In this document: positions 1-64,000 of the stretch, in pieces | Numbering within the stretch: the first letter of the stretch is position 1 | Layout of the letters: every line of letters starts with the position of its first letter | IMG/VR virus record: IMGVR_UViG_3300001533_002283 | Coordinates: 108,182-172,181 of that record | Source of the DNA: a virus | DNA: 64,000 bases | Strand: one strand, 5' to 3' | Program-made: the position numbers and the translations under genes | Notes under the pieces: generated by a model | Told to the model about the DNA's origin: nothing | Seen by the model: the letters and a program-made list of their open reading frames with translations, nothing else | Databases searched by the model: none

Positions 1-423
1 TATGGGTGTAGGTAAATCACCCGTAATTCTATCTGGCCCTTTGATTGTAATTTTCTTTTTAACTTGAAATGGGACACGAAAAAAGAAAAAGTTTAGATAT
101 TTGGTTTTGTAAATAACTTCTTCCCGCTCAAAAATAAAAGAAGCCGATATTTTTTCATCCCACGAAAAAACTCCATTAGAGTAAGAAATTCCGTAATTAG
201 CTATAGTGACTTTAATATCATCGGGAATCTGTGCCCATATTAAACGCGGCATTGACACGCTGTATTTACCCTTGATATAAGCCCCTTTAATTGCCTCAAA
301 TATAAATCCAAAATCTTTCATTTCAGTCCGACCGACCCTAGTAACATACCATCCGTGCGGCCACTCGTTGGTAATTATCTTTTGTTTTTTACCTTTAAAA
401 AGATTTTTTATTAGTTTTTTCAT
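1..423 (-). CDS. Unknown protein, 3' part beyond the window
   Basis: An open frame starts with ATG at 423 and runs leftward off the window without a stop, so 141 codons are visible. The N-terminus is strongly basic (MKKLIKNLFKGKKQK), followed by aromatic-rich stretches such as EWPHGWYVTRVG and alternating hydrophobic residues that suggest beta structure. It begins one base after the stop codon of the upstream glycosyltransferase gene, so the two are probably cotranscribed. I do not recognise a family. The start has no Shine-Dalgarno sequence and sits in an AT-rich stretch. Confidence 0.7.
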   Translation of the reverse strand, partial: MKKLIKNLFKGKKQKIITNEWPHGWYVTRVGRTEMKDFGFIFEAIKGAYIKGKYSVSMPRLIWAQIPDDIKVTIANYGISYSNGVFSWDEKISASFIFEREEVIYKTKYLNFFFFRVPFQVKKKITIKGPDRITGDLPTPI

Positions 424-424
424 A

Positions 425-1237
425 TTATTTTATAATTAAATTATGCTTAAACATTTCCCGTTTTTCTAACTTACTTAACTCTGTCGCCACCTCAACCTCA
501 CGCCCCGCCTCCGCGCCCCATTGTTTCCGCCAAAAATTCCGATTGATTTCGACTCTCCGCTCAAGATCAATCCATCCGTAGTGAACTACATAGGGTAAGT
601 TTTGTTCGCGGAGAAAATTCGCAGCGGTTTCCTTAGTGGAAAAACTTGGTTCGTCAAAGTAGAGAAACGCGGGGACTAAATCCCCATAGGTGTTAAGAAG
701 TTCGCAAGAGTCTGATTTGTTGGTGTCATGCGTCCCGTCCGCGTTCTTGGAGAAGTTAACCACTCCCCGCTTTAGCCCGCGCTTGTGCAAATACCACTTG
801 GAGGTAAACGATGAAAAATGTTCTTTGTCACTGTATAGATTTACCGAAGGGATAAACGCAGCTTGAAAAATATCACTCTCTAAAACAATCTCAGAAAGTT
901 TATCCCAATATTCCAAATTATGCAACGACATCTTTTCATCAAAGTCCAGTTGCAACAAAATGTCACCCCCGCACGCCTGTAATGCGGCGTTTTTCAAATC
1001 ACCGTCAAAGGTGGGAGTAAATTGTTTTAACTCTGTCTTAATTACCCGCAATTTTGGATAATCCTTGGCTTTACCCAATAAATACTCGTAAGTCCTATCT
1101 GCATCCTCAATCGTCGCCACTACCACCTCATCCGCCCAGACGGAAAAATTATCTAGGTGTTCATCAATATTGAACTTATTAGTTTTATAATTAAAAAGTG
1201 TGGTATAAATAGACTTCTTAAAAGTGGGAATTGACAT
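425..1237 (-). CDS. Glycosyltransferase, GT2-like (GT-A fold)
   Basis: 270 residues. The N-terminal half has the order expected of a GT-A fold: a nucleotide-binding strand region (NFSVWADEVVVATIEDAD) and an acidic DxD-type motif in LLQLDFDEKM near residue 95, where family-2 enzymes bind the metal and sugar nucleotide. No membrane segment is visible, so it is probably cytoplasmic. It would transfer a sugar to an unknown acceptor; phage DNA bases, host surface polymer and virion protein are all possible. A promoter (TTGACG, 17 bases, TAATAC) lies just upstream at 1247-1275. It is one of several glycosyltransferase genes here. Family assignment is moderately sure, substrate unknown. Confidence 0.65.
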   Translation of the reverse strand: MSIPTFKKSIYTTLFNYKTNKFNIDEHLDNFSVWADEVVVATIEDADRTYEYLLGKAKDYPKLRVIKTELKQFTPTFDGDLKNAALQACGGDILLQLDFDEKMSLHNLEYWDKLSEIVLESDIFQAAFIPSVNLYSDKEHFSSFTSKWYLHKRGLKRGVVNFSKNADGTHDTNKSDSCELLNTYGDLVPAFLYFDEPSFSTKETAANFLREQNLPYVVHYGWIDLERRVEINRNFWRKQWGAEAGREVEVATELSKLEKREMFKHNLIIK

Positions 1238-1246
1238 GATTGGTTA

Positions 1247-1275
1247 GTATTAACCTTTTTAATGAAACCCGTCAA
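1247..1275 (-). promoter_or_regulatory. Sigma-70-like promoter for the 425-1237 gene
   Basis: On the minus strand TTGACG (1270-1275) is followed after 17 bases by TAATAC (1247-1252), ten bases before the ATG at 1237. It lies in the end of the upstream gene and the short gap. The same layout recurs at seven other candidate sites in the window. Confidence 0.5.
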
Positions 1276-1793
1276 GAGAAATCTTTACGGGGCAATTCTT
1301 CCTCGCTAACAATTTTTAGTTCAAAATGATTATTGGTAACTACATCACCAGAGTATAATAAATAACCGTCTTTAATTTCGTGAATTTTATACCCATTGGT
1401 TTTAACTTTGTATGCGACGAACTCATTCATTTTATAGGTAAAAACCGATTCATACCTACAAAGTTCCACGTTAAGAATGAAATCCCTTAGTTTGTGGGGG
1501 TCTAATCTCTTATTACCACCTACCAAAACAATCAAATCACATTGAGAATGAATTGCAGAGTCGATGGCCATTTGTTCTGGTTCGTAAGGATTAGAAGAAT
1601 AAAAAACTTGATCTAGCCGGTAATCCATAAAATATTTTTCCGCCTCTTCGTCTTCTTTTTCCGTATGTGTTACTCCAATTATAACATACTTAAAGTTTAA
1701 CAAATTATGTCGGCGAAAAAGTCTCAATTCGGCGCAATTTTTACGATAAAATTCCCCAAGGGGAGAATCAATGATAAAACAAATTTTTTTCAT
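1272..1793 (-). CDS. Hypothetical protein, Rossmann-like
   Basis: 173 residues. It begins with a basic residue pair and a hydrophobic strand (MKKICFIIDSPLGE), and a second strand in CDLIVLVGGNKRLDPHK near residue 90 suggests an alpha/beta, possibly Rossmann-like, domain. I see no catalytic signature that fixes a function. It lies between a glycosyltransferase gene and two small genes in one minus-strand run with short gaps, so a role in sugar or nucleotide metabolism is possible but only from context. The start has TAACATT directly upstream, a variant of the start-site motif common here. Confidence 0.6.
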   Translation of the reverse strand: MKKICFIIDSPLGEFYRKNCAELRLFRRHNLLNFKYVIIGVTHTEKEDEEAEKYFMDYRLDQVFYSSNPYEPEQMAIDSAIHSQCDLIVLVGGNKRLDPHKLRDFILNVELCRYESVFTYKMNEFVAYKVKTNGYKIHEIKDGYLLYSGDVVTNNHFELKIVSEEELPRKDFS

Positions 1794-1797
1794 AATG

Positions 1798-2025
1798 TTA
1801 TTTTAGGCCGCGTAGTTTTTTGAAGTCAGATATTCCTTCTAGTAGGGTTTCGTCCTCAACATGATACTTATCTTTCTTCGCGTAATCCCGTTCAAAAAGA
1901 GAGATAACTTGATAAAACCTCATATCAGGATATTTCTGCCAGACCGATTCAATCTGACCTAAAACCTCCTTGATTCGGGCCGGGTCGCGGGGCGGGGCGT
2001 TGAATAGTTTTCCGGTAAAGGGCAT
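1798..2025 (-). CDS. Small conserved phage-type protein
   Basis: 75 residues. The pattern RIKEVLGQIESVWQKYPDMR followed by a short helix and YHVEDETLLEG resembles small helical proteins common in phage genomes, in which a helix with W..(H/Y)PD.R precedes a Y.ED.E.L end. The function of that group is not known to me. The start codon is preceded by TAACACTC. It is the second gene of a minus-strand run driven by the promoter at 2225-2253. Confidence 0.6.
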   Translation of the reverse strand: MPFTGKLFNAPPRDPARIKEVLGQIESVWQKYPDMRFYQVISLFERDYAKKDKYHVEDETLLEGISDFKKLRGLK

Positions 2026-2030
2026 GAGTG

Positions 2031-2216
2031 TTATAATTTATTTTCCTTTTCTAATTCTTCCGCGAGTAAACCGTTGACTTTTTCTTGGGATGGTTCATCC
2101 AAGTCTGATATAAGCATGTGAGTTTTTCTATCCTCCCAAACGACCCACACCACGCCCTTATTGCGAGATAATCCCTCAAATTTAATTTTGCTTCCACTTG
2201 TCGTTCTTAAGTCCAT
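2031..2216 (-). CDS. Small hypothetical protein
   Basis: 61 residues, with an N-terminal beta-rich part (KGVVWVVWEDRKTHMLISD) and an acidic, helical C-terminus ending EELEKENKL. It is the first gene after the minus-strand promoter in the divergent control region, ATG nine bases from the -10 box, which fits an early expressed regulatory or takeover protein. No family recognised. No Shine-Dalgarno sequence is present. Confidence 0.5.
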   Translation of the reverse strand: MDLRTTSGSKIKFEGLSRNKGVVWVVWEDRKTHMLISDLDEPSQEKVNGLLAEELEKENKL

Positions 2217-2224
2217 TGCGGAAG

Positions 2225-2253
2225 ATAGTCACTATTTTAACTCGCCTCGTCAA
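2225..2253 (-). promoter_or_regulatory. Leftward promoter of the divergent control region
   Basis: On the minus strand TTGACG (2248-2253), 17 bases, GACTAT (2225-2230), immediately upstream of the gene starting at 2216. Its -35 box lies back to back with the -35 box of the rightward promoter at 2262; together they form the inverted repeat GTCAAG-A6-CTTGAC. Confidence 0.5.
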
Positions 2254-2261
2254 GAAAAAAC

Positions 2262-2290
2262 TTGACTTTTTGCCCTAAAAGTTTAAAGAT
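2262..2290 (+). promoter_or_regulatory. Rightward promoter of candidate small RNA
   Basis: TTGACT (2262-2267), 17 bases, AAAGAT (2285-2290). The predicted transcription start near 2297 falls just before the first stem of the candidate small RNA. The -10 box is a poor match to TATAAT. Confidence 0.45.
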
Positions 2291-2296
2291 TCCTTT

Positions 2297-2400
2297 TGTT
2301 AGCCGAGATTTCATATAAAATTCCCTATTAGCCCACCTGTCTCGGCATCCTAAAAACATTGAAAATCTCCCTTGGTTGACTCCTCGGGAGATTTTCTTTT
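2297..2400 (+). ncRNA. Candidate small RNA, about 104 nt
   Basis: A non-coding stretch that has its own promoter (2262-2290), a 7-bp stem GCCGAGA (2302-2308) pairing with TCTCGGC (2340-2346), and a factor-independent terminator at 2361-2400. No start codon with a credible reading frame lies between promoter and terminator. The arrangement is that of an independent small RNA gene at the junction of leftward and rightward transcription. Role unknown: it could be regulatory, or a leader transcript attenuated before the genes from 2568 on. Confidence 0.45.
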
Positions 2401-2401
2401 G
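2361..2401 (+). terminator. Rho-independent terminator
   Basis: A perfect 11-bp stem, GAAAATCTCCC (2361-2371) pairing with GGGAGATTTTC (2386-2396), a 14-base loop, then TTTT. It sits upstream of the plus-strand gene cluster, so it ends a short upstream transcript and is not a gene-end terminator. Confidence 0.75.
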
Positions 2402-2454
2402 CCTAATTCAGTCCAACTTGAAGCCCTTTTTTGACGCAAAAATCCAACAAAACC

Positions 2455-2483
2455 TTGACATTCGGCCCAAATTCCAAAATACC
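2455..2483 (+). promoter_or_regulatory. Rightward promoter for the 2568 gene cluster
   Basis: TTGACA (2455-2460), 17 bases, AATACC (2478-2483). It is the only promoter-like sequence between the terminator at 2361-2400 and the gene at 2568. The spacing and the AATA-start of the -10 box match the sites at 8603 and 58666. Confidence 0.5.
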
Positions 2484-2567
2484 TTACCTATGAAGATCGG
2501 AAAATTACATTACTTAGTAGGTGGTTATACCGGAAGGTATGGTGGTTGTATTTAGTATGTATTTAGT

Positions 2568-3863
2568 ATGCATGTTTCTAAGTATAGTCTTTATCAGCTT
2601 AGGGGTTCTTCTATTCCTAATCTGTCTTACTCTTCTGACCTTTCTTTCTTTAAGAGGTCTATTTGTGTTTATTGTTTTATATCGGAATCTAATCTTATTC
2701 GCATAACCGAATTTAATTGTTCTGATTTGGTAAAAATTAAATGCTTGGGTCTTTTAATGGAATTAAAGAAAAGGTCTCAGATTTACAGGGGAAATGCCGA
2801 TGCGTTAAACCGGAACGAGGGTTGGGTTACTCTGAACTCGCAAATTCTTATTGAAAATTATGGATCGAGAGATTATCCGGCGGCTATTCGGGTGTTGCTT
2901 GAACTTGGTCTAATTGAGGAAGATATTAGGTATAAAATCAGAAAAAGAAGTGAGGGAATAGAGGGTTTTTCAAAATCCTACCGCCTAACGGAAAAGGCAA
3001 AAGAGGGCCGCGCCGCTTTTTATGTAAAATACACGGGGAAAATCACCGATTACTTGAATGGCCAGAAAAAGAAAAAGGGCGGCTCAGAGGATAAAAATCT
3101 TCTAGTTGATGTTTTGATGGAAAATTTACGCTCCGTTTCTCTTTGTGATACCCCCGCAAACATTACCGAAAAATATCCTTCAATAAAAACTCACGAAAGC
3201 GCCTGTTCGTTTGATACCCTTTGCGATATTCAAAACAAAGAGTTTTACATGATTGAATGCAAGAAAAGCGGGCGGCGATTCCACAACCTGTTAGGAGTGT
3301 CCAGAAATTCGCGCAGGGCGATACTTATAGATGGTGAAAAATGCGCCGAAGTTGACTACTCGGCATGTCACCCTTGGTTATGCTATAGTTTTTACGAAAA
3401 AACCGATTCTGATGAAAAAAAGGAATATCTGGCGGCTTTGAATTATGGGTTTTATAAATATATCGGGGATGGAATCTGCGCCGACATTTCAAACGATCAA
3501 AAATACCAAGATTTCAAAATTTCTTGTATCGCGCAAATTTTTTACGATTGCCCGAGAGAAGAAGATGGGTTAAAGTTAAGATTTTTCAAATCGCGTTTTC
3601 CGAATTTGTATCACGTTATTCAGTCAGAGAAACACAAGAGCAATAGTGATTTTGCATATAAGTTGCAAAAGATGGAGGCAAATGTTATGTTTGATGGCGC
3701 ATTTTTCGGGCTTTTTAAGGAAAATATCAAAGCGGTTCCGATTCATGATGGGTTGATCTGTAAAAAAACAGATGCAGAGAGAGTTAAGTCTATCATGGAG
3801 AAAGAATTTTTCGCCATTTATCAATATTTCCCAAAGGTAGGAATAAAGGACTTGACATACTAG
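2568..3863 (+). CDS. Compact polymerase-like protein (family-A-type palm motifs)
   Basis: 431 residues, not a full-length known polymerase. Residues about 60-145 look like a winged-helix DNA-binding region (WVTLNSQILIENYGS, then VLLELGLIEED). The C-terminal half carries motifs in the order of a family-A palm: EVDYSACHPWL at 261-271 (motif A-like, Asp263), FPNLYHVIQ near 344, an EANVMFDGAFFGL helix at 370-382, and VPIHDGLI at 390-397 (motif C-like His393-Asp394), followed by a helix with ERVKSIMEKEF. A motif like GRRFHN at 235 precedes motif A. These suggest a reduced nucleotidyl-transferring palm, perhaps a replication protein or primer synthase. No exonuclease motifs are visible. The ATG at 2568 is the first in frame after a stop; the true start could be downstream. 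Function is inference. Confidence 0.5.
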   Translation: MHVSKYSLYQLRGSSIPNLSYSSDLSFFKRSICVYCFISESNLIRITEFNCSDLVKIKCLGLLMELKKRSQIYRGNADALNRNEGWVTLNSQILIENYGSRDYPAAIRVLLELGLIEEDIRYKIRKRSEGIEGFSKSYRLTEKAKEGRAAFYVKYTGKITDYLNGQKKKKGGSEDKNLLVDVLMENLRSVSLCDTPANITEKYPSIKTHESACSFDTLCDIQNKEFYMIECKKSGRRFHNLLGVSRNSRRAILIDGEKCAEVDYSACHPWLCYSFYEKTDSDEKKEYLAALNYGFYKYIGDGICADISNDQKYQDFKISCIAQIFYDCPREEDGLKLRFFKSRFPNLYHVIQSEKHKSNSDFAYKLQKMEANVMFDGAFFGLFKENIKAVPIHDGLICKKTDAERVKSIMEKEFFAIYQYFPKVGIKDLTY

Positions 3864-3880
3864 TGTTAATTGGCAAGCAT
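3852..3880 (+). promoter_or_regulatory. Promoter within the end of the 2568 gene
   Basis: TTGACA (3852-3857), 17 bases, AAGCAT (3875-3880), ten bases before the ATG at 3890. It overlaps the last codons of the upstream gene. Confidence 0.4.
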
Positions 3881-3889
3881 ACTCTCACA

Positions 3890-4324
3890 ATGAGTTTCCA
3901 GACATATTCAATCCCAACCAAAATCGGAAGCATTGAGTTCTATCCGATTGGGTTCTTTTGGGAGAATAAAGAGGCGGCAAGCAGGCTTTCCATTTGCTCT
4001 TATTTTAGGGACGGTTCAATTCGTCAACCAAAACCAAAAGATGATCCTGATGATTTTTTCCGCGCAGAGGCTCAATTGTATATTGATAATGTTATAAAAA
4101 CACTAAAGCGTGAAAAAAGAGTCATTTACGTTAGTTTGATTGACTCAAAGTTTGTCGCGTTTTTTGATGAAACTCTTGGCAATCCAGACTCATTTATCAA
4201 CGGAATTGGCCGTTTTATCTCTACAGGCGATATTCGCAAGTTTTGTTGTAACAATGATTTTGCCGAGTATTGTAAGATTTTGCGGCGGGAGAATGGGATC
4301 GAGATAGATTTTAAAAAAGAATAA
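3890..4324 (+). CDS. Hypothetical protein, possible paralog of the next gene
   Basis: 144 residues from the ATG at 3890; a GTG at 3863 would add nine residues but overlaps the previous stop. The pattern KIGSIEFYPIGFFW near the start, then a long helix (YIDNVIKTLKREKR) and a strand (VIYVSLIDSKFVAFFD) is matched in order by the following gene (KFGYFYVCPLRE, ANIIKHARTVIKDKK, FYIHSYFNKNFVFYS). This suggests a tandem duplication with strong divergence. No known family recognised. It is transcribed with the flanking plus-strand genes. Confidence 0.6.
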   Translation: MSFQTYSIPTKIGSIEFYPIGFFWENKEAASRLSICSYFRDGSIRQPKPKDDPDDFFRAEAQLYIDNVIKTLKREKRVIYVSLIDSKFVAFFDETLGNPDSFINGIGRFISTGDIRKFCCNNDFAEYCKILRRENGIEIDFKKE

Positions 4325-4325
4325 T

Positions 4326-4727
4326 ATGAAAGATACAAAAGAGAGTTCTTCTATTTTTTACGTGCCAAGTATTAAGTTTGGGTATTTTTATGTCTGCCCT
4401 TTGCGGGAAGAATCCTTCAACCTTGAAGACTCGGTAGAATGCCTCTTAACACCAGACATTGAGCGCATTTTGTCGCCCGCTGATTCACGGAAAACCATTG
4501 CACGAATTTTAGTAGCGAATATCATCAAGCATGCGAGAACAGTAATTAAGGACAAGAAGTTCTATATTCACTCTTATTTTAACAAAAATTTTGTATTTTA
4601 TTCCGTTGGGGAAGTAGCTTCCGAAGCTCAGGCAACAAAACTTGTTAAAGAAATTGATTCCCACCCTTCAACTTTCCCCGCAAACGAGCTGTTTTTTGAG
4701 AAAATTAAAAAATTTTCTAGTGAATAA
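4326..4727 (+). CDS. Hypothetical protein, possible paralog of previous gene
   Basis: 133 residues, starting one base after the previous stop. It shares the order of secondary-structure elements with the preceding 144-residue protein: an aromatic KxGxxYxxP-type strand, a basic helix and an aromatic strand. No catalytic residues stand out. Function unknown; a small phage-specific accessory protein. Confidence 0.6.
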   Translation: MKDTKESSSIFYVPSIKFGYFYVCPLREESFNLEDSVECLLTPDIERILSPADSRKTIARILVANIIKHARTVIKDKKFYIHSYFNKNFVFYSVGEVASEAQATKLVKEIDSHPSTFPANELFFEKIKKFSSE

Positions 4728-4732
4728 TTCCC

Positions 4733-4993
4733 ATGCCTCCCGAACTCCAATTAGCCTTCACACTTTTCTTCCTCTTCTGGTTATTGAACCATAGTTTGAT
4801 TCTCGCAAGTTTTAAGGAAAAACTTTTTGGTGTTTTACCGGAGAAAGTGAAATATGCTTTAGAGTGCCCAATTTGTATCTCATTTTGGATTTTGCTACCC
4901 ATCAACTACTTACAAAACAACCCGCTCCACTACCAACTAAGCATCCCCGCGATTGTCATGTTCCTTGAGTTGATTCGGGCAAAATTAGCTTAA
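4733..4993 (+). CDS. Small membrane protein with CPICISFW motif (DUF1360-like)
   Basis: 86 residues with three hydrophobic stretches: LQLAFTLFFLFWLLNHSLIL, the segment around CPICISFWILLPI, and LSIPAIVMFLELI. A CxxCxxFW motif between membrane segments is typical of the DUF1360 group of small membrane proteins found in phages and bacteria; their role is unknown to me. It starts five bases after the previous stop. Confidence 0.55.
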   Translation: MPPELQLAFTLFFLFWLLNHSLILASFKEKLFGVLPEKVKYALECPICISFWILLPINYLQNNPLHYQLSIPAIVMFLELIRAKLA

Positions 4994-4999
4994 CCCCTT

Positions 5000-5524
5000 A
5001 TGAGCAACACGATGTTTGACAAAGTGAAAATCGAAGGAAAACCCTACACGAAAGGCGATTGGCGAAAATATGCAGTTCACACGGACACCGAAATAAAAGG
5101 TTTCTTTGGCGATTATCGTTTTCTTTCAAATATGTGGCCGGTTAACGTCTATGGTTTTCCCTCGGTCGAGAACGCATACATGGCCGCGAAAATTGTTAAA
5201 GAGGAAAGGGATTATTTCAAGACTTGTTCGCCCTATGAAGCAAAGAAAAATTGGCGGAAGTTTAAACTGATTGATTCCACCCCTGCCGATTGGGATAATA
5301 GAAAGTTTGACGTAATGAGCAGGTTAGTTTTTGAAAAGTTTTTAGTCGATAAGGCGTTACGGGCAAAATTGCTTGAAACAGAGGATAAATACTTGGAGGA
5401 AAAAAATTTTTGGAACGACTCCTACTGGGGGTGCGACATTAAAAGGGGCGGATTTAACCACTTGGGGGAAATCCTCATGGGTGTTCGCGCGTTTTGGCAA
5501 ACTCAAACCGATATAAAACTATGA
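5000..5524 (+). CDS. NADAR / YbiA-like protein
   Basis: 174 residues. It has the family pattern in order: GFFGDYRFLSNMWPV at 34-48, SVENAYMAAK (the conserved Glu before the helix), a long helical middle, and near the C-terminus YWGCDIKRGGFNHLGEILM, matching the WG..GxNxLGxxLM end of the family. NADAR-domain proteins act on ADP-ribose-linked substrates, some removing ADP-ribose from guanine in DNA and some on nicotinamide or riboflavin intermediates. In a phage this could reverse host DarT-type DNA ADP-ribosylation or act in NAD metabolism. Fold assignment is good; the substrate is inferred. The next gene overlaps its stop as ATGA. Confidence 0.8.
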   Translation: MSNTMFDKVKIEGKPYTKGDWRKYAVHTDTEIKGFFGDYRFLSNMWPVNVYGFPSVENAYMAAKIVKEERDYFKTCSPYEAKKNWRKFKLIDSTPADWDNRKFDVMSRLVFEKFLVDKALRAKLLETEDKYLEEKNFWNDSYWGCDIKRGGFNHLGEILMGVRAFWQTQTDIKL

Positions 5525-6126
5525 CCAATATTTCCACCTCCTCCCTCTCCTCCCTCTCCGACCTAGACTTAATCCAAGAGGTCAAAATCAACAACAATTC
5601 CACCGCAATTTCCATCCTGACCGACCGCCACAGTGGAGTTTACCACACGATTGCTAATCAATATAAGTTTAACCCCTATGTATGTTATCCCGATGTGATA
5701 AAAAATAAGGATTTTGTGGTATGGCAAGCAGCGATAAAATACGATGCGGGGAAAGGTAGTTTTGCCAATCTCGTTGCCAACATGGCGCGTTATGAGTGTT
5801 ACTCCATGATTAACGAGAGTAAAAAATATCGGGTGAACCAACGGGCGGGACTAGAAGACGCGGCGGAACTACCCCAAGAGAATGACAAAGGTGAACTCAC
5901 CCATATGGTTAGCTACATCGAGGAGATTTTACCAGACGACCCGAAAACAAAAAAGATTATCATGGACCGTTTTGTTAATGGCGGGGCAAAACCGACCCCT
6001 TGGCGCGAAGTGGCGAAGAAGAACGGGATGAGCCATTGGGGGTGCGTGTTGCGGGCGCGGGATGCAATTAAGGAGATTCAGGGAAAGATGCGAAGTGAAT
6101 TTAGAGATTTGCCAAAAATTGATTAG
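5521..6126 (+). CDS. Phage RNA polymerase sigma factor
   Basis: 201 residues from the ATG at 5521, which overlaps the previous stop as ATGA; a start 27 bases upstream is open but less likely. Region 2 features are seen in LDLIQEVKINNNSTAISILT and in YDAGKGSFANLVANMARYEC (the DxxKGxFxxxxxxxxR pattern). A C-terminal region-4-like helix-turn-helix follows (TPWREVAKKNGMSHWGCVLR). No region 1 or 3 is apparent. Phage sigma factors of this size direct host polymerase to middle or late promoters. It lies in the early gene cluster, so it may switch on the minus-strand late genes. Confidence 0.75.
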   Translation: MTNISTSSLSSLSDLDLIQEVKINNNSTAISILTDRHSGVYHTIANQYKFNPYVCYPDVIKNKDFVVWQAAIKYDAGKGSFANLVANMARYECYSMINESKKYRVNQRAGLEDAAELPQENDKGELTHMVSYIEEILPDDPKTKKIIMDRFVNGGAKPTPWREVAKKNGMSHWGCVLRARDAIKEIQGKMRSEFRDLPKID

Positions 6127-6146
6127 TTTGAAAGTATATTTTCACA

Positions 6147-7229
6147 ATGATTAACGTTAATGTAGCGATCAATAATCTCTCGCTTGGCTATTGTGGTTAT
6201 CAAATCACTTCGCAATTGCTCAAACAAGGCATCTCATTTAATTTTCAAAACCTTGGTAATGAGGTAGATACGTCGTGTTATAACAAACGTGCGTTCAACT
6301 ACGACGCCACAATATCCTCAAAACTTCAATCTTTCCGCAAGAATTATTCCCGCCGCGACCCCACGTTAATGTGTTGGCATTTGAACGGAAGTCAAAACAC
6401 CATCGGCACCGGTAACCACCTCTTTACCTTTCACGAACTAGACTCCCTCACCCCCGCCGAAGTTAACGTCGCTAACAACCAAGAACAAATTTTTGTTTCC
6501 TCGCGCGAGTCGGTAGAAGTGTTTAAGGAATATGGGGTGACGGTCCCCGTTTCGTATATTCCCCTCGGTTACGACACCGACCATTTTTACCCCACGGGAC
6601 GGAAATATCTTAAAGGTGCGACCGTCTTTGGCATTTTTGGCAAATTTGAGAAGAGAAAAAACACTGCGAAAACTATTCGTGCGTGGTTGAAAAAGTTTGG
6701 TAACAACCCTGCGTATCGCCTTCACTGTTTTATCTACAACCCGTTTTTTACCGCCGAACAGAATAAAGAAATTGCGTTGAAAATTGTTGAGGGTAAGGAC
6801 TATAATAACATTAACTTCTTTGGTTACACCAAGACTCTCGTGGAACTTAACGATGCTTTTAACTGCTGCGATGTTGTCTTAGACATGAGTGGCGGGGAAG
6901 GATTTTCACTCGGTTCTTTTCATTGCGTAGGTATGGATAAACGCGCAGTAATCCATAATGTAACCGCCATGAAAGATTGGGCGATTGATTCGCCTAATGT
7001 AAAATTGGTAGAACCTTGTGAGAAAAATCCTGCCGCTGACGGGGTGTTTTTTGCAAAAGAGGGAGAGTTCAACATCGGCAATATCTACGGGTGGAATGAA
7101 GATGAATTTTTGGGCGCGCTGGATGAGATTGTAAAAATAGAGAGCGTTCCGGTTCGAGATGAATTTACCAAGAAATACTCATGGGAAAATACGGTGAATG
7201 AGATTTTAACAAAAATGGGAGTAAAATAA
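6147..7229 (+). CDS. Glycosyltransferase family 4
   Basis: 360 residues with the GT-B layout: an N-terminal domain starting MINVNVAINNLSLGYCGYQI, a linker ending in SYIPLGYDTDHFYP, and a C-terminal domain with IFGIFGKFEKRKN-type start and the donor-binding motif GEGFSLGSFHCVGMD near residue 250. Family-4 enzymes transfer sugars from nucleotide donors with retention. The acceptor is unknown. It follows the sigma factor gene with a 20-base gap and precedes the Acb2/Tad1-like gene by five bases. Confidence 0.8.
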   Translation: MINVNVAINNLSLGYCGYQITSQLLKQGISFNFQNLGNEVDTSCYNKRAFNYDATISSKLQSFRKNYSRRDPTLMCWHLNGSQNTIGTGNHLFTFHELDSLTPAEVNVANNQEQIFVSSRESVEVFKEYGVTVPVSYIPLGYDTDHFYPTGRKYLKGATVFGIFGKFEKRKNTAKTIRAWLKKFGNNPAYRLHCFIYNPFFTAEQNKEIALKIVEGKDYNNINFFGYTKTLVELNDAFNCCDVVLDMSGGEGFSLGSFHCVGMDKRAVIHNVTAMKDWAIDSPNVKLVEPCEKNPAADGVFFAKEGEFNIGNIYGWNEDEFLGALDEIVKIESVPVRDEFTKKYSWENTVNEILTKMGVK

Positions 7230-7234
7230 AATTT

Positions 7235-7621
7235 ATGAGACAGCTAACAGATCACAAACTAAACGGGCTGAATGACGCCCTAAATATCACCGTTATTGAT
7301 GAACGCGGCGCGGGTAATGCCAATTATGTCTATGAAATCACTTTGCCTGATTGGACTAGAGACCCTGATGGAAATAATGCTCACAATATCTGGACGATCA
7401 ACTTTCAGAACGGCCCGATTAAAGAGGCTGGGTTTAACGGCGTGTCTGGTGAGGCACTATTAGCAATTCTTATAGACCAATTACGCGGATTTCAGTCGGG
7501 CGAATATGCCTGTCGGGATAACGACATGGCGTTGGCACACCTTGAAGCGGCTCTGTTTTGGTTACAAAAACGCACAAGGGAGCGACTGAATCGCGGAGTC
7601 GAGGGAACAAGTGCTAAATAA
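7235..7621 (+). CDS. Acb2/Tad1-like cyclic-nucleotide sponge candidate
   Basis: 128 residues. The core INFQNGPIKEAGFNGVSGEA followed by LLAILIDQLRGFQSGEYACR and the end FWLQKRTRERLNRGVEGTS match a widespread group of small phage proteins with an FQ.GPI.E.G.NGV core and an RT..R..RGVEGT end, which I associate with the Acb2/Tad1 hairpin domain. Acb2 and Tad1 bind signal molecules of CBASS and Thoeris defence and so block the immune response. No enzymatic residues are evident, as expected of a sponge. The family link is from memory of the pattern and needs a profile search. It lies among early genes. Confidence 0.55.
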   Translation: MRQLTDHKLNGLNDALNITVIDERGAGNANYVYEITLPDWTRDPDGNNAHNIWTINFQNGPIKEAGFNGVSGEALLAILIDQLRGFQSGEYACRDNDMALAHLEAALFWLQKRTRERLNRGVEGTSAK

Positions 7622-7683
7622 TTCACTTTCTCCCTAAAAATCTGTATAAATTCTTTAAGGTAACTAGGTAAAATTAACACATC

Positions 7684-8118
7684 ATGGCCCTCTACATCTT
7701 CGAACACCCCCAAACTGGCGAAACTCGCGAGGTATATTTCAAGCTGGACGACAAAAAAGAGTATTTTGGCGAGGAAGATGAAGATAAAATCAAGTGGCAC
7801 CGTCGTTTCACCATTCCTTATGCCGCCTCTAACACGAAAATCTCCGACCCCTTTTCTCAAAAAGATTTTGTAAACTCTACCGATAAGAAAAATATTACCT
7901 TTGGCGAAATGTGGGATGCGAGCGCCGCCATGTCCGAAAAGCGTGCCAAAATCAATGGCGAAGACCCTGTTAAATCCCAATATTATGATAAATACGCGGA
8001 GAATCGCAACGGCTTAAAACATTTAAGAGACGGGCGGGAAAAGAAAGCGGTTCAAGAAAAGTTTGGCAAAACCAAGAAACCAAAAGCTCCGCCACAACCC
8101 AAACGCGGGCGCGGGTAA
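7684..8118 (+). CDS. Phage protein with FmdB-like N-terminus lacking cysteines
   Basis: 144 residues. It begins MALYIFEHPQTGETREVYF, a beta hairpin resembling the start of FmdB-type zinc ribbons, but with no cysteine at the ligand positions. The C-terminus is very basic (KTKKPKAPPQPKRGRG), which could bind nucleic acid. The start codon is preceded by TAACACATC. Function unknown. Confidence 0.55.
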   Translation: MALYIFEHPQTGETREVYFKLDDKKEYFGEEDEDKIKWHRRFTIPYAASNTKISDPFSQKDFVNSTDKKNITFGEMWDASAAMSEKRAKINGEDPVKSQYYDKYAENRNGLKHLRDGREKKAVQEKFGKTKKPKAPPQPKRGRG

Positions 8119-8141
8119 ATTTAATAATATAACACCCTAAC

Positions 8142-8588
8142 ATGCCTTACTCACCCATTTCAGTTCGACAAATTAATCAAGGGGAACTTTCTGGTTTTAC
8201 CGACCAATATGTTCAGGCGTTCGCGGTGGGCCTAACCGGCAATCAGGTAATCTCCGGTCAAAAGACTTTTATCAATGTATTAGTCCCGGCGGCGGGCTTC
8301 CTCTATAACAAAAACTACGTCAATGGTAGTTACACCGTCGATCAAAACGATTATTTTATCTGTGTAAATGCCAGCGGTTCGCAAAAAACCTTAACTTTCC
8401 CCCAAACTGGTTTTCTGATGGGTAAAGAATATATTGTGAAAGACTTTCTTGGTTTGTCTCAAACTAATCCTATCACACTTACCGGAAGCGGCGTTACTTT
8501 CGATTATCAACCCTCTTTAACAATTTCTGGAAATTTCGCCTCGCTCTATCTCGTTGGTGGTAGCGGGTTTAACTACGAAGTTAATTAA
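8142..8588 (+). CDS. Probable virion protein with shared C-terminal beta domain
   Basis: 148 residues. Residues about 50-148 resemble the C-terminal 120 residues of the 420-residue tail protein at 37287-38549: YTVDQNDYFICVN matches YTVQADDYYLAVN, and PITLTGSGVTFDYQP, TISGNFAS and GSGFNYEVN are nearly identical at the ends. This points to a duplicated beta domain used in two proteins, probably exposed on the virion. It is on the opposite strand from the structural block and among early genes, which is unusual. The start is preceded by TAACACCCTAAC. Confidence 0.6.
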   Translation: MPYSPISVRQINQGELSGFTDQYVQAFAVGLTGNQVISGQKTFINVLVPAAGFLYNKNYVNGSYTVDQNDYFICVNASGSQKTLTFPQTGFLMGKEYIVKDFLGLSQTNPITLTGSGVTFDYQPSLTISGNFASLYLVGGSGFNYEVN

Positions 8589-8602
8589 CTCGAATTTTCA
8601 TC

Positions 8603-8631
8603 TTGACTTTTTCTCTTAACAGGGGAATACT
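8603..8631 (+). promoter_or_regulatory. Promoter for the SSB-like gene
   Basis: TTGACT (8603-8608), 17 bases, AATACT (8626-8631), about 50 bases before the ATG at 8690. It resembles the sites at 2455 and 58666. Confidence 0.55.
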
Positions 8632-8689
8632 ACAAAACGTAAACTAAAATAAACACAAAACACAATACTAACCTAAATAAAATATCACT

Positions 8690-9364
8690 ATGCCTATTGG
8701 AAACCCAAATCGAAGCGACAGTAACAAGAAAATGATTTTCGTGAATGTTATCACGAAAGACGAGAATGATATGGACGTAAAGCCCTACTTCTCTTTCAAA
8801 GCCGGAATCGGCGAAGATAAAGACGGTAAGAAACAATACGAGGAAATCGCCAAGGATAATTCCTTTAGCGGTTCGCTCGTCAAGGTTGAGCCTTACGAAA
8901 AGGAAATTAAGTCTAAGGGTATCAAGCAGCCCCGCGTTAAGGTTCTTTTTGAAGATGAAGATAGCGTCTACTATATGGATTTGAGTTATACGATTCTTTC
9001 GCGCTCTTTCTTTAACTCTCTCCTCTCCCTCAACTCTACCGAAGACCTTTCTCTTTCTATCTATCAGACTAAGCCTAATGATAAGGGCAAGGTTTATCCC
9101 CAGATGAGTCTGCGCCAAGGGGCCGCCAAGGACAACATGGTTCGTTGGCTCTATGAGCGTTCTGAACTGCCCGAGATTAAGAAAGTTAAGGTCAAGGGTC
9201 AGGAAATGAGCGATACCGAAGATGTTGATAATTTCTTCCGTGATAAGTTGAGTGAGAAGTTTGCCGAGATTAGCAAGCTGGGTGGTTCTGCACCCGCCCC
9301 AAAGGCAAAGAAGGAAAGTAAGGCTAGTGATGAATCTTTAGCAGATTCCGATCTGCCTTTTTAA
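8690..9364 (+). CDS. Single-stranded DNA-binding protein, SSB-like
   Basis: 224 residues. The N-terminal 160 residues are beta-rich with many charged and aromatic residues (KPYFSFKAGIGED, VLFEDEDSVYYMDLSY), then comes a linker rich in Ala, Pro, Ser and Lys, and the protein ends ESLADSDLPF. An acidic tail ending in DLPF or DIPF is the interaction tip of bacterial and phage SSBs that recruits replication proteins. It has its own promoter and its own terminator, fitting strong independent expression. I infer SSB from the layout and tail, not from recognisable OB-fold motifs. Confidence 0.65.
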   Translation: MPIGNPNRSDSNKKMIFVNVITKDENDMDVKPYFSFKAGIGEDKDGKKQYEEIAKDNSFSGSLVKVEPYEKEIKSKGIKQPRVKVLFEDEDSVYYMDLSYTILSRSFFNSLLSLNSTEDLSLSIYQTKPNDKGKVYPQMSLRQGAAKDNMVRWLYERSELPEIKKVKVKGQEMSDTEDVDNFFRDKLSEKFAEISKLGGSAPAPKAKKESKASDESLADSDLPF

Positions 9365-9390
9365 AAAGTCTTAACCTTAAATAACAACTC

Positions 9391-9425
9391 AAAGCCGCAT
9401 GGTGATAAACCTTGCGGTTTTTTAT
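9391..9425 (+). terminator. Terminator after the SSB-like gene
   Basis: CCGCATGG (9395-9402) pairs with CCTTGCGG (9410-9417) with one mismatch, followed by TTTTTTATT. It ends the 8690-9364 transcript and argues against a start for the next gene inside the hairpin. Confidence 0.7.
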
Positions 9426-9459
9426 TGCCAAAAAGCACCTCACTTTCAAGTATAACATC

Positions 9460-11364
9460 ATGGGTAAAAAAGTTATTGCGATTCAAACCGATGGACCAAT
9501 GCGTAAAAGCGGATTAGGCAGAAATGGTAAAGCTCTCGCCAAGTATCTCCATAACACGGGTAAGTATGAAGTCGTTTACTTTGCCCAACAAGGTTACACT
9601 TATGACGACAACGAGTTAAAGAAACTACCTTTTCGCGCGCACGGGATTCTTCCTAATAATCAAAACGAACTAATTGCCGCGCAAAATGACCCGACAAAAT
9701 TTCGTGATGCAACTTACGGGAATCTTTGCATCGACCAATTTGTAAAAGACGTTAAGCCCTTTGCCATGATTTTTTCCAATGATTCATGGGCTTTTCCTTA
9801 TCAATCGCGCCCTTGGTGGAATAAATTTCATTGCTTGCCACACATTACCCTAGATTCTCTTCCTTTTCAAAAATCCCAAACAGAGTTTATTAAAAAGTCC
9901 AAAACCCACTACGTTTGGGCAAAGTTTGCGGAAGAAGAGGCTGTTAGAATCGGACTCAACAATGTTAAAACTATTCCCGCGATTATTGACGATGAGTATT
10001 TCAAACCGCTTGGTCGGGAAGCAAAATATCAGTTGAAAAAGAAACATGGTATCGACCAAGACACTTTCATAATCGGTTTTGTTTTTCGTAATCAGTTAAG
10101 AAAAGAGGTAAAGCCCCTTCTTGAAGGTTTCGCACAATTTAAGAAACTTCACCCAAAAGCAAAAGTTAAATTACTTCTCCATACTAATTTTAATGAAGGC
10201 TGGCGAATTTTTGATTTTCTTGAGGAGTTAAACATTCCCGCCTCTGACATTCTCACTACTTACTACTGCAAAGAGTGCGGCGAATACGAGATTAAGACCC
10301 CTGCCGGTTCAAATCTTCCCTGCAAATATTGTGGCGCGAAAAAATCTCAAGACTATTGCGGGATTCATGGCGGTGTTAATGAGGAACAGTTAAACGAGGT
10401 ATATAATCTCATGGATGGTTATTGTCACCCTGCAAATGCTGGTGGGTGCGAAATGCCCATTATTGAGGCTCTTTATGCCGGTTTACCCATTTCTACTGTC
10501 AGTTACGCCTTTGGCAAGACCTTTACTGACGAACCATTTTGTCACACTATTGAACATGCTTGGACTGTTCAAGATGGGACACAATTTAAGCGGGCATGCC
10601 CCCACCCCGAATCAATTCAAGATTTTATCTCATTTTTATACTTCACCCCGATTGACGAGAGGGAAGAAATTGGTGAAGAAGGTAGAGAGTTCGCCTTAAA
10701 TACTTTTTCTCCCAAAGTGGTCGGCGCACAATGGGAAAAGGCGATTGATTCGCTTCCCGATTTTTCCTACGATTATGAGTTTGCCGAGAAGGAGAAAAAT
10801 CCGAATTACCCTATGCCAGTTGGCGTGAGTGACGACGAGTTCGTAACACTTTTATACAACAATGTATTGTTCCAACCTGAACCAGAAGATGGGGATGGTC
10901 GCAAACACTGGCTAAAGACTCTGGCGGGCGGTATTCCACGAGAGGAAGTTTATAAGTTTTTTATCAATGTAGCATTAAATGACAATGCGAAGAATAAAAA
11001 AGTAAAGTTAACCGACTTTTTTGACAAGGATGATGAAGGCAGGCGTGCATTGTTTTACGTGGAGGGAAATGCCGAGGATGTGTTTTTGACCACCGCGTTA
11101 CTCCAAGATTTTAAGCAAATTCACCCCAACTTTAACATTTACTTTTCTTGCGGGGAAGACCATAAGATTTTGTTGAAAGGTAATCCTTATATCCATAAAC
11201 TGTTACCTCTAATACCGGAATTTGGCGATGCTACAATTATGAAGGGGGTTGTGACGGGAGAAAAAATAATCAACTATCTTTATATTCCAAATTTACAAAC
11301 GGCAAAAGTTCCCACCAGACTTGGAGAAGATGCGGAAGAGTTAAATAAAACCCTTATTAAATAA
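9460..11364 (+). CDS. Glycosyltransferase, GT4 with zinc-ribbon insert and GT9-like N-half
   Basis: 634 residues from the ATG at 9460; an in-frame ATG at 9412 lies inside the terminator and is rejected. The N-terminal part is a GT4 enzyme: GLGRNGKALAKYLHNTG near the start, IPAIIDDEYFKPLG before the C-terminal domain, and GGCEMPIIEALYAGLP as donor motif. Between the strands of the second domain is a four-cysteine insert (YYCKECGEY, then LPCKYCGAKK), a probable zinc ribbon. The last 110 residues look like the N-terminal half of a heptosyltransferase (FYVEGNAEDVFLTTALLQDF, then YIHKLLPLIPEF). The matching C-terminal half starts the next gene six bases on. Confidence 0.7.
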   Translation: MGKKVIAIQTDGPMRKSGLGRNGKALAKYLHNTGKYEVVYFAQQGYTYDDNELKKLPFRAHGILPNNQNELIAAQNDPTKFRDATYGNLCIDQFVKDVKPFAMIFSNDSWAFPYQSRPWWNKFHCLPHITLDSLPFQKSQTEFIKKSKTHYVWAKFAEEEAVRIGLNNVKTIPAIIDDEYFKPLGREAKYQLKKKHGIDQDTFIIGFVFRNQLRKEVKPLLEGFAQFKKLHPKAKVKLLLHTNFNEGWRIFDFLEELNIPASDILTTYYCKECGEYEIKTPAGSNLPCKYCGAKKSQDYCGIHGGVNEEQLNEVYNLMDGYCHPANAGGCEMPIIEALYAGLPISTVSYAFGKTFTDEPFCHTIEHAWTVQDGTQFKRACPHPESIQDFISFLYFTPIDEREEIGEEGREFALNTFSPKVVGAQWEKAIDSLPDFSYDYEFAEKEKNPNYPMPVGVSDDEFVTLLYNNVLFQPEPEDGDGRKHWLKTLAGGIPREEVYKFFINVALNDNAKNKKVKLTDFFDKDDEGRRALFYVEGNAEDVFLTTALLQDFKQIHPNFNIYFSCGEDHKILLKGNPYIHKLLPLIPEFGDATIMKGVVTGEKIINYLYIPNLQTAKVPTRLGEDAEELNKTLIK

Positions 11365-11370
11365 CACACT

Positions 11371-12558
11371 ATGAACACCTTAGAATCTTTTTCGCTTTCA
11401 ACAAATCTCGCGCCCGCCACCCCCCACCTTCAACGGGATTATTTCCCCCTAGACATCGACTTGTCCCGCGCTGTTTTAATCCTCAACACTTTTGAAGATC
11501 AGAGAAAAACCGCACGAGTCTATGATTACTTTCAAGACGTGATTGATTTTAGTGCGAACGAATTGGCAAAACACGGGTATTTTTTCTTTCAGCCTTTAAC
11601 AGGGCGCGAGCCGGTTCTACGTTGCGCAAATTCAACCTTCAATTTAACACCCAACCAAGTCGCTTACCTAATTGACGGTTGTGCCGCTGTAATCTCTAAC
11701 GATGGGGTTTATTCTCATGTGGCAAATGAAGCTGGGGTTAAATGCCTCACCTTATTTGGTTCAAGCTCCCCTTCTGCCCACACTCCGAAATTTCACCCTG
11801 ACATCTTTACCCCCATTAGAGAATCTAATAGTGCGCCTAGTTATCGCTCAAACGAATCTCCAAAGCAAGTAAACGAGAACAGGGTAGAAACCATAATTAA
11901 ATCTCTCTTCTCCTTACTCTCACTTAAATGTCATTTACCACTCAAAACCGTCTATATGGGGCAGCATTATGGTCTTAAATTCTTAGAGGTGATCCCCGAT
12001 TGCGTGTTAAGTCCAGATAATTTTAAATCCGATTTGGTTACATTTCGTATGGATTATCTTCACGACGAGAGTGTGCTTTTTGCTAATCTTCAATATCGGA
12101 AGTGCAACATTATTGTTAAAAATCCCCTGGATTTAGATAAACTAAAAGTGTTTAAAACCAACATTGTTAATTTTAATTACGAGATTGATAAAAATGTTGA
12201 TTTAAGTTACGTGAAAAAACTAATCAAGACCGGTATAAAAGTCACCTTTTTCTCTGACGAGAAGGACGCCGATTTGTCGCTCGCCCGAATGAAAATGCTT
12301 GACGTTGGGATAGTTGAATCGCTGGAAAAACCGGGAGTGGTTCCCGAGGTGTTGGCAAAAATCACGGAGGATACTCACTATCGTTCCAATAAATTCACCC
12401 TTTCTGACGGAAAGATTTACTCGTCTTACAGTGCATATCTCAACAAAACCCCTATCCCTAGCTTTAATCACAACGTTGTTAAATTCAACAAAGATGACCC
12501 GCTTTTATGGGAAGATTTGCGATTCTCTTTCCTTTTTGATTTGACAAAGACAGGTTAA
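11371..12558 (+). CDS. Heptosyltransferase (GT9)-like C-terminal half plus unknown domain
   Basis: 395 residues. Residues 30-150 look like the second half of a GT9 enzyme: VLILNTFEDQRKTARVYDYF, then DGCAAVISNDGVYSHVANEA and VKCLTLFGSSSP, the IS.D(S/G)...H.A......LFG pattern that binds ADP-sugar. The first half lies at the end of the previous gene, so one GT9 domain appears split over two reading frames. The C-terminal 230 residues are of unknown kind. The two products may associate, or the split may be a recent frameshift. Start preceded by TAACACACT. Confidence 0.55.
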   Translation: MNTLESFSLSTNLAPATPHLQRDYFPLDIDLSRAVLILNTFEDQRKTARVYDYFQDVIDFSANELAKHGYFFFQPLTGREPVLRCANSTFNLTPNQVAYLIDGCAAVISNDGVYSHVANEAGVKCLTLFGSSSPSAHTPKFHPDIFTPIRESNSAPSYRSNESPKQVNENRVETIIKSLFSLLSLKCHLPLKTVYMGQHYGLKFLEVIPDCVLSPDNFKSDLVTFRMDYLHDESVLFANLQYRKCNIIVKNPLDLDKLKVFKTNIVNFNYEIDKNVDLSYVKKLIKTGIKVTFFSDEKDADLSLARMKMLDVGIVESLEKPGVVPEVLAKITEDTHYRSNKFTLSDGKIYSSYSAYLNKTPIPSFNHNVVKFNKDDPLLWEDLRFSFLFDLTKTG

Positions 12559-12569
12559 AAAGTCAAATT
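12541..12569 (+). promoter_or_regulatory. Promoter upstream of the 12579 gene
   Basis: TTGACA (12541-12546), 17 bases, CAAATT (12564-12569), nine bases before the ATG at 12579. It overlaps the end of the previous gene and the TAACAC start motif. Confidence 0.35.
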
Positions 12570-12578
12570 AACACCACT

Positions 12579-13412
12579 ATGGCACGACCTAAGAAAATTA
12601 CCACTGAAACCTCACCCGTTACTGCTCCCGACCCGCTCCGTCCGGGCATGAAACTAGTTGAGCGAGATTCCTACGGATTACTCAAAAATACTGAATACGT
12701 CTTTGACGACAACGGAAATGTAAATTGGCGCAAGATGGTGCCGGTAGAGTTTCTTTATGTAAATGGGGATGCTCGGCGAAAGGAAATGATTGAGCGGAAG
12801 TATAAAAAGAGTGTTAAGGAAATTGACGTTGTAGCTGATAATGTTGAAGACCGTGATTTAGTTATTACCTTGGCGGGCCTCAAACACCTGTTACGTTTAC
12901 GTGGTTATTCTAGTGTCTCGTTTCACACCAACGAGTCTAGCGAAACTTTTGCGAGTGTAAACTGTTATATTGACTTTCTACCTAATTTTGAAACAGAGGG
13001 TGTCGCCCAATCTTATTCTGAGAATGGTTCTGCTCACCTCCGCTCAACCGATGGTTTCATGCGGGCGTATCTGGTAGAAGCTGCCACAAATCGTGCGTTT
13101 GCCCGTTGTATCAGAAATTACCTCAATATTAATATCGTTAGTCGCGAGGAACTTTTTGACGAGAGTAAGGCGGCGCAAATTGACGGGGGTAATTCCCCGC
13201 TCCTTACTAATGGCTCCCCCCAGTCTATTCTTGAAAAAAAGTGTTCGGAAGCGGGGTTTGGATTCAATGCGTTGAAACTTGCGGCGATTAAATATAAAGA
13301 TAAACTTGGTAACGCCCCCGAACCTTGGACAAAATTCTCTGATATTCCCGCGCAGGATTGCTATGTTTTACTGGAAATGATTAAGACAAAGGACGATAAA
13401 CCTAAGTCTTAA
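12579..13412 (+). CDS. Conserved phage-type protein, possible DNA-annealing or recombination role
   Basis: 277 residues. It has a basic start (MARPKK), a helical region (LVITLAGLKHLLRLRGYSSV), a strand region, and the stretch AATNRAFARCIRNYLNINIV followed by EEL. That AFxRxxRN..N..I pattern is seen in uncharacterised phage proteins next to replication and recombination genes. A C-terminal small helical domain (ILEKKCSEAGFGFNALKLAA) could bind DNA. I do not know its function; a single-strand binding or annealing role is a guess from composition and position. It meets the next gene tail to tail with a four-base overlap. Confidence 0.5.
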   Translation: MARPKKITTETSPVTAPDPLRPGMKLVERDSYGLLKNTEYVFDDNGNVNWRKMVPVEFLYVNGDARRKEMIERKYKKSVKEIDVVADNVEDRDLVITLAGLKHLLRLRGYSSVSFHTNESSETFASVNCYIDFLPNFETEGVAQSYSENGSAHLRSTDGFMRAYLVEAATNRAFARCIRNYLNINIVSREELFDESKAAQIDGGNSPLLTNGSPQSILEKKCSEAGFGFNALKLAAIKYKDKLGNAPEPWTKFSDIPAQDCYVLLEMIKTKDDKPKS

Positions 13413-14431
13413 GCCATCTCCCTCCAAGGGCACGTTCTAACTCGCAAGTGCCCCACAAACTCCCCTTCAGTCTCATGATATACGTTATACAGCGTATATT
13501 TTTTTTCGTCGCCACCTTTTTTCTTTTCCCAGATAACATGGTCAGCAGGGCAGTGAGGCAGAACGGCCATTTTAATTCCATTTGGATACCAACGATTCCA
13601 ACCGATATAAAGGTCTTCGGTGCCGTGTCCTTCATATCCTTCAAAGTAGGCCAGTTCTAAAGCCTTGGCATTCATTAGCGTGCAGCCAAACCCCACCCAA
13701 TCGGTAGGGATTAAACTGCCCTTACCAATACCCGGAAAAGCGTTTTCTAACCACCCTCTTCGCCTCCATTTTTTCGCGTTTAACGCAAATACGTTACCAA
13801 AAGGAGGGCAGTTTTTAATTCTTTCTTTTATTCTTTTTAGCCTATTAATCTCTTTCTCGGTCTCTTTTTCTTTTAGTCTTTTTTCATTCTCTCTCATAAG
13901 AATTTTTAACCTCTCTGGCAAATTACGTTCTTCTGGCAAAAAATCTTCGCAAATTTGATTTTGGGGCGTCCCGCGCCCTCCAAGAAAAGCAGTATTTGGA
14001 TATGGGCACATTGCCACACTATAATACCCATCGTCAAAATTTATCGCATCAACCATTACTCGAAGAGCGTTTGCATGGGGCAGAGTATCACTATCTAGAC
14101 TCCAACAGTATTTTGCATTTAATTTAATTGCTGCGGAGTGAGCGGTTTGCCGCATATCTGCAATGAGAAGTTGAGCTTTTTGTTTGTAGTTTTCCCCTCC
14201 TTCAACGAATGCGGGGTTTTTAATCAGGTGAATACGCCATCCTTCGGGAAAAATATCGGTCCAGTATTTAGCGACCGATTTCAACTCTTCCGACTCGTCT
14301 CCAACAATTACCACGTCACCGCCCATTACCTTTGCGTTTTTAATACATGTCGCAACACGACGCCCCTGAGAGTGCATTGCGTAAGTATATGATTTTGTCG
14401 CACAAACAGAAATAACTAGATTTTCTATCAT
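13409..14431 (-). CDS. Glycosyltransferase-like, GT-A fold
   Basis: 340 residues. The N-terminus has a strand and nucleotide-binding features (NLVISVCATKSYTYAMHSQG, GGDVVIVGDESEE), and a DxD motif occurs in YCWSLDSDTLPHANAL near residue 113. Later GWLENAFPGIGKGSLIPTDW and EGHGTEDLYIGW give a second acidic cluster typical of the acceptor side. A very basic and acidic coiled stretch (KEKETEKEINRLKRIKERIK) lies in the middle. Unlike the other glycosyltransferases of the left part it is transcribed with the late strand and has its own promoter. Confidence 0.65.
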   Translation of the reverse strand: MIENLVISVCATKSYTYAMHSQGRRVATCIKNAKVMGGDVVIVGDESEELKSVAKYWTDIFPEGWRIHLIKNPAFVEGGENYKQKAQLLIADMRQTAHSAAIKLNAKYCWSLDSDTLPHANALRVMVDAINFDDGYYSVAMCPYPNTAFLGGRGTPQNQICEDFLPEERNLPERLKILMRENEKRLKEKETEKEINRLKRIKERIKNCPPFGNVFALNAKKWRRRGWLENAFPGIGKGSLIPTDWVGFGCTLMNAKALELAYFEGYEGHGTEDLYIGWNRWYPNGIKMAVLPHCPADHVIWEKKKGGDEKKYTLYNVYHETEGEFVGHLRVRTCPWREMA

Positions 14432-14436
14432 GTTTT

Positions 14437-14465
14437 ATGGTTTGAAATAATTCCGCTTTCGTCAA
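14437..14465 (-). promoter_or_regulatory. Promoter for the 13409-14431 gene
   Basis: On the minus strand TTGACG (14460-14465), 17 bases, AACCAT (14437-14442), five bases before the ATG. The short distance leaves almost no leader. Confidence 0.35.
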
Positions 14466-14471
14466 CCTTGA

Positions 14472-16436
14472 TTATGTTATCTCATAATTAACGTTCGTTT
14501 GAGTGAAATAAACTTGAGACGCAACGAAATCAGTGTTTTCTCTTCTAACTTGATTAACGTTTAATAAAACTAGGGGTTTGTCTATTGCAAGTTCAATTTG
14601 ATTAATGTTAGAATTTTGAGATTCAAAAGAAGAATAAAGTGAACTGGTTGAATCAGAAGATATTCTTGTGGCTCTTAACAATCCGTCAAAAAATAAGTAA
14701 GCCGTGAGAGATTGTGAAGCCGCCCCCATTCCTGCAAAACTATCGTTACCGAATCCAAGTGAGATTGATTTTCTGCTAGATTGAAAAGTTTCTCCGTTTG
14801 AGTCTGTTAGGGTAAAAAATGAAGGTCTCTGAGAAGCAAATCTGATTATATTTGCCGATGTAATTGCCCCCGTCCCAGCAGAATTACCATCTGGAATTAA
14901 CACATCGGTATAAAGCCTCGTTTCTGAACTTTCAAAGTTGGTAGTTGAACCGCCCGTTGCGCCAAATCCATTCGTTAAGGTGCTGGTTGAAGAAGATGAA
15001 GTATTAGATACCGTTCTATTGTCCAACAAATTTAACCATTCAGAAAACGTGCCTCTTCTTTGGCCCGTAAAAAACACAACCCCGGTGCCGGTGCTTGTGT
15101 CGCTTTGAAAAAGCGCACTTGAAGAGAATGTTGTTGAATGGCCATATCTACCAGTAATTGATATTCTTTCCCTTGCCGCCGTCTGAGTTGTTTCCTGCGT
15201 TTGCGGATTTTGCCAGTTCAAAGTTCTATTAGAGCTAGTGTGAATGACGTTTGTTCCAGAATTAAAAACGGTTAATGAGGGTAGCTGGCTACTTGTTGTT
15301 TGTAGTGATATTCCAGAAGATGAAACGGTAAATGTGTTTCTCTGTGGCGCAGTATCGCCAACAGTTGTAAAATTAACTGTGAATCTTGTGCTAGGATTTG
15401 TTAAAAAATCTGAACCAGAAAAAGACGTGAGAATAGGGAAAAGAACTTCTGCGTTTTCTGCTTCGTAAACCGTTGCATTTGCAAAAGATGCGCTTCTTAA
15501 TATTCCCGTTGTGGCATATTCAGTTGTTGTTACTGGCCTTTCTGAGAAAACGCTAGACACCCTAGTTAGAGTGGTTGTTTCGAAAACCAAGGAAAAACTT
15601 GTTGAGTAAGTTTGAGTTTCTGTTGTTGTAAGGCTTACGCTTGTTGCTTTTGTTCGGGTAGAAGTAGTAAAAGTATCCTCTCCATTCCATGTTTGACTGT
15701 TTGAAAGGGAAGAAGTTATTGTTGATGCTGTTAAAAAAGAATCGGAAGCCGTTGTTTCGGTTGAACTACTTGAAAGAATAGAACCAGTGGTTGAATTATT
15801 AGTTTTAAAAGTGCGAGATATCGCAATTAGGGCGGTATTAAAAAAAGAGGAAAATGTTTCCGTTGTTGAAAAAAAAGAAGAGGTTCTTCCTGTTTTATCA
15901 AAATAAACGTAAAACTCTCTTTTTGTTAGTGCGCTGGCCTGCCTTGTTAAACTTTGGCTTTGCACCAATGCATTTGCTCTACCTAGTATATCCCCTCCAC
16001 CAGCTTGAGAAATAGAACTGGAAGACGAACTAAATGCAGAGTATGATCCTATTTCTGTAAATAAAAAACCGAGAGAAGAGCTAGTTTGAGAAAATGTAGT
16101 GCCCTGTGACGGCAAGAAAATTGTCTCACTTAAGGACTCTGAATCTGTTTGACCTGCAATATCGTGTGAAAAAAATCTTGAAATACTATAAGAACTATCA
16201 CGAAAATTTGATAAAGACGTTGATGAAACGCTATTATTTCTTGATGTTGTTATAGTTAGCAAAAAGGCATTTGATTCGTTTCTTGTGTATGTGAAAGAGG
16301 CCCCAAAAGCAATCCCCGTAACGCCCGCGACAGAAGAGGTAAATGTTCCATCCGTTCGACTGCTTATAAATACAGAAGAAAGACTTCTTGGATGATTTTC
16401 GCTGTTATCCGTAAGTATTACCCAAGAAATAGCCAT
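14472..16436 (-). CDS. Ser/Thr-rich beta-repeat protein, probable virion surface or tail protein
   Basis: 654 residues, with serine and threonine making up a very large share throughout (for example SSSTETTASDSFLTASTITS) and few lysines. Alternating Ser/Thr and hydrophobic residues suggest an extended beta fold. There is no signal peptide. It starts with an ordered segment (MAISWVILTDNSENHP) and ends with a non-repetitive one (NVNYEIT), so it reads as a real gene. It is the last gene of the tail block, a position typical of fibers or other surface proteins. The composition is suited to O-glycosylation, and several glycosyltransferase genes are present. Function inferred only. Confidence 0.65.
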   Translation of the reverse strand: MAISWVILTDNSENHPRSLSSVFISSRTDGTFTSSVAGVTGIAFGASFTYTRNESNAFLLTITTSRNNSVSSTSLSNFRDSSYSISRFFSHDIAGQTDSESLSETIFLPSQGTTFSQTSSSLGFLFTEIGSYSAFSSSSSSISQAGGGDILGRANALVQSQSLTRQASALTKREFYVYFDKTGRTSSFFSTTETFSSFFNTALIAISRTFKTNNSTTGSILSSSSTETTASDSFLTASTITSSLSNSQTWNGEDTFTTSTRTKATSVSLTTTETQTYSTSFSLVFETTTLTRVSSVFSERPVTTTEYATTGILRSASFANATVYEAENAEVLFPILTSFSGSDFLTNPSTRFTVNFTTVGDTAPQRNTFTVSSSGISLQTTSSQLPSLTVFNSGTNVIHTSSNRTLNWQNPQTQETTQTAARERISITGRYGHSTTFSSSALFQSDTSTGTGVVFFTGQRRGTFSEWLNLLDNRTVSNTSSSSTSTLTNGFGATGGSTTNFESSETRLYTDVLIPDGNSAGTGAITSANIIRFASQRPSFFTLTDSNGETFQSSRKSISLGFGNDSFAGMGAASQSLTAYLFFDGLLRATRISSDSTSSLYSSFESQNSNINQIELAIDKPLVLLNVNQVRRENTDFVASQVYFTQTNVNYEIT

Positions 16437-16440
16437 AACA

Positions 16441-16917
16441 TTAAACGGTATTTACCTCGTATCCATACCAAGAAATGAAAGGTCTCTCTCCCGCTGGAAC
16501 GGGTGAGGTTTTATCTGTTCTGAATAACTCCACCGGATTTGCCCATAAAGAACCACATCCAATAGCACGTTCTGCAACCCTATCCTCAATAACATGAGTA
16601 AATATTTTTAACAAAGTTGGTGGACCACCTTCCGTTGCGGTAAACGGAGCCGGAATAGACGTTTCTAAGGTAAAATTAACCGAGGTCGCAACTCCCGTTG
16701 CCAACGTAACATTTGCAATTAAATACACCGTTCCACTTGCGGGCGCACTCAACCCAGTCAAAACGGGCACAATCCCATTGATTGTTCCGGTTGTTTGGTA
16801 AGAAACATCGCCCGTTCCCGAGTTTACAGATATTTCTAAAGGACAGCTAACCCCCGCATCCGCCTTAATTACGGTATTAGGAAAATTAAAATATTTACTT
16901 GCGTTATTGACAGCCAT
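16441..16917 (-). CDS. Probable small tail protein
   Basis: 158 residues, mostly predicted beta strands (DVSYQTTGTINGIVPVLTG, GTVYLIANVTLATG), with one segment carrying ERAIGCGSLWANPVELFR. No family recognised. It sits in the tail-tip gene block with a four-base gap to the next gene. The start is preceded by TAACACT. Confidence 0.6.
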   Translation of the reverse strand: MAVNNASKYFNFPNTVIKADAGVSCPLEISVNSGTGDVSYQTTGTINGIVPVLTGLSAPASGTVYLIANVTLATGVATSVNFTLETSIPAPFTATEGGPPTLLKIFTHVIEDRVAERAIGCGSLWANPVELFRTDKTSPVPAGERPFISWYGYEVNTV

Positions 16918-16937
16918 AGTGTTATATATTTCTTTTA

Positions 16938-18026
16938 TTATCCCACACTTAATACATAATTATACCCAGTATTAAATCCCGAATAGTTAATACTCAACAG
17001 CATTGCGCTCCCCGTAATGTTTCTTCCCACCCTATAATTATACCCGCTATTCCCCAAGGTGTTAAAATCAAATTGGTAGCCGGTAACACTTGGAACATAA
17101 TCTATGTTGCTAAAACTACTACCCGTTGGCAAGTTGGCAACAGCGGCGGAGAAAATACTGTTGAATGAGTTTGCGCCGGTGGTTCCCGAAAGATAAGAAA
17201 TGGTGAGGCGCGCTGGTAGAGATTCGTTATATGGAGTCGCCCCCTTAAAGTTACTCCAAGAAAAAGAAGAGGAGCCGGTTGAAACTCCCGATAACGATAA
17301 AATTTCTGAGAAATCCAAGGTTTGAATTATTGGAAACTGAGTCTCCACATTCACCCTCTCATTAAACACCCCAAAATTACTATAGATGGTAAAATCATAG
17401 GGGGTAACATTATCTGAGAGTTCGGCTTGTGTTAACAACGTGTAGTTTCTAATCAAATCGAAGTTTCTCACGCCCGTAACATCACTAGTGTTATTAACAA
17501 AAGAGAACAAACCTGATTGCGAAACCCCGCTATAAACCCGGAATAAAACGGGTGGGTTTAAGTTCGTGACTGTTCCCGTGCCAGAACCTCCCGCGCCGGA
17601 AAAACGGAATGATGAGAACTGATAGGAAGGGGGTTTACCGCTTAGGGTAAAATCCAAAGAGCAAGTGCAATTTATTGGCTCTACTCCTATTTTATCAATG
17701 TATGGGGAGAACTCTTCTGTTCCGCTCGTATTTAGAACATACAAATCATTATAATAATAATTTTGATTTTCACCACTACGAATTATTTTAATAGAGTTGA
17801 TTTCGTTACGGTTTGCCCCTCCAATGTATTTGTTATTTAAACTTTCAAGAACTCTTCCGTTTGCAACAGATACACTGTTAATAAACTCTTGTGATCTTCC
17901 GAATAAGTAGAAATGACATTGACTCCCACTAGTGTTATCTAGTGAAAATTTAAATTCATAACTTCCCACGTCATTTAAAGATTGAGAGGAAAAAGTTTTT
18001 TCAGTATATCCGGTGATTAATTTCAT
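16938..18026 (-). CDS. Probable tail-tip or fiber protein
   Basis: 362 residues, beta-rich with Gly, Ser and aromatic repeats (FSGAGGSGTGTVTNL, INYSGFNTGYNYVLSVG). No enzyme motif visible. Five bases separate it from the upstream 719-residue protein, so it is probably cotranscribed and translated with it. The start is preceded by TAACACC. Assignment to the tail tip is from position and composition. Confidence 0.6.
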   Translation of the reverse strand: MKLITGYTEKTFSSQSLNDVGSYEFKFSLDNTSGSQCHFYLFGRSQEFINSVSVANGRVLESLNNKYIGGANRNEINSIKIIRSGENQNYYYNDLYVLNTSGTEEFSPYIDKIGVEPINCTCSLDFTLSGKPPSYQFSSFRFSGAGGSGTGTVTNLNPPVLFRVYSGVSQSGLFSFVNNTSDVTGVRNFDLIRNYTLLTQAELSDNVTPYDFTIYSNFGVFNERVNVETQFPIIQTLDFSEILSLSGVSTGSSSFSWSNFKGATPYNESLPARLTISYLSGTTGANSFNSIFSAAVANLPTGSSFSNIDYVPSVTGYQFDFNTLGNSGYNYRVGRNITGSAMLLSINYSGFNTGYNYVLSVG

Positions 18027-18030
18027 GGTG

Positions 18031-20190
18031 TTAAAAATACCTTACGGCCCTTCCTCTTCTGATAATTATACTAGGAACTTGTCCCAACTCTTGTTTTTTC
18101 TTTGCGGGGTCGTAAAAATAACGATAAAATACATCGCTATTTCTTACCCTCATTTTTTCATTCCCAAAACGGTAAGTAGTTTGCACGCCATTTGCGCCGA
18201 TTGAAACGGAGAAGCCGAGGAGGCCGGTTCCTAGACTAAGTGATGGCCCCTCTAAATCAATATTAGGAATGGTTAAAGTGGAGGAGAAAAACGGTTCAAT
18301 TTGACTGGTTTTTGTGCTCTCCAAAACGTCATTCGCGGCAGATGTGAAAGCTGCTTGGTTTGCGGAAGAGTTTTTATAATAATAAGCGGACGCCCCCAAC
18401 ACTTGTTCTTCCGATAAAATTTCGGATGAAAAATCATAGTAGTTTACATTAGCGGTTTCAGGGGGGGAATAAGTGGTTAATTCCGTTTTGGCCGCAACCC
18501 CTCCTTCGTTAATTCTAATACCACCGGTTTGTTGTGCGGTGAAAGTAATTGGTTGTTCTGATGGGTAACTTACTGGCTGCAAAGACTCTCCCGAAGTAAC
18601 CCCAAAATAAAATATAGGCTTTCTAACTTCATCCTCTATTCTAAAAAAATCTGTATCGTCGTCACTTCCTTCTATAATCACGTATTTACCTATGTCAAAA
18701 AGAAACTCTGTTTTTTGTGGATTCCACACTGGATCAATTTCCATTATCAAATAACCATTTGTTGGCGCATCCAAAGAACTTCCCGTGGGGGGAGTCCCTT
18801 CGTTAAGCTCAATAAATTCCCTTAGAGTCAAAGTGTCATAATCTTCAATAAACTGTTGCAATGGAGACAAATAATCTCTAAAAATATCAACATTTTTTAG
18901 CAAAATATATTCGTCATAAAATTTACCTTCTTGTCCGAAAATAGACTGAGCCCGCTCTAGGGTTGGTAATTTTTTCCAATAAAATCTCCCATAGAAGTTA
19001 GCATAAGCAGAATATATATTATATAATTGTTCAATATTTCTATTTTTACTTCCTATCTTTGCCGCTCTCCATTTGTAATTAGTCCTGCTATCATAAAAAG
19101 CCGTTCCGTCTGTAATTCTGTCTCTTACCGTGTCATTAATTTCTTCTGTGTCAATGATGTCCTTCACCTCGCTATTCACTCCGGGCGTTTCTAAGGCAAG
19201 ATTTAACAAAAGCTGGGGAACTCCATAATAGGCATATTTTGCACGTTTATCAAAGAGGGTAGTTTCCTCACCTAGTTTATAACTAGGGTCCATTGAAAAT
19301 CTTATTCTAATATTAGAAAACAAATAATCAGTAGTGTCATCATTTACGTTCGGCACGTCTTGTAACACTTCCCCGTCTTTCCCAAAAAATACTTCAACGC
19401 CTTTGGTGTAAGTGTCGCGCAACGAATGTCCATAAGAATTAGACTGGATATTGTTGGCCAGTTTTACTGATTCCGCCAAGGCTTCTACCGCGCTTAGATT
19501 TGCGGGATTTCTTAGGTCAATAAAATTAAGTTTACGATTTTCCCAGTAGAAACCCAACCCTAAATCATTACACCACGCAGACAACACCTCGCGCAATTTC
19601 CCCGCGTAATCTCGGCGGTATCTTGTGGCGGGGGCATCCAAGGCAGGAACGATATTAATAAATGTTGAAATTTTTTCCAATAATTCTGGAAAAGTATAAT
19701 CTACGTCCGTAACTTCTAATAAGTTAGATGCTTCCGCGCCGGTTGGACTCTCCCCCGGAAGAATGGTGCCCACGACCCCTTCGGTGACAGCGGCGTTTCG
19801 CGCACGTTCAGTTCCAACGACAATAGTGTTAATGTAAGATTCGCCTGTTACTCCACGGGTTTTTAACTTCACTACTCTTTTATCCAAATAAACTATCGAC
19901 TCATCAATGTAATCTACCCGTAGAGTTTTTCCACTTGGAGAATCCTCAATTTGATATTCAATAGGGAACATGTGGAGTGTTATCTTGCTCCCCACGGTAA
20001 TCGTCACGGGATTCCCCAAAGTAGTTAAATCGTTTTTATCAATATCGAATATTCCAGATTCATTAGTTACCTCAACAGATAACTCGGAAGGGGCTTCTCC
20101 AAAATTAGGGCTGTAAGAGAGAGAGTAGATATATCCGCCCCATGCGCGATTTTGACCATCTATGTTAATATTGTCGATTTTTTTAATCAT
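18031..20190 (-). CDS. Baseplate or tail-tip hub-like protein
   Basis: 719 residues. The N-terminus (IKKIDNINIDGQNRAWGGYI, then SYSPNFGEAPSELSVEVTNE) and the segment VLSAWCNDLGLGFYWENRKL near residue 215 have the look of tail hub proteins, in which a beta domain is followed by a short helix and a strand recording the hub fold. The middle is helical and the end beta-rich (SIGANGVQTTYRFG). It is placed after the paralogous tail proteins and before the fibers, where a hub or adaptor is expected. No peptidoglycan hydrolase motif is visible. Confidence 0.5.
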   Translation of the reverse strand: MIKKIDNINIDGQNRAWGGYIYSLSYSPNFGEAPSELSVEVTNESGIFDIDKNDLTTLGNPVTITVGSKITLHMFPIEYQIEDSPSGKTLRVDYIDESIVYLDKRVVKLKTRGVTGESYINTIVVGTERARNAAVTEGVVGTILPGESPTGAEASNLLEVTDVDYTFPELLEKISTFINIVPALDAPATRYRRDYAGKLREVLSAWCNDLGLGFYWENRKLNFIDLRNPANLSAVEALAESVKLANNIQSNSYGHSLRDTYTKGVEVFFGKDGEVLQDVPNVNDDTTDYLFSNIRIRFSMDPSYKLGEETTLFDKRAKYAYYGVPQLLLNLALETPGVNSEVKDIIDTEEINDTVRDRITDGTAFYDSRTNYKWRAAKIGSKNRNIEQLYNIYSAYANFYGRFYWKKLPTLERAQSIFGQEGKFYDEYILLKNVDIFRDYLSPLQQFIEDYDTLTLREFIELNEGTPPTGSSLDAPTNGYLIMEIDPVWNPQKTEFLFDIGKYVIIEGSDDDTDFFRIEDEVRKPIFYFGVTSGESLQPVSYPSEQPITFTAQQTGGIRINEGGVAAKTELTTYSPPETANVNYYDFSSEILSEEQVLGASAYYYKNSSANQAAFTSAANDVLESTKTSQIEPFFSSTLTIPNIDLEGPSLSLGTGLLGFSVSIGANGVQTTYRFGNEKMRVRNSDVFYRYFYDPAKKKQELGQVPSIIIRRGRAVRYF

Positions 20191-20204
20191 GGGGTGTTAT
20201 AAAA

Positions 20205-21386
20205 TTAGTAGGTCGGGAAACCAGACAGGTCTACTTCGGTGAGTTGGTAGCCGCCGCCCAACGCGGTCATCATGGCGTTGATTGCGGTTTTATGGTATCT
20301 TATTGACGTTCCAGACCCGGCACCGCCGTAGGTCCAGACTGTTAAAATAACCAGTTGATTATTTATCCAAACAAAAGCGGGATTACCACTGTCTCCTCCT
20401 ATTTTTGGTTCGTAAAATTCGATTCTTTTTTCCTTGAGCGGCGCACGAAAGCTTGAAAATCCATTAGAATCGTAAAACCAGTCGGTTACTAATGCCTTTT
20501 CTTCTTGGTCCAGCGTCAAAGCCGGAAGTGTGCGTATTGTTCCAAGTTCTGGAATGTAATTTGTCCAGTTATCTGGCAGGACCCTGGCAAAATTAATCGA
20601 GCTTGGAACGTCTGCATCTAATACACCAATAGTTATGTCAGGGTAATAAGGGCGATAATCTGGATGTGTTAATTTATTTACTAACGTGCGAGTTATAACC
20701 ACGTTGTCCATTGTTACAAACCGGACAGACGCGCCAACACCTAATTGGTAATGTGCAGCAAACACAATATGACGAGGTGAGATCAAGGTTCCTGCGCGAG
20801 TTACCCCTCCGGAGCTGTTCCAAGGACTAAAGCAAGACAGATCCCAATCAGCGCACCATACGTTAGGGTTTCTTACATACAAACTACCGGCGTGGTTCTG
20901 AGTGGTAAATATGCGCAAAGATTCGCCGGCATTCTTATTTAAAATCCTTGAGTCAACACCTGTGCTTATATGCTCGGATAAAGACCCAGCTACATACTCT
21001 TTTAGCACAAACGTGATGGCTCCGTTTACGGTAGAGAAAGTTAAGGTAAGAGAGACCGTTTTCCCTTGTGTAGAAAAGCTTAAAACAGCCACACCGTCAG
21101 AAACATGAGATACAAATCCAAGCTGATCTATTGTGGCGACCGAAGTGTTGCTGGATGAAAAAAATCCAGACGAAGAAACGCCTCCAAAAGAAAGTAAAAC
21201 TAACTGGTAGTCTGTTACCGAATCCCCGCCTGCGCTTCTAATTAAAACCGCGTCTTTATCAACTAATTCACTCACGACGCCGCCAGAGACCTGACGTAAA
21301 GTTAATGTAGGGGTAATGTTGCCCACAAACTCAAACGCAGGAACAACGCGCAATATTCGCGAGCTCGGTGATGCAACGATTTTCAT
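20205..21386 (-). CDS. Virion-associated trypsin-fold serine protease with Ig-like domain
   Basis: 393 residues. Residues 70-120 look like a bacterial Ig-like (Big2) domain: SSNTSVATIDQLGFVSHV then GVAVLSF. From about 185 on there is a chymotrypsin/trypsin (S1) fold with a complete triad: His212 in VFAAHY, Asp250 in YYPDITIGVLD, Ser333 in GGDSGNPAF. No signal peptide is present, so it is not a host-exported protease; it would be built into the virion. It lies between a leucine-rich-repeat protein and the hub. Possible roles are degrading host surface proteins at adsorption or processing neighbouring tail proteins. Catalytic competence is inferred from the triad. Confidence 0.75.
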   Translation of the reverse strand: MKIVASPSSRILRVVPAFEFVGNITPTLTLRQVSGGVVSELVDKDAVLIRSAGGDSVTDYQLVLLSFGGVSSSGFFSSSNTSVATIDQLGFVSHVSDGVAVLSFSTQGKTVSLTLTFSTVNGAITFVLKEYVAGSLSEHISTGVDSRILNKNAGESLRIFTTQNHAGSLYVRNPNVWCADWDLSCFSPWNSSGGVTRAGTLISPRHIVFAAHYQLGVGASVRFVTMDNVVITRTLVNKLTHPDYRPYYPDITIGVLDADVPSSINFARVLPDNWTNYIPELGTIRTLPALTLDQEEKALVTDWFYDSNGFSSFRAPLKEKRIEFYEPKIGGDSGNPAFVWINNQLVILTVWTYGGAGSGTSIRYHKTAINAMMTALGGGYQLTEVDLSGFPTY

Positions 21387-21389
21387 GGC

Positions 21390-22316
21390 TTAAACTGAAG
21401 GCGTTGCGGGCCAGTTAACCCAATCGGCAACCACTGTAATTCCTGTTTTACCTTTTATTGTTTGCCCCGCCCCTAAGGTCCAGCCAGCGGGCGTGAATGG
21501 AGCGGGTCTTAAATGAATGGTGTTTATGTTGCTTCCTGATAGCGCCTCCGAATCCAAACCGGAAAAGGGGGCATTTAAAAACAAGTCCTGAAGCGAGCAG
21601 CTGTCAAAAACTTCGTCTCCCATAGAAACAACTGAGGGTATTGACAGCAGAGCTAGAGACTCGCATCCCTGAAACGCCGAGTCGCCTAAGGTTTGAGCTG
21701 ATCTGAAATAAGCGGAAGCAAGCAAAGTTGCGTCGGCAAAAGCGCTTTGTTCTATGGTGACAACTCTGGACCCGGTTATCGTTTGAAGACTTGTTGCATC
21801 AGCAAAGGCTCCTCTACCTATAAGCTCGACAAAAGGAATACTTACACGAGTTAGATTCGAGCAGCTCTCGAAACACTCTCGACCAAGAGTTTTTAAGCGT
21901 GCGCCCCCGTAAAAGGCTAAAATTGAACTCACTCCGAAACTCGTAGACCACGAATTAGGCGTGCTTGCGAGATCGAACAGCGAAACGGTTGGAGCCGGAG
22001 AAGCCTGTAGCGTGACCGCGCTATACGGGCTGATTCCAGTCACAACGGGAAGACCATTTGAGTCTCCAAATACCAAAGAATTTATTGAGGTATCCGCCGC
22101 TATTTCATTTTCTCCCAAACTCGCAGCTTCCAAATACGCGGAGGTCCCGCCTAGCACTTGGATACGGGCGTCGATTTCGTCTGGCAGTCGTTCTGATGGT
22201 AATTCCCCCTCTGTCAAATTAGATGCGTTATTGGCTCCAATTTCCTCCCTAGCCTCCTCCCCATCCGCCGCCTTCATAAAATTATCTATTGTGGGTGATA
22301 CGATTATATTACTCAT
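21390..22316 (-). CDS. Tail fiber-like protein with BspA-type leucine-rich repeats
   Basis: 308 residues. The N-terminal 60 residues (IVSPTIDNFMKAADGEEARE) resemble the attachment part of tail fibers. Residues about 130-250 carry tandem repeats of the BspA type: LGRECFESCSNLTRVSIP, IGRGAFADATSLQTITG, IEQSAFADATLLASAYFR, LGDSAFQGCESLALLSIP and MGDEVFDSCSLQDLFL. Such repeats form a curved protein-binding surface and are usual in bacterial surface proteins. In this place they suggest a receptor-binding protein. The C-terminus ends WPATPSV. The start is preceded by TAACACT. Confidence 0.75.
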   Translation of the reverse strand: MSNIIVSPTIDNFMKAADGEEAREEIGANNASNLTEGELPSERLPDEIDARIQVLGGTSAYLEAASLGENEIAADTSINSLVFGDSNGLPVVTGISPYSAVTLQASPAPTVSLFDLASTPNSWSTSFGVSSILAFYGGARLKTLGRECFESCSNLTRVSIPFVELIGRGAFADATSLQTITGSRVVTIEQSAFADATLLASAYFRSAQTLGDSAFQGCESLALLSIPSVVSMGDEVFDSCSLQDLFLNAPFSGLDSEALSGSNINTIHLRPAPFTPAGWTLGAGQTIKGKTGITVVADWVNWPATPSV

Positions 22317-22352
22317 AGTGTTATGCTTTATTTGTTTTTATTAAAAATTGTT

Positions 22353-24146
22353 TTACCCCACCCAATCGTCCATCACATTATTATTTACCAAACTCAAATT
22401 TTCGGCAAGAAGGTATTGGCCTGACAAAGGAGCTAGATAAGAGTGCTCTACGAAATGTTGTTTTGGGTGGCGAATGCCGTTTAGATAGTAGGAAGTAGAG
22501 TTGGGTAGAAATTTATTAGTTTTATACGCGGAAACGTCACCCGTGTTTCTTTGAAAATCTTTTCCGCTCACGAAAAGTAATTTCCCGCCCGATAAAACCG
22601 ATTGAATTTGTGAGGAAAAATTAAAGTTGGAACCCGCGACGGTATAATCTTCTCCTGAAACCAACTTTTGCCCATTTCCAAAAATTAAATCAAAATTACC
22701 CCTTGGCAAACTCGCCTCACCCGAATAATTAACTATCGCCCGATTTTGTTGGTTATTATTATCGTAGAGAAGATTATCAGAGGTAAAAACCGCCTCTTTG
22801 AAATCAAAATATTGACTGTCAACAAAGAAGTCTGCAATGCCAGATTTACCCACGTTGAAAAATTGTCCGGTCGTTTGAAAACCACTTTCCACCTGAAACA
22901 CCCCATTCAAAAACGCATTACAGTTTCCACTAGGATAGAACGAATCGGCGGAGAAATCCCCCCTAACAATATCAAACACGCCATTTTTATTCACATAGTT
23001 GACTCGTTCAGGTGAGACACTATTGTAAATTTCGCTAGATTGTGAATATAAGTCGCGCCAAGTGTAACTCACCGAATCATACCCCATCTCCATGAGTCTG
23101 CCAGTGTTAATTGCCACTCCACTTCTCTCTGGTGAGATTTGAAAATTTCCAGTAATTGGCCCATATAAGGGGAAAAATCCTGACACGGAACTTAACATTC
23201 CAAATTCAGGAGTAATAGAATAAACTGGATAAGTTGGCCCGCAACCGCCTAGTGGGCTGGCATAAAAAATAATATCGTCAGGAGTATAAAGTTCGTCATC
23301 GGGGGAAGCGAATAAATCTTCGCCCTCTCCAACACTTTTGAATCCTGAAAATTGATAAGAGAACCCGGTGATGCCCGAGGTGGGGAGGCTAGTGGCGAAC
23401 CCTACAATTCCAGTTGATACCGTTTGGCCACTAACGGCAGGGAGTAAAGTTGGATAAGAGTAAAACCCACTAACAAGTCTCGTCATCGAATTACGAGAAA
23501 GAGCGCGATTAAATCCTAAAAACCCCGCATAATACCCTGAGAAGTTTTGCGCGCCAAGTTCTGGTAGTATATTTCCACCTAAATGCCATTGATTTGAAAA
23601 TAGAAGAAAATCAGAATTTATTGAAAAATCCTCTGAAACAAATTGATGGGAATTAACATCATACCAATTTACCCCGATATTATTTAACCCTACGCTTACC
23701 CCTACCACGTTAGTTTCGGCCAAACGAGTTTCCGAAGTGAGAATTACCGGACCCGCGTTATCATAATATTGGAAGTAGAGGTGATTAGCGTCATTCACCC
23801 CGATGTTGAAACCGCTCTTGAATGCCGTGCCGGTCAACGAACTGAATAATACCCCGTTGGTTCGCGCCGTGCGAAATTTGAATAAAAACGAAAAATCAGA
23901 AGAGAAATCTGATTGAGAAACATTGTTAATCTTAATCCGGTTTTGGTTAGATGCGGAGAATAAACCAGAGTTATTTTGGGTAGCGATTAATCCCGCCGTG
24001 CCGGAATATTGAGGGTCGCCAAAAGAGACGCTATTAATAACGGTGGACGAGTGATTGGCTGGCGAAAAATCATAGAAAATCTTGAAGTTAGATTGATCTA
24101 ACCCCAAGAAATCGTAGAAATAGTTTATGCCAGTTGTAATGCTCAT
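22353..24146 (-). CDS. Tail protein with LamG/concanavalin-like N-terminal domain
   Basis: 597 residues. Residues about 10-230 have the jelly-roll look of LamG or concanavalin-type domains: FSSDFSFLFKFRTARTNGV, FNIGVNDANHLYFQYYD, FSGYYAGFLGFNRALSRNSM. Such domains commonly bind glycans. A segment LYTPDDIIFYASPLGG recurs in similar form in the 420-residue tail protein at 37287-38549. The rest is beta-rich without known motifs. Position suggests a fiber or tip protein. Confidence 0.6.
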   Translation of the reverse strand: MSITTGINYFYDFLGLDQSNFKIFYDFSPANHSSTVINSVSFGDPQYSGTAGLIATQNNSGLFSASNQNRIKINNVSQSDFSSDFSFLFKFRTARTNGVLFSSLTGTAFKSGFNIGVNDANHLYFQYYDNAGPVILTSETRLAETNVVGVSVGLNNIGVNWYDVNSHQFVSEDFSINSDFLLFSNQWHLGGNILPELGAQNFSGYYAGFLGFNRALSRNSMTRLVSGFYSYPTLLPAVSGQTVSTGIVGFATSLPTSGITGFSYQFSGFKSVGEGEDLFASPDDELYTPDDIIFYASPLGGCGPTYPVYSITPEFGMLSSVSGFFPLYGPITGNFQISPERSGVAINTGRLMEMGYDSVSYTWRDLYSQSSEIYNSVSPERVNYVNKNGVFDIVRGDFSADSFYPSGNCNAFLNGVFQVESGFQTTGQFFNVGKSGIADFFVDSQYFDFKEAVFTSDNLLYDNNNQQNRAIVNYSGEASLPRGNFDLIFGNGQKLVSGEDYTVAGSNFNFSSQIQSVLSGGKLLFVSGKDFQRNTGDVSAYKTNKFLPNSTSYYLNGIRHPKQHFVEHSYLAPLSGQYLLAENLSLVNNNVMDDWVG

Positions 24147-24190
24147 CCTTTAACCGAATGAGATTACAGAAAATTTTCACCAAAACGAAA

Positions 24191-26089
24191 TTACAGGGTG
24201 TTAATAAAGGGATAGTTCTCTCCACTAATCACCCCTTCACCGGCATAACTCCACGCGGCAGTAAAAGAAACTCCCTCGGCATTGTTTTGACCTAATGAAT
24301 AATTTTCCAAATAAATTCCTGAATAACCGCTAGAAAACCTGACGAACTCTCCACGAATTGCATTTTTAACCGCTTCGAGTGATGCACTACCAGAAGTCGC
24401 ACGATTTGGAACAGCTTCACCCGCAATGGTGAGGTTGCCCCGAGTGTTAAAACCAATGTCTGTTACCTCATATTTAGAATAAGTTTGCGTGCCGGTTTTA
24501 GAAATGAGGGGGGTCGTAGCGATTTTTCTCAATGGAGGGGTAACATCCAAAGTATAATTAAATTCTAATAAATCTGCATTGGGCGGGGGCGTCTTATCTT
24601 GGTAGGAAAAGTTGAATCCAATCGCTCCATTGAAACCGTCGTAACTTACCGATTCAGCGGTCGGATTTGGGTCAAGAAACACGCCCGTTCCCGCGTAATC
24701 TGCAAAACCTTGTGAAGCAACCACATAAGGATTAAATAACGAGTAAGTCTCCCTCACTCTATCATACCGGTTTTTTAAATCCCCGCGCCCATTTACTTCC
24801 CCATCGACTGTCACCGTGATTAAATCAACCCCACTATCTATACCAACATTATAAACCAAATTTGTTTGGTAATTAGGGTTATCATCATACGACAAATTAA
24901 AGTCTATCTTACGAGTATTCTTGTTCTCCGTAAACTGCTTTGTGAGGGGTATTGGGTTAAGTTTTACCCCTTCTGCGATTCCATAAAGTAGTGATGAATA
25001 ATAGTCAAATTCGCCCGCGCGAGTTTTAATCCGGCTAAAATCATCGTTAATCCCACCCTCAAAACTCCCTTGAATTGCGGCAGTGTTAAACCCGGCCTGA
25101 TTTCTATCGTAATCGACAGTGAAGCGTAATACCCCATAATCACAAGGGTAAAACTGGTCGCTTGTGTAAGTTTCTACTAGTGAGAAGGTTGAATCAAGAC
25201 GATTAACACTTTCTTGTTGTGATTTTAATACACCAGACGGAATACTCTTTTGAATAAACTGTGGTGCAACGTAATTAGAGAAGCCGGTTCTAGAAAGAAC
25301 AAAGTCCTGAGCGTTTTCCAAGGCATTAAATCCGGCCAAAGTTTGGATACCGCGCGCCGAAACGGTGTGAGTTATATTAATAATTCCGTCCTCGCTCTGA
25401 TCAAAAACCCATTCGTCAGAAGGGTCCAAAATTCCATAAAATCCCGAAAAGGAAGATTGCGGGTAGTAGGATAGTTCTATTTGATAAGGTAAGAGTTTTA
25501 CATAGTTCGAACTAGGAAAGTTTATATTATTAACAAAAACGTTTTCAAATGAGTTTACATCTTGTTTAACAGAAACATATCCACCCGATGCTACGGAAGG
25601 AGCGGGGGGTGTTCCGCCCGGAACTCCGGCAACTTGATAAGTGAGTCCGACTGGGCTTGCGTCTCCCGTTGTAACTGAATCATACCACAGAGAAATGAAA
25701 ATGCCGCTCCCAGAAGTGAACATCCATTTGTTAAAAGAATTGCTATATGAAAGAAAAACGTTTGCATCTATTTTTTTAAACCCGTTGTTATTTTGTATAT
25801 ACGTTCCATTAAAACCCGGGTCGCTCGCCCCGCTTACAATAACGGATTCTACCAAAACATCTTCTTGTATCTTTAGTGTTTGAAAATCTTTATTAAAACC
25901 GCTGATGATTTTATTTTGAGCGGTGGTTAAATCTGAAAAGTCACACCCCGTTAATTGACCAACAAGAGAAATTCTTTCAACACTTCCCCATCTCTCCCCA
26001 TAAGAAATATTTTCCTTGGCGCGGCCCACAAAAGGGGTCGGTTGACCGGAGAAAACATTAAGATTGTTATATGTGATGATGGTTGACAT
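24191..26089 (-). CDS. Large tail-tip protein, paralog of the next upstream gene
   Basis: 632 residues, beta-rich. Several elements occur in the same order in the 534-residue protein encoded just upstream: a start with Y..N.S or FVGRAKENISYGERWGSVE followed by SLVGQLTG, a central FNLSYDDNPNYQTN segment, and an end with SFTAAWSYAG. The pair probably arose by duplication. No enzymatic motif seen. The start is preceded by TAACACCC. Likely a baseplate or tip structural component. Confidence 0.55.
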   Translation of the reverse strand: MSTIITYNNLNVFSGQPTPFVGRAKENISYGERWGSVERISLVGQLTGCDFSDLTTAQNKIISGFNKDFQTLKIQEDVLVESVIVSGASDPGFNGTYIQNNNGFKKIDANVFLSYSNSFNKWMFTSGSGIFISLWYDSVTTGDASPVGLTYQVAGVPGGTPPAPSVASGGYVSVKQDVNSFENVFVNNINFPSSNYVKLLPYQIELSYYPQSSFSGFYGILDPSDEWVFDQSEDGIINITHTVSARGIQTLAGFNALENAQDFVLSRTGFSNYVAPQFIQKSIPSGVLKSQQESVNRLDSTFSLVETYTSDQFYPCDYGVLRFTVDYDRNQAGFNTAAIQGSFEGGINDDFSRIKTRAGEFDYYSSLLYGIAEGVKLNPIPLTKQFTENKNTRKIDFNLSYDDNPNYQTNLVYNVGIDSGVDLITVTVDGEVNGRGDLKNRYDRVRETYSLFNPYVVASQGFADYAGTGVFLDPNPTAESVSYDGFNGAIGFNFSYQDKTPPPNADLLEFNYTLDVTPPLRKIATTPLISKTGTQTYSKYEVTDIGFNTRGNLTIAGEAVPNRATSGSASLEAVKNAIRGEFVRFSSGYSGIYLENYSLGQNNAEGVSFTAAWSYAGEGVISGENYPFINTL

Positions 26090-26105
26090 GGGTGTTATTC
26101 CTAAC

Positions 26106-27710
26106 TTATATTACTTCCGCCGCATCTCTCTGGAAAGTCCAAGCCGCATTTAACGCAAATTTTTTCTCAACGGGGGAATAATTATATTGAAGAGAGTTCA
26201 CAAAAACATCTTGGCCGGTTGGAATATATTCGTTGGCGGTCGCTCTTGCATATTCTTTAACCACTTGGTAGCTATGGTCTTTGGTGAGACTAAAATCTAT
26301 GGATAAGGAGCGATTACCCAAGGTAGAGTTATCTTGAGGTTGGACGATTTCCGCCACATTATAAATCTCAAATTTGTTGAGTAGGCGGGTTGGGATACTA
26401 TCGGTCGCGTTAATCTCCCTAGTCTTAACCCCGCTCACTCCATCGTTGTGAACCGGATTATCAGAGAAAGTAAAGCCATATTGGACACTCCCATCGAATT
26501 GAGACGAGGTAGAGTTTTCCCCAACGCGTTTTAGTGTAAGAGGCACTCCAACATATCCAGTATAAACCCCATAGTTTCGCGCGAAAACATTTTCTCTCAC
26601 ACCCTGATAAAAATTCTTGGCGCGGAAATACCCGTCATTTTGCGGAACGCCATGTCCAACGATATTACCATTTTCCCTCACATTGTAATATCTGCCATCT
26701 TTTTCAATCTCATTGGTAAAACTCCAAGAGCAGCCACTAATTTGAGACGGGTCGTTAGTGTAGGAGATGTTATACTCGGCAGTGTTGGCGAAATGATTAA
26801 GTGATTGGGAATAAGAGAGATAGCCGGTATAAAGAGGATGCGCGCCGATGTCGGAATAATCGGTGAAGAGTTCATTACATCTTGAATAAGAACCACTTAC
26901 GATAGAATCTACCAACTGTGGTAACTTGTTAAAATTCACCATGTTAAGATTCCCACTAATGTTTTTTACGCTGCCATTTTCGCCCACCACGGCAATCCCA
27001 TCGGAGCCAAGGTTAAAAGAATTGGTTCTGGTAAATAAAAACCCACTAGTGTTCTTCGGGCGGGTATAAGTCTCGGTGAATGAACACTGATTGGTTATAA
27101 TATTGTAGGACTCATTATAGATTTTGAATCCAATATCTTGATTTTCCTCAAAAGAAAGTTCACCAAGAGGAACGTTACTAGCGATAAGACTCGCGGCGAA
27201 AGATTTAGCGAGGTCGATTGGCGAGATGAGCAGTCCGTTTCCACTATTTAGTTTTAATGAGACGTTGTGAGTGTAACCGTAAGTCTCCCCGTCACGATTA
27301 TAAGAAAAAACTTCACTTAAATTATCAATTAAATCGTAGCGATTGCCAGAAGACGGTGCGATTCCACTGTAGTAGGCTCCGCTCAGGTTAAAAAGATTGC
27401 CAGTTTCGTAGCAAATTATACTCGCGGAGTAAGACTTTAACCTAACATCATTTCCCTCGGAAAAGTTAATTGAGGTGATTTTACCTTGGCCGAAATCGTA
27501 TCCATTGATGATAACGCTGGAATAGTCTTCGTCGGTTGAGAATAAATCGTTGATACCACTCTGAATGCCAGAAACGCCCTCGGTGTTGCCCACATCACGA
27601 ACAACACCCTCCACCGTTAAACTCTTTTGATTTTGGTAACGAAAAGATTCTCCAAAAAATTGTGAAGTTTGGTTGTAAGAGAGGATGGAAGCGTTGGAGA
27701 GGTTTAGCAT
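26106..27710 (-). CDS. Large tail-tip protein, paralog of the following gene
   Basis: 534 residues. Start FRYQNQKSLTVEGVVRDVG and end FALNAAWTFQRDAAEVI match the corresponding ends of the 632-residue neighbour, as does the middle EYNISYTNDPSQ. It immediately follows the tape-measure gene (11-base gap), where distal tail or tip proteins are normally encoded. Function by position only. Confidence 0.55.
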   Translation of the reverse strand: MLNLSNASILSYNQTSQFFGESFRYQNQKSLTVEGVVRDVGNTEGVSGIQSGINDLFSTDEDYSSVIINGYDFGQGKITSINFSEGNDVRLKSYSASIICYETGNLFNLSGAYYSGIAPSSGNRYDLIDNLSEVFSYNRDGETYGYTHNVSLKLNSGNGLLISPIDLAKSFAASLIASNVPLGELSFEENQDIGFKIYNESYNIITNQCSFTETYTRPKNTSGFLFTRTNSFNLGSDGIAVVGENGSVKNISGNLNMVNFNKLPQLVDSIVSGSYSRCNELFTDYSDIGAHPLYTGYLSYSQSLNHFANTAEYNISYTNDPSQISGCSWSFTNEIEKDGRYYNVRENGNIVGHGVPQNDGYFRAKNFYQGVRENVFARNYGVYTGYVGVPLTLKRVGENSTSSQFDGSVQYGFTFSDNPVHNDGVSGVKTREINATDSIPTRLLNKFEIYNVAEIVQPQDNSTLGNRSLSIDFSLTKDHSYQVVKEYARATANEYIPTGQDVFVNSLQYNYSPVEKKFALNAAWTFQRDAAEVI

Positions 27711-27721
27711 GGCGTGGTATA

Positions 27722-30700
27722 TTAGCGACGAGCACCAGAGGGCGCGGCGGTTGGCATAGTGTTCAATCCGTTATCCTTATTATTCTGATTCTTTAATTCC
27801 AGAACCATTTTTACAGTTTTTTCTACCGTCTCTTTTATTTGGGCTATTTCCTCGGGGGTAACGCGACCATCTTTTACAATAACTTCAAGAGCGGCGTTGA
27901 TTTTATTTTCAACCGCAATTTTGGTTTTATCGCTGGCCCCTTCAAGAGCCTCGGTTAACCCTTTGTTGATAGAAGCACCAAATGCTAATCCACCTTCTTC
28001 AGCGGCAGCTTTAAAATTAATAGCAGCGGTTTTTTCGGCCAAATCTTTTTCCTGATTTTGTCTATTTTTTTGACCCGTGGTAAATCTGCCTGATGTATCG
28101 TTGTTAAATTGAGCGTCAATGGCGGCGCGAGCAGGAACGTCGGCAAGACTATTTTGGACGTTAAAAAGAGATTGGTTTGAAAGGGTGGTTCTACCCGTAA
28201 AAGTAGACTCCATTGTTGGAGCGCCGGGTTTAGGGGCCGAGCCATAAACTTCCTTAATCACATCCTTAACCCCCATGAAGAGATTTAGATTCCGGGTTTC
28301 TTCGTTCAGTCTCTCCTCGGCCTGATTAAACGCTTCGGCGGCAGATTTAACCCGCTCGCCAAACTCGAAAACTTCGGTATTTAATTTTTCGAACAAAGCT
28401 TGAGAGCGTTCGGGGGCGAAAGAGAAAATAAGCTGTTTTAGCTTTTCATCTTGACCCTCTTTGTTTGGCGATAAAAATTGAAGGAAGTTTTGAGACGCCT
28501 CGTTACCTTTGAATCTTTCTGCTATTTCGCTGACACTTCCACCCCTTGATATTTCGCGAGTTAACAAAGAAGTAGAGTCCTGTAGTCTCAACGTCGGATC
28601 TTTTTTAATAAAATCTTGTAGATTTCTCCCGGAGACCGCTTGGGCGGCTTGGTTGAACGCTTCAGAAGAAGTTCCTCTTAATAGACCGCGAGCAGAATCA
28701 CTAGGTGTAACAAAAGCCATTCTATCCCTCAGCTCATTCGCACTTGTTTGTTTTCCAATTAAGGCTTGCTGCTCTTCTTTTAATTTTGTTTCTGCCGCTG
28801 TTTTAGCAACTCCAGCATCAATAACCTTTTGTCTCTCGGCGAAAACAAGTATTAAATCTTCAATAGCCGCGATAGTGTTTTTAGTATTTTCCGCAATATT
28901 TTTTGCCGTAGTTAGCTCCTCTTTTTGTAACGCCAACGGGGTAACAAATTGATCGTTGGCTCTAACCATGGCGGCTTCCCTTGACAATCCAGCAACCTGA
29001 CCGGCAGACCCAACAATGCCCCTTAATCTTCTCGCGGCGTCAGGATTACGAATGCCTAAATTGGATGTTTCTAACACTCTTTGGGCTTCTGAATAATCGG
29101 TCCCCCCCTTGGTTCTATCCAGCGTCAACGCCTCAAATAATCTACGTTGCAAATCTCTACCTCCAACATCACCACCGGGACCAAACGCGCCCCCCGCTTG
29201 AAACTCGCCTTCAAAAAACCCTTTAAGTGACGCTGCCAACACTTGACGGTTTTTTTGCAAAATATCAAATTGATTAGCGTCGGCCACTCTTTCCAGATTC
29301 TCCGGAGTTCTAAATGAATCAACCATTTCGGGTAGAATTTGGCCAAGTTGAATTAACCCTTGTGCCTCCGTAATTCTACCTTGTGTAGAACCAATCCCCG
29401 CCGCCATTCTCTCTTCGGGAAACATAAACGCGCGACTTCTCAAAGTTTTATTCGCCGCATTCACGCCCGCCCCCGCGCGAGCACCTTCAAAAATCGCCGT
29501 GGGATCTAATTCTTGTCCTAAACCACCGCCAAAAATTCTACCTAAGTCTCTACGACGAAGTAATTTTTCCTGAGTTTTAAGCTGCAACTCCTGAATTTCC
29601 GTCTGTTCATTTTGACGAATCGCCATTTCCTGAGCGTTTTTAAGAAAAGAGCCGAGTAAATCTTGAATGGCCTTGCGCGACTCTGCAATATTCTTAAAAC
29701 TATCATCTCCAAGGGCTTCTAATTTTCTTAATTCGTCCACCACATCAATGCTCGCTCTCGGGTCTTTTAACGCATCAAGGAAAGCGGTTTTTAGCGGTCC
29801 TTCTTTTAAGTTATCCGAGCCAAAACTGACCAGCCCGCTTCTCGCGGAACTTCTTAAAGCCCGATCTTCTTCTGATTTGGAAAACTCCAGCTCTCTCCGC
29901 GCCATATTAGCCTGACGCAGAAACACACTGGATTCAGTCGCACCACCCGCCGAAAGAAGTTTAAGTTGTTCCGCCTGTCCCGCTAAACCAATTCTTCCAG
30001 TAGATGAAGATTGCAATTCTAAAATTTGTCTCGTATTATCAATGTCGATAACAAGTTTTTTAAAATCCTCGTTGTATTTTTGAAGCTGGAGAACATATTT
30101 TTGGTCTATTTTAGAGCGTTCCTCCATCTCCTTTGTTATCCCGCGACCCTGAATTGCCGAGTCTAGAACAACAAGAAGCTCGTTTACATCTTTTCCCACT
30201 TTTGAGGCGTCTAAGCCGAATTTTGATAAAGCCTCGGATACCGCCTTTATATCTCCACCGGTTCTTAAATTTTCAAAATTTTTCCTAACTTCCTCAAACA
30301 CCTCGGGTTTAATTTTAGAGGAAATTGCTAAAGAATCACCAATTTTTGCCAAATCTTCTGTTCTTGCGGTTCCACCAAAACCTAAAGTTTTATTAACTCT
30401 CCCCGCGTTCGCCGCAGTAATCGCAACCCCGACACTCTCTTCTGCCAGCTTCAACGCATTTTTATTAGCAAGTTCGGAAACCGCTTTGTTTAGTGCATCA
30501 ACATTGCCCGCCGCATCAAGGAACTTACGACGAGTTTCATTATCACCAATGTTATTAAAAAGTGTGGTTAATTGAGTGTTTAAATTGGTTATATCAGAAG
30601 TTTTGGCGTTACCCGAAGCAATCAAATCTGAAAGTTGGGCCTGAACGGTGGCATATTGTTGAGCGTTGGTAACATTTGATTCCAAGCTAGCCGATAACTG

Positions 30701-33700
30701 TTGGTAAGCATCGGCGGCGGCTCTAAACTCTTTTTCTGATTTTTTTGCAGCGGCACCGAGAGTTCCAACGGCAAGACCCAAAGTTCCCATCACGGCGATA
30801 CCCATTGGACCGGCGAGAGAGCCTAGCGCGGCACCACTTGCGGCACCTTGAACACCACCGGCAACAACTCCGCTACCCAACACACCGGAACCGGCCAAGG
30901 CAGATGCACCAAAACTTGCGGCAATCGCGCCGCCAGTTAATCTACCCGAACGTAATTGACGAGTTTGCTGTTGACGAGTTTCTAGCGCAATTTGCTGTTG
31001 CGGGGTGAGTTTTTGTCCAGCGGGAACACCCAAGGTATTTCTTAATGCTTTTTCGTCGCCCTTGGCAGAACCAAAAAATCCAGCTATCCCACGCTCACGA
31101 GTGGCAAAAGTTCCAGAAAGTGCTTGGTCAAAATTAACAGCGGAACTAGCCTGAATAAACTGACTTCTGAACTCCCCGATTCTTTTACGCAAAAGTTCCC
31201 TCGCAACCGGATCGGCTTTTATTTGATTAGAAGTGAACCCCCTAAATTCATCACTCTGAATAGCCGAACGAAAAGCGGCGGCGTCAATAGCTCCTCTCTG
31301 ACGCTTGTCAAGTTGAGAAAATCTAGTTCCAGAAGAAATTGATTCCTGAGCGCCAGATAATAATTCTGATATATTTCTTCCTTGGGAAGCGCGAGCAATT
31401 TGACCTCTTAAAGAATTCATCTCAATAGAACCGCCACCCCTTAATCCAACTGGAATAGAAGGTGAATAAGGAATGCCTGTGGCATATCTAGCTTGCTCCC
31501 TATTTCTTATAGCAGTCATCCTTGCTTCCGCCTCTTCCGTGGAAAGTTTATTACCGCCGCTTCTAAAAATAGAAGCCAATCTCTTTTCCTCTTCGGCCCT
31601 TTCTGCCATGACTTTACCTAGCTTCGCGCCCGCGTTTTGAATTACTGTATTAACCTTGGCCAATCCAGAATTTGTTAAATTAAGGGTTTTAGTATATTCG
31701 TTAAGTTCCCTTACAGCGTTACTAAAATCTTGCGGCGAAACCGCCATTCTAACTTTAGAAGAAAGAGAGCGTAGTTTTTTAGCCTCATCCGCAAATAAAG
31801 TCTGTTCTCCACTTAAAATAGAAACGTTACCCAAAATATCTTTAACCTTGCCCGTAGGAGTTCTTCTTGAGACATTATCAAATTCGGCAAAATTCGGAAC
31901 AAACCCATTCCCTGTCCCTTTCTTCGGGTCCATACCAAGCGCGATTGCGCGATTTACCCCTTGAAAGCCACCAAGAGGTTCGTCACGACGATTCGCAACG
32001 AGTAGTCCCATTGGATTCCGAGGGGATTTTACACGGGGATCTCTATCAACGTAAATAGACGACGCAGGAACTCCGGCCATTTTTTCTCTATTAACGGCCT
32101 GAGCAATAGGGTCGGCAAAACGCGGAGCCTCCCCCTTAATGTTGAATTTTCCCCCACTAAAACTCATTCCCGCCTCACCAATCTTACTTTGCCCAATACC
32201 AACTCGGCTTAAACCACCACCAGAAGCAAAACCGGGGGAAAGATTAGAGGTAAGAGCCCCAGCCGATGCGCGTAATGCAACTTGTTCTCTTACAATAGCT
32301 AAAATTCTTCTTTCAACCTGCTCTAGACTAGTTGCTCCCTTAATAATATCAGCATAAGATTTACCAGAAAGTTCGAGTAATTTTTGCACTTCCGCCTGAA
32401 CTTGTCTTTGGCGTTCGACCCCCCGAACGTTATCCAGAATTGACTTACCCGCTTGAACGGCGAAAGAGCCAAGGCGAAGGAAAAGAGCTATTAAACCAGC
32501 GGAGGCAAGGGCCAATCCGGGGCCGCTTAGTGCGCCGCCAATGCCCTTGAGTAATCCTTCTCCAATGCTAGTTCCTGCCTTTTCTCCCTCTTGCGATGAA
32601 AAAATCTTTAGGAAAAAATTAGCCCAAGTCTCCAACTCTTTGATAACGGGTCCAAATATATTAGAGCCAAGTTCCGCACTTAACTGAGTAATACCAACTT
32701 TAATAGCATTGAGAGAAGCTGCCGTGGTTTTATTTAATTCTTCGTTACGGCGAATAGCTTCGTCAGTAGCGTCGTTAGCAACCACAAGAGCGCGAGCATA
32801 AAACCCATATTCTTTGCTCAAATCATTTAATTGCGCTTTTAACTGATTGATTTGGAAAACACCACCGACCAACTCGGAAACGAAAGCCTTTTGTTCTTGA
32901 CCTAATCCGTCATAGACTAGTGAAAGATTTTTAAGAATTTGAGGAGCACCAAGTAACTCTCCATTAACTTGACGAACCGCCACGCCAATCTTTTCCAACT
33001 GTTCCAAAGTAGAACTACGTTGAAGGCGGGTGAAAATAGTTTTAAGAGAATTACCAATAACCGCGCCGCCACGAGCCGTAGTCTGTTGAGCGGCAGTTAC
33101 TAACGCAACCAGTTCATCAAAACTCACACCCGCGTCACTCGCCGCACTAGCAGAACGCTTAATAGCTTCGGTAAGGTCTCGTTCTGAAACCGCGAACTTG
33201 GCGGCAACATTCGCGAGTTTATTAACCACCACTACGTCATCGAGAGCTTCTTTGCTAAATGAGTTGATTGCTGCGGTAAGACCCTCAACCGCATCCTTGG
33301 CCTCCAACCCGCCTAAACGAGCAAGAATCAGCGCGGCATTTAATCTTTTTGTGGTAGCTTCGGCACTAAGACCTTGGCGGGATAACTCTAGTGCGGCCTC
33401 GGCGGCAACTTGAAACCCCGTTCCGGCATTCTTCGCGGCTTGAAAAATTTCATCGGTGAACTTAGCGAGATTCTTATTGGTCTGATTGAGAACACTGTTA
33501 ATATCCGCGATAACTTTCTCCACCTCAATAGCATCGGTGATTACAGCGCGTAAACCTCTCTGAACGGCGAAAATAGCCCCGGCAGAAGCACCGAATGCCA
33601 AAACACGGGCGTTGGATGCCTCCATTGATTTGTTAAACTCATTGGCCTGCCCCGTGATTCTACCAAGGGGACCACTCAGGCGATTCAACCCACTGGCATC

Positions 33701-33802
33701 AATTTTGGGCCTAAGGTTCAGCGCACGTTCAGCCGAGCGAGCACCACGAATGATACTTTGCTCAATTCCTGTAACTTTGCCTGTTAAAATAATTGATTCC
33801 AT
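27722..33802 (-). CDS. Tail tape measure protein
   Basis: 2026 residues, by far the longest gene. Residues about 50-300 carry the TP901-type core: FGASAGAIFAVQRGLRAVI, ELSRQGLSAEATTKRLNAAL, DEIFQAAKNAGTG and ARGGAVIGNSLKTIFTRLQR. Hydrophobic stretches occur near residue 440 and around 1000 (glycine- and alanine-rich, for example GPMGIAVMGTLGLAVGTLG). A motif GNGFVPNFA occurs near 620. Tape measures set tail length at about 0.15 nm per residue, which would give a tail of some 300 nm. The protein is rich in Gln, Lys, Glu helices, as usual. The two genes upstream are probably its assembly chaperones. Confidence 0.9.
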   Translation of the reverse strand: MESIILTGKVTGIEQSIIRGARSAERALNLRPKIDASGLNRLSGPLGRITGQANEFNKSMEASNARVLAFGASAGAIFAVQRGLRAVITDAIEVEKVIADINSVLNQTNKNLAKFTDEIFQAAKNAGTGFQVAAEAALELSRQGLSAEATTKRLNAALILARLGGLEAKDAVEGLTAAINSFSKEALDDVVVVNKLANVAAKFAVSERDLTEAIKRSASAASDAGVSFDELVALVTAAQQTTARGGAVIGNSLKTIFTRLQRSSTLEQLEKIGVAVRQVNGELLGAPQILKNLSLVYDGLGQEQKAFVSELVGGVFQINQLKAQLNDLSKEYGFYARALVVANDATDEAIRRNEELNKTTAASLNAIKVGITQLSAELGSNIFGPVIKELETWANFFLKIFSSQEGEKAGTSIGEGLLKGIGGALSGPGLALASAGLIALFLRLGSFAVQAGKSILDNVRGVERQRQVQAEVQKLLELSGKSYADIIKGATSLEQVERRILAIVREQVALRASAGALTSNLSPGFASGGGLSRVGIGQSKIGEAGMSFSGGKFNIKGEAPRFADPIAQAVNREKMAGVPASSIYVDRDPRVKSPRNPMGLLVANRRDEPLGGFQGVNRAIALGMDPKKGTGNGFVPNFAEFDNVSRRTPTGKVKDILGNVSILSGEQTLFADEAKKLRSLSSKVRMAVSPQDFSNAVRELNEYTKTLNLTNSGLAKVNTVIQNAGAKLGKVMAERAEEEKRLASIFRSGGNKLSTEEAEARMTAIRNREQARYATGIPYSPSIPVGLRGGGSIEMNSLRGQIARASQGRNISELLSGAQESISSGTRFSQLDKRQRGAIDAAAFRSAIQSDEFRGFTSNQIKADPVARELLRKRIGEFRSQFIQASSAVNFDQALSGTFATRERGIAGFFGSAKGDEKALRNTLGVPAGQKLTPQQQIALETRQQQTRQLRSGRLTGGAIAASFGASALAGSGVLGSGVVAGGVQGAASGAALGSLAGPMGIAVMGTLGLAVGTLGAAAKKSEKEFRAAADAYQQLSASLESNVTNAQQYATVQAQLSDLIASGNAKTSDITNLNTQLTTLFNNIGDNETRRKFLDAAGNVDALNKAVSELANKNALKLAEESVGVAITAANAGRVNKTLGFGGTARTEDLAKIGDSLAISSKIKPEVFEEVRKNFENLRTGGDIKAVSEALSKFGLDASKVGKDVNELLVVLDSAIQGRGITKEMEERSKIDQKYVLQLQKYNEDFKKLVIDIDNTRQILELQSSSTGRIGLAGQAEQLKLLSAGGATESSVFLRQANMARRELEFSKSEEDRALRSSARSGLVSFGSDNLKEGPLKTAFLDALKDPRASIDVVDELRKLEALGDDSFKNIAESRKAIQDLLGSFLKNAQEMAIRQNEQTEIQELQLKTQEKLLRRRDLGRIFGGGLGQELDPTAIFEGARAGAGVNAANKTLRSRAFMFPEERMAAGIGSTQGRITEAQGLIQLGQILPEMVDSFRTPENLERVADANQFDILQKNRQVLAASLKGFFEGEFQAGGAFGPGGDVGGRDLQRRLFEALTLDRTKGGTDYSEAQRVLETSNLGIRNPDAARRLRGIVGSAGQVAGLSREAAMVRANDQFVTPLALQKEELTTAKNIAENTKNTIAAIEDLILVFAERQKVIDAGVAKTAAETKLKEEQQALIGKQTSANELRDRMAFVTPSDSARGLLRGTSSEAFNQAAQAVSGRNLQDFIKKDPTLRLQDSTSLLTREISRGGSVSEIAERFKGNEASQNFLQFLSPNKEGQDEKLKQLIFSFAPERSQALFEKLNTEVFEFGERVKSAAEAFNQAEERLNEETRNLNLFMGVKDVIKEVYGSAPKPGAPTMESTFTGRTTLSNQSLFNVQNSLADVPARAAIDAQFNNDTSGRFTTGQKNRQNQEKDLAEKTAAINFKAAAEEGGLAFGASINKGLTEALEGASDKTKIAVENKINAALEVIVKDGRVTPEEIAQIKETVEKTVKMVLELKNQNNKDNGLNTMPTAAPSGARR

Positions 33803-33872
33803 AGTGATGCCTTATACCTTAATTATATTACAGGGTTTTAGAGTAGAAAAGAAATAGGGTGAGAATATAATA

Positions 33873-34898
33873 TTAAGGCTGGTCCCACTTTTTTATCCCA
33901 CCCGTTTGTCTCAGTTCGGCCATCTCTCTCCCCGTCAAACTACCCTTGCCAGTCTCCTTCAATTTCTTTCTCGCCCAAACGGCCTGAGAATTATCCACTT
34001 TCATCCCCATTTTTTCATAATCTTCATTGGTAGCCCCCACCTGACTAACCGCGCCAAGCTCTCCCTGAGTGTTGGTAAGATTCTTTTGGGCCTCATTATT
34101 AAGATTCATAAACGAGATAAGTTTTTCAGGGTCGGATAAGATTTCGGCGGGAATCCTATTCTCACTATTATTTATCATATTTTTGAATGTTTTACCCCAG
34201 TAAGATAAATCCGATTGGAAAATAGTGAGGTCTAAGATTCTTTTTCCCCAAAATTCCTGTATGGAATCAGTGAGGTAAAAAAGATTTTGAAAGAATGGTT
34301 GAAGTGCTATCTTTTTAATCGCCAACCCATCAATATTACCCACGCTCGTATTAAAACAGTGAGTTAGTTGATTTAATTGATATTCTTCCAACTCGTCAAA
34401 ATCACTCTCGTCAAATAACATCTCGTTCAAATCACCTTTTCTCATCGAGTAGAAAATAAAATACTCGTTAAGTCGCTTATTAGCATAGATTTCCGCAGTT
34501 TTACCAACAAACCCGTATTTTTCCTCTTGTAAATCATTCAGCTTTTTTTGCTCATCTTTTATCTGATCCTCCAGTGCTTTTCTTTGGGACGGAACGGCAA
34601 TTTTATTCAGGGTGGCGTTCAAACGAGTGATAAAATCCTTTGAGTAAAAAATTTTATCCTCATCTGTTTTGGTCCAGAACCCTTGTTTGTCCAATACTCT
34701 TAATCTATCCTCTTCTTTTGGAATGCCCCGCTTGACCGCGTAATCATGATACTCTTGCCGGAATGTATCAATTTTCGCCTGATCCTCCAAATTAAGATGC
34801 TTTATCTTTATCTCTTTCTCATCAAATTTCCCCACGGAATATCCTTTGGAAATGTCGATAAACATCCCGCGAAGAAGACTGGCCTGAACCTGTGACAT
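33873..34898 (-). CDS. Tail assembly protein, between chaperone and tape measure
   Basis: 341 residues, mainly helical and highly charged (EDQIKDEQKKLNDLQEEK). The C-terminus includes AVWARKKLKETGKGSLTGRE. It is separated by two bases from the upstream chaperone-like gene and by 70 bases from the tape measure. In many phages this place holds the tape-measure chaperones or their extended form. No family recognised from sequence. Confidence 0.55.
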   Translation of the reverse strand: MSQVQASLLRGMFIDISKGYSVGKFDEKEIKIKHLNLEDQAKIDTFRQEYHDYAVKRGIPKEEDRLRVLDKQGFWTKTDEDKIFYSKDFITRLNATLNKIAVPSQRKALEDQIKDEQKKLNDLQEEKYGFVGKTAEIYANKRLNEYFIFYSMRKGDLNEMLFDESDFDELEEYQLNQLTHCFNTSVGNIDGLAIKKIALQPFFQNLFYLTDSIQEFWGKRILDLTIFQSDLSYWGKTFKNMINNSENRIPAEILSDPEKLISFMNLNNEAQKNLTNTQGELGAVSQVGATNEDYEKMGMKVDNSQAVWARKKLKETGKGSLTGREMAELRQTGGIKKWDQP

Positions 34899-34900
34899 TA

Positions 34901-35635
34901 TTAGGTCAACTCTTCCTCTAGCGGCTTAAAGTCTTCCTTGGTTTTTGCGCCGGAGGTAAACCAATAGGCAATATAGGCACTAAGTTTATCTTTCGCGGCT
35001 AATACCACGGGGTCTTCGGCGTCAACCTTAGTTTCGTAATCATCAAGGCGAGCCTCAAAATCCGCGCCGGAGAAAAGTTCAGTAATTTTACCATCCTCCT
35101 CTTTGTAAGACAGAAACACGGTGAACCAATTTAGCAAGCGATAGAAAGCCTTGTTGTCGGCAGTGTGATTAAAAATTTCACTACGCTGGGTTTCAAAATC
35201 AATGATTTGGCGCTTGACAATAGTGATGGTAGTAAGGGCTTTCTCTCCCGCTTTTTTATCTTCCTCGCTTGCAGACTCTCCACGAGATAAATAACGTTGA
35301 GCCTCTAACGTAGCAGCGGTTAACTGCCCTTGTAAATCCATATAAAGGTCAATCTCGGGCTTGCTCAAATCGCCGCCTTTATCATTATACTTTTTCGCAA
35401 CCTGTTGTTTGGTAAGAAGTCCCGCGTCCTGCATCTTGAAGAAAAACCGGGAGTATTCCAAGTCCGCTTCTTCGCGCTGGCGGCGAGTAGGTTTCTTAAC
35501 GAGAATCTTCACGGTTTTGTCCTCAACCGTTTTGGTCTTGGTCAAGGTCTTAACGTCACCGTCAACAACCTCCGTTTCTTTCTCTACCTCAACGGGATAG
35601 GAAACATTAAAATCAAAGATATATTTGTCGCTCAT
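34901..35635 (-). CDS. Tail assembly chaperone-like protein
   Basis: 244 residues. An N-terminal beta part (KYIFDFNVSYPVEVEKET) is followed by a charged helical region (KPTRRQREEADLEYSRFFFK) and an aromatic segment (AFYRLLNWFTVFLSYKEEDG). Such a layout, upstream of the tape measure and downstream of the tail tube, is typical of tape-measure chaperones. I saw no slippery site linking it with the next frame. The start is preceded by TAACACT. Confidence 0.55.
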   Translation of the reverse strand: MSDKYIFDFNVSYPVEVEKETEVVDGDVKTLTKTKTVEDKTVKILVKKPTRRQREEADLEYSRFFFKMQDAGLLTKQQVAKKYNDKGGDLSKPEIDLYMDLQGQLTAATLEAQRYLSRGESASEEDKKAGEKALTTITIVKRQIIDFETQRSEIFNHTADNKAFYRLLNWFTVFLSYKEEDGKITELFSGADFEARLDDYETKVDAEDPVVLAAKDKLSAYIAYWFTSGAKTKEDFKPLEEELT

Positions 35636-35655
35636 AGTGTTATGTTATAAAATTG

Positions 35656-35946
35656 TTACTTATTATTCTTGAAATTTATATCAAATTTGGCAATCTCTGT
35701 TTGAATTGCCCGCGCGCATTCGTTGCCCGCATCAAGAGTTTTCTTTCTAAGGTATTCAAACGCCCTCTCATCTAAATAATTGGCTTGAACGATCTGATTT
35801 TTCTTATCGTCGGGCAAGGATTCAAAAAGTTTGGTAAAACTAATATCGTGTTGTTCCTTCAAGTCTTCTAAGAGACCGAGAAAGTGCTTAAACATTATTC
35901 TCACCTCTTTTTGAGTGTGGAAATCTAGATATTCTTTTGTGTCCAT
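35656..35946 (-). CDS. Small helical protein, possible tail chaperone
   Basis: 96 residues from the ATG at 35946. A longer frame opens at a TTG (36042) but that codon lies inside the terminator hairpin of the tail-tube gene, so the shorter start is preferred. The product is helical (KEVRIMFKHFLGLLEDLKEQ) and ends INFKNNK. By position it may be the first chaperone gene for tail assembly. No family recognised. Confidence 0.5.
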   Translation of the reverse strand: MDTKEYLDFHTQKEVRIMFKHFLGLLEDLKEQHDISFTKLFESLPDDKKNQIVQANYLDERAFEYLRKKTLDAGNECARAIQTEIAKFDINFKNNK

Positions 35947-36004
35947 GAGAGTGCCTTTTACCAATTCGCTAACATCCTTCTGCCTGTTCTCCGTTACAGA
36001 AGAA

Positions 36005-36050
36005 ACCCGAAAAAGAGAAATCCCAACTGGAACTAAATCCAATTGGGACT
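36005..36050 (-). terminator. Terminator after the tail-tube gene
   Basis: TCCCAACTGGA (36021-36031) pairs with TCCAATTGGGA (36038-36048) with one mismatch across a six-base loop. On the minus strand it is followed by TTTCTCTTTTTC. It would trim the abundant tail-tube message from the downstream chaperone genes. Confidence 0.6.
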
Positions 36051-36075
36051 TTCTCTAACTCTTAATTTTTAACTA

Positions 36076-37191
36076 TTAACCCTGACGCGAACCAGAGATA
36101 AAGAAGTTGCGCTGTTGATCGCCGGGGCCACCAACAGAGGAGGTGAAGGTCATATCGACAGTTTGAGCGGGGCCGATTGACGCACCGAAGTTTTGCGAAT
36201 CAAGTTGCGCGCCCTTGAGAGAGTAAACAAGAAGATTGCTACCAGCGGAACCATCGCAAGTCTGAGTTTTGCAATAAACGTCGATGTTATAGCGACGGTC
36301 GTTACAGAACAGAGTGTTAACACTACCAGAGTTAATCTCGTTTACAAAGGCGTTGATACCGAGGGAAACGTCAACGGGGAAAGTGATTTCGCGGGCATAA
36401 GCAAAACGATTACCGAGACGATTAAGGGCTTCGCGACCAATAGGAACATTGATATTAAAACTCTGAATGTGTGCGCCACCAACGCCAGTGAGTTTTGCAC
36501 CGATATTATCAACGGCGGTAAAATCAACGGTGATGTCACCCTGTTTGATTACGATGGGCTGATTAGCTGTGCCAGAAGTAGCGGTAGGAATAACATAATT
36601 CCGGCCGGTAATAGCGGTGCCATTAGTGGGATTAATAGCGGGAATGTTGTTACCAGAACCACCAATATCATACTTGGCGTTAATACCTTCAACGGTGACG
36701 TTAGAAGTAAGGAAACCGCCAACAGAACCTTCAACAGAGTAGGATGAGATGAAGCCGTTGCCAACCGCGCGAACGTCAACGACGCCGCCGAAAGGAGTTC
36801 CGACCGCATCTTCGCCCTCCGCAACCGTGGTCACGAAATAATTACGTTCGTCCGAAATATCGCGAAGGATGTTAGTGAGAGCACCGGAGGTGTTAGAACC
36901 GCTAGTAACAAAACCAAGTTTCTTTTCGTCCAGACCGTCCGTGGGGTAGTAAGAGAAGGAAAGATTAACGGTGGGGGAGTCGGTAATCTCACGAGAGATA
37001 GGGGCTAGTTGACCGAACTGGGAAACATTTTGACGGGGTAGTTCAAAACCGTCGTTGATAGACTGAACACGGGAAATACCCATGAGAAGATTCGCGCCAG
37101 AATTACCGGACGAAAGATGTTGGCCAGTGGCGTTAAAACCAGAGGGGCCGACATAGAGGAACTGCGAGCTATAAATGCGCCGATTGAACAT
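36076..37191 (-). CDS. Major tail (tube) protein
   Basis: 371 residues. It begins MFNRRIYSSQFLYVGPSGFN and has strands such as PTVNLSFSYYPTDGLDEKK and a C-terminal VDMTFTSSVGGPGDQQRNFF. It lies between the neck genes and the tape-measure chaperones and has its own terminator, which fits a highly expressed tube protein. It has no sheath-like features. The assignment is by position, size and beta composition, since the sequence itself has no signature I know. Confidence 0.65.
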   Translation of the reverse strand: MFNRRIYSSQFLYVGPSGFNATGQHLSSGNSGANLLMGISRVQSINDGFELPRQNVSQFGQLAPISREITDSPTVNLSFSYYPTDGLDEKKLGFVTSGSNTSGALTNILRDISDERNYFVTTVAEGEDAVGTPFGGVVDVRAVGNGFISSYSVEGSVGGFLTSNVTVEGINAKYDIGGSGNNIPAINPTNGTAITGRNYVIPTATSGTANQPIVIKQGDITVDFTAVDNIGAKLTGVGGAHIQSFNINVPIGREALNRLGNRFAYAREITFPVDVSLGINAFVNEINSGSVNTLFCNDRRYNIDVYCKTQTCDGSAGSNLLVYSLKGAQLDSQNFGASIGPAQTVDMTFTSSVGGPGDQQRNFFISGSRQG

Positions 37192-37286
37192 GTGTATTTA
37201 GAAGTTAAGAGTTAAGGGACTATTATCTTTGGAGGAATACAGTTTTTGTGCTTAAAAGTGAAAATAATTTAAAGAGCCTCCTCAAC

Positions 37287-38549
37287 TTAATTTACCTCAT
37301 AGTTAAATCCACTGCCCGCGATAAGATTAACCGAAGCAAAATTACCCGAGATGGTGTAAGTGGGTTGATAGTCAAAGGTGACGCCATTGCCACTAAATGT
37401 TATCGGAGTTGTTTCGCTCGCTCCCACGTAATCCTTGATCATATAACCCCAACCTTGGCGGAAATTATCTTGATCGAATATCAACACTTTTCCATTGCCG
37501 CTACCAAGAGTCGCATAATAAGCTATTTCATCCGGCGTATATAAACCACCTTGATTTGACTCAAATAATTGCTCTCCCAAAGAATTAACATTAACCGCCA
37601 AATAATAATCGTCGGCTTGAACAGTGTAAACGTCCGCGTTGATATACTTGATGTAATAATTGGGAGCGGGGGGAACAGGAGCCGGAATTGTCGTCGGTTT
37701 AATTCTAGGGAACCTTACCGTATTAACATCAAATTCTAAATAAGACACGTAATAATTATCGTTTTTATTCGCATCCTCCGAGGTTTTCGCTGTATAAACC
37801 CTGTCAATCCAAGGCATAGTCCCCGGAAAACCATAGCGGGAGATGATTCCATTGTAGTTATAATAACCGCTTTTTAAATCATTAAAGAAGTCCAAGGGAA
37901 CTTCGGTAGAAGGCGCGATTGGGAAAGGTAAGTGATTGGTATCGCGAAAAATAGACTGGAGACCATCTTGTTGCCATAAATCCTTAGAAATTGTAATCGC
38001 GCGAATTGTCGTCTCCGTCATATCTTCCCCGCCGAACGCGAAACCTTTATTTTGGCTATTGGGTAGGTCCAGAATAACACACGGGGCTTTATAAAGTCTC
38101 GGGGCGATTCCCGTTGCGGGGTAACTCACGTTAGGATTACTACCTTTTGCGCTCTCAAATATAAATTGAGAAGAGTCACGGTTAGTAATATAAGTGTTAA
38201 ACTCTTTTGTGGCGAAACTTCCGCTAAAACCCGCTGGATGATTTACGCCAGAGTCAAAAAAGATTCGGCCATTTTGATAATCAATTTTTAATCCGCTAGT
38301 TCCGCGAGGTATGAAAGTGTTGCTACCCACGGGATAAACCCCGCTGATGATATTGGCGTTTGGAATCGCGCTATCGTAAACAAATTGTTTGTAGGGACTT
38401 GTATAAACCGAGTAACCCGGCAAAGATTCGTCGTTTTGCGGGTAGAATACGCCGGTTTGATTTTCAAACGCCTCCCCATTAGCCAAAAGCTGATTCTCAA
38501 ACCAGAGAGTGAATGACGTGAAGAGTTTATGATTAAATGTTTCTTTCAT
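37287..38549 (-). CDS. Tail or neck structural protein with shared C-terminal domain
   Basis: 420 residues. The N-terminal half (TSFTLWFENQLLANGEAFEN) contains a helix, then a beta-rich body. Residues about 300-420 share a domain with the 148-residue protein at 8142-8588 (GNGVTFDYQP, TISGNFAS, GSGFNYEVN). LYTPDEIAYYATLGSGN recurs in altered form in the 597-residue fiber-region protein. It may be a tail completion or tube-associated protein. A sheath role was considered and not supported. Confidence 0.55.
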   Translation of the reverse strand: MKETFNHKLFTSFTLWFENQLLANGEAFENQTGVFYPQNDESLPGYSVYTSPYKQFVYDSAIPNANIISGVYPVGSNTFIPRGTSGLKIDYQNGRIFFDSGVNHPAGFSGSFATKEFNTYITNRDSSQFIFESAKGSNPNVSYPATGIAPRLYKAPCVILDLPNSQNKGFAFGGEDMTETTIRAITISKDLWQQDGLQSIFRDTNHLPFPIAPSTEVPLDFFNDLKSGYYNYNGIISRYGFPGTMPWIDRVYTAKTSEDANKNDNYYVSYLEFDVNTVRFPRIKPTTIPAPVPPAPNYYIKYINADVYTVQADDYYLAVNVNSLGEQLFESNQGGLYTPDEIAYYATLGSGNGKVLIFDQDNFRQGWGYMIKDYVGASETTPITFSGNGVTFDYQPTYTISGNFASVNLIAGSGFNYEVN

Positions 38550-38552
38550 AGG

Positions 38553-39194
38553 TTATCCCCGAATTTTCCTCTTGAATATTTCGATGAACTCAAAGAGGTA
38601 ATTTCCCTTGTAAGGTTTAAACTCCCCGCGACCAGTGTTGATTAATTTGCCGGTCTTATCTTTGGCTTCGATGCCGCCGCCGCTTAAACTGTAAGCTTTA
38701 TCGCTAAAATCCCTAAATAAGAAGTTAGGAAGCCCCCTTAATCCATTTACCAATGCATCAATCCAGCCGCGTTGCGTTCCCCAAGGTAATTTACTTATAT
38801 TATTTATTTCTTGAATTTGCGGTATTTGAACTTTACCGGTAATAACATACTCCCCGCGTTGATTAACTCCACCTTGGGTTAAACTCACTATTCTAACATT
38901 ATCTTGTAAAATCTCTCTAACTTCTTCTACGGGATTTCTATCGTCTTCAATACCGAAAAAAGCATAAAGATTTCCATTCGGGACTAGTCCATCTTGAAAC
39001 TCTCCGCGTTCTGCTCTGTCCATATTAGAGGCGGATTCTAATGAAACGCTTGGAGGCGCACTTTCAAACGAGCGAATCAGTTGATTTTTCGCCACTTCTA
39101 CTTCTCTCGTTATCATTTTTTGTAAACGCGGGGCCATTGAGCGATTTAGTCCTTCGCCCATTTCCCTTCTTAAATTTACAATATTGACTTGCAT
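38553..39194 (-). CDS. Neck or tail-completion protein
   Basis: 213 residues, with a helical basic N-terminus (RLQKMITREVEVAKNQLIRS) and a mixed C-terminal half ending NYLFEFIEIFKRKIRG. It is placed between other presumed neck proteins. Its start overlaps the stop of the previous gene as TAATG, implying translational coupling. In other phages this place encodes head-tail connector or tail terminator proteins. No family recognised. Confidence 0.5.
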   Translation of the reverse strand: MQVNIVNLRREMGEGLNRSMAPRLQKMITREVEVAKNQLIRSFESAPPSVSLESASNMDRAERGEFQDGLVPNGNLYAFFGIEDDRNPVEEVREILQDNVRIVSLTQGGVNQRGEYVITGKVQIPQIQEINNISKLPWGTQRGWIDALVNGLRGLPNFLFRDFSDKAYSLSGGGIEAKDKTGKLINTGRGEFKPYKGNYLFEFIEIFKRKIRG

Positions 39195-39655
39195 TAGTTA
39201 AGAGCCATTAAATAGTAATCCCAAAATTGCGGGCCAACTACTCCGTGAGGGCGCGGGTCTGATTCAACCGAAAAAAGAGTTCCGTCAAATTCAATTCTTT
39301 CACATTTTTCTAAAATTGGCTTGACTGTTATATCTACTACCAGTTTCACCTTCCAATCTTTTCTCTTTAGCTGAATTTGGTCATCATTTTTTGCCCCGCC
39401 CGCACGAAGAAGCTGTTCAAGGGTAGATTCTTTGGGATAGTGGATTCTAGCTTGATAAACACCCTTGTTTATAACTTCTTCTGTTCTTGTTTGCGCCGGA
39501 CCAGAACCATAAAGAAAGTTATGATTAGTATTAGTCGATACCACCGTTTTTTTTGCGGTCTGATAGATTACAATGTCGCGTGCAAAAGTATCGTGCAAAT
39601 CCTGCATGGCAGATGCATAATCGGTGCGCTCGGAAAGTGTTAAAAGGTCTGGCAT
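39194..39655 (-). CDS. Head-tail connector or tail terminator-like protein
   Basis: 153 residues. Helical start (TLSERTDYASAMQDLHDTFA) then strands (VVSTNTNHNFLYGSG, WKVKLVVDITVKPILEKCER) and an end FWDYYLMALN. This alpha plus beta size and order resembles small connector or head-closure proteins. Position between the neck genes supports it. Only moderate confidence in the exact role. Confidence 0.5.
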   Translation of the reverse strand: MPDLLTLSERTDYASAMQDLHDTFARDIVIYQTAKKTVVSTNTNHNFLYGSGPAQTRTEEVINKGVYQARIHYPKESTLEQLLRAGGAKNDDQIQLKRKDWKVKLVVDITVKPILEKCERIEFDGTLFSVESDPRPHGVVGPQFWDYYLMALN

Positions 39656-39665
39656 CTTCTACAAA

Positions 39666-40178
39666 TTAGAGTCTGCTACGGTTAAATCCACCATCATAAA
39701 AATCAGTGTTAGAATAAGGGTTAATCTCGTTATTGTTACCCATATTAACAAACCCAGCGGCGGCATTATTCTGTTGATAAGAAAACACCATGTCTTTCAA
39801 ATTATCATAAGATTCTTTTCTGAGTGACACGAAAGTTTTCGCCACCTCGTTTTTGTTATGACGCTTAATAGTGCTCACATCGTCTTTCAACTCTAACCAA
39901 GAATCAGTCAACGCGGCGTTAGTGGCAGAACTAACTCTACCATCGTAATAAGAAATTTTATACAACTCGCGATAAATCGCAGACTCCGCACTGCCAATTT
40001 CTGGACTCAAACAACCACTCACTCCACTATAACAAGTGTTCAGGGTGTTATTCAACTTGCCGATTCCCGCGTTGGAGGTGAACCAGCCGGAGATATAACC
40101 GATGGAAGGGGCAGAGGGTGAGCCTAATTCCTCCCATGTTCCGCTAGCTAGAATGAGAATATTTTCTTGGCAGGTCAT
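39666..40178 (-). CDS. Neck protein candidate
   Basis: 170 residues from ATG at 40178 (MTCQENILILASGTWEEL); an upstream in-frame ATG at 40226 is less likely because it has no clear upstream signal. It is helical in the second half (ESYDNLKDMVFSYQQNN). It follows the 40245-40622 gene and precedes the connector-like genes, which suggests a neck or adaptor role. No family recognised. Confidence 0.5.
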   Translation of the reverse strand: MTCQENILILASGTWEELGSPSAPSIGYISGWFTSNAGIGKLNNTLNTCYSGVSGCLSPEIGSAESAIYRELYKISYYDGRVSSATNAALTDSWLELKDDVSTIKRHNKNEVAKTFVSLRKESYDNLKDMVFSYQQNNAAAGFVNMGNNNEINPYSNTDFYDGGFNRSRL

Positions 40179-40244
40179 AAAAAAGAGAAAAACTATACCT
40201 TTTAAGATACAGTTTTTTCCCCCCAATCTGAATTGTTTATCGTG

Positions 40245-40622
40245 TTATTTACCGCGCGACATAATATTTTGAACGGTGCGCAGCGATTCTTTATCTTTGT
40301 GAAGATTTTGAAACCCCTCTTGTTTCGCGGCAGTGATGTTATACCCGCTAGTTTGAACGCAAAATTCACGAAGTAGTCGCTCTAAGAGTTGAGAGCGATT
40401 ATCAATAGGGAGGATGCCACACTCATAAGCGTGGGTTTGCAACTCGGAATTTGATAGAGATTTGATATAAGCAACATATTCATCTCTATCACTGGTTTTA
40501 TACTTGTGGGTTTTCTTGCCCAAAATATCATAAATGTTGCGGGGTTGCTTAGTGGCAACAGTTACATCTTCGCCATCGGCGGCTTGCATATTTTCTAGCG
40601 TTACTTTTTTAGGACGGGTCAT
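40245..40622 (-). CDS. Small helical head-region protein
   Basis: 125 residues from ATG at 40622 (MTRPKKVTLENMQAADGEDV); the longer frame has no start preference. It has a helical middle (SNSELQTHAYECGILPIDNR) resembling a SAP-like or Rho-N-like small helical pair, and a basic end. It lies after the capsid-gene terminator. Function unknown, perhaps nucleic-acid binding or head completion. Confidence 0.5.
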   Translation of the reverse strand: MTRPKKVTLENMQAADGEDVTVATKQPRNIYDILGKKTHKYKTSDRDEYVAYIKSLSNSELQTHAYECGILPIDNRSQLLERLLREFCVQTSGYNITAAKQEGFQNLHKDKESLRTVQNIMSRGK

Positions 40623-40743
40623 GTTTGTAGTGGGTTTAATTGTTAGTTTGTGTGGGGCTATCCCCCGGTGTCTCAAGCGGACATACAGAAAAAAAAACCG
40701 GATGTGAAAAGTGAAGTGAAAATAGTTTTAGAATTTTGGAGAA

Positions 40744-40778
40744 TAAAAAAACCGCCCGAATGAACGAGCGGCTTTTTA
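40744..40778 (-). terminator. Terminator after the major capsid gene
   Basis: On the minus strand CCGCTCG (rc of 40765-40771) pairs with CGGGCGG (rc of 40752-40758) with one mismatch, a six-base loop, then TTTTTTTATTC. Typical of a strong late gene. Confidence 0.75.
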
Positions 40779-40822
40779 AGAACGAATTAGGGTTAGCTAA
40801 CTCGTTGGGTTTCAAGGGTTTA

Positions 40823-41941
40823 TCAAAGAATAAGGCCGCTAATGCTGCGTGAGTCAACCACTGCGTAGCCTTCTTCAAGACCACCAGAGAAACCAATCTT
40901 GCCCTGACGACGAACATACTGGTCATCGGGGACAACAACAACCTGACTGGATTTGTCGCCATTGGTAGCGACAGGACGCCAGAGGCCGTCAGTATTGGCG
41001 TTAACACCAATAAGGATTTCCTCGTTGGCGGCGTTGAACACGGAGGTGCCGGAACCAGAGTGGTCAGGATACTGGATGGTACCAGCAGCCGCGCCGAACA
41101 GAGTGTTATAAGCATAACCAACACCAAGTTCATTCATCTGATGGATTGACACGTCATAGAAGCTGAGAGCACCAGCGGACTTGTAAATCTCTTCGCGGAG
41201 TTTTTCGTGAGCGGGAATGTTGGTGACGGTGCCAACGGTGTTGACGGGGTTGAAACTGAGACCGCGCAGCTTGCGAAGAACCTCCGGGGAAACCATGAGG
41301 TCAGTGAGGGACTGAGCACCAAAGACGGGGGTGCCACCGTTCCACGCGGCAAGAATACGGGCATTAAGTTCGAACATACCGAGGAAGTCATCAAGAACGA
41401 TAGTGTTCGCGGTAGCGGTGCGCTTAACGTGTTTCTTGGCAACTCCACCGTTAGTGGTTTCGGCCTGAGCAAGGGCAGAGAGAAGAACGAACGCGGCGTT
41501 AGTATCACGCTTGATAAGGAACTCTTGAGCCATGCGGTTCAGGGTCTTGGCAACAATGTCCACGTTACCCTGAGCGGCGAATTTCTTAAGGAAAGAAACG
41601 GCAGACTCAAGTTCATAAGTGGAGAATTTTAGTTCATTGATACCGTGAACTTCGCTGGAGGGAAGACCACCGGCCATTGACTGTTGCCAGACGCGAACAT
41701 ACTCGGTTTCCTTCACATCATAGAACAAGTCTAGGGGGAGGGAAGGATTAGAATATTTATCGAAAGCATAATCTTTGAAAAGATTGCTGATAGTAGGAGC
41801 CTTGTTGATAACAGTCTGGATGGTAGGACCGGCAACGGCGGCAAGAGCCTCTTGGGCCTGCATCGCCTTTACAGAATCGGTAGAAGCCATTGCTTTGACA
41901 AGTTCAACCTGCTCGGGGGTTTTTTCTAGGAAAATAGACAT
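40823..41941 (-). CDS. Major capsid protein (HK97-type)
   Basis: 372 residues. The N-terminal 70 residues are helical and may act as a delta domain (EKTPEQVELVKAMASTDSVK). An E-loop-like stretch follows (PLDLFYDVKETEYVRVWQQS), then a long spine helix (VDIVAKTLNRMAQEFLIKRD) and a C-terminal half with AHEKLREEIYKSAGALSFYD and a beta-rich end (DDQYVRRQGKIGFSGGLEEG). Its place after protease/scaffold and decoration genes, and the own terminator, support the capsid role. Family assignment from layout and position. Confidence 0.75.
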   Translation of the reverse strand: MSIFLEKTPEQVELVKAMASTDSVKAMQAQEALAAVAGPTIQTVINKAPTISNLFKDYAFDKYSNPSLPLDLFYDVKETEYVRVWQQSMAGGLPSSEVHGINELKFSTYELESAVSFLKKFAAQGNVDIVAKTLNRMAQEFLIKRDTNAAFVLLSALAQAETTNGGVAKKHVKRTATANTIVLDDFLGMFELNARILAAWNGGTPVFGAQSLTDLMVSPEVLRKLRGLSFNPVNTVGTVTNIPAHEKLREEIYKSAGALSFYDVSIHQMNELGVGYAYNTLFGAAAGTIQYPDHSGSGTSVFNAANEEILIGVNANTDGLWRPVATNGDKSSQVVVVPDDQYVRRQGKIGFSGGLEEGYAVVDSRSISGLIL

Positions 41942-41981
41942 TTTATTTTATAATTTAATTGTTAAAAAGTTAAACTTGGTA

Positions 41982-42566
41982 TTAGAGGTCGAGGAGGAAC
42001 AGGGCGTTGCCACCAAACTTGGCGGAATTGGCGCTAATGAACTTACCGACAATCTGATCAGAGGTGTAGCCAGCACCGGTAACGGCGGAAGGGGCGAGGG
42101 CTTGAATGCGGCCACTACCAGAGTGAGAAATCACGCCAACGGAACCAATCGCGGGGGTGCCGAGGTAAGCGCCAGACTTGAGGAGGAGCATACCGCGTTT
42201 AGCAACGGGAACATTTTGACCAGAGATAACGCAGTTAAGTTTGGTCGCAAGTTCAGGATGGAACAGGAGAGATTCGCCGTTCTCGTCAACTTCGCGAGTG
42301 TCTTTGAGCATAACGCCGAGGACGCTATACTTAGTATCACCAGAAGCGGAGAGGGCGATCTTGGCCTTGCTCTCGTAACGATTAGAGAAAGTGTTGCCAT
42401 ATGTAGCCCCAACGCCGATAGACGAATAACCGTCAGCATTGTCGAGGTCGAAAGCGGTGGGTTTTACGAACAGACCGGCTTCACCGGTAGTATTGAGCGC
42501 GAAAAGGTTGATTTCCTCGTGGGGACCAACGTCGCGGAAAGGGAGTAACTTGTTTTGGATTGTCAT
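41982..42566 (-). CDS. Head decoration or capsid-accessory protein candidate
   Basis: 194 residues, beta-rich (GDTKYSVLGVMLKDTREVDE, GSVGVISHSGSGRIQALAPS), with a start TIQNKLLPFRDVGPHEE. It lies between the protease/scaffold and the capsid gene, the usual place of head decoration proteins. No family recognised by sequence. Probably cotranscribed with the capsid gene. Confidence 0.6.
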   Translation of the reverse strand: MTIQNKLLPFRDVGPHEEINLFALNTTGEAGLFVKPTAFDLDNADGYSSIGVGATYGNTFSNRYESKAKIALSASGDTKYSVLGVMLKDTREVDENGESLLFHPELATKLNCVISGQNVPVAKRGMLLLKSGAYLGTPAIGSVGVISHSGSGRIQALAPSAVTGAGYTSDQIVGKFISANSAKFGGNALFLLDL

Positions 42567-42693
42567 GTTATTAGTTTTTTACAGTTAAACTTTTGTTTAC
42601 AAAACCTGTTACAAGGATTTATGTGATTTGTGAAATAAGATTTTAATTATTTTTCACTTTTTTCTTGACAAGTGGTTTTAAGCTATTCGCACA

Positions 42694-42727
42694 ATAAAAA
42701 AGAGGCACCGATTAAAGTGCCCCTAGT
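42694..42727 (-). terminator. Terminator after the protease/scaffold gene
   Basis: On the minus strand AGGGGCAC pairs with GTGCCTCT (rc of 42701-42708 and 42717-42724, one mismatch) with an eight-base loop, then TTTTTTATTG. Confidence 0.6.
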
Positions 42728-42752
42728 TTAACATGATTTAAGACTAACTTTA

Positions 42753-44831
42753 TTATTTTTTCGCTCCGCGAACTTTAACTCCGCTAGAGAAAACACCCTT
42801 CATCTGTTCAAGAACGGCGGTAACGGGCTCAAGACCGGGGGTAAGAATGGTAGTGGCGGTGGCTTTGGCAGACGCAAGAGCTTCCTCAACAACCTCTTCT
42901 TTAGATTTTTCAACAGAGGCGACGGCCACTTCTGCTTTAGCTTTTTCAGCTTCGGCCTTAGCCTGTTTAAACGCCTTGGTCTTTTCCTTACACATTACAG
43001 CAACCTCTTTCTTGTAACCGGCATAAGCTTCGTCGTCCATGTCTTTAATCTTACCTGCAACAACTTTGCGCTCGTCATCATCAAACTCATACTCCGCGTC
43101 CATCTCGCACATACGCTCATTATATTTCTCGGCGGCGGCGCGCTGCATTTCGGCGGCTTTAATCTGTTCCATTTGGGCCTTCATTTGTTCAACAGCAGCT
43201 TTGGCTTCGGCGGCGCATTTTTGAGCTTCGGCAACGGCAGCTTCGGCAGCTTCCGCCTTGGCTTTCTCAGCCTTAATCTTTTCACACCACTCTTCGGAAG
43301 CTTTCATAACTTCTTCTGCAATTGCTTTTTTAACAACGTCGATACCCGCTTGGGCTTCGAGTTTGGAAATAGCCTCCCAATTGGCGGCGAGGTCGGCGGA
43401 TGATTTGATGTTGTCCATAGTGGTTTTAAATAAATTAGGGTTAATTATAAGGGGTGTTACAGAATTTTTGGTATCTTGTGAAGAAATTTTTTCTACCAGA
43501 TTTTTGATAGATTGAATTGGGGAAACATTTTCAGTGAAATAAGCATGAGATATTTCCACCTTGTTAAGTTCGCTTCCATCCTCTAGGGTAACATCGCAAA
43601 GGTAGCTCTTGTTAAAGTCTAAACCAGCCAATGATTCCGCCACTTCTTTACTAACTTCTGTGCAAGAAAAATCTTTTACAAGTTCTAACAGTGATTTGAT
43701 ATCAGTGGAGAATTTAACCACAGAAATTTTTTCACCCGTTTCTTTTGCCGCTAACCATTGATGATGCCCATCTAAAATATAATCATCGGAGGAAACTAAC
43801 ACCGAACGATTTCCGCCAGTGTATTCTTTAGCATTTTTAACTTTCTCGGGCGAATATTCCGCTTGGGTGGGTTTTAAAGTGGTTGAATCAACCTCGTTTT
43901 TAACATACTCCACATCTTTCCCTTTTAAATATTGAATCAACGCCCCTCTATATACCGATTTAATTTGCGGCATTTCGTTGCGGGGGACGCCTAAAGTTCC
44001 TGAGTCTTCACCAAATTTTTCCCAGTCTGAACCGGCTCTTGCAGATTCGCCCTCATTTTTAATATTGAGGCTACCCGTGTCAATTACTTCAATGCCTTTT
44101 ACAGCGGCGGCGGGGTTAATCACAAAAGAATACCCACCGATGATAACATTCGGGTTTTCGGGGCCATTAGTGTTTTTTACAACGCGATAAACATAACCCT
44201 CATCACATTTCCCATTTCCACCAAATTTTTTCAAATAAGGTTTATACTTTTCTTTCTCTCTCTCGTCCGAAACTAAACGAGCCTCTTTTATCACCTTACT
44301 GCCTACAGCAATATCAAAGTTATTAAAAAAGATTTCCCAAGAGAGTGAGACGCGATGGAAGTTTATACTAGAGGGATCACTAGATTCTACCAACAACTTT
44401 ACCAAATCTTTATTAACCGCGCGCCAAACCCCGCCCGCAACGGCAAGGTTGAATACTGATTCTTTGGATGCTTCCTCGTCATTTAACAACACTGACTCAC
44501 CGAACTTACTAGCGCCTGATTGAAGAACGAACCCTACAACCTTATCCTTCTTATGGTCAACGTTGAAATATTTATTCTTTGTTAGTTTTAATACTTCTAG
44601 TGCGGTTTCAACAGTTATAGCATCACCATTTGCGTTACACATCCCGGCGACCGCACCGTTCGCGGCGAGATATAAAATATCAGGGGAGGTTTCGGGGGTT
44701 ATATCAGGGGGCAATAAACCTTTAAGATTGTTTAAACTCGCTTTGGCAAAATACTGATCTTCATCTTCCGGCAAAATAATAGAAGCCGAGGAGAAAAACT
44801 CGGAGGAGTAAAGAAAATCTTCGGGCTGCAT
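42753..44831 (-). CDS. Prohead protease-scaffold fusion with ParB-like insert
   Basis: 692 residues. The N-terminal 170 residues look like a prohead protease (NVDHKKDKVVGFVLQSG around His93, then INFHRVSLSWEI with Ser162/164). Around 335-375 is a ParB/sulfiredoxin-like element (SVLVSSDDYILDGHHQWLAA then EKISVVKF). From about 490 to 640 a long Ala/Glu/Lys coiled coil matches scaffold cores. An internal ATG (43418, MDNIKSSADLAANWE) could yield a separate scaffold product, but its upstream signal is weak. Fusion of protease and scaffold with overlapping products is known in phages such as lambda. It lies between the GC-rich fiber island and the capsid genes. Confidence 0.65.
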   Translation of the reverse strand: MQPEDFLYSSEFFSSASIILPEDEDQYFAKASLNNLKGLLPPDITPETSPDILYLAANGAVAGMCNANGDAITVETALEVLKLTKNKYFNVDHKKDKVVGFVLQSGASKFGESVLLNDEEASKESVFNLAVAGGVWRAVNKDLVKLLVESSDPSSINFHRVSLSWEIFFNNFDIAVGSKVIKEARLVSDEREKEKYKPYLKKFGGNGKCDEGYVYRVVKNTNGPENPNVIIGGYSFVINPAAAVKGIEVIDTGSLNIKNEGESARAGSDWEKFGEDSGTLGVPRNEMPQIKSVYRGALIQYLKGKDVEYVKNEVDSTTLKPTQAEYSPEKVKNAKEYTGGNRSVLVSSDDYILDGHHQWLAAKETGEKISVVKFSTDIKSLLELVKDFSCTEVSKEVAESLAGLDFNKSYLCDVTLEDGSELNKVEISHAYFTENVSPIQSIKNLVEKISSQDTKNSVTPLIINPNLFKTTMDNIKSSADLAANWEAISKLEAQAGIDVVKKAIAEEVMKASEEWCEKIKAEKAKAEAAEAAVAEAQKCAAEAKAAVEQMKAQMEQIKAAEMQRAAAEKYNERMCEMDAEYEFDDDERKVVAGKIKDMDDEAYAGYKKEVAVMCKEKTKAFKQAKAEAEKAKAEVAVASVEKSKEEVVEEALASAKATATTILTPGLEPVTAVLEQMKGVFSSGVKVRGAKK

Positions 44832-44885
44832 TAGGAAGTTTACAGAATTTTGGGATAAAATTGAAACGGGTATTACAATGGACTT

Positions 44886-45161
44886 TTATAAAACTTCCGC
44901 CTGCCCCGATTTAACCAACTCCTTTAATCTATTGCCATGAGTTTTAGCTTCTGCGAAACCACCATCCGTAAAAGCCAACCAAATGGTGTTACCATTCTTG
45001 TTTACCACTTCTACCATTTCTTTCTCCACGTCGGTCCATCGGTGGGCATTCTTCACCCTCACAAGCTTAATCACTCCAATATCTCGCCTCTTCCAAAATT
45101 TATAACATAGAAAGAGTCCAATCAGAGTGTTTAACACTAGGGCGATTTCGGCGGCGTTCAT
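44886..45161 (-). CDS. Small membrane protein, possible holin or lysis accessory
   Basis: 91 residues from ATG at 45161 (MNAAEIALVLNTLIGLFLCY); an in-frame upstream extension is arginine-rich read-through of the neighbouring gene and is rejected. One membrane segment is followed by a basic patch (KFWKRRDIGVIKLVR) and a soluble tail. The start overlaps the stop of the 32-residue gene upstream as ATGA. Adjacent tiny membrane gene and fiber genes suggest a lysis cassette, but no endolysin is seen. Confidence 0.5.
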   Translation of the reverse strand: MNAAEIALVLNTLIGLFLCYKFWKRRDIGVIKLVRVKNAHRWTDVEKEMVEVVNKNGNTIWLAFTDGGFAEAKTHGNRLKELVKSGQAEVL

Positions 45162-45256
45162 TTGAGCAGGAGGGCGAGGATTTGAACGGCGATCACCACG
45201 ACGAGAAACGCGGCAATCGCTCGCCATTGGTCGCGGATTTCGTGGAGGAGGCGCAT
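45158..45256 (-). CDS. 32-residue membrane peptide
   Basis: Short gene starting ATG at 45256 (MRLLHEIRDQWRAIAAFLVV) with one hydrophobic segment to its end. The start follows the DUF4376-like gene stop by two bases, and its stop overlaps the next start as ATGA, so all three are probably translated in series. GC-rich, unlike the next gene. Could be a holin-like or regulatory peptide. Confidence 0.45.
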   Translation of the reverse strand: MRLLHEIRDQWRAIAAFLVVVIAVQILALLLK

Positions 45257-45258
45257 GG

Positions 45259-45762
45259 TTAGGCGGGCCAGTTGGCGTTTGGTAAATCGGCGAGGGCGGG
45301 CGGCGAGGCGAGGAGGGCGGCTTCTTTCGCGAAGCACGCGGCGATGTGGGCGAATATCGCCGCGACGATTACGAGGATGTCGGCGGCGGTAAGGGGGACG
45401 AACACACCGTCGAGGGTTTTCCAACCCTGCACGAGGCCGGGGTTAGCTTGGGCTTGGCCCTGCATCGCGAGCCACATCACGCGGTTTTCGCGCGTCGTGT
45501 CGAAGCGGTGGCGACCGGAGGAGACGGTTACCGCCACACCGCCGGTCTCGACGCCGTAGCGGAAGGCGGCGATGTCGGCAGGTGTGGCGAGTGGAACAGG
45601 CGGGTTGGCGATGTCGTGCTCGACGTTCTGCGGGCTCGGCGTAGTGGCGGAGCGGATACCGATGGTGCGGCCGTCGGCGGTGGCGATGATGTAGCTGCCG
45701 TCCTCGTGGCCGGTGACGGTGCCGAGGCTGCAAGTGTAGGACTCGAAGGGTGTTTCGCTCAT
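45259..45762 (-). CDS. DUF4376-type fiber-associated protein
   Basis: 167 residues. The C-terminal 110 residues have the DUF4376 pattern: RYGVETGGVAVTVSSGRHRF, then an internal helix (RVMWLAMQGQAQ), GWKTLDGVFVPLTAADI, and a helical end with AHIAACFAKEAAL. This domain usually stands at the end of tail fiber proteins or in small proteins encoded next to them. The gene is strongly GC-rich compared with phage genes around it. It follows the fiber gene by five bases. Confidence 0.7.
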   Translation of the reverse strand: MSETPFESYTCSLGTVTGHEDGSYIIATADGRTIGIRSATTPSPQNVEHDIANPPVPLATPADIAAFRYGVETGGVAVTVSSGRHRFDTTRENRVMWLAMQGQAQANPGLVQGWKTLDGVFVPLTAADILVIVAAIFAHIAACFAKEAALLASPPALADLPNANWPA

Positions 45763-45767
45763 GGTAA

Positions 45768-47738
45768 TTAGACGCTGTGGCCGGTGATGGTTGTGCGGAT
45801 GGGGTCGGCGGTGGAGGAGCCGACCCAGACGTTTGCGGTGGCGGTTTTGCGAGTGACGAGCGCGGGCGTGTTGATGCCGGCGGCGAGGGCTCCGCTGGCC
45901 TTGTATTGAGCCCCGCCCGATGCGCTGCCGACCGTCGTGGTGGGCGTGCCGGTCTCCGGCCTCTGCTCGATGCTGTCGAGGACGTCGCGGGCGGCGTTGA
46001 GGAACGAACCGCCGAGGAGTTGCTCGTTGCCGGAGGTCGCGGTGTGAACGGTGAGCTCCCAGTCCTTACGGGTCGTCACCGGAGTGATCCCGACGAGGCG
46101 GGCGGGGTTGTCGCCGAGGAAGGTGCCGTCACCGAGCGCGGCGATGGGTAGGACTACGGGCAGGGAAAGGGCACTTTCCACCCGTCCTCTGACGTCCGCG
46201 ATATAGGCCGTGCCCGCCGATACGGTGCGGAACAACATCGACCCCACTGGGGTCGGATTTGTAATGCTGACGGTTATCTGCGTCCACGCATCTTTGACAT
46301 TCCTCGCGCCGGTTATGACCAATCCGTTCGGTGTCGCGATGCCGTTCCCTAGCACTTGCACGTCGGGCTGACCACTGGAAACGTAATACCAAACTGTGAA
46401 AACCGTTTTACGAAGATAGGTTTCCGAGGTAATCCAGCTATACCCATTGTTGGCTGAAGTAGTAAACTTTATAGCCTTTGTGGCTCCGGTCGGGTGGGAG
46501 GGCAAGCTGTCGGGGTTGGCAACGAGATCGTAGATGGACTGGGTAAAGCTAGTTTGTGCGAACATTCGGCACAGAAACCCTACCCCTATAAAAACAGTAG
46601 GGGTCTGACCGTCCGTAAAGTCTTCCGTCCAAACCCCCCCACCTAAAGCCACCCACACCGGAGGCCGCCCCGTGATGCGCCACGCTTCGCTCTCCGCGTC
46701 GGTGAGGTGGGCGTTAATCCAGCATCCGAGCGGGGCGGGACCGGCGGGCCAGTTGAGGCCGGTGACGTGGTTGGTCGCAACGAGGGAGGCGCTCAGCCAG
46801 TCGGGATCGGTGCCCGCGCCATCGGCGGCGGTGCCTGCGATTACTGTGCCGTTTACGCTCACAACCGGGGCCGAGGTGCCCGCCGTGATGCGCACCTCCA
46901 GCCAGATGCGTTGACCCGAAAAGTTGGTGCGAAGCGCGGAGCAGGTGAAGGTGCGAAAGTCGGTCGCGGGGGTCGCGCCGTTCGCGCGGACTACGAGGTC
47001 GTTCGTGATCCACGCAATGCCGAGGCTCCAAGCGGTGGCGGATGCGAGCGCGGTGGACGAGGAGGAGATGCCGGCGATTTCGGCGGTCGAGGAGGCGGTT
47101 GGCACCGTCACCCACCCGACCCAAGAGGCCAGCGTAGCCCCGGCGAGGTTGCCACGCGGGCCGGGGGTCTGGATTTGGCCGCGGTTGGAGGTGGCCCCGT
47201 CGCTCCAGAGGTAGTCGGCGGCATCGCGATACCCGTCGCCCGTTTCTAATTGCCCCACCGTCGCCGCATTTCCCGCCGCCGTGCCGCCGATGCCGGGAAC
47301 GGTGCCTGCTGTCGTGTCCGTCGCAGCAACTGCGCCTTGGTCAACTTGATTTGGGCCGTAGCTGCCGCTGTGGAAAATGCGCCGGATGACGAGCCCCTCC
47401 TGCGAGTATGCAGTCCCGCCGATTGTCGCGGTGCCGTTGCGGACGACGACTTCAAAGCCCTTGCCCTCGACCGGCACGGCAGGGTCGGTGTAGGTCGCGG
47501 TGGCCACGTTGTGGTAGACCGTATCAACCTCGGCTTGCTGGTTCGCGGAGACGACGACGGGGGTGTTGGATTTGGCGTTTAATGCAGTTTGAGTCGCACT
47601 ACTAATCGGTTTGTTAACATCACTAGTATTATCAACATTTTGAAGGCCCAAAGCGGTTTTTCCGACTGTTGGATTAACATTGCTTAATGTTTTCGTCGCC
47701 GCCCCAATTGCATCTGGTTTATCAATATTATATGCCAT
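45768..47738 (-). CDS. Tail fiber with GC-rich C-terminal part
   Basis: 656 residues. The start (MAYNIDKPDAIGAATKTLSN) and the segment TALGLQNVDNTSDVNKPIS are typical of the proximal part of tail fibers. The first 55 codons are AT-rich like the phage; from about 47580 leftward the DNA is strikingly GC-rich to the end of the DUF4376 gene, apart from a more AT-rich block near 46380-46640 (residues about 370-455). The C-terminal part is beta-rich (GNEQLLGGSFLNAARDVLD) and probably binds the host receptor. The DNA composition suggests that receptor-binding parts were acquired from a GC-rich source. Confidence 0.7.
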   Translation of the reverse strand: MAYNIDKPDAIGAATKTLSNVNPTVGKTALGLQNVDNTSDVNKPISSATQTALNAKSNTPVVVSANQQAEVDTVYHNVATATYTDPAVPVEGKGFEVVVRNGTATIGGTAYSQEGLVIRRIFHSGSYGPNQVDQGAVAATDTTAGTVPGIGGTAAGNAATVGQLETGDGYRDAADYLWSDGATSNRGQIQTPGPRGNLAGATLASWVGWVTVPTASSTAEIAGISSSSTALASATAWSLGIAWITNDLVVRANGATPATDFRTFTCSALRTNFSGQRIWLEVRITAGTSAPVVSVNGTVIAGTAADGAGTDPDWLSASLVATNHVTGLNWPAGPAPLGCWINAHLTDAESEAWRITGRPPVWVALGGGVWTEDFTDGQTPTVFIGVGFLCRMFAQTSFTQSIYDLVANPDSLPSHPTGATKAIKFTTSANNGYSWITSETYLRKTVFTVWYYVSSGQPDVQVLGNGIATPNGLVITGARNVKDAWTQITVSITNPTPVGSMLFRTVSAGTAYIADVRGRVESALSLPVVLPIAALGDGTFLGDNPARLVGITPVTTRKDWELTVHTATSGNEQLLGGSFLNAARDVLDSIEQRPETGTPTTTVGSASGGAQYKASGALAAGINTPALVTRKTATANVWVGSSTADPIRTTITGHSV

Positions 47739-47789
47739 AAGTTTTATGCTTGCTTAATTTTTATTCTATATTGATTCTCCATTACCTTA

Positions 47790-49787
47790 TTATTCCTTTA
47801 CAGAATTTTCTTCCATTTTAGAAACTTTGGAGTGTAAAAGAATCGCGGCGTTGTAACGATCTAATTCTAAATTGGTAGAAACTTCTGCCACCCTTTCAAC
47901 AAAGGCCGCATCCTCCGTCATTTTTTCATCCTGAATGAATGAAGCGAGGGCTGTTTCCCACGCATTTTTAACATTAGAAGATATAATGTTCTTAGCTATA
48001 CCGAACGCTACATCTTTTTGTGCATCATTAAGTTTCTTCACCCCGTATTTCTTCTTCAACAATCCTTCCGCTACCTGTTCTAACTTAGACGCTTCCGCAT
48101 AAACCCCTTGAATTTCCTTCAATGAATAAAGTTCGTCAATGGAGGCTTTGCCGCTGCCCGTCACCCCGACATTTTTAGTAGTTTGTGGGGCTTTCGTGCC
48201 ACCGGGCCGACCATTCTCTTGTTTCGCGCCGCCAAGTAAGGGATTGAACAATCCTTTATCCCTCAACTTTTTATACTCGCCCTGTTTCTCTTCCATTTCA
48301 TTAACATCTGGGTATAAACCAGACTCCAGAGTTTCAATAGCTTGTTCGCCCGTGATAATACCAATCTCGGCAAGGCGAGTAACAACCTTGGCGAATTGCA
48401 CCTCATCTTTTAAATCTACCTGTTCAAACTTGGGGGTGGGGCAATCGCGGAATCCCATATCGTCGCAAATCTTTTGCATTTCAGGAATAAGGAAATTGTT
48501 AAGAAAACATTCTTGGCCCTCGCTTAATCTCTCCAAAAATACTTTCGTCTTGATAAATTGATTAGCAAACTTTTCGCTACCGTGTAGGATATTCTGTAGT
48601 CCCTCTTTAATATCATTATCTACCACCTGATATTTCTCAGGCCCAAGAATATCTTCTAATTTAGGAATAACGAACTCCGCCTTGGTAGTATAGTCACTAA
48701 CAATAACTCGACCCGCCGCTTGTGAACGAAATAATTCTTGCATGGCGGCAATATTCTTATAGTTGATACCACCCTTGTCCTTTTCCGCGCCCATCGTTAC
48801 TAACAAAATGATATTTTCCACCGTGCGGCTTAACGCCATATCCATTTTCTTAAGACTCAGCTTCCATTCAATATCGGGTAGAACGGGATAACCCATCGGA
48901 ATAGCGAAGGGTTCATAACTTTGTTTCTTATAAAAAATTGAATAAACATCCTCAGACTTTAACGGCATATAGATATTCTGCCAGCCGGTTCCGCCCATGT
49001 CGATTTGTTTTAGAATGTATGCGGGTAAGGCCGCTCTTAACGCTTTCTCCTCGTCTGTTTTGGGCTTTCTAATTTTTTCAATTTCAAAGGTGGAAAGTAA
49101 CTTTACATAGGAAAAGTCATAAGAAACTACACCTTGCGCGGCAACAGTAACGGGATTAACAATGATATACTTTACTGGAATTTGATTCTTACTGATTCCC
49201 GCCGCTTGGAGTTTGATATAATCGGTGATGGAAAATTGACCGTTGACTTTATAGATGAATACATTGCCCGAGCGGTAATATTCCCGAAAGAACTCTTCTT
49301 TGAATTGATAAAGTCCCACTTTCTGAAACCACTTCTCGAAAAACCTGCGAGATGCGGCACTGCCCCCGCGAAGGTGAAGTTTTGAGTTGCTGAACTCTGT
49401 CATTACATCAATAGTGTTTTTAAACACGCTAACGTTGGCATAAGCGAGTTGGCATAGGTAGATTGCATCACTTACGGTAATATTCCCATTGTTATTGGCG
49501 TAAGGCAAGAATCCAGAGCGAAGATTGGCGAAATTCTGTTGGTTTGTTATGCCAGATTGGGGAGAAACTGTCCAGCCGCTACGGTTGGAGGTAGTTCCGC
49601 TATAGCAACTTGCCTCGCCAACATGGAATGGCACTCCGATGGTTTCAAAATTGATAGTTTGCGCGTTAGCTTGTTCAGTGGCAGAATTAAAACTTGTGAC
49701 AGTGCTTGTCCCCGCCCCCATACCCACATTTCCGCTCTCCTTGCGTTTTTCCCAATAGTCTGACTTTTTGTTATACGAGCGCGGCAT
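47790..49787 (-). CDS. Portal protein
   Basis: 665 residues from ATG at 49787 (MPRSYNKKSDYWEKRKESGN); the longer frame starts with TTG nine bases upstream. It contains a helical stem region (IEWKLSLKKMDMALSRTVEN) and a wing-like beta region (YIIVNPVTVAAQGVVSYDFS), with a helical C-terminus. Its place directly downstream of the large terminase gene and upstream of the head genes fits a portal. Length is large but within the range of such proteins. Confidence 0.75.
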   Translation of the reverse strand: MPRSYNKKSDYWEKRKESGNVGMGAGTSTVTSFNSATEQANAQTINFETIGVPFHVGEASCYSGTTSNRSGWTVSPQSGITNQQNFANLRSGFLPYANNNGNITVSDAIYLCQLAYANVSVFKNTIDVMTEFSNSKLHLRGGSAASRRFFEKWFQKVGLYQFKEEFFREYYRSGNVFIYKVNGQFSITDYIKLQAAGISKNQIPVKYIIVNPVTVAAQGVVSYDFSYVKLLSTFEIEKIRKPKTDEEKALRAALPAYILKQIDMGGTGWQNIYMPLKSEDVYSIFYKKQSYEPFAIPMGYPVLPDIEWKLSLKKMDMALSRTVENIILLVTMGAEKDKGGINYKNIAAMQELFRSQAAGRVIVSDYTTKAEFVIPKLEDILGPEKYQVVDNDIKEGLQNILHGSEKFANQFIKTKVFLERLSEGQECFLNNFLIPEMQKICDDMGFRDCPTPKFEQVDLKDEVQFAKVVTRLAEIGIITGEQAIETLESGLYPDVNEMEEKQGEYKKLRDKGLFNPLLGGAKQENGRPGGTKAPQTTKNVGVTGSGKASIDELYSLKEIQGVYAEASKLEQVAEGLLKKKYGVKKLNDAQKDVAFGIAKNIISSNVKNAWETALASFIQDEKMTEDAAFVERVAEVSTNLELDRYNAAILLHSKVSKMEENSVKE

Positions 49788-49849
49788 AGTTAGCAATACA
49801 AGGAAAGTGGGCGAAAGTGAAATTAAAAGTGAGAATTTGTTACTTTCGG

Positions 49850-51733
49850 TTAGATTGCGAACGGTGTAAATGTATCGGGAACATCTTCTTCGATAATTTC
49901 TCGTGAAGCCAAATACATTTTGGTAGCCCAGTTGGCGAGCAACAGCGCGGAGTAACCGTCTTTTCGGATTCTATCCGGATTTTTACTTCTACGGAAATTC
50001 AACGGCAAATCCCAAGATTGCGAACCGAGTGCGCTAGACGACACTTCAATCATCGCACATTGTTGCTTCAACTTATCCATCAAAGTGTCTTGCCATTCAA
50101 TGAATTGATTAACCGACATATCTTTATAATATTCGTGCTGGCTTAACATTCCTATATCTGCGTCGAGAGCCCGCGCGCCCTCTGTTTCATTGGCGGTTAA
50201 CTTACCCGCGAAGAAAAGACGCTTAAAGTCCAAACACCCTTGCATATATTCGTTGGCGGATTTAGTGAAAGTCCCACCGAATGGTTGTTTATGGACGATT
50301 CTGCCCGACTCTTTATTATAAGATTGGCGAATTTCTTTCGGAGTCTCGCTTTGGTCATCGCGTTTAAAATCCGCTTGAATATCAACGATATTGACTTTGT
50401 TGTTTTTGAAAAGTTGAGAGTTGTTGGCGGAGGTGATAAACTCATTATCGCCCTGTGAAGAGTCGATAGAAATATAGATGATGTTAAAGTTTTTTAGTAA
50501 GAAATAAAGGTATAGAATGTGATCTTGGAAGTTACCACCCGCGACCATATAGTTGTGGACAACCATTGGGACTATCTCATCACCCTTTTTAATTAACTTT
50601 ACTACCACCATTGCAAAATAGTCGCTGTATTCGGCGCTGGAAAAGGAAGGGTCAATACCTAAAACGTATTCATCACCGGGAGTTCCGATAACTTCAATGC
50701 AAGGCGACTTACCATCTTCAATAGTGCATTCTTTCATTTTTTTAGCACTAAAGTAGGAATCGGAATCAGCGGTAAAGATAGCCCTATACTCTCGGTTGAA
50801 AACGGATTCGGAGGTTTGGCCGTTTTTGGCTTCCTCAATGGTTTTCATATTAACTAGACCATCGGGGGCGGCTTCGTAACTGAGGCGAGAAACAAAATAT
50901 CTTGCTCCGTCAAACTCAATGGTTTTCTTTTCTTCTGTTTCCGTAAAAGTCCCTAAGATTTTCCCCTTCCAATTGCAATACTCCCTATACATATCTTCGA
51001 ACTGATAACCAGCGGAAGAAAGGTTAATCACCTTAATATCGCTCTCCATTTTCGCCCGCTCACTCTCCAACATTCTACCCTCTTTAATCAAACGATCTTC
51101 CTCTCTTTTTATCCTAAGTTGTTCTTTGATATTGTTATTTGCTGAGAGGAACGGCTGGACTATAGACAGGAGGATTTCTGAGCTTAAGAAATTTCGCTCA
51201 TCCACAATTACGGTTTCCGCACGAATACCACGGAGTTTTTTACCGTCGCCAAGAGGAACGCAAAGAACACTGGCTCCATTTGGCAGCACCCATTTCCACT
51301 CATCGTTTTTGCGATTCATGTCTTTGGGGAAACAATTTTTTAGCAAGCCATTTTCGTCTTCTTTTACAAATGACTCAACCTGTTCTAGAATGCGGCGAGA
51401 AGCACGGAAAGCAAAGGAGATAATTACAATGCGACAACGGGGGTTAAATAAGGCCCAAAACAAACAAAACATTGCCGCCATATAGCTCTTACCATTGCCA
51501 CGACCCATCACCGTGAGAGAATAATGATTTCTCATCCAACCCTTCATGATGATTTCTTGCATGGGGAACATTTCCATTCCGCCAAGGATATTCAAGGTAA
51601 GTCCCGGATTTGCGAAAAGAAATTCCGCGAGGGTGGCCATTGCCTCTTCGTCGGATAACTCGCCCTCCAATTTTCTCATTTCCGCATTAACGTCCTTATG
51701 CGGGCGTCCTTTGGCTAATCCCGCTTCCCACAT
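49850..51733 (-). CDS. Terminase large subunit (DNA packaging motor)
   Basis: 627 residues. ATPase: Walker A VMGRGNGKS at 75-83, Walker B ETVIVDERN with Asp178-Glu179, and upstream helix with FPMQEIIMKGWMRNH. Nuclease domain: YVLGIDPSFSSAEYSDYFAM near 365 (metal Asp), YISIDSSQGDNEF near 435, and DADIGMLSQHEYY towards the end, giving the acidic triad of an RNase H-like fold. It pumps DNA into the prohead and cuts it at the end. Start ATG is preceded by TAACATT. Neighbour genes: methylase upstream, portal downstream. Confidence 0.9.
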   Translation of the reverse strand: MWEAGLAKGRPHKDVNAEMRKLEGELSDEEAMATLAEFLFANPGLTLNILGGMEMFPMQEIIMKGWMRNHYSLTVMGRGNGKSYMAAMFCLFWALFNPRCRIVIISFAFRASRRILEQVESFVKEDENGLLKNCFPKDMNRKNDEWKWVLPNGASVLCVPLGDGKKLRGIRAETVIVDERNFLSSEILLSIVQPFLSANNNIKEQLRIKREEDRLIKEGRMLESERAKMESDIKVINLSSAGYQFEDMYREYCNWKGKILGTFTETEEKKTIEFDGARYFVSRLSYEAAPDGLVNMKTIEEAKNGQTSESVFNREYRAIFTADSDSYFSAKKMKECTIEDGKSPCIEVIGTPGDEYVLGIDPSFSSAEYSDYFAMVVVKLIKKGDEIVPMVVHNYMVAGGNFQDHILYLYFLLKNFNIIYISIDSSQGDNEFITSANNSQLFKNNKVNIVDIQADFKRDDQSETPKEIRQSYNKESGRIVHKQPFGGTFTKSANEYMQGCLDFKRLFFAGKLTANETEGARALDADIGMLSQHEYYKDMSVNQFIEWQDTLMDKLKQQCAMIEVSSSALGSQSWDLPLNFRRSKNPDRIRKDGYSALLLANWATKMYLASREIIEEDVPDTFTPFAI

Positions 51734-51737
51734 AATG

Positions 51738-52490
51738 TTAAATTAACCCCTTTCCAAACAATCTTTCCTTCGCAATATTAAAATATTTTTCTTCCTTTTC
51801 TATTCCTAAGAATCGCCGATTTAGATTGCGGGCTGCGAGACAGGTTGTGCCGGAACCTATGCAATTATCTAAAATTAAATCATTTTCGTTTGAATGAGTT
51901 TTAATTAAATACTCAAAAAGCGCGACAGGTTTCTGCGTTGGATGTAAACACCCCTCGTTTTCCGCTGTCACGAAATACTGAACACTTCTTGGGAATCTAT
52001 CTCCTTTGTTATCATTTCTGAAAGTAGGATTAGGAACGTCATTAACCAACTCTGTTTTAGACCCCTTTTTGGACCTACCCTCTCCTTTGTATGGTTTTCC
52101 CAGTGTTTTTTGAGGATTGTAGGTTGGGTTTCCGCCACCGTTACAAAAAACCAAAATGTCCTCGTGTGCCTTAAGTGGTTGTTTTTTTGCCAAAAGAAAA
52201 TTACTAGCTTTTGACTTTTCCCAAACCCAAGAGTATTTAAAATCTTTAGGGTTGCTCATTACAAGAGCCGAAGTAAAAGGTTGAGAGGCTGTCAAAACAA
52301 TAGCCGCGCCGTCTTTACATACGCGACGGTATTGAGCCCACAAACTATTAAACGGAATTACCGAATCCCATTTCGCGGCAGTCGTCCCATAAGGTAAATC
52401 GCACAAAATCATATCTACTGATTTATCAGGGATTTGTGTCATTAAATCTAGGCAATCGCCAAGATAGATGTTGTTGGACTGTAGATTCAT
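51738..52490 (-). CDS. DNA methyltransferase, beta-type (adenine N6 or cytosine N4)
   Basis: 250 residues. Catalytic motif DLPYG near residue 34 precedes the SAM-binding motif (LDNCIGSGTTCLAARNLNRR) near 215, the order of beta-class methylases such as those recognising short sites. A target-recognition region lies between. No restriction gene adjoins it, so it is probably a solitary phage methylase used to protect phage DNA or mark it for packaging. Four bases separate it from the ERCC4 nuclease gene upstream and from the terminase gene downstream. Confidence 0.85.
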   Translation of the reverse strand: MNLQSNNIYLGDCLDLMTQIPDKSVDMILCDLPYGTTAAKWDSVIPFNSLWAQYRRVCKDGAAIVLTASQPFTSALVMSNPKDFKYSWVWEKSKASNFLLAKKQPLKAHEDILVFCNGGGNPTYNPQKTLGKPYKGEGRSKKGSKTELVNDVPNPTFRNDNKGDRFPRSVQYFVTAENEGCLHPTQKPVALFEYLIKTHSNENDLILDNCIGSGTTCLAARNLNRRFLGIEKEEKYFNIAKERLFGKGLI

Positions 52491-52494
52491 AATT

Positions 52495-53418
52495 TTAAAT
52501 TAATTCTTTCTCAATGGAGAATAAAAGGTCAGTAGTTTTTGCCTGTTCGCCTAATTGGTAAATCTTCAAGATAGTATCAGCGAGTTTTGTGCGCCCATCG
52601 CAAAAGATAAATTGCAGGTTATTAAACTCCAGCATTAAATCCCTCATGTTTTTTTGAATATGTTCCGGCGATACCTTTGTAAATTTTTTCATCCTCCAGT
52701 CCTTGTCAAAAGACTGGAATTTATTATAATCTACTTCTACCGCGACGATTAAATATGCGTCGTCTTTTCTCGCACGCTCTATCTCTCTGTAAAATCTTTC
52801 ATAACCACTTGAGATCGTTGAAATCAAATCGCTTAGGGACTTCCTCTCCACAAAAATATTGCTATTTCCCTCACTTAGGGTGTAATCCCCGTAATTTAAT
52901 TTCTTAACCTCACTTTTAATGAATTTCAATGGAGTTTGTTCGCGCGAATCGCACAACACCTTGAAGTTGGCAGGTGGCGGATTAAACACCAACGGGCGCA
53001 CGTAATCAAACTTGGGGATTAACCCGATGGATTCGCACATCTCGTTATAATCACAATGTTCTTGCAAAAACTTAATGGAGGGGCAAAACAATGTTCTTAA
53101 CTCAAAATGACTCGGGGCATAGGTAAGCCCCTTTTCTTTTTTTCGCGCGGCAAGGTAGTTTTTAGTCCACTCTACGGCATCTTTTGGGTTTGCCCGCGCC
53201 CATTTGTTGAGATTATTCTTGTTAAGAAAATCGGTCTTAAAGTAAGATTTGTAATCTTTAAAGAGAATAAGTTCTCCCGTAAGCCTGTCTTTACGTGGAT
53301 AATGGGTTTGATAATAGTCGGCTTGCTTAACTTTTATTCTTCGTAAATGAAGATGTAGGTCAGGAAGGGTAGGGTGACTTGACCCATCAATTTTACATAT
53401 AAGATTTGGTTCATTCAT
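52495..53418 (-). CDS. ERCC4/XPF-type nuclease
   Basis: 307 residues from ATG at 53418, preceded by TAACACC; a longer frame overlaps the previous gene. The C-terminal half has the XPF/ERCC4 nuclease signature: VLCDSREQTPLKF, LNYGDYTL, FVERKSLSDLISTI and RFYREIER. These include the GDY and ERK catalytic residues of structure-specific nucleases. The N-terminal 150 residues are unknown (HPTLPDLHLHLRRIKVKQAD). The enzyme may resolve branched DNA before packaging, in place of a phage resolvase. Placement beside terminase and methylase supports this. Confidence 0.75.
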   Translation of the reverse strand: MNEPNLICKIDGSSHPTLPDLHLHLRRIKVKQADYYQTHYPRKDRLTGELILFKDYKSYFKTDFLNKNNLNKWARANPKDAVEWTKNYLAARKKEKGLTYAPSHFELRTLFCPSIKFLQEHCDYNEMCESIGLIPKFDYVRPLVFNPPPANFKVLCDSREQTPLKFIKSEVKKLNYGDYTLSEGNSNIFVERKSLSDLISTISSGYERFYREIERARKDDAYLIVAVEVDYNKFQSFDKDWRMKKFTKVSPEHIQKNMRDLMLEFNNLQFIFCDGRTKLADTILKIYQLGEQAKTTDLLFSIEKELI

Positions 53419-53422
53419 GGTG

Positions 53423-54565
53423 TTACCTACTAATGTTTTTTTCATCTAAACCATAAATTTCGGCTTTTAACTGATCCAATGTGGAAAGTCGCTCAACTTC
53501 TTGTTCCAACTCCTTACCCCTATCCATTGCTCGGTCTATCATCTTATCGCGGGTTTCCTTCTGTTTCCATAAATTCACCATGTTATATAAAGTAGCGTTA
53601 GTTGATTTTGCCTCAATTCTCTTGGAGCGGTCTTCAATCAACATGCTCATCAACTTCGCATACTTATCCTTCGCATCCTTTTGTCTCTGCCGAAACTTAT
53701 CTAAAGTCTCCGCCAAAGTAACCGACATTTTCTCATCACTAGACCCATTCAAAATTTCATTATACTTATCGTTAATCATTTGAATGTTGCGCTCAATTTG
53801 CGCAATCGACACAATTTCCACACACAACGAAATATAATTATGAATATCCTCTTTTAAACAATCCGGCTTATCATAAAGGAACTCGATAAAAGTGCTTTCA
53901 AACAAATCACGGTCCAAACTGTTTTTATACTGATTGATTTGGTATAAAAATCGGTAATTCGTCATATAGTCCAACAACGAGTTCAAATTTCTAATCTCGG
54001 CTTGTTTCAACTCTTTTATTTCCAAAAACGGTTTTGTTGAATCGCCGGTTTTCTTAAAATATTTGTTAACCCGTGGGATTAGTCTTGCCACGCTAGAAAC
54101 GGGAATGTATTCCTCTGCCAACTCATCCTCTGGTAACACTAAACTCGGACCAAGTTCCTTATAATATTTGATAACCGCGCGGGCCTCGCGACTTAATTGA
54201 CTTAACTTGATATTGTTAAAAAGCGTCCTCGTGCATTCCAAAGGCCGCATAGAATTTGCATTCTTGCGAACGAACTGCATTTGTTCCTTGGTAAGTTCAA
54301 GGTCTCCCGCCGCCTTGAATAAAGTAGTTTTTAACTTATCTTTTACCTCTTGTCGCCCATATTGGTGAATCAAATATTCCTTAATCGCCCTACCTTCAAA
54401 CGTCTGTCCCGTAACGCTCTCATCCTCAAACACTTTTCGCGCCAACTCGTCCAAATTCATCTTATCCCAATAAACCGAAATCATTTTCATCTGATTCTCG
54501 GATAGAGAGGCAAGAGCCTCCTTGGTGCTACCAAAACGTTTAGAACTTTCTTGTGGGGCATCCAT
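53423..54565 (-). CDS. Helical protein, candidate small terminase subunit
   Basis: 380 residues, almost entirely helical. The first 60 residues resemble a helix-turn-helix (MKMISVYWDKMNLDELARKV, then FEGRAIKEYLIHQYG). A central helical part and a C-terminal coiled coil follow (KELEQEVERLSTLDQLKAEI). It is upstream of the nuclease, methylase and large terminase. The position and helix-turn-helix plus oligomerising coil would fit a large version of a small terminase. Similarity to known small terminases is not evident, so this is inference. Confidence 0.45.
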   Translation of the reverse strand: MDAPQESSKRFGSTKEALASLSENQMKMISVYWDKMNLDELARKVFEDESVTGQTFEGRAIKEYLIHQYGRQEVKDKLKTTLFKAAGDLELTKEQMQFVRKNANSMRPLECTRTLFNNIKLSQLSREARAVIKYYKELGPSLVLPEDELAEEYIPVSSVARLIPRVNKYFKKTGDSTKPFLEIKELKQAEIRNLNSLLDYMTNYRFLYQINQYKNSLDRDLFESTFIEFLYDKPDCLKEDIHNYISLCVEIVSIAQIERNIQMINDKYNEILNGSSDEKMSVTLAETLDKFRQRQKDAKDKYAKLMSMLIEDRSKRIEAKSTNATLYNMVNLWKQKETRDKMIDRAMDRGKELEQEVERLSTLDQLKAEIYGLDEKNISR

Positions 54566-54568
54566 AAA

Positions 54569-55234
54569 TTAACAAATATCCTTGTTTCTAAGTAACTCTT
54601 TTGCCTTTCTCACAAATAAATCTTTATAGTTTTTTATTTGACGATAACCCGGCGCGCGGTTCACTTCGTTAGTTTTAAACTTCATAGCTTCAGCAACCTC
54701 CAAATCACTCTTGTTTTCAATAAACATTAGTTTAAACACTTTATACTCTAATGGATTTAACACTTGTTTCATTTCTTCGAAAAGTAATCCCTTGGAAGTT
54801 TCCACGTTAAAAAAATCTTGCTGAATATTATGAATTTCCCAAGTGTGATTCTCCACACTAAGGGGAATCTTTACGTCGAATGCGGCCTTTTTGCTCTTTT
54901 CCCACGCGGCGTAAAACGGGCATTCGGCGCACTTTTTTCGACTTTCCGTAAACTTACAATCATCCTCACCCTCATCCCCAACACACTTAAAACACGGCGG
55001 AGTATAATTGGTGTAACTCTCCTCCGTAACATTAATTAAATAGTTCGTGATTAAAGTATTAACCCACGGGCCGAACGGACGCTCCTGATCCCACTTATCC
55101 CATTTGTTGAAGACCCTCAATCTTATACCCTGTGCCAAATCATCAAAATCAATGTGGGGATACCTCCACTTACCCCGCCTCTTTTGAATTTCCTTATCTA
55201 TTTGTTCCGAGTAGTCTTGATACTTGTAAGGCAT
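54569..55234 (-). CDS. Second sigma factor with zinc-finger insert
   Basis: 221 residues. Region 2-like: DFDDLAQGIRLRVFNKWDKW and PFGPWVNTLITNYLINVTEE. Then a four-cysteine insert (PPCFKCVGDEGEDDCKF, then CAECPFYAAW), a probable zinc-binding module. The C-terminus has a region-4-like helix-turn-helix (LEYKVFKLMFIENKSDLEVA). It is carried on the late strand ahead of the packaging genes and overlaps no neighbour. With the sigma at 5521 there are two phage sigma factors; this one may control the late structural genes or sporulation-like host programmes. The role is inferred. Confidence 0.65.
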   Translation of the reverse strand: MPYKYQDYSEQIDKEIQKRRGKWRYPHIDFDDLAQGIRLRVFNKWDKWDQERPFGPWVNTLITNYLINVTEESYTNYTPPCFKCVGDEGEDDCKFTESRKKCAECPFYAAWEKSKKAAFDVKIPLSVENHTWEIHNIQQDFFNVETSKGLLFEEMKQVLNPLEYKVFKLMFIENKSDLEVAEAMKFKTNEVNRAPGYRQIKNYKDLFVRKAKELLRNKDIC

Positions 55235-55277
55235 AGGGAGCGTTTGGTTTTAAAAGGGTGGTGGTTTCCCGCCTTTT

Positions 55278-55706
55278 TTACTCTCCCACCTCGGTTGAGG
55301 CTTCTGGACTTTGTTTGATAAACTTACGGCGTATTTCCAACTGGGCTTGTTTCGGGTCTGTCATATTACCCACGGGGCGGTCAGAATCGGCAACGAATGC
55401 CCCATTAGATTGAATGTCTCGCAATGTCACTTTCTTGCCTATATTCGCCACGCCAATTTTGAATTCACCAAGTTCCGCAATGTCGTTGTCGTCCGTTTCT
55501 TCATCGCGGGTTGAAAGTTGAAAAGTGAAGGCGGGGCGGGACTGGGGTTGCGCGGCGACTTTTTTAGCAGCCGGTTGAGTTTGTGCGATGGCAAAATTAA
55601 AACCACCGGAGAAAGGTTCTCCGCAGTGAGCGCAAAATTTAGGTTTAGCAGCCTCGTAGTGTGTTACCTTGGCGCAAGAGGTGTTAGAACAATAGATTTT
55701 ATTCAT
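55278..55706 (-). CDS. Zinc-ribbon protein, possible transcription or packaging accessory
   Basis: 142 residues. The N-terminus has C-x4-C and C-x2-C pairs (YCSNTSCAKV, then KFCAHCGEPF), a zinc ribbon. An alanine- and proline-rich linker and a beta-rich acidic domain follow (ELGEFKIGVANIGKKVTLRD). It lies next to the sigma factor, so a role as transcription co-factor is plausible. No family recognised. Confidence 0.55.
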   Translation of the reverse strand: MNKIYCSNTSCAKVTHYEAAKPKFCAHCGEPFSGGFNFAIAQTQPAAKKVAAQPQSRPAFTFQLSTRDEETDDNDIAELGEFKIGVANIGKKVTLRDIQSNGAFVADSDRPVGNMTDPKQAQLEIRRKFIKQSPEASTEVGE

Positions 55707-55759
55707 CTTATGGTAATAATTGAAAATTGTCGAAAAAGTGGCAAGGGCGTTTCAAAATC

Positions 55760-55800
55760 GCATAAAAAATCTGTAACGTCCGAAAATCGTTACAGATTAA
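55760..55800 (-). terminator. Terminator after the lipoprotein genes
   Basis: A perfect 11-bp stem AATCTGTAACG (55768-55778) and CGTTACAGATT (55788-55798) with a nine-base loop. On the minus strand it is followed by TTTTT. It separates the PhoH-metallopeptidase-lipoprotein operon from the zinc-ribbon and sigma genes. Confidence 0.8.
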
Positions 55801-55821
55801 AAGTTTAAAAGAGAAATTTAA

Positions 55822-56340
55822 TTAAAACTTAATTAAAAATATAGACTCTTTTTCGGTTTGTGTTAGATTTAACATTTTGCCAGTTTGAGGCTCAAAGAAT
55901 ATGAATCCATCCTTGGTTAATATCAGGTTAATAGCATGCCCAACAGTTCCATCCTTTTTGTAATAAAGCTCCGCAACCGCTAATGCCTCTCCTTCCCCAA
56001 ATTCTTTTCTTGATTCTACCAAATGCTTGATTTGTAAAAAACTTGCGAAAGACTGGGAGAACCGATTGCAATCAAATTGCCGGTCCCAACGAACAACACC
56101 TTTGTTAAACAAATCTTGGCGATATTCATCATAATATTTCCCCAATTTACTAATGTCAAATACGGAATAATTGGCGTCTCCAGTGATTGGATAGGCTCTT
56201 AAAGAGCCAAAAACCTGAAAACTCATATCTTGTTTTGTTAAAACTGGATTCTTTGGCGGCGGGCCAAGGGGCTCGTTAAGCGGGACGCACCCAACAAGAA
56301 ACAGTGACGTTAAAATTAAAACGATGTTAAATTTTTTCAT
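55822..56340 (-). CDS. Lipoprotein with papain-like or transglutaminase-like motifs
   Basis: 172 residues from ATG at 56340, inside the end of the previous gene. The N-terminus is a lipoprotein signal (MKKFNIVLILTSLFLVGC) with lipobox LVGC. The mature part has FDCNRFSQSFASFL (Cys), GHAINLILTKDGFIFFEPQT (His, then Glu/Pro), a Cys-His-acid order common in papain-like and transglutaminase-like folds. It would be anchored in the membrane of a Gram-negative cell. Possibly involved in lysis or in blocking superinfection. Catalysis is inferred. Confidence 0.55.
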   Translation of the reverse strand: MKKFNIVLILTSLFLVGCVPLNEPLGPPPKNPVLTKQDMSFQVFGSLRAYPITGDANYSVFDISKLGKYYDEYRQDLFNKGVVRWDRQFDCNRFSQSFASFLQIKHLVESRKEFGEGEALAVAELYYKKDGTVGHAINLILTKDGFIFFEPQTGKMLNLTQTEKESIFLIKF

Positions 56341-57373
56341 AATGGCGCAAAACCTCTTTGATGTAGCCCGTCGCTTCTTTATCCTCAACTTTATCATCTT
56401 TAACATATTTCTTATTATATTCTTCTAGAATAGGTTTTAACGCCTTATACTTCTCTGGCTGAGTTTCCTTAAATTCCTGAATGGCATTAAAAGCGTTTGC
56501 GGAACTCTGAGAAATAATCCCTACTTTTCTAAATAGGAAGTAAAGGCCGAGAATGATAGCGATAGTAAAAATGATAGTAAAGTGCAACGGCTGCATGAAT
56601 ATGATTAATATTGCACCCGCGCCAGTAATCGCAGAGAAGGTAAAGGCTTGTTTTTTAAATAAAGGTAGGTAAAGGCCAATGAAAAGAGCGGCAACGCTCA
56701 ACACCCCCAAAACACTCATCGCTAACCTTTTGTTTTTCTCTATCGCCTCGTGCCGCGCTTTGGCAATTCCCTCCGCGTCTAGCAATTTATCTTGAAGCTG
56801 AGACAGTTCGCCTTGGGCCGAAATAATTTTATCATCATATTCTTTCTGAATCTTAATTTTTTCCGCCTCTAAGAGAATTACCTGTTCTTTGCTTAAAGCC
56901 GTCTCAGTAACCAAACCTTCTTTTTCTTTCACTACCTCACCGTGAACTCTTTGAAGTTCGGCCAAACTGGTTTGTTTCTCGTCCAGTTCTTTCACTAACC
57001 GCTCTTGTTCTGCTCTCATGGCCTCCAAGGTTGGACTAACACCTAACGCCGCCATAGCCTCATCAATGCGATTGAATGTTATCAGCGTCACTCGATTTTC
57101 CTCCTCGTATAATGGGCGAGTGAGTTTTGCGCCCCACAAGCTATTCGCCGCCGATTGAATCTGAGCCCCTTGATTATTAATAACTTGCGACAACCCCTGT
57201 TTTATCTCCGCCTCTTTTGCCGCGACAGCCTGCGTTCCCTCAATTTTAATCCGTTCAATCTCGGCCCGCGCAACCTCTACCTTTTGATACCCCGCACGAT
57301 TTGCAATGTGAGAACATCCCGTCAGGAGTAACGCCCCGAGTATAACAATTAATATTTTTTTACCTTTTTTCAT
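56327..57373 (-). CDS. Lipoprotein with coiled coil and membrane segments, spanin-like candidate
   Basis: 348 residues. Signal and lipobox: KILIVILGALLLTGCSH. Then a long coiled coil (residues about 30-215, such as EKIKIQKEYDDKIISAQGEL) and two or three membrane segments (LAMSVLGVLSVAALFIGLYL, ITGAGAILIIFMQ, FTIAIILGLYFLFRK), and a charged cytoplasmic tail. A lipoprotein joined to a coiled coil and inner-membrane segments would bridge both membranes, as unimolecular spanins do. It overlaps its neighbours by 14 bases on both sides. Lysis role inferred. Confidence 0.5.
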   Translation of the reverse strand: MKKGKKILIVILGALLLTGCSHIANRAGYQKVEVARAEIERIKIEGTQAVAAKEAEIKQGLSQVINNQGAQIQSAANSLWGAKLTRPLYEEENRVTLITFNRIDEAMAALGVSPTLEAMRAEQERLVKELDEKQTSLAELQRVHGEVVKEKEGLVTETALSKEQVILLEAEKIKIQKEYDDKIISAQGELSQLQDKLLDAEGIAKARHEAIEKNKRLAMSVLGVLSVAALFIGLYLPLFKKQAFTFSAITGAGAILIIFMQPLHFTIIFTIAIILGLYFLFRKVGIISQSSANAFNAIQEFKETQPEKYKALKPILEEYNKKYVKDDKVEDKEATGYIKEVLRHYEKI

Positions 57374-57803
57374 TGGTTTTATCCTTTTTTTTAAAATAGT
57401 GTTTTTTCCAGAACTCTTTGGCGTTTTTAAAACCCTCTTTGGTTAACTCTGGGGGAGAGAAGGGAATGCCGAACATTTTTAACATGACGTTGGCTCGTTT
57501 TACCGCGTCCATTTCCGCGTCAATGATTTGTTCAAAAATTTCTTCGTTAAATGGTTGCTTGGCTTTCATCTTGAAGAATTCTGGAAATTCGTTATATCTA
57601 GCTTGCTGCCAATGAGATCGTTCATGACACAAGTAATAGCAACCTTCTAAAGTTTCTTTATACTCAGAGGATATTGTAACAAGGTCTTTGACTGGGCAAT
57701 ATAAACCACCCGCCCCATTCAACTTTCTATGAATAATTTTAACGCCTTCCCCCCGAAAGGTTTTTAAAAGAAGAGTGTAATAGCCTTGGGGGGTAATAGG
57801 CAT
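57360..57803 (-). CDS. Zinc metallopeptidase-like protein
   Basis: 147 residues. It has an HExxH-type motif (CHERSHWQQ, His60-Glu61-His64) in a helix after a short strand, and a downstream DAEMDA with Glu97 as possible third ligand, in the manner of gluzincins such as ImmA/IrrE or SprT-like proteins. The N-terminal part is mixed. No signal peptide, so it acts in the cytoplasm or virion. The natural target is unknown. It precedes the lipoprotein gene with a 14-base overlap. Confidence 0.6.
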   Translation of the reverse strand: MPITPQGYYTLLLKTFRGEGVKIIHRKLNGAGGLYCPVKDLVTISSEYKETLEGCYYLCHERSHWQQARYNEFPEFFKMKAKQPFNEEIFEQIIDAEMDAVKRANVMLKMFGIPFSPPELTKEGFKNAKEFWKKHYFKKKDKTNEKR

Positions 57804-57808
57804 GGCGT

Positions 57809-58591
57809 TTATTGGAACATTGGTTCCGGTTGAGGATTATAGGTGCCTTCAATTTTGTCCAGAACAAAGCCTAGGAATTTACTTCTGACAATATCGGCGC
57901 GGGTAAAGCTAAAACAGTGAATACCATAATCTTTACTCTCGCCATTATTAAATAAATCAAACATAGGCATAAAACCAGATTTTTCTTTTAAGTCGCTTTG
58001 GCCGGGGTCGCCGCAAACAATTAACTTGCTGTATTTCCCCAGTCTTGTCACAATGGTCTTCAACTCCAGAGGGGTAAGGTTTTGGCTTTCATCCACGATA
58101 ACATATTTAGCGTTCCAAGAAGAGCCTCGAACGAAATTAACCACGTTTCCAGCAATTCGATTTTCTTTTTTAAGACGATCAACATCGCCTTTGGGTAAAA
58201 GTTCTTCTAATTTGTCATAAAGTGGTGCTAGATAAGGACTTACCTTAAGTTCCAAATCTCCGGGAAGCGCGCCCAAAGATTTACTTGCACTTTCGATAGC
58301 AGAGCGGAGATAAAGAATATCTGATTGGGCTTTATTATTTAAAGCGAGTAATCCCGCGTAAATTGCCGTGAATGACTTAGATGTTCCCGCGCACCCCGAA
58401 ACGAAAACAATATTGGTTTTTTTATCAAGAATAAGTTCGATCAACTCTTTTTGTTTATCGGTTAAATCTTTTCTATGAAAAATAGTTAATTCCGATTTTA
58501 GTTTATCTCTCTGAGGGATAATTGGACTTTCATCTTTCTTAGCTCCCACTGGTGACTCGTTATCTTTAACAGAACGGTGTTTTTTACTCAT
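57809..58591 (-). CDS. phoH: PhoH-like ATPase
   Basis: 260 residues from ATG at 58591; an in-frame ATG at 58600 is also possible. Features: KELIELILDKKTNIVFVSGC into Walker A GCAGTSKS, Walker B YVIVDESQN, and sensor VCGDPGQSD, with GALPGDLE between, all in PhoH order. PhoH-type ATPases are among the most common phage genes, and their function is not settled; RNA helicase activity has been suggested. It begins the minus-strand operon, opposite the rightward clpP-like gene. Confidence 0.9.
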   Translation of the reverse strand: MSKKHRSVKDNESPVGAKKDESPIIPQRDKLKSELTIFHRKDLTDKQKELIELILDKKTNIVFVSGCAGTSKSFTAIYAGLLALNNKAQSDILYLRSAIESASKSLGALPGDLELKVSPYLAPLYDKLEELLPKGDVDRLKKENRIAGNVVNFVRGSSWNAKYVIVDESQNLTPLELKTIVTRLGKYSKLIVCGDPGQSDLKEKSGFMPMFDLFNNGESKDYGIHCFSFTRADIVRSKFLGFVLDKIEGTYNPQPEPMFQ

Positions 58592-58665
58592 AAGTGTCAT
58601 AGAATGATACAGTTTTTCCTCGCTTTTTGGAAAAGGGGCTGATGGAATAAATTTGTGTTAAAAAC

Positions 58666-58694
58666 TTGACAGGTTGGCGCGAAAAATGAATAAC
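58666..58694 (+). promoter_or_regulatory. Promoter for the ClpP-like gene
   Basis: TTGACA (58666-58671), 17 bases, AATAAC (58689-58694), eight bases before the ATG at 58703. Confidence 0.6.
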
Positions 58695-58702
58695 TACCTT
58701 AT

Positions 58703-59404
58703 ATGATTATCAAAACCGATATTCCCAGCAACCTGATTGAACACCCTGAAGACGCGCCCTCTCGTGTCACCCATCCTAAGTTCATTACCATCAATGAGTT
58801 TAGTGAATATGCCTATAGCCGTTTTGTCCAAGCATTTAATCAGATGTTGCAGGAGCCACAAGATATTATACCCGTCGCGATTGATAGCCCCGGCGGCAGT
58901 ATTGTCTCGCTTATGGGTATTCGAGACCTAATCGCTTGCTCTCCTAAACCCGTCCTCACCACGGTTGCTTCCTGCGCGGCCTCGTGTGGGGCTCTTCTTC
59001 TTGCTCTTGGCACTCGCGGTTATCGTTACGCTTCTCCCAACGCCATGATTCTTATACATGAAGCGAGCACTTCTACCGAGGGTAAAACTTCCGAGATTAT
59101 GAACGAGGCTCTTTATGTTGAAAAACTGAATGACAAACTACTGGATATTCTTGCCGCCCACTCTAATCGTTCCAAAGATTTTTACAAAAAACTGATTAAC
59201 AAAAATAATAATTCAGACCTTTTTATTACACCCGAACAGGCACTTGAATGGGGTATCGTAGACCACATTGCGATTCCAAAAATCACGATGAGTGTTAAAT
59301 TAGATTATAAAGTTGAGCCGATTTATCCTAATAAGGTAGTTAAAATGTCTAAGATTAAGACGAAGGGAAAACCCACAAAAGCTGTTAAGGTTGTAAAGCC
59401 TTGA
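58703..59404 (+). CDS. ClpP-family serine protease
   Basis: 233 residues. Active-site features of ClpP: DSPGGSIVSLMGI, Ser94 in SCAASCGALLLA, His119 in MILIHEAS and Asp187 in LEWGIVDHI. The C-terminal 40 residues are basic (KIKTKGKPTKAVKVVKP). Phage ClpP homologues act as head maturation proteases or as regulators of host proteolysis. Here a separate protease-scaffold fusion exists, so an accessory role is more likely. It is alone on the plus strand with its own promoter and terminator, directly beside the cassette array. Confidence 0.85.
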   Translation: MIIKTDIPSNLIEHPEDAPSRVTHPKFITINEFSEYAYSRFVQAFNQMLQEPQDIIPVAIDSPGGSIVSLMGIRDLIACSPKPVLTTVASCAASCGALLLALGTRGYRYASPNAMILIHEASTSTEGKTSEIMNEALYVEKLNDKLLDILAAHSNRSKDFYKKLINKNNNSDLFITPEQALEWGIVDHIAIPKITMSVKLDYKVEPIYPNKVVKMSKIKTKGKPTKAVKVVKP

Positions 59405-59423
59405 TTCTTAACCAGTCGAACCA

Positions 59424-59470
59424 CACTAACCAAGCGGGAGAAATCTCTTCTCGGTTTTTTCGTTTTTTTA
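59424..59470 (+). terminator. Candidate terminator after the ClpP-like gene
   Basis: GAGAA and TTCTC pair over a short loop, extended by AACC with GGTT over a bulge, followed by TTTTTTCGTTTTTTT. The stem is imperfect but the T-run is long. Confidence 0.5.
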
Positions 59471-59480
59471 AGATTTCCGC

Positions 59481-59509
59481 TTGACAATCACCCGTGAAAA
59501 CATAATTAT
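59481..59509 (+). promoter_or_regulatory. Phage-type promoter at the phage/array border
   Basis: TTGACA (59481-59486), 17 bases, AATTAT (59504-59509). It points right into the attC site at 59548, against the direction of the cassette genes. Possibly the promoter of a phage gene that was cut off or displaced at the border. Confidence 0.45.
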
Positions 59510-59547
59510 TCTTTTTGTGAAAGCTAAAAATGATTCTGATTTACCAC

Positions 59548-59646
59548 CCCTAACGTTAAAGATGAGCCATGCACGCCGATGGCACTGGATGTGCGTAAGC
59601 ACAGACTGTGACAGCGGTGGGCATTGGCTCCGTCGCCTTGTTAGGC
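59548..59646 (-). other. attC-like recombination site A
   Basis: Read on the minus strand: GCCTAAC (59640-59646), eight bases, GGAGCCA (59625-59631), an imperfectly palindromic centre, TGGCTCA (59563-59569), eight bases, GTTAGGG (59548-59554). The order is the R''-L''-L'-R' layout of attC. The last R' base deviates from GTTRRRY. It ends the array on the phage side and follows the 59716-60111 gene. Confidence 0.75.
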
Positions 59647-59715
59647 TCCCTTATTTTCCTTATCTGGTTCAAGGTTGCGTGATACTGATAAGCATGATTG
59701 TCACTTTCGGGCTCG

Positions 59716-60111
59716 TTAGATTATTTTGGCTATAATCGCAGTAATAATAACCGATGAAATCCAAATCAAAAACGTGACTAAATTAGTGAACATAAACTTC
59801 GCAGAGGGCCAAATATATCGTCCCCACATTCCCGGAGGATTCATAATCTGATTCCACTTTTCTTGATCGGTAAGAATCAATCTATGATCTATTCTTTGTT
59901 TTCCTTCTTTATCCGTAAACTCAAAGGGTTCGATCAACTTTTCATGCTCAAGAATGGTGAATATCTGATAGGCAACGATTCGGTCAAATCCGAGTGTTTC
60001 GGGGTCGGAATTTTCTTTCGTCAAGTCCTTGTAAGACCAATCAACAGAGCGATGCTTTCGAGCGTAAAGCCAAGATGCGGCTTTTGCGGTTTGTTCTGAG
60101 TATACGTTCAC
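59716..60111 (-). CDS. Cassette protein with winged-helix-like part and C-terminal membrane segment
   Basis: 131 residues, with GTG at 60111 as start. The N-terminal 80 residues are predicted helices and a hairpin (AYQIFTILEHEKLIEPFEFT then RIDHRLILTDQEKWNQI), a winged-helix-like pattern. The end is a hydrophobic helix (LVTFLIWISSVIITAIIAKI). A membrane-anchored DNA-binding or sensor protein is possible. It is the only gene of the cassette between sites B and A; 69 bases lie between its stop and site A. Function unknown. Confidence 0.55.
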   Translation of the reverse strand: MNVYSEQTAKAASWLYARKHRSVDWSYKDLTKENSDPETLGFDRIVAYQIFTILEHEKLIEPFEFTDKEGKQRIDHRLILTDQEKWNQIMNPPGMWGRYIWPSAKFMFTNLVTFLIWISSVIITAIIAKII

Positions 60112-60185
60112 TGGAGACTTTAATTTTATGTATAACGATAAATCTAATCAAAAATCCATTGAATCCCAAGGCTCGGATTCTCTCT

Positions 60186-60301
60186 GCCTAACGTCCAAGA
60201 TGAGCCATGACTGTGATTGGCACTGAGCGTGCTGCCTTGTCGCGCAAGCGACTGCACGATCTGTGACAAGCATAGGCATTGGCTCTAGCGCCTTGTTGGG
60301 C
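60186..60301 (-). other. attC-like recombination site B
   Basis: On the minus strand GCCCAAC (60295-60301), eight bases, AGAGCCA (60280-60286), a longer centre, TGGCTCA (60201-60207), eight bases, GTTAGGC (60186-60192). It directly abuts the TGA stop of the 60302-60568 gene, as usual for the end of a cassette gene. Centre about 72 bases. Confidence 0.75.
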
Positions 60302-60568
60302 TCATTTGTATTTTATTATAACGCTGCCGGAGTCTTTTCGGGCAGCGATTAAAACCTTGGCGCTTTCGGGAAGTGCTTTCGTATATTTATATCCCAAAGA
60401 TATCCTTCTATACTTTCTGTCTATCCTCTTTTTTCCTAGAAACCAATCTCCCAAATAAAAATCAATTTCGGTCAAATTCCCGAAAACTGATTCAAACTCC
60501 TTATCTTGGCGGCGTGGCCATATAAAATATCCGTATTCTCTGCTTCGCTTGGTAAATTCAACCTTCAT
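60302..60568 (-). CDS. Small basic protein behind the methylase gene
   Basis: 88 residues, rich in Arg, Lys and Tyr (DRKYRRISLGYKYTK). It begins beyond a pair of AAGCTT sites behind the methylase. Its stop touches the attC site. It may belong to the restriction-modification unit, for example as a regulator, but no helix-turn-helix is clear. No family recognised. Confidence 0.5.
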   Translation of the reverse strand: MKVEFTKRSREYGYFIWPRRQDKEFESVFGNLTEIDFYLGDWFLGKKRIDRKYRRISLGYKYTKALPESAKVLIAARKDSGSVIIKYK

Positions 60569-60580
60569 TTATGTTTGGTA

Positions 60581-60597
60581 AAGCTTAAAACAAGCTT
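60581..60597. promoter_or_regulatory. Two AAGCTT sites 11 bases apart
   Basis: AAGCTT at 60581-60586 and 60592-60597, in the 45-base gap between methylase and 60302-60568 gene. This is the sequence recognised by HindIII, whose relatives are encoded just upstream. Spacing is one turn of the helix. They may serve in regulation through methylation or be chance. Confidence 0.35.
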
Positions 60598-60613
60598 AAA
60601 TCAAGCAAAAAAA

Positions 60614-61450
60614 CTAAATGGCTATCTGCATCTGCTGGGGCTTCGCTGCAATTACTTCTTCTTCCTTCGGCTCATAAGGCAAATCTACGCGAGTGCGAGC
60701 TATCGCGCAGTATTCCTCGCTGACATCAATTCCGATAAAATGACGGCCCAACTGTTTGGCGACTTTGCAGGTGGTGCCGCTTCCGCACATTGGATCTAAA
60801 ACAATATCTCCTTCGTTAGTCCAAGATAATATATGGTCGCGGGCTAGCTGACACGGGAAAGGTGCGGGGTGACCCTTCGCTTCCTGATCTTCGGCATTCT
60901 TTCCTACAACATACTCCCAGATATTTCCTTTTATCTTCTGATCCTTTACAGGATTCGCCATTTTCTCTCTGGTCTGAACCGTCTTAGAATAATTCTTGTA
61001 GGTTGTGCCGTTAAGTTGGAGTCCAGCGTGTAGGCAATCAACCATTATAGGATTGTGCGTCTTCACTACCCCCTTGCTGAATACAAACATATACTCAAAC
61101 TCATTATTATATCGTTTCCGATATATCTGGGGAATCGGATTCTTCTTCCTGAAAATCATTGTGTCATGAAGATTAAATCCGACTTCCTTAAAAAACAAAG
61201 CCTGCTTAAAGCTAGTGCCGGTTTCTGAACCTTCAATCGTCGCGTCACTAATAACCCAAACAACAACCCCGCCCGGTTTGAGGACTCTGAAAAGCTGCTT
61301 AGCTATATCCTCAAATCGAAAAGTATACCCATTATAGTTTCGTAGGTTGTCGTATGGCGGCGAAGTAACTACCAAATCAACCGATGACTCAGGCATCGAG
61401 GCTATCATCTCAACACAATCACCCTGAATAATTCTGTCTGTAAAATCCAT
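60614..61450 (-). CDS. Type II DNA methyltransferase of the HindIII-like system
   Basis: 278 residues. Motif IV TSPPYDNLRNY near residue 29 precedes the SAM-binding motif (VLDPMCGSGTTCKVAKQLG) near 215, the beta order. The next gene upstream is a HindIII-like endonuclease, so this methylase should modify adenine in AAGCTT and protect the DNA. It overlaps no other gene; seven bases separate it from the endonuclease stop. In the phage region AAGCTT is still present in several places (for example about 20449, 21077, 28396, 38693). Confidence 0.85.
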   Translation of the reverse strand: MDFTDRIIQGDCVEMIASMPESSVDLVVTSPPYDNLRNYNGYTFRFEDIAKQLFRVLKPGGVVVWVISDATIEGSETGTSFKQALFFKEVGFNLHDTMIFRKKNPIPQIYRKRYNNEFEYMFVFSKGVVKTHNPIMVDCLHAGLQLNGTTYKNYSKTVQTREKMANPVKDQKIKGNIWEYVVGKNAEDQEAKGHPAPFPCQLARDHILSWTNEGDIVLDPMCGSGTTCKVAKQLGRHFIGIDVSEEYCAIARTRVDLPYEPKEEEVIAAKPQQMQIAI

Positions 61451-61457
61451 AACTCTA

Positions 61458-62363
61458 TTATATGTCCATTATGCCATTATTGTCAACTGCTTTGATGGTC
61501 GCTATGCGGCTTTCAATCCGGTTTATCTTAATGAGTTCACGCAAAGCCTCATCATGACTCATTCTCATAATTTTCTCTCTTTCGTCCGCCAAATAAGCTA
61601 AGGCTAATTCTTTCGCTGCTGCAACCGACTCAACGGCAGCTTGCTTCTCATTCTTCCACAAATCTGAAATTCTCTTATCGAAAGAAAGCATAGCGCGATT
61701 AACGGAAGTCCAATATGCAATGGCATCTTTCGACGGATTAATTGCTGTGACCGATTTTAAAATGTCATGCAATAATCCTTCTGAATTCCCGCCTGCTGCT
61801 GCAAAACATACTAAAACGGAGAGGTGAGAATAAGTGAACACACAAACATTTCGGGATGTGGCTTGTTCATAAATCTGACTAGATCTGACCGGCAACTGAT
61901 AGATGGGGCAGACAACAACGGCATATGGTTTCCCGCGCTTCCAGGTATCCATCGCCGCGACCTTAAAATCTTTCTGGTTTTTAGCTGTTCGGCTTAGTCT
62001 AAAGGCCTTTGCGTCAGCAACTAAACTATAATTCTTACCGAATGCCTCAACATCTGCCGAGTCGCCACGCTCAGTTAAAATCAAACTTTTTAATCCAGAG
62101 GATGCGAAAGCATGGGATAAGAGAGCGTCCGTATACTTAGAATATAATTTCTCCTCACTAGAATCATGGTCATATTGCTCTGGAATGTCTCCACAAAGGC
62201 GCAAGTGATCTATAATGGAACCGACTCCGTTCTTGGAAAACTCATCTTTAAGCTCTCGCTCTAGTTTGGTGAAATCATCCACAAAGTTTCCGCTCAGCTT
62301 TTGGATTTCGCCTATCCAGTATTTACGGCGCGCAATCGCTTGATGACCAATGATATTTGACAT
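61458..62363 (-). CDS. HindIII-like type II restriction endonuclease
   Basis: 301 residues from ATG at 62363 (a TTG start at 62399 would add 12). Length and sequence resemble HindIII (300 residues): LVADAKAFRLSRTAKNQKDF is nearly identical to the enzyme, and ERGDSADVEAFG, YAVVVCPIYQLPVRSSQIYE and VFTYSHLSVL follow in the same order. The catalytic residues fit: Asp104, Asp117 and Lys119 in the PD-(D/E)xK arrangement. It should cut AAGCTT. The methylase lies directly downstream. It is in an integron-like cassette, not with the phage genes. Confidence 0.9.
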   Translation of the reverse strand: MSNIIGHQAIARRKYWIGEIQKLSGNFVDDFTKLERELKDEFSKNGVGSIIDHLRLCGDIPEQYDHDSSEEKLYSKYTDALLSHAFASSGLKSLILTERGDSADVEAFGKNYSLVADAKAFRLSRTAKNQKDFKVAAMDTWKRGKPYAVVVCPIYQLPVRSSQIYEQATSRNVCVFTYSHLSVLVCFAAAGGNSEGLLHDILKSVTAINPSKDAIAYWTSVNRAMLSFDKRISDLWKNEKQAAVESVAAAKELALAYLADEREKIMRMSHDEALRELIKINRIESRIATIKAVDNNGIMDI

Positions 62364-62399
62364 TCGGAAAAGTGAAGCTAATTTAGGTGTCTCGGTCAA

Positions 62400-62720
62400 G
62401 TTGATAGAGGCTGCGCGTTAGCGCGGCCCCCTCTTTTTCGTTGGCTGCGGTGATGTGGGCGTAGCCCACGGTAGAATTTGGAGTGCAAAGCACTTCATGA
62501 GCACGGCTTGCCGCGCGCAATGATGTGCGACGCACGGCTCGGGGTTCGTTGGTTTGGTTTTTGCGTGTTAAGCCTCGCCACCAGAAAGACGACTTTGTGA
62601 GGATTTGTGCGGCTTGTCCGCACGAACCGGAACAATGTCGGTAGGAACGTAGCCCCGTAGCCGAAAGTATTTTTGACATTTCGCCCGCGAATCGTAATAA
62701 TACTAATATATGGGCATCGC
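62400..62720. other. Non-coding, structured GC-richer spacer
   Basis: 321 bases without a credible gene between the endonuclease and the next gene. It holds AGAGG-CTGCGC-GTTA-GCGCGG-CCCCCTCT followed by TTTTT (a hairpin with T-run on the plus strand), the perfect hairpin GTGGGC-GTA-GCCCAC near 62456, and GTTAAGC at 62567-62573, which matches an R-box. No left R-box was found. It is richer in GC than its neighbours. It may be a divergent attC or the former end of another cassette. Confidence 0.4.
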
Positions 62721-63131
62721 TCAAACCAAGGTAACTCTAAAAACTCCACGAATCCACTTCTCTGGAATCGCGTCGAGTTCATTTGGTCTATTCGGATTCA
62801 TGACCAAGACAGCCTCTTCCTTTTTATCTACGAATCTGACGAAGTGCTTATTCCCTTCGTCACCCCTCCAGTGTATATACAACAGAATGGCTTCTTTATC
62901 TGTAAGAGTAAACCCACCAAAGACGGGTGAAATAGAAAAACCGGCTCGCTTACCAAATTCGGTAAGGAAATCGGAGCTGATACTACCTTCTATTTTCGTC
63001 CCGCCATTAAATAAATCGAGATTCTTTGAGATGAAGTCTCGGTGGCTGAAAGCGCGCCCGTTATCGGAAAAGAACGATTCGATGCGGGCACCGACACACG
63101 CGAACGGATTGTATTGCTGGATAATTTTCAT
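62721..63131 (-). CDS. Papain-like cysteine protease-like cassette protein
   Basis: 136 residues. It has the order Cys12 (QQYNPFACVGARIESF), His96 (EGNKHFVRFVDKKEE), Asn112 (VLVMNPNRP), like C39-type and other papain-like peptidases (C...H...N/D). No signal peptide or glycine-gly leader recognition is evident. It may be inactive or a toxin-like accessory. It lies in the cassette between sites C and B, upstream of the HindIII-like genes, perhaps originally a separate cassette. Confidence 0.5.
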   Translation of the reverse strand: MKIIQQYNPFACVGARIESFFSDNGRAFSHRDFISKNLDLFNGGTKIEGSISSDFLTEFGKRAGFSISPVFGGFTLTDKEAILLYIHWRGDEGNKHFVRFVDKKEEAVLVMNPNRPNELDAIPEKWIRGVFRVTLV

Positions 63132-63264
63132 ATGAAAGAGTATAAATTCAACATTAGTGAGGAACAGTCAAAAAGGGCTTTGGCCGAAAAGTGGAAAGCG
63201 GGCGAATTTCATGCCGAACACGGCCCCGATGGAGGTGATCCTACTCCTTGTTTGGTTTCTTTCT

Positions 63265-63363
63265 GCCCAACGTTAAAGATGAGCCATGTAGATGATTGGC
63301 GCGAAATGTGCGCAAGCACAGATCGTGACAAGCATCGGAATTGGCTCCATCGTTTGGTTAGGC
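63265..63363 (-). other. attC-like recombination site C
   Basis: On the minus strand GCCTAAC (63357-63363), eight bases, GGAGCCA (63342-63348), centre, TGGCTCA (63280-63286), eight bases, GTTGGGC (63265-63271). Nearly the same boxes as site A. It closes the cassette of the 63415-63621 gene. Confidence 0.75.
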
Positions 63364-63414
63364 TCCTTCCTTTTTATTCATATATTCAACGCCGAAAAGA
63401 ACACGGTATCGCGG

Positions 63415-63621
63415 TCAGCCTTTTAGCTGACTCACAAGAGTTTCAAGCGTCTGTTTCCGAACTAAGGTCTCATTTGCTAAAATCCTAATCTTTTCTTTTT
63501 CCGCGTCTGGCAGGTCTAATTTATTAGCGAGTAAATGAAGGATAAGACCTTCGTTTTCCATGCAGGCCGCAACATAACCACCAAGGCCGGCAATCATAAG
63601 TTTAATATTTTCGTTTTTCAT
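63415..63621 (-). CDS. Small cassette protein
   Basis: 68 residues, with MKNENIKLMIAGLGGYVAAC then a helical charged end (LPDAEKEKIRILANETLVRK, then LETLVSQLKG). It may be a short amphipathic or regulatory protein. 51 bases lie between its stop and the attC site. It begins three bases after the stop of the truncated permease, so the two are probably cotranscribed. No family recognised. Confidence 0.5.
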   Translation of the reverse strand: MKNENIKLMIAGLGGYVAACMENEGLILHLLANKLDLPDAEKEKIRILANETLVRKQTLETLVSQLKG

Positions 63622-63624
63622 TTT

Positions 63625-64000
63625 TTATTTCTGGGTTATAGCGAATCCAAACAAAATAATTAGAGCAATCATCATCACAGCCATTGTTTCGCCAACAGCG
63701 CGTCCTATTCCAAGTATTATTGCTGCAGTTATTCCTGAAAGGGCAGAAGGCAGTACAACTTTTCTAATCGTTTGCCATTTTGTTGCACCCATGGCAAGAG
63801 ATCCTTCTTTGTAGTGTCGCGGCACAGCATTTATTGCATCTTCTGCAACACTAGTAATAGTTGGAATTGCCATGATGCCAAGGATAATAGAACCAGCAAG
63901 CCATGTTTCACCAGTTGGAACACCATATCCTTTATATATCCAGTCAACTAGGATTATAAGCCCAAAAAAACCATAAACAACAGAGGGGATTCCAGCTAGA
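63625..64000 (-). pseudogene. Partial PstC-type phosphate permease, aberrant C-terminus
   Basis: The frame enters from the right edge (no start in the window) and runs 124 codons to TAA at 63625. Family features: LAGIPSVVYGFFGL, then ITSVAEDAINAVPRHYKEG, LAMGATKWQTIRKVVLPSAL and IILGIGRAVGETMAVMMIA, the EAA-type loop and last-helix start of PstC/PstA permeases. After MMIA the usual GN and last membrane helices are missing and the protein ends LIILFGFAITQK. This suggests a truncation, rearrangement or a join of two sequences near 63670. Whether it is functional is unknown. Confidence 0.6.

Follow-up and report, generated by a model that had tools for sequence, protein, structure and literature searches.

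The window, i.e. the whole 64,000-nt stretch of DNA that was analysed, comes from a large uncultured phage and is the last part (positions 108,182 to 172,181) of IMG/VR record IMGVR_UViG_3300001533_002283, a linear contig of 172 kb. Its tail block is arranged, in transcription order, as tape measure, f534, f632, f597, LRR fibre, protease, hub-like gene, f362 and f158 (Table 1). A sequence-only reading had placed a protease in the fibre gene block, in agreement with the position of the tape measure gene five genes upstream and of an LRR fibre gene directly adjacent. The limits it gave for the ORF were exact; the strand, which it had not stated, is minus. The ORF starts with ATG, 3 nt past the stop codon of the upstream gene. 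No match to the hub-like gene was obtained in 388 Verrucomicrobiota genomes, in a search run without a positive control. Glycosyltransferase-like genes, recognised by eye, lie beside the tail block at window positions 13409-14431 and 425-1793, and the former is kept beside the block in the related records L008 and L130. Also, an AACAC motif (typically TAACAC followed by C or T) was observed at most 13 nt upstream of the ATG in 10 of 46 window genes, compared with 1.8% of all ATGs, examples being the genes at 18031, 16938, 16441, 21390, 24191, 34901, 7684, 8142, 11371 and 12579. Shine-Dalgarno-like cores were rare (7/46 genes), and AACAC is possibly a non-Shine-Dalgarno leader motif.

Table 1. 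Features of the fibre-protease region and neighbouring tail genes (window coordinates)
Feature	Position	Strand	Basis
Trypsin-fold protease gene (predicted), 393 aa	20205..21386	-	ORF, triad, AF2, Foldseek
Conserved segment and catalytic domain, residues about 158-393	20208..20915	-	Family alignment, AF2, Foldseek
His212 codon (catalytic)	20751..20753	-	Invariant in 85/85
Asp250 codon (catalytic)	20637..20639	-	Invariant in 85/85
Ser333 codon (catalytic nucleophile, GGDSGNP)	20388..20390	-	Invariant in 85/85
Big_2 / intimin-type Ig-like domain, residues about 65-131	20994..21194	-	Weak Pfam match, structural match
Tail tape measure protein	27722..33802	-	PHROG 4211, E 2.9e-48
Core tail gene f597, bordering the fibre-protease pair upstream	22353..24146	-	Block comparison
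Partner fibre gene (308 aa), ending 3 nt before the protease	21390..22316	-	Shared fibre segment and BspA-type LRR tip
LRR_5 region of partner fibre, residues 142-264	21525..21893	-	Pfam LRR_5, E 3.2e-18
Shared fibre segment LPSERLPDEIDARIQVL..., residues about 32-107	21996..22223	-	Common to L008 and L006 fibres
Core tail gene, 719 aa, hub-like from position only, directly downstream of protease	18031..20190	-	Kept in L008, L034, L130, L132

The three catalytic residues named in the sequence-only reading were found at the positions claimed, His212 in the motif FAAH, Asp250 in PDITIGVLD and Ser333 in GGDSGNP, and follow the His-Asp-Ser order of family S1 and the PA clan. No family in Pfam, NCBIfam or PHROGs covered the catalytic region, and only weak Big_2/Ig matches were obtained. 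The Pfam Trypsin/Trypsin_2 profiles, a further mark of S1 and the PA clan, did not match the window protein, and neither did the Peptidase_S74 domain, so that a self-cleaving tailspike chaperone of this type was rejected. The AF2 model, for which 32 family sequences served as input, reached a pLDDT of 91 and a pTM of 0.85 and contained the chymotrypsin-like double beta-barrel of the PA clan. Foldseek matched it to 486 PDB chains at E <= 0.001 (best E 4.2e-9, probability 1.00), and the 50 of these 486 that were listed were all trypsin-fold enzymes or mutants thereof (factor Xa, thrombin, trypsin, chymotrypsin). TM-scores of 0.50-0.68 of the target indicated that the fold is divergent. The best match to a predicted viral structure was to one uncultured Caudovirales protein (E 3.5e-24). 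Pro327 aligned with Asp189 of trypsin, and most relatives have N, S, G, P or T at this position of the sequence alignment; specificity for Lys/Arg is therefore not expected, and the S1 pocket would probably not be trypsin-like. A head-maturation protease was rejected as an identity for the gene, which sits with fibres; the usual prohead protease families have folds other than trypsin.

The Ig-like N-terminal domain proposed earlier was retained for residues about 65-131, which match intimin Big_2, but not for residues 22-64, which form other beta structure without a match. A model of the N-terminal fragment (pLDDT 82) superposed on intimin Big_2 over about 60 residues with an rmsd of 1.9 A (Foldseek probability 1.00, E about 1e-2). 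The Pfam Big_2 profile (PF02368) scored 14.4 of 22.8 bits (E 0.037), i.e. below the curated cut-off; the structural match nevertheless supports a Big_2 fold in the modelled fragment. Hydropathy of the N-terminus agreed with the absence of a signal peptide.

Single-sequence searches with the window protease gave no match in IMG/VR, GTDB genomes, plasmids or PDB sequences. The family was opened by alignments seeded with a 27% homologue from the structural block of an uncultured podovirus from Manatee Spring. Successive searches then yielded 35 and 68 viral loci, partly on the same contigs, together with 10 bacterial contigs, and a profile search detected relatives in 14 of 195 Verrucomicrobiota genomes. 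Only one homologue, annotated as hypothetical, was present among 50,697 phage records. The triad was invariant in all 47 sequences of a smaller alignment and in all 85 homologues, down to about 22-28% identity; His212, Asp250, Gly331, Asp332 and Ser333 were all invariant in the 85 catalytic domains (79 distinct). Conservation of the serine was partly selected, because the GDSG motif was included in the search patterns for many loci, but His and Asp lay outside these patterns, and the matches L049-L066 came from a pattern-free profile search. Conservation of the triad is not due to chance. Trypsin-fold proteins without proteolytic activity are known from other systems, and the fold might accordingly serve merely as a receptor-binding tip, which is very improbable here: His, Asp, Ser and GDSG were kept at great divergence, and a pure binder would not need them.

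The distant bacterial relatives L047, L058 and L046 exceeded the Pfam Trypsin cut-off and thus tie the family to S1. The earlier proposal of a trypsin-like protease is backed by these bridging relatives, by the predicted fold and by the invariant triad. Similarity to S1 (trypsin/chymotrypsin; PF00089, PF13365) comprises the predicted fold, the His-Asp-Ser order, GDSGxP and a Trp aligned with position 215. In contrast to S1 enzymes, the window protease is unseen by Pfam, lacks Asp at the position aligned with 189 and carries N-terminal Big_2 in place of a signal peptide and propeptide, and its family has its own conserved segment (FSTQNH..YVRN..W..DL..ISPWNS) preceding the catalytic core.

Comparison of related phages revealed that the fibre and protease genes change place together. 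L008 and L034 share the tail block of the window at about 27-46% protein identity; the pair lies between f597 and the hub-like gene in the window, and two genes earlier, between f632 and f597, in L008/L034. In the latter it consists of a Gly-rich fibre with the N-terminal segment of the window fibre, followed by the protease. L130 has the tail block without the pair, which was found about 35 kb away in the same record near a terminase gene, as genes for a Gly-rich, Mtd_N-like fibre and a protease of 44% identity, separated by 3 nt as in the window. The fragment L132, which keeps the hub-like gene, has neither fibre nor protease. Since the two genes were relocated together across these phages, fibre and protease travel as a unit. 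The protease is thus encoded in, and moves with, a tail-fibre module, as is characteristic of virion-associated tail enzymes.

LRR-tipped fibres were located one or two ORFs before the protease in five lineages (the window, L005-L007, L018/L020/L079, L038 and L069), and the LRR queries matched nowhere else in 1826 ORFs of 132 loci. Random placement in five representative loci would have a probability of about 1e-5, a value that is indicative, the queries having been chosen from these loci. Partner fibres were very diverse, being of LRR_5, 23-residue LRR, Gly-rich or collagen-like type, and in L003 a Mtd_N/PTR/collagen fibre lies upstream of the protease. The protease of L073 matched long-tail-fibre PHROGs at residues 3-58 (E 7e-11); such a fusion to a tail-attachment domain was seen in this homologue, while the window protein carries Big_2 instead. 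In L027 the N-terminus of the protease consists of collagen-like repeats. Exceptions were L004, with a protease homologue among head-completion genes, and the marine group L012, L022 and L028, where the protease lies outside an evident fibre block and has other neighbours. Two fibre-protease pairs in tandem, with Mtd_N-bearing fibres, were present at L018:6521-11053 and L079:1987-7137, the second protease being divergent with its triad kept. Sulfotransferase-like genes, again recognised by eye, occurred between or beside fibre and protease at L069:5003-5851, L049:2748-3647 and L068:1-816. Mtd_N-bearing fibres (PF18454) are comparable in that several relatives have this anchor domain in the fibre encoded immediately before the protease; they differ in the LRR or Gly-rich tips and the protease companion described here, and the window fibre gave no Mtd_N match. 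A new finding here is that the protease gene follows a tail-fibre gene with an LRR- or Gly-rich tip, often with Mtd_N, and moves with it as a unit.

Such linkage might also be that of an enzyme and its substrate. Intramolecular chaperone peptidases mature some tailspikes by cleavage, and the protease could cleave the adjacent fibre in the infected cell or at assembly, whereby the fibre would trimerise or become exposed. The near-perfect linkage, the co-mobility, the tandem pairs and the 3-nt gap, which makes translational coupling likely, all fit this main rival. It is nevertheless rather unlikely: fibres so diverse next to a conserved catalytic domain show no evident cleavage site in common, Big_2 and the fused tail-fibre domains point to a structural, anchoring role, and some family members have no adjacent fibre.

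The bacterial relatives belong mostly to Verrucomicrobiota; several look secreted, some with PEP-CTERM anchors. Viral and bacterial sequences were interleaved in the tree, where at least 5 label changes were forced by starred branches, indicating that the protease gene has crossed between phages and bacteria. Some contigs classed as bacterial (L038, L041 and L039) have tape-measure-like genes and are in fact phages or prophages. The secreted trypsin-like proteins of Verrucomicrobiota share a homologous catalytic domain with the window protease, but they are chromosomal and have signal peptides and anchors. Fibre-like and protease neighbours at L038:957-4251, L041:1536-4448 and L128:4065-6777 both begin with signal-peptide-like segments. 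These are odd for virion proteins, which assemble in the cytoplasm, and count against a place in the virion. Proteases of a marine phage subgroup (L012, L017, L022, L028, L029 and relatives) contain low-complexity repeats (GIGSTSA, SAETSAE), and that of L028 also a C-terminal hydrophobic segment. A protease made late and released by lysis, or by export in members with a signal peptide, could clear surface protein or debris for the escape of progeny, as the secreted look of bacterial relatives and the signal-like N-termini of some phage members would allow. This is improbable, as the window protein has no signal-like N-terminus, Big_2 and fused fibre domains are present in the family, and the protease stays with the fibre after relocation.

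We favour, at a probability of roughly 0.55, a virion-borne protease of the distal tail that works with the receptor-binding fibre on a host surface protein. As the fibre and protease genes relocate together in related phages, the protease probably acts on or beside the part of the virus that contacts the host. A place in the virion or tail, as proposed in the sequence-only reading, gained indirect support from this co-mobility, from the tail-fibre N-terminal domain that one homologue carries as a fusion and from the fibre neighbours in many phages; judged by gene context, residence in the virion is likely. That the substrate is a host surface protein has slightly less than an even chance; we thus infer the location strongly and the substrate weakly. 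The distal tail would contain a trypsin-fold serine protease, predicted to be catalytically competent, whose gene forms, with that of the upstream receptor-binding fibre (LRR-tipped in the window), an accessory, co-mobile two-gene unit. The Big_2 or N-terminal half might attach the protease or bridge it to the fibre or baseplate. Once the fibre has bound, the protease would cleave an adhesin, a receptor or a layer of protein at the surface of the host, comparable to the action of tailspike depolymerases on polysaccharide. It resembles these virion-associated enzymes in that its gene lies beside, or in one homologue is fused to, a receptor-binding fibre and belongs to a swappable module, but it is predicted to cut protein. 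By its sequence and gene context, the window protease seems to combine features of an S1 protease and of a virion-associated tail enzyme, yet it fails the Pfam Trypsin profile and has an uncommon partner. An open-access literature search, incomplete in coverage, yielded no description of a trypsin-fold tail protease. The sole peptidase named in a review of virion-associated enzymes (PMC5380687) belongs to phage PhiNIT1, its target being the poly-gamma-glutamate capsule.

More tentatively, and with the odds leaning against it, the pair might represent a widespread, undescribed class of phage receptor-binding module that combines a fibre of LRR or Mtd_N type with a trypsin-fold protease. The protease would cleave the bound host surface protein, leading to irreversible adsorption or an opened protein coat, and would be the protein-cutting equivalent of tailspike depolymerases; phages with the module would probably be those of Verrucomicrobiota and related bacteria. 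The catalytic domain, invisible to Pfam, NCBIfam and PHROGs, fills an annotation gap. The virion enzymes known to clear a path to the host act mostly on polysaccharides and peptidoglycan. If our reading is true, this fibre-linked, co-mobile family would show that in some phages surface protein is cut in their place; it would also add a protease family whose genomic partner is defined, and offer an entry mechanism that can be tested for phages whose hosts have been little studied.

What the first reader, a model, noticed from the sequence alone, without database searches (positions are those of the whole stretch)
59548..63621. Integron-like cassette array directly joined to a tailed-phage genome
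Seen: three sites with R''-L''-L'-R' boxes in the canonical attC orientation (minus strand), each next to the end of a minus-strand gene, starting 144 bases after the ClpP-like phage gene. The R' box of site A is at the phage border. Known: attC sites belong to integrons, which are chromosomal or on plasmids and transposons; phage genomes with cassette arrays are not commonly described. Inference: either the phage carries a cassette array, or the contig joins a phage with a chromosomal array.
Basis: partly seen in the sequence, partly recalled or inferred. Interest (0 to 1): 0.9.

Follow-up and report, generated by a model that had tools for sequence, protein, structure and literature searches.

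The report
Phage carrying captured integron gene cassettes
A large virus of bacteria carries a short row of integron gene cassettes, one holding a complete HindIII-type DNA-cutting and DNA-protecting pair, whose joining sites match those of integrons in Opitutaceae bacteria; a relative of this virus carries other cassette sites elsewhere, so such phages seem to pick up cassettes repeatedly, a phenomenon first reported in 2023.

Summary
The three minus-strand sites (59548-59647, 60186-60302, 63265-63364) are true attC sites. A covariance model built only from bacterial attC sites finds them at 77-89 bits (E 6e-18 to 2e-21) and nothing elsewhere in the 172-kb virus record. The attC type belongs to Opitutaceae (Verrucomicrobiota) integrons: 33 of 100 genomes of that family carry it, and complete integrons with IntI beside the array exist. 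The record has no IntI, and the window lacks the Opitutaceae attI-like sequence, so this is a CALIN (cassette array without integrase). Its largest cassette encodes an intact-looking HindIII-family endonuclease and a methyltransferase with its own consensus promoter. A colinear relative (144 kb) places the array between the ClpP gene and the next conserved gene, with the border exactly at the IntI cleavage point of the last attC. The relative carries two attC of another type at another locus, which argues against a chimeric contig. Only the last ~340 bases, a cut pstC fragment, look foreign. CALINs in phages were reported in 2023 (PMC9892861), so this is a new member of a known kind. New are the verrucomicrobial attC type, the complete R-M pair and signs of repeated capture in one phage lineage. 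Reads across the junction were not available.

The parts
58703..59404 (+). phage ClpP-like head maturation protease gene, last phage gene before the array
   Evidence: Pfam CLP_protease 2.7e-29; PHROG head maturation protease 2.8e-24; 66-70% identical in three other viral contigs
59405..59547 (.). phage intergenic border: terminator-like hairpin (59435-59453) and a plus-strand promoter-like site (59481-59509) facing the array
   Evidence: consensus scan; assignment to the phage is inference
59548..59647 (-). attC site A, last site of the array, at the phage border
   Evidence: model R1 77.0 bits, E 5.8e-18
59716..60111 (-). cassette gene, 131 aa, unknown function, hydrophobic C-terminus
   Evidence: ORF; one distant homologue (28%) in 200 genomes of the Opitutaceae-type family
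60186..60302 (-). attC site B
   Evidence: model R1 89.3 bits, E 2.4e-21; 82% identical over 117 columns to an attC of an Opitutus-like MAG (L027), the main difference being an insert in the terminal loop
60302..60568 (-). small ORF, 88 aa, unknown, at the end of the R-M cassette
   Evidence: ORF only, no family match
60614..61450 (-). type II DNA methyltransferase of the R-M pair
   Evidence: Pfam N6_N4_Mtase 5.2e-52; 71-77% identical to the partner M gene in viral contigs L068-L073
61457..61486 (-). 12-of-12 sigma-70-like promoter (TTGACA-18-TATAAT) in front of the methyltransferase, so close that the transcript would be leaderless or nearly so
   Evidence: consensus scan, sequence; function inferred
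61458..62399 (-). HindIII-family restriction endonuclease; homologues suggest the ATG at codon 13 (62363) as the true start
   Evidence: Pfam RE_HindIII 6.3e-106; aligned to R.HindIII structure 2e52, E 2e-36, with the DAK motif kept; 58-65% identical homologues
62721..63131 (-). ORF of 136 aa, unknown function, in the same cassette
   Evidence: ORF; one weak homologue
63265..63364 (-). attC site C
   Evidence: model R1 87.0 bits, E 1e-20
63415..63621 (-). gene of the first visible cassette, 68 aa, unknown; its 5' cassette border is not recognisable
   Evidence: ORF; junction read
63625..64000 (-). fragment of a bacterial pstC (phosphate permease), open at the contig end and lacking its last ~65 residues; homology stops at about 63664. 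Probably foreign or chimeric end, not part of the cassettes
   Evidence: TIGR02138 157 bits, profile 110-231 of 296; best matches 61-64% in unrelated phyla

Best explanation
The record is a nearly whole genome of a large tailed phage, opened in assembly between its ClpP gene and the next conserved gene. In that interval the phage carries two complete gene cassettes and one whose start is not seen, each ended by an attC site of the Opitutaceae integron type, with no integrase and no attI found. The most likely route (inferred): during infection of an Opitutaceae-like host, the host IntI recombined a cassette or short array into a non-attI position of the phage genome (attG-like, G|TT), leaving the last attC fused to phage DNA exactly at its cleavage point. 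The R-M cassette can act on its own: the methyltransferase has a consensus promoter, so modification could precede restriction. It would protect the phage DNA at HindIII-type sites and destroy unmodified competitor DNA in the infected cell. Cassettes could later return to a host integron through the intact attC sites. Shown: attC identity, their bacterial source type, the R-M genes, the position. Inferred: host, route, function.
For: Window = bases 108182-172181 of a 172,181-bp virus record. The bacterial attC model finds the three sites at E <= 6e-18 and nothing elsewhere in the record. The same attC type occurs in 33 of 100 genomes of the family, with IntI over the curated cut-off in 7 of 8 attC-rich genomes and attC next to IntI. 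No tyrosine recombinase in the record: the IntI model, which rings in all 14 control genomes, finds none. The attI-like core shared by two Opitutaceae integrons is absent from the window even with 3 mismatches. Relative G070 shares 75 of 205 phage ORFs in the same circular order; its ClpP at 101.3-101.9 kb and next conserved gene at 103.2-103.6 kb correspond to the right and left ends of this record, so the array fills that interval. G070 has two attC of its own at 10104-10199 and 10415-10494, E 6e-7 and 3e-7. Intact-looking R and M; promoter before M.
Against: No reads were available to test the join at 59548. The far side of the array is a cut pstC fragment, not phage DNA, so the second border of the insertion is not seen. 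No empty site in a near-identical phage was found. The cassette genes have no close relatives in Opitutaceae, so the bacterial link rests on the attC sites alone. The promoters are consensus matches only.
Confidence: 0.78

Rival explanations
1. Chimeric contig: a phage contig was joined in assembly to a piece of an Opitutaceae chromosomal integron array ending in pstC.
For: The record ends in a bacterial pstC fragment whose 3' part is missing; no read data; the IMG/VR record is a linear fragment.
Against: The border lies exactly at the G|TT cleavage point of an attC, which a random join would not give. Both record ends fall in the same interval of the circularly permuted phage map and relatives read through it, so there is no fixed phage end there to be extended wrongly. 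A colinear relative carries its own attC pair at another place. The pstC fragment is at most 55% identical to those of the Opitutaceae-type family and at most 61% to Verrucomicrobiota, so it is not obviously the chromosome of the array's host.
Confidence: 0.15
2. Only the outer end is chimeric: the phage array is real up to about 63621, and the last ~340 bases (pstC) come from an unrelated bacterium. This is compatible with the best explanation and concerns its right border only.
For: PstC homology stops abruptly at residue 112 (about 63664) and about 40 AT-rich bases separate that point from the 68-aa cassette gene. Best pstC matches are 61-64% in Verrucomicrobiota, Bacteroidota and Vibrio alike.
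Against: It could also be a real gene remnant captured with the array; no reads to decide.
Confidence: 0.6
3. A phage inserted as prophage into a chromosomal integron at an attC site, so that the array is host DNA.
For: The border is at an attC R' box; a Vibrio prophage excising at attC sites is described in PMC9892861.
Against: No tyrosine recombinase gene in the record; relatives carry no attC at this interval; the left record end runs into another phage-like gene, not into an array.
Confidence: 0.06

Closest known systems
CALINs in virulent phages (TJE1, PH101, P12002L; Qi et al. 2023, PMC9892861)
   Same: attC sites and cassettes of bacterial type in a phage without integron integrase; DNA methyltransferase genes among the cargo; array placed just after a terminator-like hairpin, as in TJE1
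   Different: other phage group (172 kb), attC type of Opitutaceae, and a complete endonuclease-methyltransferase pair, where that paper reports methyltransferases; recombination activity was tested there, not here
Chromosomal integrons of Opitutaceae (e.g. Geminisphaera TAV2, L024; G201, G010)
   Same: attC sequence and structure, orientation of genes and attC
   Different: these genomes have IntI and, beside it, arrays of up to dozens of attC; the phage has three attC and no IntI or attI-like sequence
HindIII restriction-modification system (R.HindIII, PDB 2e52/3a4k)
   Same: endonuclease of the same family over most of its length, DAK motif kept
   Different: the methyltransferase is only 26% identical to the one beside a HindIII-type R on an E. 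coli plasmid, but 71-77% identical to partners in viral contigs; specificity untested
attG insertion of cassettes into genomes (Loot et al. 2024, doi 10.1038/s41564-023-01548-y, cited in PMC12901181)
   Same: cassettes outside an attI, border at the G of the last attC
   Different: shown for bacterial genomes; here only inferred from one border

Membership tests
attC site (integron cassette recombination site) | R''/R' (RYYYAAC ... G|TTRRRY) and L''/L' inverted boxes with an extrahelical base and variable terminal structure | tested here: met
   model R1 77-89 bits; alignment with bacterial sites; double changes in 13 of 26 pairs of the bacterial alignment
attC site (integron cassette recombination site) | recombined by IntI through the bottom strand | not testable with these tools
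   needs a recombination assay
Complete integron | integron integrase gene intI | tested here: not met
   TIGR02249 search of the whole record: none
Complete integron | attI site next to the array | tested here: not met
   Opitutaceae attI-like core (inferred from two integrons) absent from the window with up to 3 mismatches; the far side of the array is not seen
CALIN (cluster of attC lacking integrase) | at least two attC sites, no intI nearby | tested here: met
   three attC within 3.8 kb, no intI in 172 kb; sites B and C are 3.0 kb apart
Tailed phage genome | structural and packaging genes, colinear with other phages | tested here: met
   head protease and tape measure PHROGs, terminase similarity, 75 ORFs shared with G070
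HindIII-type R-M system | HindIII-family endonuclease with adjacent DNA methyltransferase, both full length | tested here: met
HindIII-type R-M system | cleaves and methylates AAGCTT | not testable with these tools
   needs an assay; AAGCTT occurs 21 times against 36.5 expected in the phage part, so it is not strongly avoided

The most novel reading that the evidence does not exclude
A lineage of large phages of integron-bearing bacteria repeatedly captures gene cassettes with the host integrase at non-attI positions and uses them as exchangeable modules for competition (here a self-regulated R-M pair), acting as a carrier that moves cassettes between host integrons.
Probability: 0.25. Interest if true: 0.6.

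Novelty: new member of a known kind. Interest (0 to 1): 0.42.

Why it matters
If the join is real, cassettes of Opitutaceae integrons ride in large tailed phages, giving integron cassettes a transfer route outside plasmids and transposons in a phylum where this has hardly been looked at. It also shows a phage obtaining a whole restriction-modification system as one ready-made cassette. Two related phages with different attC types at different loci suggest repeated capture, which can be tested by surveying this phage group.

Tried and rejected
Rfam search of 50000-64000: no match. Exact pattern AACGTYNAAGATGAGCCATG in viral contigs: none. pstC relatives in viral contigs: none. HindIII-type R in 388 Verrucomicrobiota genomes: only distant ones, so the R-M cassette could not be traced to that phylum. 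Methyltransferase in 200 Opitutaceae-family genomes: none at E <= 1e-40, without a positive control. A search for more relatives through a ClpP alignment gave only the same three close ones and three distant ones. A hidden fourth attC between the 136-aa gene and R (62400-62720, hairpin-rich) was considered: not recognised by R1, and no complete pair of R boxes found by reading. MFE folding alone is weak evidence (z -0.5 to -2.7) and was not relied on. Pattern hits L015, L016, L021, L022 look like chance matches without attC features. An attC-like match near the distant homologue of the 131-aa gene (L104, 23.9 bits) is too weak to use.

Full report
What was checked. The window is the right end (108182-172181) of a 172,181-bp IMG/VR virus record.

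Are they attC sites? A two-block pattern taken from the sites matched seven stretches in the collection of 84,980 bacterial and archaeal genomes, all in Verrucomicrobiota, mostly Opitutaceae. Twelve genomic sites from those stretches, none from the window, were aligned. Their consensus fold has 26 pairs, 13 of which show double changes that keep the pair, mostly in the variable stem that the pattern did not select. The covariance model R1 from them scores the three window sites 77.0, 89.3 and 87.0 bits on the minus strand and finds nothing elsewhere in the record. Part of the score is circular, because the pattern came from the window. The independent evidence is that R1 then finds the same type in 33 of 100 genomes of that family, up to 39 sites in one. 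Seven of eight attC-rich genomes have an integron integrase above the curated cut-off, and in several it lies next to the array: in G201 the sites end at 1304576 and IntI begins at 1305581; in G010 IntI ends at 465582 and the first site is at 466576. The attC type therefore belongs to true Opitutaceae integrons. Site B and a site of an Opitutus-like MAG (L027) agree over the whole length except mainly for an insert in the terminal loop, as expected of attC.

What is in the cassettes? Read on the minus strand: a 68-aa gene, attC C, a 136-aa ORF, a HindIII-family endonuclease, a DNA methyltransferase, an 88-aa ORF, attC B, a 131-aa gene, attC A. The endonuclease matches Pfam RE_HindIII at 6e-106 and R.HindIII in the PDB at 2e-36 with the DAK motif kept. 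The R-M order recurs in viral contigs at 61-65% (R) and 71-77% (M) identity, without attC of this type nearby. A 12-of-12 promoter match lies directly before the methyltransferase gene, so that modification could be expressed independently of restriction; this is inference.

Where does it sit in the phage? The phage is a large tailed phage: head protease and tape measure PHROGs, terminase similarity to cultured phages. The viral contig G070 (144 kb) shares 75 of 205 ORFs, largely in the same circular order. There ClpP (101.3-101.9 kb) is followed 1.3 kb later by the homologue of the gene at the left end of our record (292-801). So both ends of our record lie in one interval of a circular map, and the array fills that interval. 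Contigs L011 and L012 also read through it. The border between array and phage is at G|TT of the last attC, where IntI cuts. The seventh base of that R' box is off consensus (GTTAGGG), while the two inner junctions are canonical, consistent with insertion into a site that is neither attI nor attC.

Is the contig chimeric? Reads are not available, so this cannot be settled. Against a chimera at the phage border stand the exact cleavage-point border, the absence of a natural phage end there, and the fact that G070 carries its own pair of attC sites at 10104-10199 and 10415-10494, next to its primase-like gene, of another sequence type. Other virus records also carry arrays (G065 11 matches, G067 6, G068 7, G069 6); in G068 the array lies about 3 kb from a terminase gene, while the G066 sites lie beside a tyrosine integrase and could be chromosomal. 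At the other end the record runs into a pstC fragment that lacks its last ~65 residues, with homologues of only 61-64% identity in several phyla. That end is probably foreign or misjoined.

No integrase, no attI. The IntI profile finds nothing in the record, although it rings in all 14 control genomes at the same threshold. The attI-like core shared by G201 and G010 is absent from the window. The element is therefore a CALIN, not an integron.

Comparison with the known. Qi et al. 2023 (PMC9892861) screened 10,705 phage genomes, reported 17 CALINs and a few integrons, found methyltransferases in the cassettes, and showed that five of six phage attC sites recombine with attI1. The present case is a new member of that kind. 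It adds an Opitutaceae attC type, a complete R-M pair, and two related phages with separate captures. Insertion of cassettes outside attI through attG sites is described by Loot et al. 2024 (cited in PMC12901181); whether it applies here is inference.

Extra observation. In the phage part several 6-base palindromes are missing or rare (GGCGCC 0 of 28 expected, ATCGAT 0 of 20, CCGCGG 1 of 54, CCATGG 2 of 27), a sign of past restriction pressure, whereas AAGCTT occurs 21 times against 36.5 expected.

Noticed in passing
record positions 1-167728 (window 1-59547 and the part left of the window): Strong avoidance of many 6-base palindromes (GGCGCC, ATCGAT, GTCGAC, CACGTG and others absent; CCGCGG 1 of 54 expected), suggesting heavy exposure to type II restriction in the host.
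   Followed up: partly
62400-62720: G+C-rich stretch (54%) with several short perfect hairpins (GTGGGC-GTA-GCCCAC, GTGCAAAGCAC, GTGCGACGCAC) between the 136-aa ORF and the endonuclease gene; perhaps a decayed attC or repeat cluster.
   Followed up: partly
63625-64000: pstC fragment cut at about 63664 at the end of the record, of unclear origin.
   Followed up: partly
L052 (G070) 10104-10494: Two attC-like sites of a different type in a G+C-rich island beside the primase-like gene of a related phage.
   Followed up: partly
44001-48000 of the window: Rise in G+C to 52-58% over the genes at 45259-47738, against about 41% elsewhere: possible recent foreign insertion in the structural region.
   Followed up: no
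L068-L073: HindIII-type R and M gene pairs conserved in several viral contigs, one of 178 kb and one of 6.6 kb whose R gene runs across the contig ends (so probably circular).
   Followed up: partly
L053, L056, L057, L058 (virus records G065, G067, G068, G069): Four other IMG/VR records carry 6-11 attC-like matches each; G068 has a terminase gene nearby.
   Followed up: partly
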